The notes beneath the pieces are model-generated. The model saw only the letters and a program-made list of their open reading frames with translations. It ran no database searches and was not told where the DNA came from. The position numbers and the translations under genes are program-made. A stretch of DNA of 64,000 nucleotides from Branchiostoma lanceolatum (lineage: Eukaryota; Chordata; Leptocardii; Amphioxiformes; Branchiostomatidae). Each line of letters starts with the position of its first letter. Within the stretch, counting starts at the first letter, position 1. The DNA lies in assembly GCF_035083965.1 (NCBI RefSeq), contig NC_089731.1, positions 8,035,501 through 8,099,500 on the forward strand, given 5' to 3'. Of the stretch, positions 1 through 64,000 are shown one piece after another.

Positions 1-1646
1 CATAATAGTCACTAGTACCAGACTAACGCAAGCTCATGATGATAATAGGGAGAAAGTTTGTCAGTGAAGTTTGGCCACCAGAGGGTACATTCATTTAACG
101 TTACAAGCTAGCGCAAAGGGGCGAATCATTGACCTTACCGGGGACTGACTCTACTGGCCTAATCATTCCTTTTTTGCCGAATTCTACGATCCATACGCCC
201 GTACGTAGGACATGTAGGAAGGCACCGCCTACCACCCGCCTTTGATCATGTATGAAGTCGGCGGCAGAGAGAGATCATCAATCAATTTTGACAGGAGTGT
301 CGCGCCAGTCTGAGGAGAAACGATCTCCCGTGTTGTGTTGAAGAATTTGGAGTTTGAAAATATCTGGAATAACTAATGCTAGAATAAACATTCACAAAAT
401 CATTGATTTAACTTGTTTTCTGTTATAAAATTTCCTAAACTGCAATTTAACCACTGAGTTTAAGGGAACATGGTGTTTTCCCGATAATCACGTTAAATGT
501 TTATGTCCGGTCTTTCCTCCTCGTAAGCAAACTTCAAGCTTGGCCAGGTGCAAGGCACTCGGGGTCAATGACCTGTAGGTCATATGTAGTATTGAAAGTG
601 ACAGAAGTGGCAAATATTGTCAAGAAAGCCCAAAATAAATCGTTTTGAATATATGTATGCCAAAAATGGGAATGTAGTCCTTTAAATATTTGTTCAAGCC
701 ACATATACAGCAAATTTCAGGTCATTCGGTTGAAATACAAGGGCGCAGGAGGCCAAGATATGCTAAAAATAGCCTAAAAACCTCAATAAAATCACTTTCA
801 AGGTCAATATCAAAAAAAGGAAAAGAACGTACATTGGTTTTTGCCTACATTACCTCTGTACCAAATTTCAGGTCATTTGGTCAAAAAATGACAGAGATGA
901 ATCGATTTGAAGATTTGACAGGAGAAGAAACATGAGAGAAAACAATATGTTGAGCCATACTTATGGCTAAACATAATAAGCTATGAATGCTTCTTGGGGT
1001 ATTTTTATAAGACAAATAGAAAATCCCTCTAGAGGTATTTCTCATATTCAAATGCTAACTAATGCTCAGTGACGGTCCCATTTCCAATCCTGAGCCCAGC
1101 CGGGCTGTTTGCGAAAACGACAAACAAAAAATGTATATCAAGAAAATACACAATATATGGTTAGGACGTCATTTTTTACACTTTGTGTCTTTTGATGTCT
1201 TTTACATCGGATTGGAAATGGGACCGTAGCATTATATGTACACAGGTCTTTACAGAACAACAATTCAAGTCTGTTGTGATATACGAAGACGGAACTATCA
1301 AGAATATCCAAACAATCTAATTACTAAACGGGCCGTAACTAACATGTTTTGTACAAAATCGATAACAAACAAATAAATCGATTTTGATGAAACTTCAAAG
1401 ATAGCCTAAAACCACTGAGAAGATAAATGAACACTTAGAACATATCTTTCTTTGAAAAAAAAAGCCATTACGATAGGATTTCAGGAATGTTCTGGCGATT
1501 CCAATTCATTATTGCAATTCTTACATTTGGCTTTTTGACTCCTTCACGTGCACACTCGAGAAGAAGTCACAATTCACTGATACAGTGCTTGTATTGAAGC
1601 ATTAATTCAGAATACTGCACCCAAGTTATATTTCTTTCAATTTTTG
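1..1646. other. Non-coding flank with old repeats
   Basis: I see no gene here. Bases 1-230 share blocks with 55190-55370 (for example the stretches around 'gtttggccacca' and 'ttttgccgaattct'), so both are copies of a dispersed repeat. The phrase 'caaatttcaggtcatt' occurs twice between 705 and 885, again repeat-like. A perfect 19-bp inverted repeat at 1072-1090 and 1209-1227 is listed separately. The short open frame at 690-935 has no recognisable domain and lies in this repeat. Confidence 0.6.
1072..1227. repeat. Small palindromic element (19-bp inverted arms)
   Basis: The arm 'acggtcccatttccaatcc' at 1072-1090 is repeated in perfect inverted form at 1209-1227. The similarity extends outward through 'taatgct' on both sides with a small gap. 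The interior is AT-rich and non-coding. This is the structure of a short non-autonomous inverted-repeat element (MITE-like); no target duplication is obvious. Confidence 0.5.
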
Positions 1647-4384
1647 TCAGGCTTGCTTCCCTTGGTCGCTGAGCCCCTGTAGAAGAATCCCCTCCATCTT
1701 TTCTTGAAGAATATAAAAGAGCGAGAGTGTGCTAGGAAAAATCATCAGTCTGGCCCCTAAGCCTTGCCAAAGTCTTAATATTCCTCCTTCCCGTAACAGT
1801 GACTTTGCGAAGAAGATAGCGCCCCGCTGCGAGTTTGGGCCGCACTGCACAGCAGCCTGAATACGTGTCTTGACTGCATCCATAGGAGTCGCTGCAGTAC
1901 AGCTGATACTGCCTGTAAGGAAAAAATTCAGTGTTACAGAAATCTATCTAAAGAAAAGTGCATGTGGCACAAAACATAGCCTTTACGCATCTCATGATGC
2001 CTCATTTATTGGGACCGAATCTGTAGAAGCGACACCTAAAGGACGTCTATAGCCGCAGTGCATAATGAACTACTTACAGATGCGGTCCCACTAAGTAAGT
2101 ATCTACATGTGTATAGTGAATAGTGAACCAGTCAGAATTTCTCTGAGGAAGGTGACAGACGGTCCTCGAAATTTCGATGGAATCAAACACTTGGTTGTAT
2201 AAAAAGAGTCTTTTTATTTGACGAAACATTCAATTTGATAAAGTCTTGCCCAAAAGAAAGTAACCTACTCTTGACAACGTTTAAAGCCATTATGGACAAA
2301 CTTTCGCGATATAAATTTGAGGGATTTTGTTACGATGTAAAGAGTATTCAAGCACCTGCTACAAATCCTATCTGGAAGCGTTTGTGATCAGGACAGCGGT
2401 GACCATGTTGGGTCTCATACCGGCGTACTCCGGCCTCCCGCCCCACGAAGAACAGCGCGTTGAATGTGAGATCACGGACCAGCGCGGGTGCGAAACCCCT
2501 GTACATGCCTGAGGAGATTTTTAGAAAGGACAGGGCGTCATTTGATGAGGATGTTGAAGTCTGCATGCAAGATAATCTAGATTTGAGTTCGGCGATCACC
2601 GTCAAACTGCATTGAAATTTGATGCAAACTAAATGAATGTTAAGTTGTTTTTGAAAGCATTCAAAGTCGTAGATCAAATTGGAATCAGCAAATGCGAGAA
2701 CATTTTTTCGAGCTAATGTTTTCCTTACACATCGGATAGCACTTTGTCAAATTTCACTTATAACTGCTTGGATACACCATCACCAACTTTACTTCTTCAC
2801 CTAAGATACATAAAAGTGGACCTTTTGTTATGTTCATATAACCTGTGGTCTTCCAGACATCTCTGACTCGGTGGCCGTGAACTTGCGCCCGGACCATGAG
2901 AAGCTCGGTCGGAGATGCCACAACTGCAGTACCCACACCAGCCGCTAGCCCTCCTAAGATCCAGATCCCCAAGGACTGTTCCCCTCGCAAGTCCGTCAGG
3001 AATTTGGTCGTCACGAACCAACCTTGCATCTTCAACATTCTCTCTGGCATGACACCCAGGGAACGAGATACTACACCTGGGAACGAGACAGTATAATCCC
3101 TCGTGCTCATGATCGATGCACTTCAATTTGTCACCCATTTCTCCATATTGCCCTAAAAACCTTTAAGTACTCAGTGTCTTATTGTTGTATGATTTTATGA
3201 ATATCATCCGTGTGCGCATCGATTTTCGACGGTTAAGAGAGAAAGAAACATGATTTGAGACAAGTCTGAGGCAAATTGCAGATTTAGGACATAATTTTGG
3301 CTTGGCATGCATCGATGTCGGGCAAGGTGGGTTCGCTGATCACTCTGGTTTTCAATTAAATTTCAAAATGTTGGCATCCTTTTATTTCGCGATCGCATCC
3401 TTTTTCTGTGTCCAGAGGATGTCATCCATTAGCTCAGTGAAGCCTCATTTCGGCCATCTGATGACACTACGAAAGACTGATGATAAATATTTAAAGTTCC
3501 TTTTGTGAACACCTTCTATAACTGTCTGAATCAGCAGAACAAATAACTTGGGTATTTTACTGCTACATGGCAGCCACAATGCAATTACTGTATTCTAATG
3601 GCCTACTTTGGCGAGAGTGGCAGACAGGTCAAACCAGTCGGTTGCATCATCGATATATGTGCGTCTGGGTCATTGACCGAGAGTGACCTCAGTGACTCAG
3701 CCCAATTTCTTTTATTTCGTATACAAGTAAGTAGAAACTTTAACTAACCAGCCTAAAACCGTGTAATTATACGTATGCTGTCCATATCCCAAATGAAATC
3801 TACATTGCTTTGAAAAGGAAATGTGCAATTTCTTCAAGACTCAGTAAGAGCAAACTGACCTCCTTGGTCGTTTACAAACTATGACTTATGACCTACATTT
3901 TGAAAACTGTCGCACCTGCTATTTTTTCCCCTCAATATTGGTTCTGTTTTCATATCTCTTACAACAGGCAACAGCAGCCCAGACGACGTACATAGTTTAT
4001 ATATGATATCAATATATGTTCAATGTTGTTGTAGACTCGGTATAAATAGCAACATGTCGTAAAAGCTGAACACACAGCAACTAATTCAGAAAACAACATA
4101 CCTCGGTAGAGAAATCCTACAGGACTGCTGACAGTTCGGCCTAGGAAGTCCTTCCACGAGAAATTCGGGGTCTGTATGAAGGTCTTCAGCGTGAATAATG
4201 GGTGGTGTACAACCTGCGTCACTCCGCCGGCCGCCATGCTGACACCAGCGCTGTAGAGCTGCCAGTTCTTCGGGAGATAGTCCGCCCTCCCCCGTGCAGC
4301 TCCAGGCGAAATCGGCGGCGCCGATGGACGTGTGCTGCCCAACCTGGCTTCGGCCTGAGTCCCCATGGTTGTCATATAGTTCAC
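1647..4384 (-). CDS. Mitochondrial carrier (SLC25) family protein, 4 coding exons
   Basis: Coding exons on the minus strand are 4102-4384, 2843-3076, 2356-2508 and 1647-1912. They total 936 nt, giving 311 residues, the usual length of a mitochondrial inner-membrane solute carrier. All three junctions fall after one base of a Gly codon, so the splits YR-G, TT-G and FVA-G restore carrier repeats. Three carrier signatures are visible: HPLFTLKTFIQ, SPTELLMVRAQ and TPMDAVKTRIQ (the last canonical PxDxxKxR). Each is followed by a loop and an even-numbered helix start such as YRGVVSRSLG or MYRGFAPALVRD. The substrate cannot be told. The first signature lacks the acidic residue and the second has Glu. 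The start at 4384 is the furthest in-frame Met; Met codons at 4375 and 4366 are alternatives. The gene is transcribed away from nothing recognisable upstream. Confidence 0.85.
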
Positions 4385-5616
4385 GCAGTGCCAGCCTTAT
4401 GATTCAGGAACATCCTATGTCATAGTCGAACGGTTTGAAACGATCAATGGAACATCTTTAGTCCGTGGCCGACCCCTGACCTCAATGACCCACTTGTACA
4501 GCACTACATGACAACTGATCATGACGTGTTTGTACGTGTAAATTATTATATCAGCCTCACCGTAAAACAGATAATAGCAATACTGCGATGAAACAGGTTG
4601 CATTATTCCATGCAGTAACAGCAACGGTTTGCTATGGGACACGGGAAGACAATTTCTTTGGGCCTTTTTGACCGAGTTTCCGTATTTTGCATGATAAAAC
4701 CAGACACACAGCCAGAGGGGAGGCCATTGTTGTCACTATCGATCAGAAGCGTCTCAGTCAAACAAAACACAACTTTTCGGACGTGTGAAAATGTTCGGTT
4801 CTGAAGTGAAAAATTACAGTAACTGCGTCTGCTAATTGCTACAATATAGTCATTGCACACTTGTGTCAAATCTTGTGTAGCATGTGATTTAATTATGTGT
4901 AGTTATAACAGTTGTTACTTATCTCCAATAAAGTTTTAAGATTTATAACAATTCAAATATCTTCAAATATACGATTACACAGTTGTCAAAATGAGCTTTA
5001 CGCTTCTTGAATCATCTGAACTCTTGAGTAATGTTATACAACTTCGACGGTTGTTCACATCTAGAAAAGAGTAGCAATGTCAACAAGATGTTACTGTTAC
5101 GGTACGTTTTGTTTTAGATGAATGACATAAGGGCGTTTACATATACATAGGCCATCTGATTATAACATGAGAAACAATTTACATTTGGTACATCATTGAT
5201 GACTGTCTAAATCAAGCTTTACGGTTATTCAAAACAGTGGCATTCTATGCAAACCATAATATACGTCTAGGTGGTGTTCTTTATTGTTTTATATTCAATT
5301 TGACACTATAGCTACCCTTTAAAAGTTCAGATCTCGAAGTATTTTCTGTGTGCATGTTAGTTACAGTGATATTCAATTATAATTTAAGAGTTATATTTTC
5401 ACACAGAAGTCAAAGTAGTACAAAAGTCAAACAAAGTGTAAAGGCCAACTCTCTTGTCCTCGACAAAGCTTAAGTGCCATCTCGCAAGTTAGCAGTCCTT
5501 GAAAATATAGAAATGTGCTTTCAACTTATTTGAATCTGCCTCAGTCTACAAATAGCTGTCAATCACGATATGACCCAGACTAAAGTAATAATATGTTAGA
5601 ATAATTTGAAAAGCAT
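4385..5616. other. Intergenic: carrier 5' flank, then start of duplicated segment
   Basis: No gene seen. From about 5040 onward the DNA is closely similar to 23650 onward, for example the shared run covering 'ggttgttcacatctaga' and 'gatgactgtctaaatcaagc'. This marks the left end of the tandem duplication containing copies A and B. A minus-strand AATAAA-type signal (TTTATT on the plus strand at about 5280) lies about 330 bases past the copy A stop and could serve as its polyadenylation signal. Confidence 0.5.
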
Positions 5617-7591
5617 TCACTGCATTGTGTAAGGCTTTACAGATCTCCTTTTCCAGGGTGTCCTTTGTTCGCTCATCTGGCCTTGATACCTTTTACAGAT
5701 ATAACGTTGTTCAGCATTGCACCTCCCGTGAATCCACTGTCCGTCGCCAGGAATTCGCGCATGCGTTAAGCTACGACGAACCTGTTGAAGATGTAAACAC
5801 AACAAAGATCATACAATCAGGTAATTATTATAATAATTACACCTACTTTTGGCAGTTGTATTTATTAAGATACTTCAGCTTAGATGACCGGGAATAAGGA
5901 CCATGGGTTCTCCTATAAAAACTGTCTTCTGGATGGTAATTGACTCTAAATATCCTCTGCAGGGGATCTATTCCCGCCTGGTTTCAGGACCAACGGTATG
6001 ATATTACAGCAGACGATGGGAAGTACTTTGCATACTAACTGACCCATCAAGTTTCGAAAACTCATTGTTTTTTCTCCACTAGTTTTCCACGAAAACATCA
6101 TTAGGTGAAGAAATGTTACTCAGATAGTAGCAGCAAACTCTCATATAATAGTCATATTTGTCTTTAATGAATAATCACTAAAGCCAGGACCATCCACATT
6201 TGTTCTCAAATAAGAGTTTAGGCAGTATAAGGGCCTTCATTTTCAAATTTGAACTGACTTTCTGCAAAGACCAGCCCCTGTAAAACTTGCAAAACATCGT
6301 CACCGGTACTCTGGACTAAAGCTATGAATGTGGTCCATTTTCTGCATTGTAGCTACAGCTTGGTTTCATTTGATGAAATGATCCTATTTACATACCATCA
6401 TCTTGATTTCCTGCCATCACATGCTTTCAACAAACGTAATGAATCGATAACGTTTGCTTTACTAACTTAAAGCTACTTTATCTTCTTCGTCACTTAAATC
6501 AAGCAACACTCACCATGCTGAGCATACTGATACAATTCCTTTCCCCTCTAGGTCGAAGGTTCTGTTTAGGTTCACCTGGAGCCCAGTTTTTGTAGACAAC
6601 TGATGACTTATCCTCCCACCACCGAGCCTTGCTATACATTGGACGGAGTCCAATCCAAACTTGTTCATCTTGAAAGAAAAATGTTCATTTGGCAACGAGT
6701 CACCACGAATGGCGTAATGATACCATGGCTACATATCTTCCGTAGTATTAACCAATTCAGAAACTTTGATAAAAACTAGTATAAATTTATATTCCTTACA
6801 ACCTTCGATAAACCAAATCTAATTAATCATACAGCCTCCTACATTTATACAATTACAAAGAAGCCAAAGGAAGCCGACAGCACATGAGTACTAGTATACT
6901 TTATATGTATATTACATGTTGTTAACATGTGACCTGTGCTTAACCCAGTGGGTCAAGAATGTACAATAAACGTCTTCATTCATCAACTAGTAGAAAAAAA
7001 CACAACTTGGTGAGAGACACATATTCCGTTGTCACTGGCCAATCATCAGCCACGTCTTGGGATTTAGAAATTAGTCACACATACTGGAAGGATAAAACAA
7101 GTTGGAGACCCCATACGAATCAAAAGGCCAAATTGAAAGTTTTTGGTGTAACTGAAAGCTCCGTCGATAGATAGTCATCGAAACTAAAATGAATGTGATC
7201 TTTAATGTCTTCACATGTGACGTCCTTTTGAAAGTCAGAGGAGGGAAGAAGGCGGGTGAGGAAGGAGCCAGAATTGTGATCAGAGCTAACGGTTCCAGTA
7301 CTTCCCATGACATGAAATCTGCGAAATTTTTAAATGTTAGGTGAGAAAGCAAATATGTCGTTCCTATCGGTTCCAAGAGTCCTAAATCTTATTGATTATA
7401 ACGAACCGTGTCTTACCCACCTTTAGAGATAAGATCTGCAATGAAATTGTTCTCATAAACGTCCCAGATAGACGCAAGAAGAGCACCGTGTTGTTTACAT
7501 CCTGAACTCGCCGTAGACCAACCGGCCTTGTCTGTCATTAGCTTGTAGCAGTGGTTGTTGTGTTTGCTCCACCCTCTCTGACATTGTGGGG
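5617..7591 (-). CDS. Copy A exons 23-25: C-type lectin domain 2 and C-terminus
   Basis: Exons 7421-7591, 6514-6668 and 5617-5781 encode a full C-type lectin fold. It opens with [16 protein letters not shown], continues [13 protein letters not shown] across a clean phase-1 junction, then [11 protein letters not shown] and [18 protein letters not shown], and ends with a basic tail and a TGA at 5617. The EPN motif is EPK and the usual WND is WIHG, so the calcium-dependent sugar site is probably lost. This suggests protein or non-calcium binding (inference). The last exon is the same length (165 nt) as the surviving last exon of copy B. Confidence 0.85.
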
Positions 7592-10500
7592 CTGTAGCCA
7601 GTGGAATACATGCGCTGATATAAATACATTATGCATTACGTTAACGCGACATCACCCTCAAACAAGTAAGTGGAAGCACCGAGTTGATTCAATTACACGG
7701 CATATAACCATTTGTAACACACACACACACACACACACACATAGAGGCACACACCAAATATGTACGATTCTTCCAGGGAAAAGGCCAACTTGCAAGCAAA
7801 AAGAAAACATCATAAAGAACTCAGCCCCCATATAGGCATGGTCTTAATTCCCAACAATAATCTATATCAGGAGTTCACAGAAGTAGAAAACACATCTCTT
7901 TCAGTCTGAAGGTTAAGTTTTTTCTCATTCACGATTCCGGCCATGGATTTCAAGACTTGCTTGTCTCCTCGACTTTATATCAAGACTAGATCATGGATGT
8001 GTATCATTTGGACAACCAGAAAATAATGGCAAATGTCAAGATCTTTAGATCTCTAAGACTAAGACTACTCTTGATTAAAAAACATGATTGGACATACTTA
8101 ACAAGACTGGAAGCGTAAACGATATTGGACACGCATTTACGTTGTTTTTACGCTAAGAAAATAAGTCAAGTCACAATCTTTGTCATCTATACCATTTATT
8201 GGGGTCTGACCTGTAATCTGGTAGACCTCATTCATGACACAGGTTGTGGGCGAAGGTCTATCGTACGTCTTGAAAGACACAAGACACTCGCCTCCATATG
8301 CATACCGTACAGTAAATGAGGTATAGCCTCCAGATAGTGCTGCCTGATAACACTTTTCGACAGGGTTTTGACCGCGGATATCCAAGGTACCATCTAGGCG
8401 TGGACCTGTTACCCTGGGCGTCGGAATGGAGCTGCCCCTAACGTTCAGCCAACAACCCAGGCTGATGTACCCACGGGTAGTGTCGTGCCCTATGTGAGGA
8501 AGGAGGTATTGAAGTAATCCCCGAGTTAAGAACTTCTACATATGTTATTTCGAAGACGATGTATCTAAATTTTACCAACGTATGTCATTTACACATTTTG
8601 CAAAATAAGTATGCGTCAGTATATTAATTGAAAGGACACCAAAATCAAATAGCAACATAGGGCAAATTTAAGAAATAGACGTTTATGATTTCAGTCGCAG
8701 GAAAAAGGCACCCTCCCATAAAAATAACTAATTCATCATCATCCTAGAAGAAGGTGAAGGGAATAAATCGTGTACAAAAGTTGATTGCTTACTACAGTTG
8801 ACAGAAGTCTCCCAATTTGAAGGGTGAGTAATTTTAACATTGATCTTTTCATTCGATATGTAATGTTATGTACTGTGTTATGAATGGTTTTCATCACTTG
8901 CATGTATCGAATGAATGAAATTCTATGACTCAATATAATGACCACATTTTTCTATTTTATGGATGTATCCTTGCCGCTTTGGCCGCTCCAAAATGATGCG
9001 CGCGTGCAGAACGAATGTCCAAAATGTTTAGATCTTCAAGGTGACAGCGAAGTTTAAGTTTGAACATATGGCAGAGCACGCAGTACATGGTTATAAGATG
9101 ATTGTGAGCGTAAACGGCTAAACGGTATCGGAAGCGCATTTACATTATATTTACACTGAAATAAATCAATTCACTTCATATGGCATCTACACCATTATTT
9201 GATTAACCGAAGTCTGACCTGTAATCCGGTAGACCTCATTGTCCATATGCCCGCCTTTTCCGTCCGATGCACAGCCTGTGGATGGTCCGTTCTTGTTGTA
9301 GGTGTTGTGCGCATCGACAGACCCAGCACAACACCCACTATGCCGTATAGCAAACACGATAAAGCCTCGAGAAAGTGCTACCTGGTAACACTTATAGATG
9401 GCGTTTTGACGGACACCGTAGCGGCCATCCAGGCGTGAATCTGTCCCCTCGAGTTTTGGAATGGTGCGGCCGAAAGGGTCCCTCCAGCAGCCCAGGCTGG
9501 TGTACAGGGCAGTGTCGTGCCCTATGTGAGGAAGGAGGTATTACTTAAATCCCCGAGTTAAGAACTTCTACACGTGTTCTTTCATGGGATAAATTGTCCT
9601 GCTTTCGTAGACGAGGTATCTAATTTCTACCAGTGTGAGTTATTTATACATTTTGCAGGATTAGTATGCGACAAACATCAGTAAGATAATTGAAAGGCCG
9701 TCAAAATCAAACAGAAACATGAGTCAAATAAGAAATAGATGTTTGCGATTTCTGTCGTAGGCTCAATGTGAAAAAGGCAACATCCCAAATAACATTCCAA
9801 TTAATCATGTTTTAAGTAAAAACCCAGGATGCTGGAAACTACTAATCTCTCATTCATAAATTTCCGTTTGTCGTTGATGCACTTTTTACTAACTATTTCA
9901 TACTAAACATTTTAAATTTATATGCAGCATAATTTCTGAGTAGATTGTTTAGAAATGACATAAATGTTGTTTCCAGTATCCCAGACAAAGCTCATTTTCG
10001 TGCTGTCATGAAAGGCATGACTTGACATTACCTTTTTGTTATTCAATGTACAAAGACAAGATACATGTATTGCACAGTAGAGTCGTGCTCAAGCTGTTTA
10101 TATTAGCGACAGCACATGACAGATGTGCAATCAATAACAGATACGTATTTTACATATTTTATATAGACAGGAACGGGATCATCTTATGAATATACACAAT
10201 CGAGGTAATGTACAGTAAGTAAAAAATGATGATTCATGTTACCTTTGTAACATATCTCTCCTGGACCTGTAAAGCAGATGCAACAACATGAGGGAGGAAA
10301 ACATTTCAAACGTAAATTCTAAATAGACACATTTGAATATACTAAAAGTGAATATTATTACAGATTTTATCAATGTAACACGGATGAGTTTTTATTCCAA
10401 AATATGTGTTAATAGAATAATGAAACCATTACCTATTTGGCAGACAAAGTACGTTTCCCAGTCACAGCGAGTATCATCCCACTGGTGTTCTCTAGATGAC

Positions 10501-13500
10501 CATAGATAAGCGCAGAAGTTCGGGGGATTTGAATAGTTGGGTTCTCCTAGAGCCCATTTAGTGAAGGTGCAGTCACTCAGTGGAGTTCCGTCTGACCAGG
10601 TCCACCTTCGTCCAGCCGTCCTTGGTCCAAACCTTGGCCCGACCTAAAGATGGCATAAAGGTGGCAATCTATATATCAGAGGGCCTACCAGCCTACGCGT
10701 TGAACAGGGACGGAGGCAGGTATCGACTTCCGAACACCTCTTACCCACTCCTGACGTCACACATCCCGAAGACCAATGTGTGTCAGAAAAGTGGGTCAAG
10801 TTTCTGATGAAGACCGATGGACATATATACAAATGCCTACAATACTTACGGCCATGTCGTTGAGTCCAAACCAGTAATCTTTTCCTCCATCAGTGTCCTG
10901 AATCAAACGAAGAAGAAAGTTGTACACAGCCTCTGTCTTAATCACAGCAAGACGTCCTCCGTCTGCCGCACAGGTCTGCTTGGCCGCGTTGTACGTCTTC
11001 TCCTCGAGAACTACCTTGTACTTGGTGCCACCTTTCCATTGGTAGGCATTCGGAGCTGCCGCATAGAAACACAATACCAACCACATATTTCAGAAAACAG
11101 GGCGTATTACGTAAGTTGTTGAGATCCGGTCATCCAATCATCGACAACAAAAACACAAACCACAGCCACAAAATATGGCCTACTACTAGCCTCCTTCGCA
11201 CACGTCTTGGAGCGCCGGCGTTTATTTATTAGAGAAAGCGCTGATTCGCGATTTCTAACTGTCCAAGGTTTTCTAATTCCTGCAGAGATCGATTTACCGA
11301 CACCAAGAAGTCTTCTTCTTGGTGGTGGCAAATCGATCTCCCCAGGCATGAGAGAACCTTGCCCATGTTGAAAATCGCGTGACAGCGCTCCCCCAATGAA
11401 TAAACGCCGTCGGTCCTAGAAGTCTGCGAATGAGTCTAGCCTACTCCTATATGACATGTTTGGGTGATTCTATTCTACTTTCAACCACGAAAGTGATTTT
11501 TCAATAAAAGAAATGAATCGCTTCGTTATTGGACTAAAATGGAAGAAAAATAATCTTCTTTGATATCTATATCTCTACCACCACCCCTCCTTCGCTGAGC
11601 GACTTGGGGCATTCTTCGGGGAGACTCAAGTCGGCTCGAAGAGAAAAGTTCTTCAATAGCTTAAATTTCTGTTTACGCAGTCCTGACTCGACTCCGTCCA
11701 GGTAGAAGAAAGGAAAGAAAAATTTAAACCAGTATTACGATTAACATTCAATCCAATGATGACACCTAACTGCTTAGATAGGTTCTGTGCTGTAATGAAG
11801 AAAGAAACAAAAATATACGATTTTCACAGAAAAGAGCAACTTTCAAACGAAATCAAAGGGAATTCACCCTGACAGTTCAGTCCAGTCCATCCAGGGGGGC
11901 AGGCACACTTGTATCCGCCATCTTTGTTCACACAGCGTCCATGTTGACAAGGATTAGGAACTCCGTCACACTCATTGATATCTACGTAATGACAGAAGGA
12001 TTGGGAACTGATTTGCAACAATTAATTGCAGCACATAACAAGAGTTCGGAGACCTCATATCTCCATGAAATATTTTGATTATGCAAATGACCTCCACATT
12101 TGCATAATCTATGCTCGGTCAAGTACACCTTTAACTGACTTACACAGATCACAACGTTTTATTTGCATAATTTGTATCTTTTAAAGTTCTATCTGCCATA
12201 AACTACATATGTTGCATGTATTTGAGTCCTACAAAGGAAAACACTGCAAATATAGATTATCAAGTATTATATTAATTATGCAAAGTAAGTCCCAATTGTC
12301 ATGATTCAGTTATGCACTTCGTTATTTACATCTGTGTCTCAAAAACATACACACAAAACATCATGGAAATGCGTCGTTCCTTTGTTCAGTTATTCTCCTT
12401 GGACGATTTTGACAAAAAAACGCCCCTGTAGTTCATGAGCAAGCCTACACCACTTTTTCTTCACATAACAAGCTTCCTGCCACAGAAAATCAAGACCATT
12501 GCAGGTCCAGGTCAAAAGATAGAAAAACGGAAGTTCTGCTGCAGTACCAAGGTCACCAACTAGGAGGCCCAAAATCAACCTTGACCTTTGTGTTCCCAAC
12601 ACCTACCACATATCAAACATCAAACGTAATCCATCCAGAGGTTCTTGAGTTATGCTGACTACGAATCTGGAAACACAGACAAATAGACACACACAGACAG
12701 ACACACATACAAACCGGAAACCATATCCCCATTTTTCATGGAGATAACAAGTATTAGTGTGTCTGTACCAAGTGCAGTTTGAATTCAATTGTTCGATATA
12801 TATTGCCGGGAACTTTTGCAGACGAATGGTTTACAAGAACGCACGGAATTAGAATGCTTATGTCTTTGAGCGTAACGGATAACATGAGAGAGTTTGACGG
12901 GAACGGCCATACGAAATTAAAAGATAACCTTGCTGACAGTTCGTTCCAGTCCATCCAGAGGAGCAGGTACATTTGTATCCAGGATATTTGTTCACACAGC
13001 TTCCATGTTGACAAGGGTTAGGGTGTCCGCTACACTCATTGATATCTATGTAATGACAGAGGGATGCGTGGCACTGGTTTGCAACACAACTGCAGTACAT
13101 AAAGTATTAATATGTGTCCGTCTTTGATGCAGTTTAAATTCAAACGAACATGATTTATGGTTTAAAGGGAATGCTTTTTTTTACAGAGATGGACATGTAA
13201 TTGTGTGAAAACATTTGAAGGAAGATATCTTGAAAAATGACAAAAAGAAACTCACCACGAAGACAGACTGGTCCAGTCCAACCGGGCCTGCAGGTACATT
13301 TGTATCCGCCATCTTTGTTCACACAACGTCCATGTTGACATGGTTTTCTGGCACACCCATCTTTGCCTGTGAGATAACGGAAAAAGCTTTCAACCTGATG
13401 ATTATGATACCAGGAAAAGTTTGGATACGACGCAGGGTTTTTGTAACAAATAGCAGATTGTTTTACGACAGAAGGAACTTACGTTGCTCGCATTTCTGTC

Positions 13501-16500
13501 CAGTCCATCCGTTGTAGCAGGTACATTTGTATCCGCCATCTTTGTTCACACAGGTTCCATGTTGACATGGTTTTCTGATACACTCATCTATGTCTGTGTT
13601 ATGGGGAGAACCAAAGTGTTACTTATACACAGGAATAACAATGAACGTAAAGTTGATCACTAGAGACTAGAGAGAGAGAGCTTTCCACCTAATTGTGATG
13701 CAACAAAGAGATGGGATAGGATAAGATACAGTTTTTTTTTAACAAGTAGCAATTTATTCTAAGAAAGAAGGATCTACATGTAGGAACTCACTTTGCTGAC
13801 AGTTCCGTCCAGTCCATCCAGGTGAGCAGGTACATTTATATCCGCCATCTTTGTTCACACAGCGTCCATGTTCACAGGGCTTCTTAGCACACTCATTGAT
13901 GTCTGTGTGATGGGGGAAACCAGAAAGTTACTTATACCAAGAAGGTTTTATATACATCCTTGCTTATACACAGAATTAACATTGAACTTATAGTTGGTGA
14001 CTAGAGAAAGATCTATCCACCTGATGATGATAAAACAGATTTATTGGATAAGATACAGGATTTTGTTTAACAAATAGCAATTTGTTTAAAAAAAGAAGGA
14101 TCTAGGAACGCACCTTGCTCACAGTTCTGTCCAGTCCATCCAGGAGAACAGATACAGTTGTATCCGTCATCTTTGTTCACACAGCGTCCATGTTCACAGG
14201 GTTTCTTAGCACACTCATTGATGTCTGTGTGATGGGGGAAACCAGAAAGTTACTTATACCAAGAAGGTTTTATATACATCCTTGCTTATACACAGAATTA
14301 ACATTGAACTTATAGTTGGTGACTAGAGAAAGATCTTTCCACCTGATGATGATAAAACAGATTTATTGGATAAGATACAGGATTTTGTTTAACAAATAGC
14401 AATTTGTTTTAAAAAAAGAAGGATCTAGGAACGCACCTTGCTGACAGTCCTGTCCAGTCCATCCGGGTGTGCAGGTACATTTGTATCCGCCATCTTTGTT
14501 CACACAGCGTCCATGTTTACAAGGCTTAGAGCGTCCGTTACACTCATTGACATCTACGTAATGACAGAAGGATGGGGAAGTGGTTTGCAACATAACTGCA
14601 GTACATAATAAGTATTAGTTGGTCCGTACCATGTGCAGTTGAATTAGATTGGACAGTATATACATGTACTGCTGGAAACTTTGGAAGATGGTCTAGAAGA
14701 ACGCACAAAATTGGAATGCTTTTTCGATAGAGAGTAGCATAAAATACTTTGACGGTCCGAACGGCCTTACGAAATTTAAAGATCACCTTGCTGACAGTTC
14801 GTTCCAGTCCATCCAGGGGAGCAGGTACATTTGTATCCGCCATCTTTGTTCACACAGCGTCCATGTTGACAGGGGTTAGAGTGTGCGCTACACTCATTGA
14901 TATCTACGTAATGACAGAAGGATGTGTGGCACTGGTTTTCAACACAACTGCAGTACATAACAAGTATTAATGTGTACCTGATGCAGTTTGAATTTAAGCG
15001 GGCAAGATACATGGTTTAAAAGAAAGCGAAAAAACAGAATGCGTATTTTGCAGAGATGGACATATGATTGAGTGAAAACATTTGAAGGAAGATATCTTGA
15101 ATAATGACAAAAAGAAACTCACCACGTTGACAGTTCTGTCCAGTCCATCCAAGCAAGCAGGTACATTTGTATCCGCCATCTTGGTTCACACAGCTTCCAT
15201 GTTGACATGGTTTCTTGATGCACTCATTGATGTCTGTGTGATGGGGAGAACCAAAGTGTTATACACAGGAATAACAATGAACGTAAAGTTGATCACTAGA
15301 GAGAGAGAGAGAGCTTTCCACCTAATTGTGATGCAACGAAGAGATGGGATAAGATAAGATACAGTTTTTTTTATCAAGTAGCAATTTATTTTAAGAAAGA
15401 AGGATCTAGGAACTCACCTTGCTGACAGTTCCGTCCAGTCCATCCAGGCGAGCAGGAACATTTGTATCCGCCATCTTTGTTCACACAGCGTCCATGTTCA
15501 CAGGGCTTCTTAGCACACTCATTGATGTCTGTGTGATGGGGGAAACCAGAAAGTTACTTATACCAAGAAGGTTTTATATACAACCTTGCTTATACACAGA
15601 AATAACATTGAACTTATAGTTGGTGACTAGAGAAAGATCTTTCCACCTGATGATGATAAAACAGATGTATTGGATAAGATACAGGATTTTTTTTAAACAA
15701 ATAGCAATTTGTTTTAAGAAAGAAGGATCTAGAATCTTACCTTGCTCACAGTTCTGTCCAGTCCATCCGAGAGAACAAATACAGTTATGTGCGCCATTTT
15801 TGTTCACACAGCGTCCATGTTGACATGCCAGTTTGCTGGTGCATTCATCTATGTCTGCGTGATAACAAAATGAATTCAAAGAGCTTCCAAATGTCAGATA
15901 CCACATAAAAGCTTTGATAACAAACATAGTTTTATTTCTTTTGTAACAAAGAGAAAAAGACAAAGCTATTTGTTTTCCCACAGAAGGACCTCACCTTGCT
16001 GACAGTTCTGTCCAGTCCATCCGGGAAAGCAGGTGCACCTGTATCCGCCATCTTTGTTCACACAGCGTCCATGTTGACAGCGTTTTCGTGCACATTCGTC
16101 CACATCTGTGCGATAAAGAGTTAATATATAATTTACCTGTTTTAGTTAGATTTTAACGCAACGATAAACACCACACCATTCAAAGAGGTATTTTGATCAT
16201 AAACGAAGGACAAAAACATGACATTGAATTCATGTCTTAGTTGCAACGGGAAAAATTTACCTTGCTGGCAGTTCTGTCCAGTCCATCCAGGTGAGCAGGT
16301 ACATTTGTATCCGCCATCTTGGTTCACGCAGCGTCCATGTTGACATTGTTTTCTGGTGCACTCATCTATGTCTATGTGATAACGGAAGAAAATACTTACT
16401 TCAAAGAGCTTCCAATCCGAAGACACAACACAAAATCTTTGATAATATACTTTTTTTTTGTAACAAAGAGAAATAGACAAAGCTATTTGTTCCCCCATAG

Positions 16501-19500
16501 ATGGACCTCACCTTGCTGGCAGTTCTGTCCAGTCCATCCGGGCAAGCAGGTACATTTGTATCCGCCATCTTTGTTCTTACAGTGTCCATGTTGACATGGT
16601 TTGGTCTTGCACACGTTTACTTCTAAGTGATGGAAAATAGACTTTAATTGCAGCTATTTGAGACACAGCAACTTGATAATTCATACGGTATCTAACATAC
16701 ATCAAGGACGTTTTCAGGATAAGAAAAAGAAAGAGCCCCATCGCGTTGTAATCAAGCTGAATCACTCTCCATATTGTCATTGTGGCCATTCAACGTCAGG
16801 GCTTTTGGTAGCTGCATGTCTATTGTCAAAGCACCCAGTTACACGGCAGGGACAACTTACTTACCAGTGGTTGACAGAGGCGCGAGTGTTGTAAGTAAGA
16901 TCTCAGTGTTTCCACCTTCAGTACTTGTCACTGTAGACTGCCACTCCAACAGAGAGGTTGAGTAGACGACGGTCGAGCTGGTCTCCTTGTAGAAACGCCC
17001 CCACCACGAAGTGCTTGAATTCTGTTGGCTAGCCCAGCTCATTACACCATATTCATTCTCCTGCAATAAGGTGCATCTTAAAAACATACACGAAGAAAAC
17101 ACACGGCTAAAATGTTCTTACCTTTTATACTTCCTGCATCAGGGCCGCGGTGATGAAGTCTGACTGCATATCTAAATAATATTTAATGTAGATAATAAAG
17201 CAAAACAAATTCTAGATCGATTCTCCAATGATCTACCAATCTGATGAAGATTGTCTTGGGTATGAAAAACATAATGCCTGAGACAGATCGTGAATGTCAT
17301 TCATGTACTATTGTTATTGCTAGCCAACTAGCCCCCCTTTGAAGCCAGGAACTGAATTGTGAGGCTTTTTACGATTTTTAAATACGCTCGCGCTGTGATC
17401 AAACTGCACCTTATCACTGCCATTGGGACCATTCAACTTCAGGGCTTTTGGTAGCTATTGTCCATGTCCAGGCACATTTCTTACCTGGGGCTGATTCGCA
17501 GGGCGAATCAAGGACATAGCCTGTTAGGGATTTGAACCCAGAACCTCTGGATCCTTAGGCTGCCACTTATCTATTCACAAGGTCCACCATTGCCAATTGT
17601 ACTTTGTATCATAAAAAACACATTGTAAAGATCACAGCTTACCTTCTCTCCAGGTACAAGACTAGTTGACAGGCTTGCAGCGGTGACAACCGACACTAGT
17701 ATCAGGAGGCCGAAAACCAGCACAAGCCAGAAAACTTTCCTGGATTTCATCTGGCTCCACATCTCCATAGCATGATCTGAGATGCAATATAGTACAAAAC
17801 ATGACGATATCATTAGTTTTTCGTTGAAAGTAAATCTGTACTCAAGTAATTGATGTTGAAAAGATGTTGCTATCGCTGCATGCTCGCTATGAAAGTTTAC
17901 TGTTTCATAAAGCAGGTCGATTAAAACAAGATTATCAACATACAATGGGTAAGCAAGGATATACGAAGAACATTGGAATCTAGTTTTACTTCCACCGTAA
18001 TGAATCTACCCAGGTGGTTTGACTTAACCTACGATTGCGTAACGTGTACTCATTATAGCTGATGGCTGATTGTTCGCTATGCTCATGATAGTGGAGTGCA
18101 TTTTTTGGTCACTAACAGATAACACAAGTTGTCCAAAGTATGAAAATCTTATTTCAAAAAGTTATTATAGCATTTCCTTATCAATTATGTAAGATTCTTC
18201 CTTTGAGACTGTAACTGAAAATTGAAGTAGCGAAAAAACCATAAGCCATGATATAGATTCTTGTAGATTGTATGAATTTGTGTGTGCAAATCCAACGTAA
18301 ATAGATACAAACTGGGCTGAAACAGCAATACATCTTTAACCTTAGAATGATTTCGTTTAATAAGCCTGAAACTTCTTGTGGTGGTGCAAGTATAGTGATT
18401 GAGCCTGGACTTACCTCTAGCTTTCGCGGCAAAGCTACGTTCATCTTGCTCTTCATCTCCGGTAGTTTCCTCTGGTTTGTAGCACTGCTCGGAGCACGAG
18501 TCTTCCTTCTGCTCTGGCCACACAACCACGTGGTCTCCCATGTCAAGATGGCAAGGAGGGGTGTCAGCGGGCGCAGATTGTTGCAAGCCTGAACCTGGAG
18601 CATTTTCATCGCCATGCTCTAGATCCACGTCCTCGCACATCCTCTCCTCTTGTTTGTTCCTACTGCCGTCATCTTGTGCGTTTTCTTCTTCTGCACCCTC
18701 TTCTTCTTCCTTTCGGCGTGCTCGTTCCTTCTCTTTCTGCTCCATGGCAGGATTGCGAGGAGGGAGCTCAGGGGGCGCTTTACGTATCACCCCAGAGCCC
18801 AATATTACTTTTACCCCGCCCATCTCTACAATCACGTCCTCGTGCTTATCGCCTTCTTCTTCCTTCTTTCGGCCTGTTCGGTCCATTCGTTCCGCTTCTT
18901 TCTCCCCCAGAGGAGAGTTGCGAGGAGGGAGGTCAGGGGCCACTGCACGTTTTAAACCGGAGCCCAGCATCACGTTTACTCCGCCGAACTCTACATCCAC
19001 GTCCTCGTACTTATGGCCTTCTTCTTCCTTCTTTCGGCCTGTTCGGTTTGCTGGTTCACTTTCTTCTTTTTTCATGTCAGGATTGCGAGGAGGGAGATCA
19101 GGGGTCGTTGCACGTTTCAAACCGGAGCCCAGCATCACATTTACTCCACCCAACTCTAAATCTATGTCCTCGTATCTATGGCCTTCTTCTTCTTTCTCTC
19201 GGCCTGCTCGTTCCACTTCTTTTTCCTCCATGACAGGATGGCGAAGAGGGAGATCAGGTAGTGCTGCATGTTTGAGCCCGGAGCCCAACATCACGTTTAC
19301 TCCGCCGCACTCTAAATCCACGTCCTCGTACTTATGGTCTTCTTCTTCTTCTTTCTTTCTTCGTGCTCGTTCCTTTTCCTTTTCCTCCATGTCAGGGTGG
19401 CGAGGGGGGAGATCAGGTGGTGCTGCATGTTTGAGCCCGGAGCCCAGAATCACATTTTCTACGCCGTACTCTAGATCCACATCTTCATATTTATGCTCCA

Positions 19501-19549
19501 TTTGTCCGTACACGGCAAGCGGAGACGGGTCTGTGTTGGCTGATGCCAT
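5617..19549 (-). CDS. Copy A: type II receptor with YEDV/PxxPxR tail, 14 EGF, 2 C-type lectin domains
   Basis: Twenty-five coding exons join in frame (4557 nt, about 1518 residues plus stop). Order, with approximate residues: cytoplasmic repeat tail 1-378; TM 393-413 (preceded by the basic MKSRK, so N-terminus inside); Ser/Thr stalk 424-488; 14 EGF domains 489-1014; C-type lectin domain 1 1015-1153; 8-residue linker exon; two GCW cysteine-rich modules 1162-1355; C-type lectin domain 2 to the end. All EGF, linker and GCW exons are phase 1-1. The likely role is a cell-surface recognition receptor signalling through its tail (inference from domains). The start at 19549 (MASANTD, G at -3 and +4) is preferred over an in-frame Met at 19579. 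A degraded tandem paralogue lies upstream at 24306-36140. No full-length family with this order is known to me. Confidence 0.8.
7718..7742. repeat. (CA)n microsatellite
   Basis: A run of CA dinucleotides lies in the intron just upstream of the lectin domain 2 exons of copy A. Confidence 0.8.
8211..8489 (-). CDS. Copy A exon 22: GCW cysteine-rich module 2
   Basis: Phase 1-1 exon of 93 codons between 'cacatag' and a GTCAGA donor. It begins [19 protein letters not shown] and ends with NEVYQIT. Relative to module 1 it keeps the GHDT start, GCW, RLDG, KCYQ(A/V)A and NEVY signatures. The middle CCAGS stretch is changed to GECLVS and the block is eight residues shorter. It is a divergent repeat of the same fold. 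Confidence 0.75.
9219..9521 (-). CDS. Copy A exon 21: GCW cysteine-rich module 1
   Basis: Phase 1-1 exon encoding 101 residues between a 'cacatag' acceptor and a GTCAGA donor. Signatures in order: [53 protein letters not shown] and NEVYRIT. I recognise this as a module that recurs in lancelet and echinoderm secreted or surface proteins, but I cannot give it a secure domain name. Both flanking intron boundaries are nearly identical to those of module 2, which indicates exon duplication. Confidence 0.75.
10243..10266 (-). CDS. Copy A exon 20: 24-nt phase 1-1 micro-exon
   Basis: Between a TTACAG acceptor and a GTAACA donor lie 24 nt reading (G)PGEICYK in phase 1-1, linking lectin domain 1 to the GCW modules. 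A same-length relic is present in copy B at 25012-25035, but there the donor has become GC. Conservation of length in both copies supports a real exon, though it can be skipped without changing frame. Confidence 0.5.
10433..11055 (-). CDS. Copy A exons 18-19: C-type lectin domain 1
   Basis: Exons 10850-11055 and 10433-10643 join in phase 0. The domain has [29 protein letters not shown], then [29 protein letters not shown] and [17 protein letters not shown]. The EPN motif and the WDD motif (equivalent of WND) are both present, as in mannose-type calcium-dependent lectin domains. This domain is therefore likely to bind sugar, unlike lectin domain 2 of the same protein. Confidence 0.85.
11285..11340. 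repeat. Palindromic hairpin in intron
   Basis: 'gagatcgattt' at 11285 and 'aaatcgatctc' ending at 11340 are inverted, with inner arms 'caccaagaag' and 'cttcttggtgg'. It lies in the 812-nt intron between EGF 14 and lectin domain 1. The equivalent intron of copy B has a different C-rich sequence at 26927-26970. Confidence 0.5.
11868..16622 (-). CDS. Copy A exons 4-17: fourteen EGF-like domains
   Basis: Each domain is one phase 1-1 exon of 111-117 nt: 16512-16622, 16261-16371, 15995-16105, 15741-15854, 15418-15528, 15123-15233, 14787-14903, 14437-14553, 14114-14224, 13792-13902, 13483-13593, 13256-13366, 12929-13045 and 11868-11981. The consensus is D(I/V)(D/N)[28 protein letters not shown], with all six cysteines. 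The DxDEC start plus the Asn/Asp and aromatic residue after Cys3 fit a calcium-binding EGF. The twelfth domain opens GKDGC and the first opens EVNVC, so these two probably lack calcium binding. Introns between neighbours are themselves similar (for example 13921-14100 and 14250-14430), showing spread by unequal duplication of exon-plus-intron units. Confidence 0.9.
12046..12780. repeat. Dispersed repeat copy in intron
   Basis: The stretch from 'ctccatgaaatattttg' through 'ttattctccttgga' to 'catccagaggttcttgagttatgctg' and a CA-rich tail recurs at 23160-23610. Partial copies lie at 36890-37320 and near 19905, 22195-22370, 32490, 34280 and 43440-43630. The recurring trailing part 'cagacagacacac' is typical of an old interspersed element. 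It fills most of the 947-nt intron between EGF 13 and EGF 14. Confidence 0.5.
16865..17060 (-). CDS. Copy A exon 3: Ser/Thr-rich membrane-proximal stalk
   Basis: This 196-nt exon enters in phase 0 and leaves in phase 1. It encodes [20 protein letters not shown] and then a stretch rich in Ser and Thr ending [11 protein letters not shown], with an NSS glycosylation site. It links the TM helix to the first EGF domain and is likely O-glycosylated (inference). The copy B equivalent is 33142-33346, three codons longer. Confidence 0.8.
17122..17163 (-). pseudogene. Possible decayed 42-nt exon
   Basis: The block reading [10 protein letters not shown] lies between an AG and a GTAAGA donor and is conserved in copy B at 33410-33453 ([13 protein letters not shown]). 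In copy A the frame hits TAA before the donor. In copy B the length from the CAG is 44 nt, which breaks phase. The surrounding exons join in frame without it, so it is best read as a lost or alternative exon. Confidence 0.3.
17643..17776 (-). CDS. Copy A exon 2: transmembrane helix
   Basis: This 134-nt exon enters in phase 1 and leaves in phase 0. It encodes MKSRK, then a 20-residue hydrophobic run ([19 protein letters not shown]), then [11 protein letters not shown]. Basic residues before the helix and glycosylation-type sequence after it predict a type II topology. The copy B equivalent (33710-33843) has the same length and splice sites. Confidence 0.85.
18415..19549 (-). CDS. Copy A exon 1: cytoplasmic tail of ~53-residue signalling-motif repeats
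   Basis: One 1135-nt exon encodes 378 residues. Five clear repeats and a sixth decayed one have the form [27 protein letters not shown], then a highly charged Glu/Lys/Arg linker. Repeats start at Tyr21, Tyr74, Tyr126 and Tyr181; the fifth starts at His236 (HEDV) and the sixth at CEDV. Thus four YED(V/I) motifs resemble the acidic-acidic-hydrophobic SH2 ligand type. Five copies of PxxPxR fit class II SH3 ligands (PDLPPR, PDLPLR, PELPPR). The exon ends AKARG at a GTAAGT donor. The linker is likely disordered or helical. The recurring NVMLGSGL core has no function I know. Confidence 0.8.
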
Positions 19550-22500
19550 TTCTATCGATCTATTTGGAACAAGTACCAATTGAAGCCTTTCTCATTTGAG
19601 GCAAACTCATGATGATCAATTTGCTCCTTTTCACGATCACATCTCTTATGCTTGCATTGATTAATGATTGACCAAAATTTAGATACTTAATTTACATTCA
19701 TGACAAAGGAGTAAACCTTGTTCAACTGACACCTGTTTTTTTCATTATGAAAATTTTGGTAGGGTGGCTGCCCTGGGTAATTTGTCTCAGATGTGTTTAT
19801 CTGTGATAAAAGGGTGCATCAGCAAATAAAATTATTGGCTTTGAAATCGCATGTGTAACATGCATACATTTGACATTAATATTTACTAACAACTCCAATA
19901 CCTCCGGAGCTCCATGAAATATTTTGTGAATTTTATGCTAATGACTTCCCCATTTCATCATCAACGTTAACTAAGGAGTTGTGGCATTTTTGCATTAGTT
20001 TGTCAAAATCGGCCTTTATTCGCGCATGTTTGGTACCTGTTAATATTCCACCTGCCACAACTCACAAGCCCTATTATGGATAACAATGGAATTATAGTAT
20101 TTACCATTATTAAACCGACAGACTATAGCATGTCCAGCACAAGAGATACATTGAAGAGCTGTTATGATACATCAGTTACAATCTCCTAATGAATTATGCA
20201 ACTGTAACCTATCTAAGCTATGTTTCATATACAAGCAACTGGACATACCTTAATTTCTTCCCATGTTGACAACTGAAGTGTTGAGCCCTGAGTGTTACGA
20301 AACGTTGCCTTGCCAGCACGTTAAATAATTCATTTTACAGAGCAAATAAGGTCGCGTAAACAGCTTGTTTTGTAGCAAATACAGACTAATCTTGAAGCAC
20401 ATGAAAAAGAAATACCCACCTACACTGGGCAACACTGCATATTCAAATTAGTCATATAATACATAAAGTTAGTCCTCGGCCCCCTGTATTTGCAATAAAC
20501 GTTGTGTAGTATGCAAGCGCTATATCAAATTGAAAAAAAAGGCATCATAGAACGAACACCTAGAGATGAAATGGCTTTCGTCTTCCACTGCATTAAAGGT
20601 GCAGTATTTCCAATCGTTATATTTCAGATACACCGGGTAGTTTCATACATCGCCCTTTTTCAGTTTCCTGAGGGTGAGCTCTAGTTCTAATCTTACTGGC
20701 AGTAGAGCGCTCTTCAAAGCCACAATTATAGAGATATCTTTATAAAAATGAGTTGCATTCAACTGTCATGCATCTTATGTTTTCATCCACCCACCCCATT
20801 CCTGATTCAAGTATCCATGTGAGAGGATTTTGGACATGCGCCGCTCAAAAATTCTTTATAATTTCTTGTCAAAAGATATATGTCTTTCACTGTAGATTCT
20901 AAACCATCCACCATGTTAGTGTACTAGTATCTCCACTTCTTGTTTAGTGGTGGCGTTTGTATTTTAAGTTTTCAAATTCGGGTTCTTTTCTCCTTTGCTT
21001 GCACATATGCGTTTGGTTAATAAAAAAAATGACATAACCCTTTTTCACTTTACCAATTCTCTTGCGTCTAAAATCAATCATTATACTGAAAATGATTGAA
21101 TGGTGAATAAAAGTCATAGATAATCAAGTGTCCATTTTGATTGTGCGTTTAAATGGGACTGCGTCTATTTTCGTTAGTTTGTGGATGTGCGTTTGGTTAA
21201 TGAAAAAATGGCCTAACCCCTTTTATTTTATCTACTCTCCTGTCTCTTAAAATCAATCATTATACTGAAAATGATTGAATGGCAAGCAAAGGGCATAAAG
21301 TGTTCATTTTAATTCTACTATATATTAGTTTTTACAATCGACTGCGTCTATTTTCCTTTGCGTGTACATGTGCGTTTGGTCAATGAAAGAAAGTGACTAG
21401 ACATACGGTCACATACCTTAGTTTATCTCCATGTTGACAACTGAAGTGTTTAGCCTCGACTCCTAGATCCTTCAAACTGTTAAATGTATACAAACTGGCT
21501 CTTCCAGCACGTTAGATGATTCATTGTACTGAGCAAAAAAAGGTCGCGTTTTGTAGCAAATACAGACTAATTTTGAAGCACATGAAACAGAAATACCCAC
21601 CTAGATACACTGCATATTCAAATTGGTCATATGATATGTACCAATCTGAAAAAAACGAGACTTGTGCGAATTAAATTCCGAACGTAAGGATCACGCAGGT
21701 CCACTAAAGTAGTTTTTGAGTGGTGGAGTTTTGCTTCAGAGCGTATAATTTCATCTCTTACAACCGTGATTGAATTCATTGCTATATTTACTGTAACCAA
21801 TAATATGGATGACAAGTATATATATATACACATGAGGCTGCACGTTTTCGTAACTTTTCGTCCTGCTAACACTAGTTCACCATTAATGCTTAAGTCCCGA
21901 TTGGAATAGCATGCCGGGTACTTCACGCGCTGTTCTTTTTTGCACTTTCGGGCGTGACCCCTACATATCTGTATTTATTTTGCCGGTATAACCGCCATTC
22001 GGCGTAACACACCAGCTTAACCGAACGTGGCCTCGTGGGGCACTCTGCGGCTACCGAACTATCTTAGGGGACGTCCGGGGCCCGAGGTGACTTTAACTCG
22101 GACGTAAATTAAACCCGGGACCCTGTAACAAATAGACGCCGAGAGCTAAACCTACGCGACTCACTCCCAAGAGATATCTACCACTCAAATATGATGACCA
22201 TAGCATGTCCAGGACACGAGATATCAAAACCGCAAGTTCCGCTGCAGTACCATAGCAAGCCGCTAGAGTCCCAAAATCTAATCATTCTCGAAGACCTACC
22301 AACCTACTAAATATGAAGACAATCCATCCAGACATTCTTGAATCATCGTGTTTACAGACAGACAGACAGATAAATCGCCAAATAGTGGACGATATCAATT
22401 CTTCCCACTAAGCAACATGATGAAGCAAAGAAAAAGTAAGTCTTTGGACTATCATCGTGCAGTTTTCTTTATTTTGATAGTTAGTGCACAGAAAGAAGAA

Positions 22501-24305
22501 TATGGTCCTGCCTCAATGCATTTTCTAAAAGTCATTACAAAGTACTGAATCTGCTCCAAAATACCGGCCACAGGGGATACTACAGGAGGAATTTGTTATC
22601 GACTGTGCAGTTCACCTACCTGGCCTCAGAGGTGATCAGAAATTAGCCAAAGAGACAAATAACATGCAAGAGGAGTTAGTCTGCAATAGGGGTTCAGTTT
22701 GCTCTATTTGGCCAATTTCTACTCTTTCTAGCCAACTCCGGAGCCTAGTAGAGGCTACAGTTCACCATCTAACATCTGTTTTATACACAGCATTGTCATG
22801 CTTTGTCTTAAGTCAAGGTGTAAAAGACTGTCAACTGCAAATTCATTTTTAAGAAACGACACAGAACACTATGTGCATTTTTCTCGAATATGGATGCGTA
22901 ATGTTGTTTCAAGCCATTATTTCAAGCATTTTGAAATGGTCAACAACATGCCTTCTAGTCGTACTACTGGAAACGACCATGCCTTTCAGGCTGTTTTCAC
23001 ATTGAAATGCACAGTTTCTCTATTTTATTTGAATGATAAATGACGTCACAGAACTGATTTATAAGCTTTTAGTTTCTATATCACAGTTTCTACGTTTTAG
23101 CACAATGATAAATGACGGAACTTACATGTATTTGACGACTTCTATACGCAACAAGAGCTGTTGGGTCCCTGGGGATTTCTTGACCTAGTTTCGAAACTAA
23201 CAGAGGTGTAACCTGTCACAACATGCCTAGAATGGAAATATAGATTTTCCTCATTAATTATGCAAATTAAGTCCCAATTTGCACAATTTGTACTTCATTG
23301 TGTACATCTCTGCCCAAGCTACCTGCATAAATAACATAGAAATCTGTCGTTCCTTTCTTCAGTTATTCTCATTGGAAAATTTTCACAAAAACGCCAATGC
23401 AGCTCCAGTGTCACATACCAGGGGGCTCAAAATTGAACTTGACCTTTGTTCTCCCAACACCTTCCCACAAACCAAATATTTTCACAATCCATCCAGACGT
23501 TCTTGATTTATGCGGGCTACAATCATCCGGACACACACACATACAAACACGCAAACACCCACACAGACGCACTCAAAACAATATCTCCATTTTTCATGGA
23601 GATAACTAGCATCGTTCTTGATTTGGTAGTACGTATATGCCTTACGTAAGGTTGAACAAACTTGACGGTTGTTCACATCTAGAATAGAGTAGCAATGTCA
23701 ATTAGATGTTTTGCTGTTACGGTGAGTTTTGTTTTAGATGAATGACATAAAGGCGTTTACAAGTACATAGGTCATCTGATTACAACATGAGAAACAAGTT
23801 ACATTTGGTACATCATTGATGACTGTCTAAATCAAGCTTTACGGTTATTCAAAACAGTGGCATTCTGTACAAACAATAACATACGTCTAGGTGATGTTCT
23901 TAATTGTTTTATACTCAATTTGACACTATACATGTAGCTACCCTTTAAAAGTTTAGATCTCAAGTACTCTCTACGTGCATTTTAATTACAGAGATATTCA
24001 GTAATGTATTTACCACCACTATCACTATTATATCTCAATTAGAACATATCTCTTTGGCGACAAATCCACTGGCACACACACACAAAAAATGAAAGTAGTA
24101 TAAAAGTCAAACAAAGTGTAAAGGCCATTCCTCTTGTCCTCAACAAAGCTTAAGTTCCATCTCGCAAGTTTGCATTCCTTTAAATGTTTAGAAATGTGCT
24201 TTCAACTTTAATAGTTGAATCTGCCTCAGTTTCAAATAGCTGTCAATCACAATATGATACAGACTAACGTAACAATATGTTAAACAAAGATAATTTGAAA
24301 CGCAT
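19550..24305. other. Intergenic between copy A 5' end and copy B 3' end
   Basis: No gene recognised. Bases 20230-20470 and 21410-21650 are similar to each other and to 37540-37770 and 38870-39110 (shared 'ttgacaactgaagtg', 'ccagcacgtta' and 'tttgaagcacatgaaa'). Bases 20860-21360 match 38480-38850. Bases 21650-23650 are outside the duplication. A dispersed repeat copy fills 23160-23610 and ends in a CA-rich tract. From 23650 the second duplication unit begins. The promoter of copy A should lie just right of 19550, but I see no clear TATA box. Confidence 0.5.
23160..23610. repeat. Dispersed repeat, second long copy
   Basis: It matches the element at 12046-12780, including 'ttattctcattgg' and 'catccagacgttcttga', ending in a (CA)-rich stretch and 'tctccatttttcatggag'. 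Non-coding. Confidence 0.45.
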
Positions 24306-24470
24306 TCACTGCCAAACAGGCTTGTAAGGCTTTGGAGCACTCTTCTTCCAGGGTGTTCTTTGGTCACTCTTCTGGCCTTGATGTCTTTTACAGATATAGT
24401 GCAGTTTAAACTTGCACAACCCGGGAAGCCACTGTCCGTCGTGATCAGATGTCCAGCTACGATCAGCCCT
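24306..24470 (-). CDS. Copy B surviving last lectin exon
   Basis: A TTTCAG acceptor is followed in phase 0 by RADRSWTSDHDGQWLPG, LCKFKLHYICKRHQGQ and a basic tail, stopping at 24306. It is 165 nt like its copy A partner and fully open. The calcium-site WND position is WLPG, degenerate as in copy A. Confidence 0.7.
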   Translation of the reverse strand, partial: RADRSWTSDHDGQWLPGLCKFKLHYICKRHQGQKSDQRTPWKKSAPKPYKPVWQ

Positions 24471-25011
24471 CTGAAAATGTTAAGCACAACACAGATCATA
24501 CACTCAGGTACTTTTATAATAATTACAACTGTCAGTGTCGGCATTGGCATTTATTAAGTTGCTTCAGCTTAGATGACCGAGGACCCGGGGTGCCCCTGTC
24601 TTTTGTCAGGATGGTAATTGACTCTATCCCTCACGCATTTCTCTTTGTCGTTGATGCACTTTTAGTATCTATTTCATACTAAAATCTTTCAATTTGTATC
24701 CACATAATTTCTAAGTAGATTGTTAGTAATGACTGTTGTTTCCAGTTTCCTAGAAAAGGCTAATTTTCGTGCTGTCATGAAAGGCTAAACTTGACATTAC
24801 CCTTTTGTTATTGCAATGTACAAAGACAAGATACATGTATTGCACAGTAGAGCCGTGCTCAAGCTGACTGCTTATATCAGCGACAGTACATGACAGATGT
24901 GCAATCAATAACAGATACATATTTTACATATTTCATTTAGACAGGAACGGGATCGTCTTATGAATATACACAATCGAGGTAATGTAAGTAAAAAATAATG
25001 ATTCATGTTGC

Positions 25012-25035
25012 CTTTGTTACATTTCTCTCCTGGAC
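25012..25035 (-). pseudogene. Copy B micro-exon relic
   Basis: This 24-nt relic reads (G)PGEKCNK and matches the copy A micro-exon. Its donor is GC rather than GT, and the LINE joins three bases beyond it, removing the upstream intron. Confidence 0.5.
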
Positions 25036-25038
25036 CTG

Positions 25039-26680
25039 CGGGGCTTATGCAGTGAGTAACATCCAGCTGTCACCGGAGTCCCAGTCGAGGAGACCTGTAA
25101 CCAGACGTACAACAGGCCCGTATGCTTTCCTTGCAATTGCCCTGCTACTGGCTGGTGACATCCAGACCAATCCAGGTCCGGATTTAAGCCTACCCAGTAA
25201 AGGGTTACACATAGCTCATGTAAATATCAACAGTCTACGTAATAAAGTGCACGAGATTTCTCAGCTGCTATGTTCTAACAATCTGCATATTGTAGCAATA
25301 TCTGAAACCTATCTTGACAGTAGTGTGTATGATGGTGCTCTACACTATTCCATTTTAAGGAAAAATCGTAATAGCAGAGGTGGTGGTGTAGCCATGTACA
25401 TACAAAACAGCATACCACATAAAAGACGTCATGATTTAGAAACTAGCAATTTAGAGATGATATGAGCTGAAATACACCTGCCTTACGTAAAACCTATCCT
25501 CGCCGGGTGCCTCTACTGGCCACCAAGTGCAAAAGTAGAGTACTTAGAAAACGTAGTCCAAACACTTGACAGAATCACAGAAGAAGATCAGGAAGTTATA
25601 ATAGTAGGAGATTTTAACATAGACTGGGCAAGAGAGAGCTGTAAACAAAAAGAGAGTCTTGAACTTGACATGTCAGCACTAAACTTGAAGCAGCTGGTGA
25701 AAGGTAAGACCAGGATTAGTAAAACTGCTAACCGCTCCGTGTCATTTTCATGCATTGACTTAATGTTTTCAAATAGACCAGACAAATTCATGCACACTAA
25801 ATCCACCCCTCTGGGGTGCACCGATCACAACCTGGTGCATACAACTAGGAAAACTAAACTGCCTAAGGGACAGACCACAGTTATTCTCAATCGCTCTTTC
25901 AAAAGGTTTGATCAAGAGCTATTCACCCAAGACATGGCTGAAATTGTCTGGGACACTGTCTATGTGAATGATAACATAGAAGATGCTCTTGACAGTTTCA
26001 TGACCCTCTTTACCGAAGTAGCAGACCGGCATGCACCTGTCAGTAAGCGAACTGTCAGATCATCATCCGCCCAGTGGGTAGATGAGGAACTGCGACACCT
26101 TATGGAAGAAAGAGACCAAGCAAAGGCCGAAGCGCATGCAACCGGTCAGACTTCAAACTTCATAAAGTATAAGCGGTTGAGGAATGTTGTGGTGAGAGAA
26201 AACAGGAAGAAGAAAAGGTCATTTTACAAAGAACAATTAGAGACCCACAGTAAGGATAAAAACTCCAAACAGCTCTGGAAAGTGATCAATAGCATGTTGG
26301 GTAAAAATTCTTGCAAAACCCCTAGCTTCATTGAGTCAGATGGACAAATCATGACCAAACCCAGTGATATCGCCGAGTATTTCAACACATACTTTATAGA
26401 CAAAGTGAATAGTCTTACCAGTGAAGAACACACAGACAAGGTAAAAGCTGTGGCACCCATTGAAGAAAATATAATGTCCGCTAAGAATTGTTCTTTCACT
26501 TTTCATGCTGTAACAGTGAGCCAGGTTAGAAACATTATCTAATCGCTTCCTGCAAGTAAGGCCACAGGGCACTACCATATTGATAATACACTATTGAAAC
26601 TCAGTGCCGAATACATAGCAGGCCCAGTCTGTCATATTATAAACAGCTCCTTAAGACTAGGGTTGTTCCCATCACAATGG
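25039..26680 (+). mobile_element. Truncated CR1/L2-like LINE: 2A peptide, APE endonuclease, pre-RT region
   Basis: In one plus-strand frame I read a 2A-like motif (GDIQTNPGP) and then an APE endonuclease beginning LHIAHVNINSLRNKV. It continues with ISETYLD, GGGVAMY and VIIVGDFNIDW, then TPLGCTDHNLV, and a long Lys/Arg-rich region up to SSLRLGLFPSQW, where reverse transcriptase would begin. The frame is broken by TGA at 25463 (just before AEIHLPYV) and TAA at 26540 (after QVRNII). The element stops before the RT core, so it cannot move by itself. It lies antisense inside copy B, with sharp joins to gene sequence at both ends. The first 14 residues of the open frame (MIHVAFVTFLSWTC) are gene-derived, not LINE. 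Confidence 0.85.
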
Positions 26681-26926
26681 TGCGTCTTGTCCTCGAGAAC
26701 CGCCAGGTACAAGGTGTCACCTTTCTTTCTGGAGATATTCAGGGCTGCCGCATAGAAACGCAATACCAACACTCCAAACATTTCAGAAAAACTAAAAAGG
26801 ATATTACATAATTTCTTGAGATCCGGTCATCAAATCATCAAAAACACAAACCAACCACAGCCACAAAACATGTCCCACTACTAGCCTCCTTCGCAGACGT
26901 CTTGGAGCACCGGTTTCCCAGGGATC

Positions 26927-26970
26927 TCCCCCCCCCCCCGTTATTTTGCCCTCCCCGGGGCGAAATCGAT
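26927..26970. repeat. C-rich tract
   Basis: A run of about 13 cytosines ending at 26939 is followed by GC-rich sequence. It lies in the copy B intron equivalent to the one holding the copy A hairpin. Confidence 0.5.
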
Positions 26971-28779
26971 AGTGATTTCGTCCCACTCCCCAAGACAATT
27001 TTGCTACCGACTCCCTTCCTCGCTGAGGGACCTGGGTCAAGTCGACTCGGAGTTAAAGGTACTTGAGTAGCCTAAATTTCTGCTTACACAGTCCTGACTC
27101 GACTCCAAGTAGAATCCGAAAACGCGTGTGTTTAATCAGGGTTAGGTAAAGTAAGGCAGTTCAGTAACTTATTTTACATAGAGGGACATGTAATTGTGTA
27201 AAAACATTTGAAGGAAGATACCTTGAATAATGACAAAAATAAACTCACGCTCACAGTTCCGTCCAGTCCACCCAAGCGAGCAGGTACATTTGAATCCGCC
27301 GTACGCGTCTTGGTTCACACAGCGTCCATGTTGACATGGCTTTCTGGCACACCCATATTTGCCTGTGAGACAACGGAAAAAGCTTTCAACCCGATGATGA
27401 TGATGATATCACGAAAGGCTTGAATAAGATACAGGATTTTTGTAACAAATAGCAATTTATTTTCCGACGGAAAGAACTCACGTTGCTCGCAGTTCTGTCC
27501 AGCCCATCCTTGCCAACAGGTACATTTGTATCCGCCATTTTTGTTCTTACAGCGTCCATGTTGGCATGGTTTCCTGTTACATTCATTTATATCTGTGAAT
27601 TGGGGGAAAACCAGAATGTTGCTTGATATGCAAAATATAACACAGGAATAACGTTAACATTGAACTCCAAGTTGGTCAAGCTAAGAGCTCAACACTTAAC
27701 GACAGGCACTAGATTTCTAGCGAGGTCAACGCCCACAGAGCCTGTCGTTTCAAATGCAAAGTAGCCAATTATCGCCGATCTACTGGCACGCGAGGGGCAA
27801 GAATGAATACTTCACACCATTTGTCCGTCAATAACTGGTTCATTGTTAATAACGGCAATGGATTATAAAGGAACTTTTCGTGGGACTTCTCGTAGTTTGC
27901 AGCACATGTTTTAGCAGCGGATTACTTTTAAACCTGGTTATGTAGAGCAGAACTACGCACTGAAAATGTTCTAAACATCGACACGACCCCTGACTCAGTT
28001 CTAAGCTGTAGCACTTCGTATTATACCTTTTTTTTAAATTTCATGTACGGAATGATGTTCGGCGATAGACAATGTGACACATATAAAACTTTACATTTAT
28101 TGTCATCAGAAAATACATGGCAGTAATGTCGCTATCGTGTTAGGCTGAACATAGTCTGTACATGTATAGATTCAACAAAGGTAAGTATACAACTTGAAAA
28201 ACCAAACTAGATGCATAGTAATACTTAACGATGCTGTACAAAACAAGGAGTACAAAAGCGGGTTTTATCCACTTGTTTTACAGACTTTCAGTGAGCTCGA
28301 AAAATGATTCACCTTGCCGACAGTTCTTTCCAGTCCATCCAGGCGAGCAGGTACATTTGTATCCGCCAATTTGGTTCACACAGCGTCCATGTCGGCAGGG
28401 TTTATTGATACACTCATTAAAGTCTGTGTGAATTGGAAAACCAGAATGTTACTTAACACAGGAGTAACATTTAACTTAATGTTGGTGACTAGAGAGAGAG
28501 AGCTTTCCACCTAATTGATGCAAGGAATAGATTGGATAAGATACAGGATTTTGTAACAAATAGCAATTCGTTTTAAGAAAGAGGGATCTTAGGAACGTGT
28601 CCTGCTGACAGTTCTGTCCAGTCCATCCGGGTAAACAGGTACATTTGTGGTCATTTGTATCCGCCATATTTTTTCACACAGCGTCTATGTTGACAATGTT
28701 TCCTGGCACGCTCATCTATGTCTGTGTGATGGGGAAAATCAGAATGTTACTGATACACAGGAAGAAAATTGAACTTTAA

Positions 28780-30470
28780 TTAGAAACAAAGGATATAAAC
28801 ATGTCATTTGTTTTATATCTAGAAAATGATTCACCTCGCTGACAGTTTTGTCCAGTCCATCCAGGTGGGCAGGTACATTTGTATCCGCCATCTTGGTTCA
28901 TACAGCTTCCAAGTTGACAGGGTATTCTGGTGCACTCATCTATGTCTGTGTGATGGGGAAAATCAGGATGTTACTGATACGCAGGAATAACATTAAAGTT
29001 AAAGAGGAAGCCTGTACAATAAAATCGCCCAATAAATTCGGCTAACGTAAACAACCAGACTTCACTCTGCTACTGGCAGTCGTGGTGTTCACATCGGTGG
29101 AGGCCTCAGTGGCTATGGCAGTGAAAACTGACTTACTTTTCAAGACACTTTTGAGATGTAGAAACAACAAATAAGAAATTGTAGTATGATTGTTTGTAAA
29201 GAAGTTACCTTCACACAACACTGGCTTGCCATGCTATGCCTGGTAATGTGAAACATAGCCTGATTTCAATCAGCCTCTTGTAACGGCTCGCCGCCCTGTA
29301 ACCGTCTCGCCGTCCTAGGAGCTTGATGGCTAGGGCCTCTAAGTTGAGGGAATCCTCCTTTCTAAATATGGATTTTATACACGCCTAAAGCAGAATCCTT
29401 CTCCTAAACACCTTTGCACATTAGTGAGCACACATGGACAGAGCAAACTCACCTTGGCCACAGTTCTGTCCAGTCCTGTCCGGCCTTTCGATATGTTCAT
29501 CTACTTGGAACTCCTCGAGTCATTTCTAAGTGCGTTTTGAATCTATATTCTGGCAGAACTAAGAGTGCTACGTTGATACTTTCTTTACAGTGAAGTAAGA
29601 ACAACTCATACACCTTCACCATGGCAATAATTCTTAATTGCCACACTTATTTATCTTGTCTCATTGATCATGCAAATAGAAATTTAATGAAGGAAAACAT
29701 GTACTCAATCAAAGAGATTTCACGTACCCAATCAAAGAGATGTCAACCCAATTATGTCCCGTAAGACCTTAGATGAGATACAGGGTTTTCATTAACAAAG
29801 ACGAATAAACAAATTTAAAGTAATTTGTTTATTTCGCTTTGAATTTCACAGAAGGAATTCACCTTGCTGACAGTTCCGTCCAGTCCATCCGGGCGAGCAG
29901 GTGCCATTGTACCCGCTATCTTGGTTCACATAGCGCCCATGTTGGCATGGTTTCCTGGCACACTCATCTATGTCTGTGTGATGGGGAAAACCAGAATGTT
30001 ACTTATACACAGGAGGAGCTTTGAACTTAAAGTTGGTGGCTAGAGTAAGAGCTTTCCACCTGATGATGATACAACGAATCGATTGAATAAGATACTGGAT
30101 TTCGTAACAAAAAGCACTTTGTTTTAAGAAAGAAGGATCTAGGAATGCACCTTGCTGACAGTTCCGTCCAGTCCACCCAGGCGAGCAGGTGCAATTGTAT
30201 CCGCCATCTTGGTTCACACAGTCTCCATGTTGACATGGCTTCCGGACGCACTCATCTATGTCTGTGTGATGGGGAAAATCAGAATGTCAGGGCATTCATG
30301 TTAAATCAACAAAATGATTCACATCGCTGACAGTTTTGTCCAGTTCATCCATTTGTATCCGCCATCTTGGTTCACACAGTTTCCACGTTGACAGGGTTTT
30401 CTGATACACGCATTGATGTCTGTGTGATGGGGAAAATCAGAATGTTACTTATACACAGGAAGAACATTAA
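28780..30470. repeat. Internal 1.68-kb tandem repeat, left unit
   Basis: It matches 30470-32150 almost base for base. Corresponding EGF exons are offset by 1674-1698 nt (28835/30533, 29863/31537, 30151/31825), and the same intron sequence and EGF stub lie between. The high similarity implies a recent event within copy B. Confidence 0.8.
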
Positions 30471-32150
30471 ACATTAATTAGAAACAAAGGATATAAACGT
30501 GTCATTTGTTTTATATCTAGAAAATGATTCACCTCGCTGACAGTGCCGTCCAGTCCATCCAGGTGGGCAGGTACATTTGTATCCGCCATCTTGGTTCACA
30601 CAGCGTCCATGTTGACAGGGTTTTCTGGTGCACTCATCTATGTCTGTGTGATGGGGGAAATCAGGATGTAACTGATACGCAGGAATAACATTAAAGTTAA
30701 AGAGGAAGCCTGTACAATAAAATCGCCCAATAAATTCGGCTAACGTAAACAACAGACTTCACTCTGCTACTGGCAGTCGTGGTGTTCACATCGGTGGAGG
30801 CCTCAGTGGCTATGGCAGTGAAAACTGACTTACTTTTCAAGACACTTTTAAGATGTAGAAACAACAAATAAGAAATTGTAATATGGTTGTTTGAAAGAAG
30901 TTACCTTCACACAACACCGGCTTGCCATGCTATGCCTGGTAATGTGAAACATAGCCTGATTTCAATCAAGCCTCCAGTAACGGCTCGCCGCCCTGTAACC
31001 GTCTCGCCGCCCTAGGAGCTTGATGGCTAGGGCCTCTAAGTTGAGGGAATCCTCCTTTCTAAATATGGATTTTATACACGCCTAAAGCAGAACACTTCTC
31101 CTAAACACCTTTGCACATTAGTGAGCACACATGGACAGAGCAAACTCACCTTGGCCACAGTTCTGTCCAGTCCTGTCCGGCCTTTCGATATGTTCATCTA
31201 CTTGGAACTCCTCGAGTCATTTCTAAGTGCGTTTTGAACAAATATTCTGGCAGAACTAAGAGTGCTACGTTGATACTTTCCTTACAGTGAAGTAAGAACA
31301 ACTCATACACCTTCACCATGGCAATAATTTTCAACTGTTACACTTATTTATCTTGTCTCATTGATCATGCAAATAGGAATTTAATGAAGGAAAACATGTA
31401 CTCAATCAAAGACATTTCAACCCAATTATGTCCCGTAAGACCTTAGATGAGATACAGGGTTTTCATAAACAAAGACGACTAAACAAATTTAAAGTAATTT
31501 GTTTATTTCGCTTTGAATTTCGCAGAAGGAATTCACCTTGCTGACAGTTCCGGCCAGTCCATCCGGGCGAGCAGGTGCAATTGTATCCGACATCTTGGTT
31601 CACACAGCGTCCATGTTGGCATGGTTTCCTGGCACACTCATCTATGTCTATGTGATGGGGAAAACCAGAATGTTACTTATACACAGGAGGAGCTTTGAAC
31701 TTAAAGTTGGTGGCTAGAGTAAGAGCTTTCCACCTGATGATGATACAACGAATCGATTGAATAAGATGCTCGATTTTGTAACAAAAAGCACTTTGTTTTA
31801 AGAAAGAAGGATCTAGGAATGCACCTTGCTGACAGTTCCGTCCAGTCCACCCAGGCGAGCAGGTGCAATTGTGTCCGCCATCTTGGTTCACACAGTCTCC
31901 ATGTTGACATGGCTTCCTGGCACACTCGTCTATGTCTGTGTGATGGGGAAAATCAGAATGTCAGGGCATTTATTTTAAATCAACAAATTGATTCACATCG
32001 CTGACAGTTTTGTCCAGTCCATCCGGGCGAGCAGGCCTAGGTACATTTGTATTCGCCATCTTGGTTCACACAATTTCCATGTTGACAGGGTTTTCTGATA
32101 CACGCATTGATGTCTGTGTGATGGGAAAAAAATGTGACACAAGAATAACA
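30470..32150. repeat. Internal 1.68-kb tandem repeat, right unit
   Basis: Right-hand partner of the tandem pair. It contains EGF exons 30533-30643, 31537-31647 and 31825-31935 and the damaged exon 31997-32113. Confidence 0.8.
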
Positions 32151-33141
32151 TTGATCTTAAGTAATGTTGGTGATCATGACTACATCCACTGACTTATCAT
32201 CATCATCTATCATTTGTCCGGTCCATCCTTGCCTACAGGTGCATCTGAATCCGCCATCTGTGTTCACACAGCTTCCATGTTGACAAGGCTTAGGCCTTTA
32301 CTCATCGATGTCTACATAATGACAGGAAGATGGGACACTGGTTTGCGACATAACTTAAGCACGTAGTGTGTTCGTGCTGTGTGGTTGAGATTTACTCCAA
32401 GGTAATTGGGCGAAGAATGTTTTCGAACAACACTTAAAAGATAGAATGCATATTTTAAAGAGAGAGACGTGAAGAGTTCCGAGACCTCATATGTACCTCC
32501 ATGAAATATTTAGAGCAATTTTTATTCATCTTGTCTCATTGATTATGCAAATGAAAATGTAATGAAGGAAAAACGTACTCAGTACAATCAAAGAGATTTC
32601 AGCCCAATGATATCACGTAAGAGCTTAGATGAGATACAGGGTTTTCCTTAACAAAGAGGAATAGACAAAGCAATGTGTTTTCCCACAGAAGGAATTAACC
32701 TTGCTGACAGTTCCGCCCAGTCCATCCGGGCAAGCAGGTGCACCCGTATCCACCATTGTTGTTCACACAGTATCCATGTTGACAGGGTTTTCGTGCACAT
32801 TCGTCTACATCTGTGCGATAAAGAATGAATGTAATTATCTGTTTTAGTTCACACAGTGGCCATGTTGACATGGTTTGGTCTTGCACACGTTTAGTTCTAC
32901 GTGATAGAAAGAAACTTTAAATTGCATCTATTTGAGACACAGCAACATTATAATTCATACGGTATCTAACATACATCAAGGACGTTTTCATGATAAGAAA
33001 AAGAAAGAGCCCCATCGCGTTGTAATCAAGCTGATTCACTCTCCATTGTCATTGTGGCCATTCAACGTCAGGGCTTTTGGTTGCTGCATGTCTATTGTCA
33101 AAGCACTCAGTTTCACGGTTGGGACAACTTTCATTTCTTAC

Positions 33142-33346
33142 CAGTGGTTGACAGAGTCGAGAGTGTTGTCAGTAAGATCTCAGTGTTTCCACGTTCAGTA
33201 CTTGTCACTGTAGACTGCCACCCCAACAGTGAGGAAAGAGAGGTTGTGTAGACGACAGCCGAGATGTTGTCCTTGTAGAAAGGCCTCCACCACGAGGTGC
33301 TTGAATTCTGTTGGCTAGCCCAGCTCATCACACCAACTTGATTCTC
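33142..33346 (-). CDS. Copy B stalk exon
   Basis: It reads [20 protein letters not shown] followed by Ser/Thr-rich sequence to TLSTLSTT. It enters in phase 0 and leaves in phase 1, as in copy A, with good AG and GT sites. Open reading is preserved. Confidence 0.7.
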
Positions 33347-33409
33347 CTACAAACAGACGCATTTTAGAAATATACATAACATAGAGAAAACAAACAAAAA
33401 TGTTTTTAC

Positions 33410-33453
33410 CTTTTTTGCTTCCTGCATCAGGGCCGCGGTGATGAAGTTTGCTA
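33410..33453 (-). pseudogene. Copy B relic of possible small exon
   Basis: It reads [13 protein letters not shown] up to a GTAAAA donor. From the nearest CAG the block is 44 nt, so it does not fit between the phase-0 neighbours. Its copy A partner (17122-17163) is 42 nt but has an in-frame stop. Confidence 0.3.
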
Positions 33454-33709
33454 CTGCATATTTAGGTAATGATGAGAATAGAAACAAACAAAATTCTTTT
33501 CTCCAATGATCTACTAACCTGATGCCGATTGTATTGTGCATAAAAAATATAACCTGAAACAGATTATGAATGCCACCATATACTATTGCTAGTTGTCAGG
33601 GATTTGAATTCTAAACCTCTGGATTCTTGGGCTGCCACTTATTCACAAGGTCCACCAATGCCGCTAACAATTGTACTGATCAAGACATATTGTAAAGACC
33701 ACAGTTTAC

Positions 33710-33843
33710 CTTCTCTCCAGGTACAAGACGAGTTGACAGGCTTGCAGCGGTGACAACCGACACTAGTATCAGCAGGCCCAAACCCAGCACATGCCAGAAA
33801 ACTTTACTGGATTTCATCTGGTTCCACATCTCCATAGCACGAT
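33710..33843 (-). CDS. Copy B transmembrane exon
   Basis: It encodes MKSSK followed by [19 protein letters not shown] and SLSTRLVPGEK. Length, phases and splice sites match copy A. A His now lies inside the membrane helix. Confidence 0.75.
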
Positions 33844-34855
33844 CTGAGATGCAATATAGTACAAAACATGAACATGTCACCTTTTTTCTTTTAGTCTTTT
33901 CTTTTGGAGTACTCAAATATGTGCTCAAAGATGTTGCTATTGCAGCATGGTTGCAATGAAAGTTTACTGGTACACTGCCAACAATGATTTTTATTGAAAT
34001 TAAAGATCGGAGGCAAGTGGATTAAACCAAGATTATGAACACACAATGGGTAAATAAGGTATAAGAAAAACATTGAAATCTAATTAGCTGATTTACTTCA
34101 TGAATTGCAAAAGTTTTACTTCATCCTAAATGAATCTACCCTTGTGGTTTGACTGAACCCACGATGAGGTAACGACTGTTGATAATAGCTGATGGCTGGT
34201 GGTTGGCTTATTATAGTGGAATGCATTTTTCGTGTCAAAAGCTAAAACCAATGTCAGCGAATGATTCATAGTTCCACGACCTCATACTTTCGCCATTGGG
34301 TGCTAATCTTTACAACTGACATATTCTGAAGATTTCTCATTAATTATGCCACTAAGATCCTCATTTGCATAAATGGTATTGTTTAATGATCTTCTCAAAT
34401 AACAGATAACACAAATTGCCCAAAGTATGAATGTTATGCAACTCGTATATTAGAAAAAAACATTTCTTCATCGTTATGCAAATGGGGTCCTGATATGCTT
34501 AATTTCGTCATTGTATCTCCTTCTTCACTGCGTTTGCAGTACAATATATACTTAGCCTCTCTTGGATAGGACGTTTTGCATGTGATAAAACCCTTTATAA
34601 TTTCCAATGTGAGTGATTCTTAGCCATAAGATGTGCATGACCAACTTCTTCCTTTGAGATTGTAGCTGAAATTTGAAGTAGCGAACTAACCAAAATACAT
34701 AATATGAATTCTCGTAGATTATATGAATTTTAATGTGCAAATCCAAATTATCCTACAGACTGAGTTGAAACGCCAAGATATCTTGAAACTTAAATGATTT
34801 GGTTTGATAATAAGCAATATGGTGGTGCAAGTACAGTGATTGAGCCTGGACTTAC

Positions 34856-36140
34856 CTCTAGCTTTCGCGGCAAAGCTACGTTCATCTTGCTCTTCATCTC
34901 CGGTAGTTTCCTCTGGTTTGTAGCACTGCTCGGAGCACGAGTCTTCCTTCTGCTCTGGCCACACAACCACGTGGTCTCCCATGTCAAGATGGCAAAGAGG
35001 GGTGTCAGCGGGCGCAGATTGTTGCAAGCCTGAATCCGGAGCATTGTCATCGCCATGCTCTAGATCCACGTCTTCGCACATCCTCTCCTCTTGTTTGTTC
35101 CTACTGCCGTCATCTTGTGCGTTCTCTTTTTCTTCATCCTCTTCTTCTTTCTTTCGGCGTGCTCGTTCCTTCTCTTTCTGCTCCATGGCAGGATTGCGAG
35201 GAGGGAGCTCAGGGGGCGCTTTACGTATCACCCCAGAGCCCAATATGACTTTAACCCCGCCCATCTCTAGAAGGACGTCCTCGTGCTTAAAGCATTCTTC
35301 TTCTTCCCTTCGGCCCGTTTGGCCTGCTCGTTCCTCTTCTTTTTCTTTTTCCTCCAGGGCAGGGTGGCGAGGAGGGAGCTCAGGGGCCGCTGCACGTTCC
35401 AAACCAGGACCCAACATCACGTTTATCCCACCCAACTCCAGATCGACATCCAAATACGTGTGGCCTTCTTCCACTTTCTTTTGGCCTCTTCCGCCTGCTG
35501 GTTCCATTTCTTTCTCCTCCGGGGCAGGGTGGCGAGGAGGGAGCTCAGGGGCCGCTGCACGTTCCAAACCAGGACCCAACATCACGTTAATCCCACCCAA
35601 CTCCAGATCGACGTCCTCGTACTTACGGCCTTCTTCTACCTCTTTCTTTATTCGTGCTCGTTCATTGTCCTTTTCCTCCATGTCAGGGTGGCGAGGAGGG
35701 AGATTAGGTGGCGCCGCATGTTTGAGCCCGGAGCCCAGCATCACGTTTACTCCGCCGAACTCTACATCCACGTCCTCGTACTTATGGCCCTCTTCTTTCT
35801 CTATTTGTGCTTGTTCCTTTTCCTCCATGTCAGGATGCCGAGGAGGGAGATCAGGTGGTGCTGCATGTTTGAGCCCGGAGCCCAACATCACGTTTACTCC
35901 GCCCAACTCTACATCTACGTCCTCGTACTTATGGACTTCTTCTTCTTCTTTCTCTATTTGTGCTTGTTCCTTTTCCTCCATGTCAGGATGCCGAGGGGGG
36001 AGATCAAGTGGTGCTGCATGTTTGAGCCCGGAGCCCAACATCACGTTTACTCCGCCGAACTCTACATCCACGTCTTCATACTTATGCTCTACCTGTCCGC
36101 ACACGGCATCCGGAGACAGGTCTGTGTTGTTTGATGTCAT
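34856..36140 (-). CDS. Copy B exon 1: cytoplasmic repeat tail, one repeat longer than copy A
   Basis: The 1285-nt exon (428 codons plus one base) starts MTSNNTD with A at -3. It has seven repeats: five keep a tyrosine (YEDV or YLDV), the sixth is HEDV and the seventh CEDV. Five keep PxxPxR (PDLPPR, PNLPPR, PELPPR three times); the first has LDLPPR and so lacks the leading Pro. The last third, from [12 protein letters not shown] to AKAR, is nearly identical to copy A, while the first repeats differ more. This fits repeat turnover by unequal exchange. The frame is open upstream to a further Met at 36242. Confidence 0.75.
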
Positions 36141-37344
36141 TTTTGTCGATCTATTTGGAACAAGTACCAAGTCTTGCTCATTTGAAGTTAAAAGGGTGGC
36201 TGAGGAATTGGCGAGGTTATCAAACAAACAAAAATTCGCCAAAAATCTTTATTTCAAAATATTCGCGTAGGCACGGGTCATTCTTTACGTATTACTATCA
36301 TGTACATTCCTGCAAAGTTATATTGATGAACATCGAAACATAAGCCAAGGAGAGCGTTTTTTTTTCTAAAAAAAGGGGCGTGGCCTTATAAATCTTGATG
36401 ACGTAATCATGACATCATACTAATTTGCATAAATTATCACCTTGCTATAAGGTATTACCTGAAAAAATTAAGGTTGAGGAAGGTTTATAAAGGTTAAGAA
36501 AGGGTTTTTTCAAAAACATCCCAAAATTCCTCAGCCACCCTTAGACAATACCTTATTTAACGTATGATAAATTTGCTCCTGTGTACGATCACATCTCTTA
36601 TACTTGCAGTGATTAATGGTCAGATTTAGAACATTGGCCAAAATTAAGATACTTCATAAGCATTCCCACATGTGAAGGACATGATGAAGGAGTAAACCTA
36701 GTTCAGCTAACAACAGTATTTTTTCATGATGAAAAATTGTGGTAGGGTGGCTGCGCTGGGTTTTAGATTTGTTCATCAAGGGTGCATCAGCAATTAAAGA
36801 GAAAAACGTTGGGAAGGAAAAGAAATTGAGTGGTACAAAACCATATATGTAACATGCATACAATGGACTTAACTATGTACCAACAACGCATACTTCCATG
36901 AAATATTTTGTGAATTCTATGCTAATAACTTCGCCATTTGCATCATCAATGCAAGGCAATGTTTATCTCTAAATCACTTACACGTATGCAATTTCAATCA
37001 TTTAATGCTAAGGAGTTGCGGCATTTTCGTTTTAATTTTGCAAATTTTGCCTTTATTTGCATGTTTGGTATCTGTTCATGTTCCACCCGCCATGAAGAGC
37101 AAGCCATATCGTGGATATCATTGAAATTATAGTATTTTCTCATTATTTATGCAAATTATGTCTTCCTTTGCATACATTGCACATATAACTGTGTTCATCT
37201 CTGTCTAGGCTACCTACATGCCCACAATGATGAAAATCTCTCCTTCTTTTGAGGCTGTCTTCATTTATACTTTTTGGAAGATTTTGACAAAAATGCTTCT
37301 ACAGTTTAAAAATTAACAACAGACGCCCCTTCCTTTATCTGACT

Positions 37345-37357
37345 GTGTGTGTGTTTC

Positions 37358-37396
<39 letters not shown>

Positions 37397-37401
37397 GTGT
37401 G

Positions 37402-37490
<89 letters not shown>
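37345..37490. repeat. Compound (GT)n(CT)n(GT)n microsatellite
   Basis: About 145 bp of GT dinucleotides, then CT dinucleotides, then GT again. It is absent from the matching place in unit A and generates long spurious open frames on both strands. Confidence 0.9.
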
Positions 37491-37492
<2 letters not shown>

Positions 37493-37930
37493 GAGTATAT
37501 GCATGTATCAAAAGCATCTGGTCATACAGACTGTCCCTTAGTTTCTCCCTATGTTGACAACTGAAATGTTCAGCCCTGACTGTTGCGAAACGTTGCAAAT
37601 TGGCTCTTCCAGCACGTTACATAATGCATTTTACAGAGCAAATAAGGTCGTTTAAACAGCTTGTTTTGTAACAGAGCAGACCAATCTTGAGGCACATGAA
37701 AAAGAAATACCAGCTGCACAACACTGGATATTCAAATAAATAGAGATGAAACGGCTTTCGTCTTCCACTGCGTTAGAGAGGCAATATTTCCAATATTTTA
37801 TAAACAGGTAGTTTCATATATGGTCATATTTCAGTTCCCAGAGGGTGAGCACTAATTCTAGTCTTACTAGTAGTGGAGCGCTTTTCAAAGTCACAATTTT
37901 CAGATATCATTGAAAAATGAGTTGCTTTAA

Positions 37931-38303
37931 CCCTCAAACACCCGAGTGGGGTCATTTTTGACCCCAGGCGTGGATTTTGACGTGCTATTTGAATATGTTT
38001 GATCTGAAAAAAAACTCCTTCCGTGACTTTGTCAGTAGACATCTTTTCTAACCTCTCCTAATTTTCTAGGGAGATCGGCACAATACACAATACAATATCT
38101 TTTTGCATAAATTATGATCATGAATGGGAATTATTCATACCTAAACATGCCAAAACATTTCTCTTACATTGATGAAGCAATGTACGGATAACAATCAGCG
38201 AAAAAAGTGAAAAGGGACGTTTTACTGAACAAAACATTTTGGGGTCATTTTTGACCCCGTTCAGTCATTTTAGTCGCAAAAAATAGGTTCGGGTGTTTGA
38301 GGG
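37931..38303. mobile_element. piggyBac-like MITE flanked by TTAA
   Basis: The 373-bp element begins CCCTCAAACACCCGA and ends with its inverse, TCGGGTGTTTGAGGG. TTAA lies directly outside both ends (37927-37930 and 38304-38307). Inside, near both ends, is the palindrome GGGGTCATTTTTGACCCC. TTAA targets and CCCT-type ends are hallmarks of the piggyBac superfamily. There is no coding capacity. The matching place in unit A (about 20755-20765, 'gagttgcattcaactgtcat') has no insertion. Confidence 0.75.
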
Positions 38304-41300
38304 TTAAACTCTCATACAATTCTTGTTTTTATCCACCCACCCGTGTCAAATTCGTTCTGCCAGCAAGTTAAATAATACATTTTACAAAGCAAATAAGGTC
38401 GTGTAAACAGCTTGTTGTGTACCACTAATATAGACTTATCTTGAAGCACATGAAAAAGATCCACTGGAGATGAGTTTTGGACATGCGCCGCTCAAATATT
38501 CTTTATAATTTATTGTCAAAAGATGTATGTCTTTCACTGTAAATTTCAACAATCCACCATTGTTAGTGTACTAGTATCTCCACTTCTTGTTTAGTGGTGG
38601 CGCTTGTATTTTAAGTTTTTAAATTTGACTGCTTCTATTTTCCTTTGCTTGTACATATAGTACATATGCGTTTGGTCAATGACAAAAAATGGCCTAACAG
38701 TTTTTATTTCACCTACTCTCTTGTCTCTAAAAATCAATCATTAAACTGAAAATCATTGAATGGAAGTTAAAGGGTACAAATAGTCAAGTGTTTATTTGAT
38801 TTCGCTGTATATTATGATATTGTTGTACATGTGCGTTTGGTCAATGAAAAAGGGGACTAGACATACCTTTGTTAGTTTATTCCATCTTGACAACTGAAGT
38901 GCTCAGCCTCGACTGCTGCAAACCTACACATCGGCACTGCCAGCGCCTTAGATTATTCATTCTTGCTGAGAAAACACTGTCGAGTAAACGAATACAGACT
39001 AATCTTGAACAAGGAGGCTTTATATAGAAAACTTCCTTGTCTTGAAGCACATGAAAAAGAAATACCCGCCTACACAACACTGTATATTCAGATCGGTCAT
39101 ACAATATGAACTACGTACTAGATTGAAAGAAGAGTCCTCCGTGAAGTAGATATGGTGTTTGCAGTGAGGCTAATGTGTTTTGTATCCAAAACACAACCGA
39201 CACGCCAAATTTAAGACAGATTGATTAAAGGATCTTGAGTTATAGGTGACACAGACACAGACAAATACAAATTGAAATAAAAAAGTATTTAAGTCTTATG
39301 TTAGCAAATAAGGCTATTGTAGCATTTGCTCATGAATTATTTAGCGCCCTAGTTTGCATGATTTCTATATATACAATGTATAATGTTCAAGTTTACTTAT
39401 TATGCTGCACATTTTAGTAACGTGGGTAAAGTGGGGGTGAGCAAATGTATTCTCCGTCGGTCCAACCCACTTTCAAATGGACGAGTCCATATCATATTCA
39501 TACGCAGTCAGAAATACGTCATACGTGTACGCAATACGTACTGCGCTTTTGACGGGAGAGTAGGGATCAAACGTTGAGCGGAAATTTATTGTATGCTCAG
39601 CTTATAGTCGGCCGTCACCGGCTAAGTAATCTGTCAGCTAACCCTGTATCTGATAAGGCAGATTGTGCTGGATGGTTTCGTCGAGAAGAAGCCCAAACTG
39701 CTGAACGAGATAAGAAGTTGATAACACCTACGTGGACAAACGATGTTATCGGGACAAGTTATCAGGATACGAGCCAAGGTCCGCTGGATACTTTCTACAT
39801 AATCAAATCATTTGATGATGATGTTTGGTAAGGAGTTCTCAATGGTTTTGTGCCTCGTGACATTGTGTGCTGGCCGAAGGCTGGAACCTTTGTCTTTTGC
39901 AAGGTGAACTATTAAAGTCTTGTTTTACTGTGGTGGGCACTCGGAACTAGGCTGGGAATGTGATATGCTGAGCTCCAGAGCACCCATCGAGACCTAGTGT
40001 TGACGGTGGAAGCTACCGGAGACAGCGGGGAAAAGGTAAGAGTCAAAGAGAAAAGTACAACGTATGCATTTGACCATTATTGTCAATACTCTGACATATA
40101 ATTCTCTCCATACGTTTGTCTGTCCACAGTTTCTCTCTCTCTTTCAGTCTCTCAGTTTCTATAAGCTTGAATTATGTGAGAGGAGTTAGCCGGAAAAGGA
40201 GTTACTTGTACTCAGAATCTGACTTATTTGGCAGATTTTCCAGTCTATGTGGTCAATTTGTACTCACTGTTTTTAGCAACGCAAAGCAATGAGTCTTGTA
40301 GAGGGCCTTTTTTGGAATCATTTTCAGATGTTAACTGGTCGACAACTTTCCACTTAATTTGTTCATACATAATTACTTTTACATGAATATCTTTGTTTTA
40401 CACTTCATAATCACTTTATATTTTGTACCTTTGTCTAACAATTCATCACAGCCGAAGAGTGGTTACACCGGTTGGCCATATCAGATAGATGGACAAAATT
40501 TCCATACTGTATTCCCACAAGACGAGCAAAAACGTGTTTCTAGTCAACACGACATGTGACAAGGGCCGGAAATCGGAAAATTCATACAGTATGATACTAA
40601 GAACTACTTTTCTACCCCTACACATTGTCGATTGAAAATACCAATTCATGCCATTGCTAGAATGATATCATTGTGAAAAGGTATACTTGCTAACGGTGTT
40701 ATTTTCAGCCATAATATCTCTATGACACATCACAAATATTCGGAGAGCAAAGAACTTTTAGGTGATTAAGGTTGTGTGATTCGCCTTTTTGGGTTGTTAC
40801 GTACAGCTGTAACTATTTCATTGTTGCCCCCAGATGTCTATTCACATGGCACAGGCGTTTATATTCACGTTACGTATATCATGCCAAATTCCCATTCGGT
40901 TAACATAGCTACAGCTGTGCTTTGTGGCACGCAAAGTGGCCCATTGTTATAGCATTTGACTGTTTGTATATCGTACTGAGATTCTAGCAAAATCTTCTAT
41001 ATGGTGCTGAATGCGATATCTCCGAGATTGAGAAAATAAGAATGGTGACATTTACATGTTTCATAACACTTCTCTAATGTCACCGTACTGATATAAATCT
41101 TGCAGTCTTTGTGAACAATAAGGTCGCTGCGCACTCAAGGCCAACCTAGCATGAAAGCAACCGACAAAACATAGGGATTGACGTCTAAATTAAAAGCATT
41201 GTATACCCCTTTAAGTGACTGGACAAACAACGTTGTATACCTGACAAAATGGAGATAAAATAGTGCACGTATTCACCTCTGTTGAACCTCCAAACGGCAC

Positions 41301-41801
41301 GTTTCTATTGCTAAAACCGCGGAAGTTTTATGGCTGTCGTTACTGTTAATCATATCGGAAACAAACACGCGATACAGATGCATTTCTCGTAGGACAGCAA
41401 CAGCTGCAACGTACACGTCTTTTCCACGCTCATTTTTCACACTTAGTACACGTGAAAATCAGATATTGCATGCTGTTGTCATAATAGCGAAACACGCTAC
41501 TAGCAGAAGTCTGGATGTTATCTACATGGAGTGTTTGAGTAACACAGTTTGGAGCTATATTTGGTGAGTAACTTATGACTGTGTTTGCCAGCAAGTCTAG
41601 ATAAAGTTTATGGACTTACATAACGTTACTAAGGCTTTGCAAAGTTAGAACAACGTAAAATGTATCAGAGCAAAGGGCCTCACTGTTCTCGTTCTAAATC
41701 CTTCGCCGTGCGTTCTAGGTACGCATACGGATGGATTGAACTCAGCTGGGAGACTCTACATCTGTGAGTTGACGGTTTAGCCGGACAACCAACTCTTAAA
41801 G

Positions 41802-44800
41802 ATGGCTGACGATTACGAACATGACAACATCGCCAACGGGAGTCTCTCTTTATGGATGCCACCGAACACAAGTGTGTACGACGCTACACCAACATCAGCA
41901 CTAGTGAACAGCATGGATGGGCTGAACATGGGGCTAGCCGCTACAGTTGGCAGGAGTGTGGTACTGGCGGTTGTCCTGTTGCTATCGCTAGTGGGAAACA
42001 TGCTCGTCTGCTACGTTTTCGTCAGGAAACCCGTGATTCTAGCGGACGTGGGACATCGCTTCGTCCTCAACCTGGCCTGCTGTGACATAGGTGGGTATTG
42101 CTGAACTTATTTGGAGGAACAATGCTATGTTTAGTTGCGAATGTCTTCTTAGAAAGGGTGTGGACAAGCACGTATTCTCATAGATCCAAAATACATCTTA
42201 CGTCGTCCTTTAAGCTTGTTTTGCCTCAGTCAAAATGGGAATAGGATAACCTTGGATCTACAGTCAAATCCCTTCAAACCTATTATAACCTTAGATTACA
42301 GCTGTTCTGTGTTTATGAAAAATAGCGCTTAATATAGAACAATTTTGCACAACAGGTGTACTGGGTACGAAATTATGGAAACTTGTATTTTGCAGAAATT
42401 CTAAGAGACTAGTCTATCTTAAGTATGGTAGCAAGTATTTCGTAACAATTCTTAAAGACTAAACTGATACTAGTAGGTGGAAACACTAAAAACTGAGTAA
42501 ATCTTAACACTTTCAATGTAGGTATAACAAACTTGTGAAGTATGAACATTTGATCTACCATTGTGAAACATAAAGCATAAAAAATCTTCAGCTATCGCGC
42601 TTTCCTCTGTTTTATTCAACATGCTATACGTTTTTGTTGTTTATAAACACGCTTCCTCAATAACCAGCACGTGTATTTGCCAAACAAGACATCGGTGATG
42701 AATAATATAGGTTGTATGCGGTTCCATAAATCATGCGGCACTTCAACATTTAGTGAAAAAAGTTTTTCTGGTATGAGGAAAAACAAGACGACAACAAATA
42801 CCTGTTAATATATCATTTCTTTCCACTTAGTTAGGTTTTAAATAGCGTTTTAGGAATCTTATCTTAGAACAAAGGCTCAGTTTCATTTTGTTTCTTTACC
42901 TAAAGCTTCACATCTGTCGGCTTGAAGATATCCTTGTTACTTGTTTGCATTTGCCGCTCACAGCAAACAGGACCCTCCTCGAAGAGCACACTACAAACAA
43001 CATGAGTGTTCTTCAGATAAAGGAAGTGGGTTCCAGGGGGGACATAAATTGTTTTATTGCTGGTAATTTCGTTGATATAAGGACACAAAATGATACCTGC
43101 GCTAGTGCGAGGAAGAGAACCGTTTCTAAGTTACCGAGCGGGTATCAAATATTTATATATCTCTAGTTGGGACGAATAAAGTAAGGCATGGCGCCAGTGG
43201 CTGAAGTGTTTAGTATTTACATATTCAGCTAACTGTATGTTGTTTTGAATCCCGTGCTTTATGCATGGGGATATATTTTTCTATAATTAGCTATTTTTTT
43301 CGAAATGCTACATCCTGAAAACATGCATCCGTCTTTAAAGGGTTGTGACATACTTCATATTAGGATTTTGTAGACAATGATGTACGTTAATTGAGTAATT
43401 GCCCTCGCCCAAAAGGTTATGTTTTTGTTAGCGCTTGTGTGTGTGTATGTGTAGGGATGAACAGCGTAACTCAAGAAGGCCTAGGTGGATTGTCTTGATA
43501 TTTGGTATGTAGGTAGGTCTTAATGAGATCTCGGAACGATTAGAATTAAGGCCTCCTAGCGGCGTGTTACGGTATTGCAGCGGAACCTATGGGTTTGATA
43601 TCTCGTGTTCTGGACATAATTTGGTCATGATTTTTTAGTGGCAGATGGCTCTTGTTTTGTCTGTAATTGTGAGCGTTTCATACATTTATTTGGTTTTCAA
43701 TGTGAGCCAAGTTCAAAAAGTAAACACTGTAGCCTGTCTTCGAAATGTTTTTCCACGCCATTTGACGTTCACATCATAGCACATAAATCAATCATTCATT
43801 CATTCATTTATGACAATGATTTACCACCGCCAGGTGTCAGGTAAATTTCAAGCACTTCCTGTATTTCGTTTGTTAGAAGAGTTTTAATCTTTCATACACA
43901 CTCCCACCCCCACCTGCAGGTATAACTCTCCTCGTCATCCCCTTCTCTCTGACGTCATCCATCTACAACCAATGGGTGTTCGGGACTGAGTGGTGCCAAG
44001 GTCAAGGGTTCATCGGCAACCTGCTCTTCTGCGCGTCCATCCTGACGCTCGCCGTGGTCTCCGTCGATCGCTTCTCCGCCATCTTGCGGCCGCTGCAGTA
44101 TAACAGCACCTTCACGTCCAGGTGGTCCGTGGGCGTCATCGCTGCAGTTTGGGTGGTTTCCGCATGCGTCGCTTTACCACCACTCGTCGGGTGGGGGAGG
44201 TACGGTTATCAGGTGAGTACATACACGAAAACATCGGCAATTCTTTAGGATATTGAAACCGTTACACTGTTTTGTTAAATGAAGCCAACACTGATTTTTA
44301 ACATACTACATTTTGTTATTGTTACAATATGACATATTTCTGGCCATTGGCCTTTGAAATAAAAGGTTTTAAGTGTTAAAAACGACTAGCAAATATGTTG
44401 AATCTACAAAACTAATGGTTTTGTAAAGTTTGTCAATTTTACGATGCATTTACCTTCTAGTGCGAGAGGATTTCGCATCAAGAATGGAAAAAAATAACTT
44501 GCCGCGGTATCATTTTTCAGGGCGCCAAATTTCACTGCACGTTGTCCTGGCTGGAAGACGAAAACATCAGCTATGCTCCTTTCCTAATCGTAGTGGCGGG
44601 GGCCGTGCCCATCGTGGTGATGTTATTTTCCTACGGGTGGATAGGGCAGACCGCCTTTAGCCACAGACGCCGACTTAACAGAATACAACCGCATTCCTGT
44701 AAAGTCACGGGCGGGCCGGCGTACCGCAGACAGGACTGTAAGGCCGCCAGGACGATATTCTGTATAACCGCCGGGTTTGTGGTCTGCTGGGTGCCTTACC

Positions 44801-45306
44801 TCGTCGTCACAGGCGTGGAGCTAGGAGGGATGGAGGTCCCAGCGGAGGTAGAGACGACGGCAGTTTGGCTGAGATTCATAGCATGTGTTATCAATCCATT
44901 TATCTATGGTTATATGAACAGAATGATCCGTAAAACCGTGTGGAGGCTGTTCAAGAGGAAGGCGGTGGATCAGGGAACCACGACGACAGTCGTGGGGACG
45001 GACGATCTCTGGAACTCCGCGACAGCCGCGCCTGCGCAACTAGCGGCAACAAACACCCAAACATCGAGACTGTCAGCCGTAAACTTGACAAAAGAAAGAG
45101 CTGAAACGGACAGAACTGTTAGAGAAGAAGCGGGAGTGTCGGGATTTCGGAGAACTGATACCGTGGTAAGGTTCGCTGACGAAGCGGAGACAATTGTTTC
45201 AGCGCCGATAGAGGAAAGCAGTTTGGACAGGGAGGTCTCTGATGACGTCACGTTACGGCAAGAAGACCTACCAGGTGTTCCACAGCCGACACCGTCTGAG
45301 GAATAA
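41802..45306 (+). CDS. Class A G-protein-coupled receptor, GPR161-like, 3 coding exons
   Basis: Exons 41802-42090, 43920-44212 and 44521-45306 total 1368 nt, giving 455 residues. The N-terminus carries NGS and NTS glycosylation sites. TM1 has GNMLVCYVF; TM2 has LNLACCD. TM3 ends SVDRF (DRF instead of DRY), followed by RPLQY and TM4 VWVVSACVALPPLVGW. The loop-2 Cys is in FHCTLSW. TM6 is CWVPYLVV. TM7 is NPFIYGYMN with a following basic helix 8. Resemblance to GPR161 is seen in CKA before TM6, ET-A-WL-F in TM7, the IYG-N pattern, and a C-tail RFADEAETI patch similar to the human FEDEVEQI patch. GPR161 is a ciliary Hedgehog-pathway receptor; that role here is only inferred. The TM3 aspartate of amine receptors is absent. 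A polyadenylation signal follows at 45510. Confidence 0.8.
42091..43919 (+). other. GPCR intron 1
   Basis: This 1.8-kb phase-1 intron runs from GTGGGT to CCTGCAG. It holds a copy of the dispersed repeat at about 43440-43630 ('ttgtgtgtgtgtatgtg', 'aactcaagaaggcctaggtgg', 'tatctcgtgttctggacat') and otherwise nothing I recognise. Confidence 0.6.
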
Positions 45307-45509
45307 ACATGTTCATGTCGATCTTGGGATCTTCAGAATTTTCGTTTTAAGGAAATCTCAGGTCATCGTCTCATCAATACTATCATAATCATGTGGTTTT
45401 ATTACAAAAGAACTTATAGTATGGCGTTTTCGTTTGTGGGTTTGCATGTGGACAGAATACTACTGTAGTAATAACATCTTGAGAAGCTATGGAAGAATGT
45501 TTATGGTAG

Positions 45510-45515
45510 AATAAA
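45510..45515 (+). terminator. AATAAA polyadenylation signal of the GPCR gene
   Basis: AATAAA lies about 205 bases after the GPCR stop codon, the first such hexamer downstream on this strand. Confidence 0.5.
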
Positions 45516-47508
45516 GACTGAATAATGCTCCTAGCGGCTCTCTATGGTACTGCAACGGAACCTCCTGTCTCTGTATCTTCTTTTCAGGGCGTACTATGGT
45601 CATGTTTTTAATGGAAGATAGCGTTTGGCCCATGGGCTAGGCAAGAAGAAAATGAAAATCATTTGCAAAAATTGTTTCGCCTTAAAAGCAGGCTCTAAAA
45701 CGAAATCAGACATGATTTGAAGGCAAACAGCACCATAGCTACGTTCTGTGTTTGTTTAATTATTATCTACAAATACCAATGGGAGGTTTATATTCTAAAC
45801 GTCTGTCACCACACAGTATTGTGTTCCAGCCATTGTCATCACTGACTCATCCAATGACGGAAGTCTCCCAAACATTCAAATAGAAACGGTTAGGTAGTCA
45901 GGGGTACCGTTATACATGTAACCATACAGATAATCATGAGACTCAAACAAATTATGAGATAAAGATCGCATGTCACTGTCCGTTAATTTACCTATACAGT
46001 CGAACCTGTCCCATAAGACAACTTAGAAAACCAATAAAATCTTGTCTATGAAGACAGTTGGTCACCATAGTGACATGATTCTTAATGCTTGTGTCAATGG
46101 GGAAAATATCAAAAGAACTACCACACCAAAGAGTGGTCATGTTGGCCTGCTGCATGTGTCCTTGTGTACAGGTGGTCACTTGTACAGGTTTGACCGGATA
46201 ATCCTTTATCAATGCCCGGCAACCGTATATTTGATAGCTATGACTAAACAACATGATCGTCAGTATTCAGTTACATTATTGCATTCTACCATAGACAGCT
46301 GTTTACAGATGTCTGTCAGAGAAAGGAAATGCCTCTGTACCTCACCTGGATACCAGGTGTGACAAGGTGTGGGTCAAGTGAGTTTGGCAAAAAAACTATT
46401 GTACTAAGTCGTGGTGATACAGTTAATTATCGACTGGGGCATTCTGACTGTTTCATTTGAACACATCCAGAGAGGTTGGACACACCAAACCTACCAGGTA
46501 TGCTTGTGATTTTGCGCGAGTTTGTCGTTAATGCTTCATTCGTAAATTTTTCCATAATTCCAACTCAGCGAATTGAAACATCATTCCCTGGTACAAGTCA
46601 CCTCTCCATAGATACGTTTTCTTCTTTATTCTTGTCACTTTTGTAGTAATGGTACTGTATTTACAAGAAACGCGTTGTCTTTTATGTGATTCTGTAGAAA
46701 ACAAACTTAACCGGGCATACAGATATGTTCAAGCATTATCTCTGCCGATACATCTTTAGTACACATGGATAACCATATCGTTATGATACTTTTAGGGGTG
46801 TAAGTTGTCACTAAATACATCAGCAACATTGAACAATGAAGACTTCGTCACATTCAAGCCAGGAACCAGCGGTTTTTAAGGTAAACAATTGTTGTATGTT
46901 TTGAGAGTATAGTTCGAAAAATATGAACTGGCCAACATCTAGGTTGATTAATTTGCTGGGTGGCTTAAGCAGGAAGACATGTTTTGTTGATCGGTAAGAA
47001 GTGAAAAGCTTGTCGAAATTTCAGCGACCACTTTGAACACATGTAACTAACCTCTATTTCAAAATTGTACAAACGGCATTGGCAGATAAATGCATTTCGT
47101 CTTCTGATGCTTCCTCTGTATAGAATTCACCCGTTCTCCCGTAAATAGACATTTTTCGGCATTATCCATTTTCTATTTTCCCCATAGCCAACGTACTGTC
47201 TTTTGGGATGATTTGCTCAGAATAATTCGTGCTTTTATTCTGTGTGATTTGGCAGTCCTGGTTGTTTAGCATGATAGCAATGGACAACAACTAACGATAC
47301 AGGTACTACTGAGTACTACTGTGGCTACGAAAACAAACACTGTGGCATGGTATTTAGGGTGCGTCCGTTACTTAGTTTACTGGATGACACCTGGACTGGC
47401 ATACATCACGAAGGACTTCGTTTTCTGTTGCTATGGTTACTAATGATGTAGCATCACTGGTCTAATTACGTAGCGCCGCGTGTCTAGTAGAGTTGAATTG
47501 ATAGGTGA

Positions 47509-47647
47509 AATCTCCAAGCAGATCTAACGGTGGCAAAGACCGTATCCAACTGGCAAAAGGAGTTTTTATAGCCGACCACATTGGCTATACAAGCTCATTT
47601 TGCTGGATGGATACGGTCTTTGCCACCGTTAGATGTGCTTGGAGATT
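47509..47647. repeat. Palindromic MITE-like element, 40-bp arms
   Basis: Left arm 47509-47548 and right arm 47608-47647 are inverted copies matching at 39 of 40 bases. Each starts outward with AATCTCCAAGCA and includes CTAACGGTGGCAAAGACCG. The loop holds a second small stem (TATAGCC and GGCTATA). It ends about 107 bases before the collagen start codon, so it may lie in that gene's promoter or 5' untranslated region. Confidence 0.7.
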
Positions 47648-47754
47648 ATGAAAGGTGCTCTGTGTGACTCTCTTCATTACTTGCGTGGCTTTTAATAACT
47701 TTGAATTAGTGTACAGATATAAATGCTCTATTGTCCGTCTCTGTCCTGTTAAAG

Positions 47755-50700
47755 ATGCAAGACATCTGGAACAGACTTCTGCAGATTGTGTGCATGTTCG
47801 GCGTGGTGTCTACTCTGGCTGGAGTCGGCATTCTGTCAGGTAGTATAGAACCTTCATACCCCATAGATGTGAACAGATGATTTGAAAGACAACAAAACAG
47901 ACTTTTTTATCGATTAAATTCGTTTGAACTACCATTAATGACACGTTTGGTCACTCAATGGTCACTTAAGTGGGCCATCTTTTTTATAACGTAGCACTTA
48001 AAATTGCAATTACATCGTGGCACTACATTATAGTGATTTAACGCTTATCTAACTTTGTAATAGTTTTGTAGAAAACAATTATCTGTTTGCTCATTATATA
48101 GCCATTAATAGCCATATTTCTGCATAAAACAGGAATTATTACATTTTTCTACAGTTAGGCCTCATGTCTCTGTATGTGAAAAAGGAATGGACAGAAAAAA
48201 AGGCAAACCATTTACATATTACAAAACGTACATGTACATAGCAAAGTATATCGTTATGCATGTATACACCGTTCATTCCCAATATGTATTCAAATGGTTA
48301 TATGTTGCTATCAGCACAAGTGAGCAAAGTGCGGCAGGAACAAGCCCGTGTGTCCGCCGAACTGTCCCGGCTAGAGGACGAGGTTGTAGCGGCGTTAGAA
48401 GCTAACGTGGCCGCAGTGCAGGTGGAGCAAGCCGGGGATATCCTAGACCTGAGAACCAACCTGTCCGGTATGCACACATAGAACACTCACACACCTACAG
48501 GGTTCTCGATGAAAAAAATAACAAAATGGGCGTGGCCCTGTACGTCCTGTGTACGTCATCATGACGTCATGAAAGTTTGCATGAATGATTGTCTTGTAAC
48601 ACGATACAAAAAAATCAAAAGCCATACATAACACTAAGTAGCATTTTTAAGACACCCCAGAAATACTCAGGCATACATTGTGACCATCTTAAGTTGGAAG
48701 CCTGTCAATAGAAGTTAAAACCCTTGAACACTATCAAACAGTTTTCTAAGGGGTTTCGAGTCTTTCGCGTGGGCCATCTAATGGCGCGTTTAACAAATGA
48801 CCATTATTATATGTATGCAACACGCCTGTCTTGTTGTTGTTTCTTTTACCCCACAAGCATATCATCGGATTGTTGTAGCAATCCTGTTCCAACATCTCTT
48901 TACCATTTCACAGTACTCAGTATTCTTAATGGTTCGAACCATATGCATATCATCCCATAGCCAGTTAAAAACCTTGTTACTCACTGTTACCCATTGCAAA
49001 AACACCCGCCCTGTATCGTTATTGTCTTCAAAGAATAGTTATAGACAACTCTATATATTGGCTAACACTTGGCAAAGTATATACTTTACGGAGAGGCATA
49101 AAAGATTTAACGGATTATTTGTACATCAACACAGAAACCACACAAGCTCTGGTGCACTTACAAGGTCTTCGATTCAGCGAGCTGTGGGTACAAGTCGGCT
49201 ATGTGGAGAACCTTACACGTCAGGGTGAGTGCTTCCCTATAAGCCACCTCACAGGTCCAAGTGCGTATGTGCGGTCGTGATGCATTGTGGTCTAAAGACG
49301 AAGGTTTAAGGTCAAAGTTTAAGGTCCTTGACTTGTAAACTCGGCGCCGTTCACGGTTCAAATTTCTATGCTGCCAACCCCATCGACCATTTTACACCCT
49401 ATTACATTACATTCTCTCCCCCATAAGACTTAATACTGAATACAATACATAGGTTACTCAATCAACTAAATAAATTTTGAAAACGGTCAGACGTTTCAGA
49501 CAGCACCCGTTATATGTTATACTTTGTTTTTTTAACAAGTTCCTCAATCTTGTTCTAACCATTTCTTGCTCTTTGACACCTTTCTTCTCGGCTAAATGTT
49601 TCAGCTATCACGGGACCACCTGGTCAGAAAGGGCAGAAAGGAGTTATTGGCACACAAGGTATGTTCGGGAAACTACAGAAGTGTATTGTATTTACGTAAT
49701 ATCTAAAACAGCATTGGAAGCAGAATTTAACGGATAAATGCTACGAGGGCTATTTCATTCTTTGATGATCATGACGTTTCCAGCAGTACTCTGATGGTAC
49801 TTTATAGAAATAGACATATAGATATATTTTTTTTCTAATCGTCAATAATGTAAAGGGCTTTTATGCATGCACAGAGAAACAACGAAATAGTCATGGTATA
49901 CGTTTTGGAAGTAAAAATGTTTCTTCAATAGTGAATGTATATCCTAAAAATTAGTGTCATTGTTGCCGCTTAAATGTCTCACGCTTACTAAAGCATATTA
50001 TAGCATAGAAAATTTCGACAGTTTGACTACATTTTTGGATTCTAACGCAGATGAAATTGGGTAAAGATTGAATGTTTTCTTGCTGCTTACATGATGGCCT
50101 GTATTGTTAAGCCTTATGATCTTTGTCCGTAGGTACTAAAGGTGTAAAAGGAAACACTGGCGTCCTGGGTCCAGAAGGAGAGAAGGGAGACGTGGGTGAG
50201 AGGGGTCAGACAGGGATCCAGGGACCAGCCGGACCGAAGGGCGACAAAGGAGACATCGGACAGGGCCAGAAGGGCGACAAGGGTGACATCGGGCCCCAGG
50301 GAGACATCGGGCCGAAGGGGGACTATGGCGGACCCCCTGGCGAGAAGGGAGACACGGGAGAACAAGGCATTAAGGGGGAACAGGGGGTCCAGGGTGTACA
50401 GGGGGCACAAGGAGAAAAGGGAGAAACCATCAAAGGAGACAAAGGGGATACGGGAGCACAGGGAGTAACTGGTCTCAAAGGAGACATCGGTCCCAGGGGC
50501 GACAAGGGTGACAACGGTACGAGTATCGTAGGACAGAAAGGAGATGCAGGAGAGAGGGGTGACAAGGGGGACACGGGGGGTATTGGAGTAAAGGGTGACA
50601 AGGGTGCTCTCGGCGACAGGGGTGTTACAGGCGACAAGGGTGACAAGGGAGACCTGGGGGAGAAGGGGGTAGATGGAACAGCCGGGTTAGATGGAGGCAA

Positions 50701-51520
50701 GGGGGACAAGGGTGAAGTGGGAGTGAAGGGGGAGTCTGGGGTAGCTGGACCGCAAGGAACCAAGGGGGAAGTGGGACCCAAAGGGGAGATAGGAGAGAAG
50801 GGTGCGACTGGAGCTGGTGAGAAGGGTCTGAAAGGGGACACAGGTGAAAAGGGAGATGCTGGTACGAATGGGGTTAAAGGAGAAATAGGTGAAAAGGGGG
50901 ACACTGGCCTGAAAGGTAACATTGGGGAGAAGGGAGAGGCTGGAGAGAAGGGAGACCTTGGCGTACCAGGGGTTAACGGATCAGCTGGTGCTAAAGGTGA
51001 ACAAGGAGAGAAGGGAGACATGGGGATCACAGGGGACAAGGGGGACGCAGGGATACAAGGGATGAAGGGTGAAGAAGGGGTTAAGGGTGACCAGGGAGAG
51101 AAGGGCGATGTCGGTGAGAAGGGTGATGCAGGGGTTTCTGGGGTGACTGGACAGAAGGGTGACAAGGGGGATGTGGGTGAACCTGGAGTTAATGGCACTC
51201 AAGGTGACCCGGGGGTTAAAGGTGAGTCCGGAAACGCTGGGGTGAAAGGTGACAAAGGTGAGCTAGGTGCGCAGGGTATCCAGGGGGTGACCGGACTCAA
51301 GGGGGATACGGGAGATGTGGGAGAAAAGGGGGATACTGGACAGGGGGAGAAAGGGGTTCCCGGGGAGGTAGGTGCTCCCGGGGTAAAGGGGGATACGGGA
51401 CTGAAGGGAGAGACCGGAGCCAAGGGTGACCCGGGGGAGGCGGGATCACAGGGCCCGGCTGGGGCGGCGGGGCTGAAAGGTGACAAGGGCGAACCCGGGG
51501 AGAAGGGAGAGCCAGCATAG
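47755..51520 (+). CDS. Membrane-anchored collagen-like protein, 5 exons
   Basis: Exons 47755-47839, 48315-48467, 49135-49224, 49605-49658 and 50133-51520 join in frame, all junctions phase 1 (1770 nt, 589 residues). Exon 1 encodes MQDIWNRLLQIVCMFGVVST and LAGVGILS, a single hydrophobic anchor near the N-terminus without a clear cleavage site (type II anchor more likely than signal peptide). Exon 2 encodes a coiled coil (RQEQARVSAELSRLEDEVV), as expected for trimerisation. Exon 3 is a linker with an NLT site. Exons 4 and 5 encode about 480 residues of Gly-X-Y, rich in GEKGD and GDKGD, with short interruptions such as GQGQKG, GAGEKG and GDKGDNGTSIVG. It ends GEKGEPA and stops. The start of exon 3 could be 49149 or 49165 instead, without frame change. 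It resembles membrane collagens or scavenger-receptor-type molecules. Confidence 0.8.
50133..51520 (+). CDS. Collagen triple-helix exon
   Basis: A single 1388-nt exon of Gly-X-Y triplets; vertebrate fibrillar collagens use many short exons instead. Nearly every triplet contains Lys, Asp or Glu, with few Pro, so the helix would be strongly charged. The opposite strand also shows long open frames caused by the repeat; these are not genes. Confidence 0.9.
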
Positions 51521-52099
51521 ATCACAGTTTGACAAAATCAATTAAAACAGAAGATGGTTGAGTAGAATACATTGTAACCTTTGACTAGAAGCAACAATTC
51601 GTAACTGCAGTTTGCCGCTTTTAAATCTAGCTGCAAGAAAGGGCTTGAATTACTATTCTATCATTTGGTAAAACTTTTGACTCAGGCTTAGCTTCTATTG
51701 TTCAAGCGCCGCCTGTCGACTAAGCTAGCTATTGCAAGGAAGAGATTGCAAAACCGTTTATCATTATCGTCTTTGTCACGTTGACTTTGATGATAGGCAC
51801 AAATATGTGAATCAAAACCCTTACTTTTTTTTTCTCAAAATGCCGTGTGTCTTTCAGCGCATAATACACGACTTCATGAAAATGCACAACAGTATAGAAT
51901 TGGCAAGAACTACTTTCTGACACAAGCCTTTCATAATACTAGTATACAGTGAGATCTTTATTGACACAACAAAAGCACAGCGACTTTCGTAAGGTCTACT
52001 ACATACATACATACAAACGAATAAGTGCATACAAATGAGTTTGATTACATACAATCATATGGGATAGGGCAACATATCGAAATATCGCATGTGATATAC

Positions 52100-52585
52100 T
52101 TATACATTGCTTGTTCTAATGTCCAAACATTCTTTGATGAATATACCTATCTGTACACAGTAAGGATTATCACCTCCTAGTATGTAATTGAATCTATCGA
52201 CAGAACGGAGCGCATTGAATTCATTTGAACAACCGGATATAAAGGTGAATAGCTTTGAGCGTTTATCCCTATATCTTGAACAATTCATGATAAAGTGACT
52301 TTCATCTTCAATTTCATTTGGGCAGAATGGACAAAACCTTTGATCACGGGGAATTTTACGATACCTTCCAGCTTCAATGTTCAATTTATGGCTACATATT
52401 CTTATCTTTGTAATTGATCTACGAATTTCAAAATTATGTATGCTTGCGAGATACTTTTCTTGTCCATATCTTGTCTTTAAGGCGGAATAAATGGACAGTT
52501 TTGAATTGTTTTGAATAGAACTATGCCATTCTTGTATATATATATCCTGCAGACATACATGTAGGAACAGATCTCTCACGTACAA
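52100..52585 (-). mobile_element. 3' fragment of a non-LTR retrotransposon
   Basis: The minus strand encodes the end of a LINE polyprotein: LQDIYIQEWHSSIQNNSKL, RSITKIRICSHKLNIEAGR, then the zinc-knuckle-like CPFCPNEIEDESHFIMNC (C-x2-C-x8-H-x4-C) and FNYILGGDN. These are the post-RT C-terminal blocks of lancelet and other invertebrate LINEs. No RT core lies upstream, so this is a 5'-truncated copy. It is unrelated in orientation to the LINE in copy B, and whether the family is the same cannot be told. Confidence 0.75.
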
Positions 52586-55189
52586 TGATGCACACGTTAA
52601 TCCCTAGCCTATTGTTGACATCGTCGTTCACGTTTCCCTCCAAGCCCCAAAACCGGCTACACAGCCGGAAGGCACGGGCACTGTTTATGTTCTCTGTAAA
52701 TCCGCACGGTCCAGTTCGTTTTAAGTGGGAAGTGGCGATAGGAAGCCCGGGCTCATGGTCGCTGAGCTACGACTGAGCAGGGGTTCAGCGGAAATCCGTA
52801 AGAATTGGTGCGACAAAATAACTCAGCAACAAAGGAGTCATTCACACGCTGACACGCTGATAAACTTTCTGTGATATACATGAGGTCAGATACGATCATG
52901 GAATATCATACTCTTTCTTGTCAACAGCAACAAAATAAAATAAGGTAAATATATCAAAGAATGTTTAGACCTTAGAACTTGTAGTATACTTGATACGTCA
53001 AACTCAACATGTTGATTTATTCATATACCTGTACGTAGATTGATTGATTTGTATCCACTTGTTTGTTTGTTTGCATGACGTATAGTTGTAGGAGACCTTA
53101 GAAGTGTCGCTGTACTTTTTTTGTGTCAATAAAGATTGTTTTGCGATAATTGTCGAAGAATACGGTATGATGGTAACAACAAAATACTTGTGCTGTAATT
53201 GCACTGAACTTAGTGAGTGTATGATATAAAGAGTTTACAGTACATAGTTTGATCCTGTACCACGTTGCGTCTTGTAGAGTGCCCTAGAAATGCTGTCACA
53301 TGTTGTATCCTTTGTATACAATTGTTGTGCAATAAACTTATCACCATTATGATAAAGTACGTGTTGAGTATATATATATATTGACAAGCCAGGTCTAACG
53401 TTGATAAATCGCATTCACCAGATTTGGCAGGCAAGCTTAAGGTTTGTGAGTCAAATTAAGAGCCAGATCTTAAGCAACAAATCTTCAAAACTTCTCAGTC
53501 TTTGAAGTCGTTCCAAAGGTGCGTAACTCCCGGCTACTATAAACATTGCGTTCCTCGTACGTTGTACATTTGTGATAAGCGTTTTCATAGCTGTCTCCAC
53601 GTAAAGCACATGCAGCCCTGTGTGATCTGAAGATGACTGTTCATAATGATGGTAAAACATTACGTATGGTAGATTTCTTCGGCGAGGAAAACTACCGTAT
53701 TGAAACGTTATTTTTTACTGATTCAGTGGCCCAAACGTTCTTGCGATAGCATGTGCATAAGTTCAACAGAGATAGATGTAATATACAAAATGTCTGAGAA
53801 TGTTTAGAGGAAAAAGTTTTACACGACTTTGTGATGAAATCTTCATAGCACATGATTGCACATGTAAGAATTCGTCATGATATGTAATTTTCAAAAGCTT
53901 TTTGACGACAATAGATTGAAATTGACACGGTTTTAAAGTCTTAGTTTGTTCGACAACAATTGAAAAAAATTCAATAACAGGTTAGCACAGGAAAGATTAT
54001 CCTAGCGCGATTCCTTTGTGCGCTCAAACCGTGTTCGAGCCGTCTAGACTTTAAACTGAGCGCCAAAAGAACGTCGTCTTTCATCGTACAGCAATCAAAC
54101 TCTCTACTGCACTTAGGGCGTCCATTTGTCATGATAGATTTATATTTCCATACAGGACGTTCCCATTGTGACAGTCATTATCCATATCCCTGTTCTACAA
54201 AGGACGGTTCTGTTTGCTTTAAGTCCTAGCTTTACGCTGTCCTGTCAGTCGAACAAAAGACTCTGCGAACACGCGGCATTGAGGCCTTTTGTCGGTAGTA
54301 TATAGAGTCACATGGGCTAGAGTTGAGCGAAGTGCGAGGTTACGAGTTGGAGTCCCGGTAGATTTGGAACACATGCAGTAACCGTCCCGGGTCGGGAGTA
54401 GGGGGCAAGCACACTGCCGTGGGGTGCCGCTAACTCGCCGTGGAGCAGGCGACAGTGCTTAGGAACAGGAGTTTTATCGCTCACAGCCTCAATCTTTCCA
54501 ATTAAAGTTCGCCGTTCTTCACCGCATGAAGGCAGCGGGCTGGTCTCGGCTGAGTTAGACTCCACGAGAGCGTCGCGCAAAATAACAACTCAGCGAGAGG
54601 GGGAAAGGCGTCCACGAAAGAGGCGGTAAGAACTTACTTATTTCAGTGTTTGAGTTGTATTATTGTGTATTATTGATTTACTTAATAACTTATTTTTCTG
54701 GCATTTGCCCATTCTTACAGCAGAATGCTGTCTATCGCAGCGTTTACGTACTGGTTTGACTGTGTAGCTGTTCTAAACACCTTGGCAGTAAAGAGATAAA
54801 TTTCACGACCGTAATTTGGAGAGTAGATAGGTAACGTTTTACATACTTGCGTCTCATTAAGATGCAAGTTTTAAGATGACTTCACACCTATAAAGGGTGA
54901 ACAAAATGAAGGATCGCTAGAAGTTTGTGTATGTGTATGGGGGGAGGGTAGGCTTTCAGTCACATGCCTATGTAAAATCCCAGCCTAAAACACAGTGATG
55001 TCATAGAACAGATATTTCTCGCCCATGCACGCTATGTAGATGATGTTGGCTCTATCCAACATCATACGATCTAAGGAATGAGCTGCGTCATTCTGTGTGA
55101 ACAGTTGTCAAGACGTGTAGTATTACAGTTTCCGCTTAAAACTCCTCTACGGGCTGAACGAATAGTAGAAATCGGGGGAATATTTTGTT

Positions 55190-55370
55190 GCGGAATTGGC
55201 CGATATGGTAGTCTGTACCAGACTAACTATGCTGGCTATAAGGAGAATAATTTTCCATGGGAGTTTGGCCACCAAATGGTTTCATCGGAGGGGGAAATAT
55301 TACCCATATTTCCCTTTTTGCCGAATTCTGCGATCCGTACCCCCATAGAAAGGCCGAGTGGGGGCTAAGA
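55190..55370. repeat. Dispersed repeat, copy of 1-230
   Basis: Shares 'gaccagactaac'-like start, 'gagtttggccacca' and 'tttttgccgaattctgcgatccgtac' with the left end of the window. Confidence 0.5.
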
Positions 55371-55763
55371 TATGGGAACCCAAAATCAATCTCAAAAGTC
55401 AGGACACTCAGCGGCAAAACGGTCCACTAATTTGGTCCATTTGTACTATTTTTTAGTCCACTGAAAGGACTGGTGGAAACCACAATGTAGTAAAGGCGCA
55501 CCTGTCAGGTACCGTCCCGTGGGAGGGGGGTGAGTCCAAGAACCTCGCGCCATTACACAAAAGGACTCCGTTTCAGTACATTGTCCATACTTGATACTTT
55601 CCTTTGATCATTCATCAATGTAAACCCCAAGCCTCTTTTGGTCAGGAAACTTCTAGCTGGGGTCAATGACCTATTTTGTTTTGTTTCGGTTATATTGCTT
55701 TCAGGAGAGACCACCACGCCAAGTCCGTTTCAATATCCCAATTACGGGTTGTGCGTATAACGT

Positions 55764-55981
55764 AATCTCCAAGCACAGGTTTGGCTCTGGCTGGTTTTTG
55801 ACGTGTTTCCTGTCGTTTTTGTCGGGCTTTCTATTTTGTCCCTTTCTTTTCAAATGTCGCAAAGCCAGACATAAAGGTTGCGACATAAAGAAAACGGGAC
55901 AAAATAGTAAGCCCGACAAAGACGACATAAACGCCTAGAACACGTCGAAAACCAGCCAGAACCGAACCTCTGCTTGGAGAG
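55764..55981. repeat. Long palindromic MITE-like element (~218 bp)
   Basis: The left half starts AATCTCCAAGCACAGG and includes TTTGGCTCTGGCTGGTTTT and TTGTCGGGCTT. The right half is its inverse with scattered differences and ends CTGCTTGGAG. Arms reach almost to the centre (about 55858). The outer TCTCCAAGCA is the same as in the element at 47509-47647. Confidence 0.65.
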
Positions 55982-56704
55982 TACATACAACCGACTATTT
56001 CATGGTAAACAGACTCTAGCTAAAATGATTGTTTTGTCTGATAGTTGGGTGAGGTTGACATATACACCCTGACTAGCATTCTCGCGATTTTTTTGCCTTC
56101 GCTACATCTTATTTACAGGTCCGATGAGTAGTCTGTAGCCGCTATGAGTTCGGGGATACTGCGTACGTGGTTAGACCACTTTGTCGCTCCAATTTTATGT
56201 ACCAATCGAATGTCAGTGGAAATGTCAGGGCCATTGGGGTTAAATTAGGGGAAAATCTCTTACTGGGGCGCACTAGGCCCCGTTAAACAGTGTTACGCTG
56301 AAATCTCACGCGATGGAAGATGCTTAAGCCGCTGTGTTGGACCCTAGCCATTTTTGGCGACGCCTCGCGAGCGGAGCCGTCTTTACGGTATTGGACCTGA
56401 CATAGTGCTTCTCTGTAATGTGTCTTCTGCAATTCACAAAACAAGATGCCAGGGGGCTCAAACCTAAATCAATTCTTTCCGGCCCCTAAAGCTACATGTC
56501 ACCCAAAACTCAAGACCGGATCATGTCCAGAACAAAGGATATAGAACCAAAAGTTCAGTTGCAATACCAAGGGGAACCGCTAGTTGACCAATAACCGACG
56601 TGTACCGTCATCTTCTCACGACCTGCTCGCATAACGAATATAATCACAATCCTGCCATATCTATAGCTAGTTTAGGTCAGAAACATGCGCAGGCGCACAC
56701 TTAC

Positions 56705-56717
56705 ACAAACACACACA

Positions 56718-56796
<79 letters not shown>

Positions 56797-56840
56797 GCAC
56801 ACACACACACACACACGCACACGCACACACATGCACACAC
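56705..56840. repeat. (CA)n microsatellite
   Basis: About 135 bp of CA dinucleotides interrupted by ATGCAC units. It creates a spurious His/Thr-rich open frame. Confidence 0.9.
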
Positions 56841-57847
56841 ACATCCTGAGTGGTATCACAGGACTTTTAACCCTCAGAGTGCCAAGGCCGCCTAGAGCTG
56901 GTCATACAAATTGGCCATTGACCCAACTTGTTAGTACTTGGGTTCCAGTGGAGTTAATAATTACTGCAGGTTAAGGAGAGGGCCGTGGAGTTGTGGTGGT
57001 CTGCCGGGGGCGGTGATAGATCACTTATATCTTTGAAGCTGGACTGAACTTGAGCATATCCAGGTTCAAGTTGAAATAGACCAGAGCACCACTCCGTTGT
57101 GTCGTGTTTCAATTGTGATATCACTATACATGTATATATATGTATACGTAGTTGAGCCTCATAGGCAAATGTTTGATGTTGGGCGAAAACAAACCCATAA
57201 TTTTAAACATGACTTATCAGAATTCACTCAATCACAAGCACGCCACAAGCTGCTGAAGAGAATTAATCGCGTCCGCTTGTAAGTTGAAATTGATATAGGC
57301 CTGAACCTTCAACCGTGAATCCGGATCTTAATTTAAGGTCCAACCGGTACCCTTCTACTGGAAGAGAGCGCGTCTCTAATTATGCAGTTAAGTTAAGAAC
57401 TCATCAATTAAAGAAGTTAGCATACTTCGTATTTCATATAACCGTTATACAAAACAAGTCTTCCATGTAAGATTTTGTAAACCCTGGCCTGTTCCTAGAG
57501 AAATCCGAAATCTGTTGAACAGTAATCAAAATCTACTATGCAAAACTTGTTTTTGTCACTTTATTTCTTTATGAAAGTCTGTCACTGAAAGTTGCTAAAA
57601 CGTTATTAGAGGCAATAAGAGTTAATATTTACTTAATAACAATTCAGTGGAATCAATTAGCATATGTTTTTTCGTCAAAGTAACATAGAACTATGTATCT
57701 AACCCTTCTCTGCTAAAGGTGGGTTAGGCCTCTGTCAGATTCGCCGTGCGACAACAAATTAGTAACATTCCTGGCTATAGTCGGAGATGTATCGTATAAA
57801 GCCCAGCTGTCTTCACTAGTCTCCTATAGCAAAGCTGAACCCGCGTA

Positions 57848-58019
57848 TACTGTAAATGCAGAAATGTTCGCGGTATGTTCGCGGTTTACCGTTTCACCGC
57901 GAACTTAAAACCACCGCGAAACATTTTGCCCATCAATGGCTGTAGCGCTACTGTTGTTTCAAAAGCGAACTTAAAACCACCCGCGAAATAAAAAAACACG
58001 CGAACTTGCATTTACAGTA
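57848..58019. repeat. Palindromic MITE-like element with TACTGTAAATGCA ends
   Basis: It starts TACTGTAAATGCAGAA and ends TTGCATTTACAGTA. The interior repeats 'ccgcgaacttaaaaccacc' and its inverse. The same family is seen at 61388-61567. Confidence 0.65.
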
Positions 58020-59432
58020 CCTCCTCCCCGAACCCGACGGAGGTCACGATACGCGGATTCGGCTATTCTATAAGAGAATAAGCTGTCTTGTGACGTCATC
58101 GATCCCTGCCGATGGTAGGTTCTTTGTGTAGCCTCGCTCAAAAACCTCACGCCAAGTAAATCGTACGAAGTCTGTGACTGCGGCTTCGATGGCAGACAGG
58201 TAAATTTCCGCCTACTTTTACACCCAGGAAATGAAGTATTTTATGTGCTGTTTTCATTCTCACCACGAGGAGTTTATTTTGGGTTCCTGTCACTTTCTCT
58301 TGGAAGCAATAAAGCTGGACTTAAGCACAGACTAGTATACGGCGATAAAAAAGTAATAAAAGCGATTACTTTGAAACTGAGTATTTGGCGTTTGTCTACA
58401 ATTAAACGACGTATCCTTATCAAACAGGACAATGAAAAAAAGAATTCTGAATCGAGTCGATTCTTTTTTTTTGTTATTCGTGCACACCTGACTCCTGGTG
58501 GGGCCATGTTTATATCCCTTCCTACCACCACTGTTTATTTGTTTAGCGCATATACGTCACGGTTAATTAGTAGGTTCCGTTAACTGAATGTGTCCGGATC
58601 GCCCAAGGATAATAGACAAGGGCGCTCTTTTCTGTAATATCGTATTACCAATAAACCGAGCGGCGTTTTCTTAGGAACCGGTAAGACAAGTCTCTTGTAC
58701 CTACTGTGTGCTGAGGGGCTACACCTGGTGGTCGGGGTATATGTTAACCGGACTCCTCTAGAGTAAAGAATCCCGACGGTCAATTTTGTGACTCAAACAA
58801 GGTAGAGGGCGAAATGCACTTCATCATAGATTGTACTATGTATGTTAATGATAAAAATGTCCTATTTGTTTATATAAAAAGTAGACTCCCTCACTTAAGG
58901 CAAATGAGAATCACTAAAAAATCATATCATATTTGTTGTAGGACCCGTTCAAGACAGCATATTGGATGGATTTTATACAGTCGTATAAGTGTTGTACAAA
59001 ATTAAGCTGTCTTGTAAGTCGGCGGAAAAGAATGTCGAAAATCCTTTTCAATTGTCGGTTCTGTGGTGTCCTCACCGAAAACTCTCTGATACAAAAAAAA
59101 ACAGGAGAAAAAAGAATCAGTGGAGAATTGCTCAACTTCATTTGTTTCACAATGCGAACATGGCTGTTTTGTCCTAGAAAAACGGGCACTATATTTGATA
59201 CTCTGAGTATTGAAATAACACCCCTGCTTGAGCCATGATGGTATGCTCCTTCTTCAAATTATGTCATATACCATTATGCAAAGGGAAAAACGATTTGTTC
59301 CCGCATGGCATTGTGCATTAAGACTTAAATGGCCGTAAATATTCCGAAGTGCCGTCTGTGTGCATATATATACAGTCATGTAGATAACGTAACAGCGCCC
59401 CCCTAGCGACTCTAGTGCGTCAAATCGTCGAC

Positions 59433-59499
59433 TGCGCATGCGCGGATCATTGCTGCATTGTTGTGTGCAGATGTCGGCGGCGTAACAGGGATCTGAACG
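59433..59499 (+). promoter_or_regulatory. Candidate NBL1 promoter and non-coding first exon
   Basis: TGCGCATGCGCG at 59433-59444 matches the palindromic NRF1-type motif common in TATA-less animal promoters. It is followed by GC-rich sequence and a good donor (GAACG/GTAAGG at 59500). The first NBL1 coding exon starts after a splice acceptor (TTCCAG at about 61199-61204), so an upstream untranslated exon must exist. This is the best place I see. Confidence 0.35.
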
Positions 59500-61209
59500 G
59501 TAAGGTTCGGGTAGAACATGTGTTTTTCTCTGATTCAGCTTTGAAAATGTGAGTTATGTCCATATTTTTTGCCCAGCGTGCTTGACCACGTGTGTTGGAA
59601 GTTATGTACTTTTCTTTAACAATTCAGCTTGCACAAATCTAGATGTTTTCTCATTTTGCATCTTTTGACTGCTCTCCGCCGTTGTCAAACTTGCACATTG
59701 TTCTTTAATCGTATACGCAGCTATCCTTACAATAGTTCGATGGTACGTTTCCGCAAAATTGCTTTGACTTGTGTTTTGAGCCTTTTCGTAATCTTCTCAA
59801 GCCATTCCCATAATATCCGTATATAGAAGAGTTGCAATATTCAATCTCAAGTCAGTGAATTTATGTAGAGGTTTATGTGTGGACTTGGGGAAGATATATG
59901 GATGATTTGGCGGCTGTTATGGCTCGGTTGCTCCATTTCAACAAGGCGGCTTTTCTTTGGCCGAACAAAGCCTCAGTCAGCTCGTGACCGATTCGTCTAA
60001 GGGGTCACCGATTCTATTAAACAACAGGAACATACAGCATATCTGAAATACATCGACAAATGCATGGATGTAGATACCGTGGACATAGATATATGTGTAT
60101 CAGAGTAAACGTCGGTGTGTTTTTGATGTGTATTTCACAGGTAACGACTGGTTGTACAAATTGACTGTGATTCTGGCCGCACTTCGATGTTTAATCGCGT
60201 GCAAGCGGAACAAATTGTGCAGCACAAACGTTAACGCTACTCACATACAATTTAAGCTTCTCTAAATGTCACTGGAAAGACGTTGGGAGAGTTAAACTTT
60301 GCCAAAACACAGCCAACGATTTAAACACAGCGAATTAGTCTTAAGTACATGGCAGAAGAAATTCCCAGGCCGACGAAATGGCAGCTTAGAATATTCTAAT
60401 ATTCTGCCTATTGACGTGAAGCCTGTCGGAAGGGATTTACACTCGTAGAATGTTACATCTGACTTTGCACGGCGATCTCACGATGGCTTGGGTCCCCGTG
60501 CTTTCAAAAAAAGGTCAACTTTGGCATACTGAGTGCGTGAATTGAAAGAGACTTGGAATGCTGTGAAAGATCGGATCGTTCCACAACTTATGCGGGGTCT
60601 GCCCGGGCGCGCAGGGGTTGTTTGAAGTGAATGGTGACATTGGCGGCTAAGTGCTCGTTCTGTGGGCACTGATCACATGGCTGAGCAATATGCTGTACAT
60701 TTGCAAAGCTTTTAATATGTATCCCAAACTGTTCTTCCTTCTTTGATGTTATCCACAACCTTCATACGGATGACACAACATGGAAATTAACCATCTTTAG
60801 ACGCTATGAAATGATAACACAATCAACTATCTGTAGTTAGTTAAACTGATTGCTAACTGAAGCTGTGGTTACTGGGTTCGTCGCCTCGCTGCCATGACAT
60901 ACATTGGTTCAAATCTATCGTTATCAATCAGGAACACTTAAAGGCTAAGCCTCGTTGTGAGGTCAGGCACATGCTGTATTAATGAAGTTATCGGGCGTCT
61001 TTCTTTCTTCTAGCTAGCTGTTTTAAGTTTTCTTTCTTGAAATACAATAATCTAATAGGTACCGATGGAGGCATGAAAAGGTACAAATAATTCTTTTAAA
61101 GACCTGCAATAGAAATGATCTTAGTTATCTTTCACAACGCGCCTTTTCCCCCTAGCTGACGTGAACAATACAATTTGATTTTTAATCTACACATTTTTTT
61201 CCAGCTAAA

Positions 61210-63030
61210 ATGTTGCTGTGCGTGGTACTAACGTCACTGGTTGCCATGGCGACAAGCGCAGCTATTATCAACAAGGAAGGCAGCACGGTGAAGAAGCTGG
61301 TGCTGTTCCCAGAGAAACATGCTTGGTGTGAGACCCAGCCCATCAAACAGGTGTGGTGCGAGACCATAATCGTCGACCCAAACATGTTACTGTAAATCTT
61401 GAAATTTTCGTGTTGGTTTTATATTAGCGGTTATCGCAGTGAACCCTTCACCGCGAATTTAAAAGCATCGGTGTATCCATTACTGTACAGTATGTGACTT
61501 AAAACCACGGCAAACACTCACCCTACAGCGAACATATATCACCGCGAACTTAAAGGCATCTACAGTACTATACAAATTGGCGTCATGGTTTCGTACCTAT
61601 ATTCAAATACATGTATACGAAGTCAAAAAGTTACCTAGAAACATCCATGTTTAACCATCCAGCATCGCCAAAAAATGACGTCATACTCACGTGAGCGTAA
61701 ACACCCACTAATCAACCAACCAGATACAAAGAGATGGACACTGTCTACAGGTTGAACACAGCTGAATGTGTTACTTCAAAGTTGAATGAAAGTTGAGGTT
61801 AATATTCGTTTTTTTTATTTCTATTTTTTAATTGCCCTTCAAGGTGGTCGGAGAGCCTGGTTGTAACTCCGTGGAAGTCAACAACAACGTGTGCTTGGGG
61901 CAGTGCATCAGCTACCGTGTGCCCAAAACCTACCCAGCAGAGCCATCTACCGACGAGCTCAAGTACTGCGACGTCTGCAAACCGTCCAACAGCACTTGGC
62001 AGAAGGTGAGAAACTTCTTCGTTAACCCTTAGCAATGAAAACCAACTTCAAAATACTTCATGACCAGTCAGTGTGGTTTGCCACCAACAGTATACATGTT
62101 GACACTGTCATTCACTTGGAATGAATGGGATATTCGTAGTGATGTTAACATTTCTTTTATTCCACGACTTTTGAACTGATAATACTTCGAAGCGCAGTTT
62201 AGCGTAGTACGGTTTATTGAGTAAAGATACCTGTCAGGATATAAATGTTACGAGAGTAATTTGTTCTTGTTCTGAGATCTCAAGAACCTTTCTCAATGGT
62301 TACCATGTCACACACTAATGTTTTCTGAGAGAAACAACTAATCACTCTATCGTTATTTCCACGGCAAATACACCGCGCGGCACTTCACTCACAAGCTAGT
62401 GCCTCCACCACGAACTTTCTCAGAAAGGACACGACTTGCCACCTTTACAAATCACATTTTCTTCTTCCATATACTACACCTCTCAGGACCAAGCTTCCTT
62501 GTGATTGCTTCCTTGATGGTAGCCGCGGCGACTGTTGAAGGGCTTCTCTTGCTTGCTTACAAGAGAGGCCGTACGACAGTCGCCGCGGCTACCCTGATGG
62601 GTACAACCTAAACCTTTTTGAGTCAAAGATGAACAAACATCTGTCACCCAGTTACTTGAACTCAAAACATTTGAGTGGCTCTCAATTAGTCTTGTTTTGT
62701 GGTGAATTGAAGTATTTGAAAAATAAAGTAAAACTTGTGCACCTTCAGATCACCCTGGACTGCCCCGAACATCCGGACACACCGCAGGTCAGCAAGCTGG
62801 TGGAGCTGATCGAGCACTGCCGCTGCCAGGCCTGCGATAACGGCGAGGACATGCGGCTGGCCGCGGCGCACAGGCAGCGCCACGCGCACCAGCGGCGGAC
62901 CGAGGAGGAGGAGGACCCGCCGGACCTGCAGAAGGTCGTCCAGCAGAGACACACCCCGCTACGGTCTGAGGAAGACGACCTTGGGAACGAGGACTGGTCG
63001 GACGACGATGACGTCACGTACGAGAACTGA
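61210..63030 (+). CDS. NBL1: DAN-family BMP antagonist (neuroblastoma suppressor 1 type)
   Basis: Exons 61210-61350, 61844-62005 and 62749-63030 join in phase 0 (585 nt, 194 residues). A signal peptide (MLLCVVLTSLVAMATSAA) is followed by KLVLFPEKHAWCETQPIKQ. The cystine-knot DAN domain follows, with VVGEPGC, VCLGQCISYRVP, YCDVCKP, TWQK, ITLDCPEH, VSKLVELIEHCRCQAC. Vertebrate NBL1 has closely matching blocks (ALFPDKSAWCE, ACLGQCFSYSVPNTFP, CDSC, HCSCQAC). The C-tail is long, basic and then very acidic (EEEEDPP, SDDDDVTYEN). The product is secreted and binds BMP-type ligands outside the cell (family knowledge). Intron 1 holds a palindromic element (61388-61567) and intron 2 a hairpin (62518-62593). 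Confidence 0.93.
61388..61567. repeat. Second TACTGTAAAT element, in NBL1 intron 1
   Basis: It begins TACTGTAAATCTTGAA and ends GGCATCTACAGTA, with internal 'accgcgaa(c/t)ttaaa' blocks in common with 57848-58019. More diverged than that copy. Confidence 0.55.
62518..62593. repeat. GC-rich hairpin in NBL1 intron 2
   Basis: Perfect 18-bp arms GGTAGCCGCGGCGACTGT (62518-62535) and their inverse (62576-62593). A partly paired inner segment (ggcttctcttg / caagagaggcc) continues the stem. Confidence 0.65.
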
Positions 63031-63118
63031 TCCGAGTTTAACGATGACGTCACGTACATGTACGAGAACTGATCCGAGTTCGATGATGACGTCACGTGCG
63101 AAAACTGATCCGAGTTCG
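63005..63118 (+). repeat. Triplicated NBL1 C-terminal codons with CRE-like TGACGTCA sites
   Basis: Three tandem copies of a ~36-42-nt unit hold TGACGTCA at 63009, 63045 and 63087, each followed by 'cgtac/cgtgc', GA(G/A)AACTGA and 'tccgagtt'. The first copy encodes DDVTYEN and the real stop; the next two lie in the 3' untranslated region. Confidence 0.75.
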
Positions 63119-64000
63119 GTCTATATAAAGCTTACGTATCATTGTAAAGGATTGCAGGCGTAGGGGTTAAAACATCTACTGCTACAACGTAAATAGCTAC
63201 ATTATATAAGACAACGATTTGCGGTGTTGGAGGCAATGATTTTAGAAAGCACTATGTCTGACGTATAGCATTTATGAATGTGTGTTCATGGTGCAACTTT
63301 TAGTAATCTGCGGACAAAAGAGCTTTCATGTTCAATATCAACTACATGCTATTGATTAAAAGTAGTGTCAGAAAATAACCACCTGACTACCAAGCATAAT
63401 GTGTTGCAACGTCATCATACAAGGCTTGACCAAACTTGAAATATTGCATATCGTTTTCCTAGTAGTACTGGGTTTAAAAGTTAAAATAAAAACATGGTAT
63501 CCTTTCAATTTAAGTATAGGCTAACATCTGCTATTTTGCTATGTGCGATTGCGAAAACTATTACTTTTGTCAGAAAATTGTGAGCCCTTAGTACATGCAT
63601 GTTTTCAACAGAGCATGACATGGAAGACATGACAAGATGTCTTCTTATTCTTATTTTGACAATAAATATTGATAGATTGAAAAAGTTAAATTCAAAAGTA
63701 TTTGTTCAAAAGACTTTCTTAGCTATAACTTAATGGTCCCCACTTCCAGTGAGTATAATGTTACTGCAATGTGTAGATTTACTTTCTATTTTCCTAATAA
63801 AAATATTGCCATGCTAATGAGATTTCTGTCCATATTGCATTTTTTCTGACAACTGGATCTGATGCCCTCACTGTCAAAAACAACTTGACAAAATGATGGG
63901 TGAGAAAAGTAATCAGAGAGAAAAAAAACTTTCAACTAACTTTTTTAAGTTAAAGTCCTCCATGAAAATTAAAAGACAGAAAAAAATGAATCTCTTTGTG
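63031..64000 (+). other. NBL1 3' untranslated region and flank
   Basis: After the stop come the two extra repeat units, then AT-rich sequence. AATAAA occurs at about 63662 ('gacaataaatattg') and could end the transcript. No other gene is seen up to the window end. Confidence 0.5.

Follow-up and report, generated by a model that had tools for sequence, protein, structure and literature searches.

A fixed-spacing cassette of acidic tyrosine and PxxPxR motifs repeated in the predicted cytoplasmic tails of two sister genes of Branchiostoma lanceolatum

Two sister genes, A and B, on the minus strand of the window (the whole 64,000-nucleotide stretch of Branchiostoma lanceolatum DNA that was analyzed) encode a tail built of repeats of one cassette, in which a tyrosine motif and a proline-rich motif stand at a fixed spacing with a constrained block between them. 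In gene A, this tail is joined in frame to transmembrane and EGF exons. Judging from these features, we lean slightly toward the view that the tail is a multivalent SH3/SH2 docking scaffold on a type II C-type lectin/EGF receptor.

Results

The first coding exon of gene A (1135 nt, phase 1) starts with an ATG at 19549 and closes at 18415 with an AG/GTAAGT donor. The exon and its units are as follows, with the Y-to-P spacing given in residues.

18415..19549, minus strand: gene A first coding exon, predicted N-terminal cytoplasmic tail, 378 codons plus 1 nt, six repeat units
19349..19507, minus strand: unit A1, YEDV, 24, PDLPPR
19193..19348, minus strand: unit A2, YEDV, 24, PDLPLR
19028..19192, minus strand: unit A3, YEDI, 24, PDLPPR
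18863..19027, minus strand: unit A4, YEDV, 24, PDLPPR
18656..18862, minus strand: unit A5, HEDV (no Tyr), 24, PELPPR
18524..18655, minus strand: unit A6, degenerate, CEDV, 23, ADTPPC

A sequence-only reading of this DNA had described five repeats of about 53 residues here; its coordinates were correct, and the strand is minus. The distance of about 24 residues from YED[VI] to PxxPxR that it gave for four units turned out to be exactly 24 in A1 to A4, and against its Tyr-to-Tyr gap of 52 to 55 residues we measured 53, 52, and 55 in tail A (49 to 55 over both tails). The degenerate sixth unit (CEDV...DTPPC) was absent from that reading. PxxPxR is present in five of the six units (A1 to A5), Tandem Repeats Finder delineated a 165-bp unit in 5.0 copies at 18699-19495, and a YxxM lies at residue 14 of the tail, N-terminal of unit A1.

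Downstream, gene A and its region contain the following.

17643..17776, minus strand: transmembrane exon (26 protein letters, not shown) in frame with the tail, with positive charge N-terminal of the transmembrane segment
16865..17060, minus strand: Ser/Thr-rich stalk exon, predicted to be extracellular, joined in frame
11868..16371, minus strand: 12 EGF exons found by pattern search, all phase 1-1 and in frame with the tail, one with a Pfam EGF_CA match
10395..11089, minus strand: two ORFs with Pfam Lectin_C matches (1.4e-5 and 1.1e-9), one for each half of a C-type lectin domain
6502..7628, minus strand: weaker fragments, with scores under the Pfam cut-off, of what may be a second C-type lectin domain

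The tail, transmembrane, stalk, and 12 EGF exons read as a single frame of 940 codons with no stop; the EGF count leaves out one EGF-like ORF near 13.2-13.4 kb, which the pattern search did not pick up and which is not part of the joined frame. The two Lectin_C matches lie further downstream, scored 26.2 and 39.4 bits (Pfam cut-off, 22.6), and probably belong to the same gene A product. Since KSRK stands on the N side of the transmembrane segment and the tail has no other long hydrophobic stretch, this product is apparently a type II transmembrane C-type lectin/EGF receptor with an N-terminal tail, and type II lectin receptors are therefore the right comparison. That the repeats form a receptor tail, as had been proposed, was borne out by the in-frame join in gene A and by the matching phases of the donor and the transmembrane exon in gene B.

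Gene B, in the same window, comprises the following.

34856..36140, minus strand: gene B tail exon, 428 codons plus 1 nt, seven units, donor and phase as in gene A
33710..33843, minus strand: gene B transmembrane exon, phase as in the gene A transmembrane exon
27483..32811, minus strand: gene B EGF exons, nine by pattern, one with a Pfam EGF match

Its units carry four YEDV motifs, one YLDV (B5), one HEDV, and one CEDV; other variant cassettes are B1, lacking the first Pro of PxxPxR, and A2, with LPLR. That the two genes share one tail design suggests a many-armed signaling scaffold. Gene B may be decaying, because one of its EGF exons lacks two Cys. Between the genes, no constraint was seen in the transmembrane exon (1 synonymous and 7 nonsynonymous changes, dN/dS 2.28) or in the first 14 tail codons (0 synonymous, 7 nonsynonymous). 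Between-gene unit pairs, each with few sites, gave dN/dS values of 0.36 (A1-B1), 0.87 (A2-B2), 0.58 (A5-B6), and 0.38 (A6-B7), and of 0.42 to 0.56 for the remaining four pairs computed.

The distance between the two motifs is 24 residues in all 11 complete units of both genes and 23 in the degenerate A6, within the roughly 20 to 30 residues between SH3-type and SH2-type motifs that mark bivalent docking of the FAK/CAS kind. Variation in the length of complete units sits in the linker alone, which spans 25 to 33 residues to the next unit and 45 before the last one. Tyr and a strict PxxPxR occur together in 8 of the 11 complete units. The Leu, Pro, and Arg of LPxR are unchanged in all 11 aligned units, and Asp at Y+2, Glu at Y+6, and Gly at Y+8 are kept in 13 of 13, compared with 9 of 13 for the Tyr itself (all of A1 to A4 and B1 to B5). 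The absence of Tyr from the other four (A5, A6, B6, and B7) counts against the docking model, as does the retention of the rest of the block in A5 and B6. The refutation named beforehand, orthologues that lose the Tyr and PxxPxR positions while conserving the rest, has a mild counterpart in these two units, which are not independent of each other.

The conserved middle (13 protein letters, not shown) has several Gly, Val, and Leu residues as invariant as LPxR, with a dN between the motifs of 0.135 versus 0.450 in the linker and a dN/dS of 0.25 for the middle block; it is superfluous to a two-motif model and counts against it. The Tyr is not the best conserved residue, and the intervening block is constrained as well. 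In the nine Tyr units, the overall dN/dS was 0.30 and pN was 0.091 in the Tyr core, 0.097 in the SH3 core, and 0.338 in the linker; when columns were permuted, with the motif columns picked by hand, p was 0.00125 for the comparison with all remaining columns and 0.028 for the one restricted to the block. Since dS in the SH3 core is also low (0.264; dN/dS 0.39, or 0.48 including the HEDV units), the sameness of this core may in part reflect homogenization rather than selection.

The invariant Asp, Glu, and Gly, the constrained middle, and its fixed length would also suit a small structured or extended docking element around D-x-E-x-G-G-V-x-V-x-L-G-x-G and LPxR, with the Tyr incidental. We regard this as improbable, for Tyr is present in every one of A1 to A4 and B1 to B5, and the 11 units, each searched alone, had no Pfam family match up to E 1; no PDB match was better than E 0.15. 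The PDB matches at E 0.15 and 2.7 were rejected as homologs. A Pfam match of the gene B tail to Ago_N_2 (27 bits at a cut-off of 27, E 5.6e-6; 16.8 bits in A) was dismissed because it sums many weak repeats, no stretch passing alone and none of the 11 units matching any family singly. Pattern scans for the repeat unit matched viral and prokaryote contigs 47 and 58 times, with no match confirmed, as expected for an animal gene. A search of the gene's own genome likewise yielded no match that stood up.

A search of both tails for the ITAM pattern Yxx[LI] x6-12 Yxx[LI] found none, even with V allowed, in agreement with the initial statement that a classic ITAM is lacking. The hemITAM motif DGYxxL had no match in either tail, the ITIM ([ILVS]xYxx[LIV]), ITSM (TxYxx[VI]), and nephrin-like YDxV patterns had none (position +1 is Glu, or Leu in B5), and the units contain no Grb2 YxN, Crk YxxP, or PI3K YxxM motif. 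The loose YxxPhi pattern (Y-x-x-[LIMVF]), on the other hand, fits 9 of 9 Tyr units and Tyr14 of tail A, and with it comes a reading to which we give a small share of the probability, namely, an endocytic or cargo tail. Unphosphorylated YED[VI] would then be the signal for AP-2, and PxLPPR would recruit CIN85/CD2AP- or endophilin-type SH3 proteins, for high-avidity uptake of lectin-bound particles, a task to which a lectin/EGF ectodomain would be suited. PxxxPR, the CIN85-type pattern, occurs in A1, A3, A4, A5, and B2 to B6. YxxPhi signals, however, do not require acidic residues at +1 and +2, so that the conserved ones here would be superfluous; HEDV units are retained without Tyr, and neither tail has a [DE]xxxL[LI] dileucine signal. 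On the proline side, the second SH3 domain of CD2AP does prefer class II ligands (PMC10453029).

Less probable still is a tandem hemITAM-like tail. As with CLEC-2 and Dectin-1 (PMC3819593, for the definition of a hemITAM and for bridging by Syk), Syk-type tandem SH2 kinases would link YED[VI] sites of one tail or of different tails, and the sole task of PxLPPR would be to bring the priming kinase. An apparent type II lectin with tyrosines in its N-terminal tail is compatible with this, and an acidic triplet lies at most 3 residues before the Tyr in A2, A3, A4, and B2; yet the triplet is missing before the Tyr of A1, B1, and B3 to B5, none of the nine Tyr units has DGYxxL (+3 being V or I, not L), and the Tyr-to-Tyr gaps are far from ITAM spacing.

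In 20,000 shuffles of tail A, the means were 0.16 PxxPxR and 0.13 acidic Tyr motifs versus 5 and 4 observed, and no shuffle reached either observed count, which was also the case for tail B, the motifs having been chosen after the sequence was seen. A fairer test, since the units are duplicates of one another, is that of a single consensus unit: over 200,000 shuffles, and again with motifs chosen post hoc, PxxPxR appeared in 3.4%, Y[ED][ED][VIL] in 1.0%, and both in 0.036%. Of the six frames, the coding one, on the minus strand, had the lowest pN/pS (0.55, compared with 0.72 to 1.20 in the others) when every pair among the 13 units was pooled. For this reason, the antisense frame was rejected as the coding one, although the plus strand also has long ORFs. 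It is very improbable that the cassette is just a young recombining coding repeat, with motif likeness inherited from one ancestral unit and no dual function: DNA identity between units reaches 96% (A6-B7), and the 3' third of the exon, 94 to 97% identical between the genes versus 76% in intron 1, looks homogenized, but the dN/dS of the Tyr units, the frame-specific constraint, the confinement of length variation to the linker, and the lower variation of motif columns than of others all argue against it.

Discussion

Under the docking-scaffold reading that we prefer, each cassette would carry PxLPPR as its class II SH3 ligand, with phosphorylation of the Tyr turning YED[V/I] into an acidic SH2 ligand, pYED[V/I], 24 residues away. 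Before stimulation, an SH3-bearing tyrosine kinase or an SH2/SH3 adaptor would dock on PxLPPR. Clustering of the receptor would then lead to phosphorylation of the tail Tyr residues, most of which lie in a Glu-rich setting, after which the SH2 domain of the same molecule would bind the same cassette, or adaptors would bridge neighboring tails, and with 4 to 5 Tyr per chain the response could be switch-like and clustering dependent. Phosphorylation, partners, clustering, and the order of these events are what we infer. As for the original proposal of Src-type SH2 and class II SH3 ligands in every unit, the acidic Tyr motif and a class II-type PxxPxR are indeed present in A1 to A4; binding by Src only is unsupported, because the similar YDDV of ADAP binds many SH2 proteins.

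More tentatively, and with the odds somewhat against it, the tail may be a polymer of complete SH2-plus-SH3 cassettes, each arranged as the mirror image of a FAK-type Src site, its two motifs separated by a third conserved interface, through which a clustered receptor would load and activate many kinases or adaptors without ITAM or adaptor chains; this architecture would be previously undescribed. Among the matches listed in the open-licence PMC literature (titles and abstract openings), those on amphioxus lectins, SH2, and ITAM/ITIM included, there was no receptor with such a tail array, in keeping with the sequence-only reading, to which none was known; some of these searches were aimed at precedents. 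No paper came up for YEDV together with SH2 and phosphotyrosine.

Should the cassettes bind in the way proposed, an invertebrate chordate would have a mode of receptor triggering unlike the ITAM, hemITAM, and LAT systems, in which one repeat encodes both valency and dual-domain docking. It would give type II lectins a route to signal without partner chains. It would also be a natural, countable system (4 to 5 Tyr and 5 SH3-type sites per tail at a 24-residue spacing) for testing how spacing and valency set signaling thresholds.

The closest known counterparts are FAK and p130CAS, each of which likewise has a PxxP near a pTyr motif, the two serving one SH3-SH2 protein. In FAK, the PxxP at 368-375 and pY397 are presented to the SH3 and SH2 domains of Src (PMC7072507), and prolines 371 and 374 contact the MYO1E SH3 domain (PMC10453029); Pro374 to Tyr397 is therefore 23 residues, compared with 24 here. 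CAS uses YDYVHL for the SH2 and RPLPSPP for the SH3 domain of Src (PMC5556061). Unlike the present tail, the CAS docking site is a single cytosolic copy, and so is that of FAK, with a class I PxxP before the Tyr; here, the Tyr comes first and the proline motif is class II, in a repeated receptor tail with a conserved middle. A class II PxxPxR lies on the SH3 domain in reverse orientation, and the linker would for this reason exit at the same (non-Arg) end of the groove.

Nephrin resembles this tail in having several acidic Y-x-x-V motifs on one receptor; its three YDxV motifs are Nck ligands whose clustering depends on valency (PMC12203975, PMC4238058), but the partner proline motifs are on N-WASP (PMC4238058), whereas here +1 is Glu and each unit has its own SH3-type motif. 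The hemITAM lectins (CLEC-2, Dectin-1, DNGR-1, and NKp80) have a lectin ectodomain and, in an N-terminal cytosolic tail, a Tyr motif with acidic surroundings, a layout also predicted here; theirs is one DGYxxL-type motif, in contrast to a long array with PxxPxR and a run of EGF exons (PMC3819593). ADAP has two acidic Y-acid-acid-V sites (YDDV) with adaptor partners, but it is an adaptor with no receptor repeat. The PRS-ITAM of CD3epsilon pairs an SH3 ligand with an SH2 ligand on a receptor tail, both of them for Nck (PMC7278359), a pairing like the one proposed for our cassette; it differs in being one copy that overlaps an ITAM.

Repeat units in the tail of a putative lectin/EGF receptor gene

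The first coding exon of the putative lectin/EGF receptor gene (gene A), which encodes its tail, reads on the minus strand from an ATG at 19549 to a canonical donor after 18415 (AAAGCTAGAG/GTAAGT, phase 1), a frame of 378 codons in which Tandem Repeats Finder reported a 165-bp repeat unit in 5.0 copies. At the protein level there are six units (A1 to A6), whose tyrosine motif reads YEDV in A1, A2, and A4, YEDI in A3, HEDV in A5, and CEDV in A6, the last being degenerate. PxxPxR is present in A1 to A5, and the distance from the tyrosine position to the proline is 24 residues in these five and 23 in A6. The sequence-only reading had described a tail of YED(V/I) and PxxPxR repeats, and it did so accurately, both motifs and their spacing being recovered on the minus strand; its count of five holds for the clear units but passes over A6.

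In 20,000 whole-tail shuffles, neither five PxxPxR motifs nor four acidic tyrosine motifs were ever reached, be it for tail A or for that of the sister gene (gene B). A fairer test of chance, given that the units are duplicates of one another, is to shuffle one consensus unit, and both motifs occurred jointly in 0.036% of 200,000 such shuffles; these figures are uncorrected for the choice of the motifs after inspection of the sequence. The antisense frames 18483-19583 (+) and 34924-36270 (+), of 366 and 448 amino acids, were rejected as coding, the frame test not being in their favor; such long open frames over both arrays are a trap for gene finders.

Position of the tail in the predicted receptor

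The tail donor is predicted to join in frame to a transmembrane (TM) exon at 17776-17643 (-) (acceptor CTCAG/ATC), followed, in the predicted order, by a Ser/Thr-rich exon at 17060-16865 (-) through a phase 0 join and by 12 pattern-found EGF exons, each phase 1-1, through a phase 1 join. Joined in this way, the exons form a stop-free frame of 940 codons; the EGF pattern missed at least one EGF-like open reading frame (ORF) near 13.2-13.4 kb, which was left out of it. The mean Kyte-Doolittle value of the TM stretch is 2.8 over 19 residues, the maximum in the tail (first 375 residues) being 1.23. By the positive-inside rule the positively charged side is expected inside, and since KSRK lies N-terminal of the TM stretch, an N-inside topology is expected. 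Downstream of the EGF exons, two ORFs match Pfam Lectin_C above the cut-off, and weaker pieces below it also lie downstream in this region. Exon order, the topology expected from KSRK, and the downstream lectin ORFs would place the tail at the N terminus of the predicted protein, as in type II lectin receptors.

Two related-looking Cys-containing stretches in the ectodomain region, 9190-9540 and 8140-8535 (-) (GCWRD... and GCWLN...VTGPRLDG), had no Pfam match up to an E value of 1.

Other genes in the window

A DAN-domain gene lies at 61832-63030 (+) (Pfam DAN, 8e-13 on one ORF and 17.3 bits, below the cut-off, on the next); its frame terminates in DDDVTYEN, and a 36-42 bp repeat encoding this ending runs on past the stop (63003-63118). 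The window also contains a single open frame of 466 amino acids with collagen triple-helix repeats at 50120-51520 (+) (Pfam Collagen, 8.4e-70), exons of a rhodopsin-family GPCR at 43877-45306 (+) (Pfam 7tm_1), and a mitochondrial carrier exon at 1650-1943 (-) (Pfam Mito_carr, 3.2e-12). An ORF at 52103-52603 (-), for which Pfam gave no match, contains a CPFC...EDESHFIMNCSRY stretch that we take to resemble retroelement tail ends; a shorter EDESHFI piece similar to a stretch in this ORF lies at 20523-20642.

A sister gene and the invariant spacing

Gene B comprises the following features.

36140-34856, minus strand, tail exon, 428 codons, donor and phase as in gene A
33843-33710, minus strand, TM exon
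Minus strand, nine EGF exons, found by pattern

Seven units (B1 to B7) make up the array in its tail, four with YEDV and one each with YLDV, HEDV, and CEDV; PxxPxR is present in B2 to B6, and B1 reads PLDLPPR, without the first proline. Across the 13 units of both genes, the tyrosine is present in 9, PxxPxR in 10, and both in 8 (A1 to A4 and B2 to B5). The 11 complete units align without gaps over 44 columns, and the tyrosine-to-proline spacing is 24 in every one (for B1, counted by its LPPR register); the distance from the proline to the next tyrosine varies from 25 to 33 and is 45 ahead of the last unit. The observation of repeated Tyr/PxxPxR units stands, and both the second gene and the unvarying distance between the motifs strengthen it.

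The ectodomain of gene B may be decaying, since two usual cysteines are replaced in its EGF exon at 29864-29974 (-), which reads GRYVNQDSGYNGTC, and Lectin_C matches were absent from the three ORFs tried at 26.8-24.3 kb.

Constraint and probable homogenization

Among the nine tyrosine units, dN/dS was 0.30 over columns 1-47, rising from 0.14 in the acidic and tyrosine motif through 0.25 in the middle and 0.39 in the SH3 core (PxLPxR) to 0.68 in the linker; with the two HEDV units added, it was 0.35 overall and 0.23, 0.33, 0.48, and 0.55, respectively. The pN of the nine was 0.091 for the six-residue tyrosine core, 0.097 for the SH3 core, 0.123 for the middle, and 0.338 for the linker; the low value of the SH3 core is accompanied by low dS, so homogenization contributes to it. 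The motif columns, which we chose ourselves, were less variable than the others (P = 0.00125). Conservation of the middle as well makes this difference weak inside the block, the unit without its linker (P = 0.028). The block is coding and constrained, and these results do not single out the tyrosine and PxLPxR as the sole targets of selection.

Between matched units of the two genes, dN/dS was 0.36 (A1-B1), 0.87 (A2-B2), 0.58 (A5-B6), and 0.38 (A6-B7), and 0.42-0.56 in four further pairs with few changes each. In the TM exons (17643-17776 and 33710-33843, minus strand), one synonymous change stands against seven nonsynonymous ones (dN/dS 2.28), and in the first 14 codons of the tail none stands against seven, over few sites in both cases; neither part shows constraint between the genes, which would fit relaxed or positive selection.

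The genes are 94-97% identical across 18800-18351, a segment that takes in the 3' end of the tail exon and the start of intron 1 (its gene B match lies at the 3' end of exon 36140-34856), with no synonymous or nonsynonymous change in the 36 codons after the array. Identity is lower in intron 1, at 76% over 622 aligned bases and 71-80% per 150 bases in the rest of the intron. The segment 18351-18800 and its gene B match are likely a gene conversion tract or a very recent exchange. A small unit tree paired A5 with B6 and A6 with B7 (support 1.0 each); given this pairing and the homogenization, each pair counts as one observation, not two, and the tyrosine loss in each may have been a single event.

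Comparison with known signaling tails

A pattern search found no ITAM, hemITAM, ITIM, or ITSM in either tail. Judged by its motifs, the unit would fit a bivalent SH3/SH2 site; the proposal of Src-type SH2 and class II SH3 ligands is sensible, though it assigns the SH2 partner too narrowly and accounts for the middle block incompletely. There, E-x-G-G-[VI]-x-V-x-L-G-x-G is nearly invariant among the 11 aligned units, a poor fit to a plain two-motif tail, which would let the middle drift. Either the middle makes a third contact, or it is a folded stretch, or the repeat is too young here. No Pfam family matched any of the 11 units, and PDB sequences gave no convincing match.

Literature queries, several of them aimed at precedents, showed no receptor of such design in the titles and abstract beginnings of open-licence PMC papers, among the matches listed (e.g., the best 10 of 519). 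We rate the array as a putative new form of multivalent phosphotyrosine/proline scaffold. According to PMC7072507, Src engages FAK through SH3 and SH2 together, at a PxxP within residues 368-375 and phosphotyrosine 397; PMC10453029 names FAK prolines 371 and 374, in a class I site, as contacts of the MYO1E SH3 domain. By these accounts, 23 residues separate Pro374 from Tyr397 in FAK, where a class I PxxP precedes the tyrosine, whereas in the lancelet unit the tyrosine comes first, 24 residues ahead of a class II PxLPxR. SH3 ligands bind in a direction that depends on where their basic residue lies (PMC10453029), and class II ligands therefore run backwards along the domain relative to class I. 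The linker of the lancelet unit would then exit at the same end of the SH3 groove as in FAK, and we infer that the two layouts would be mirror images.
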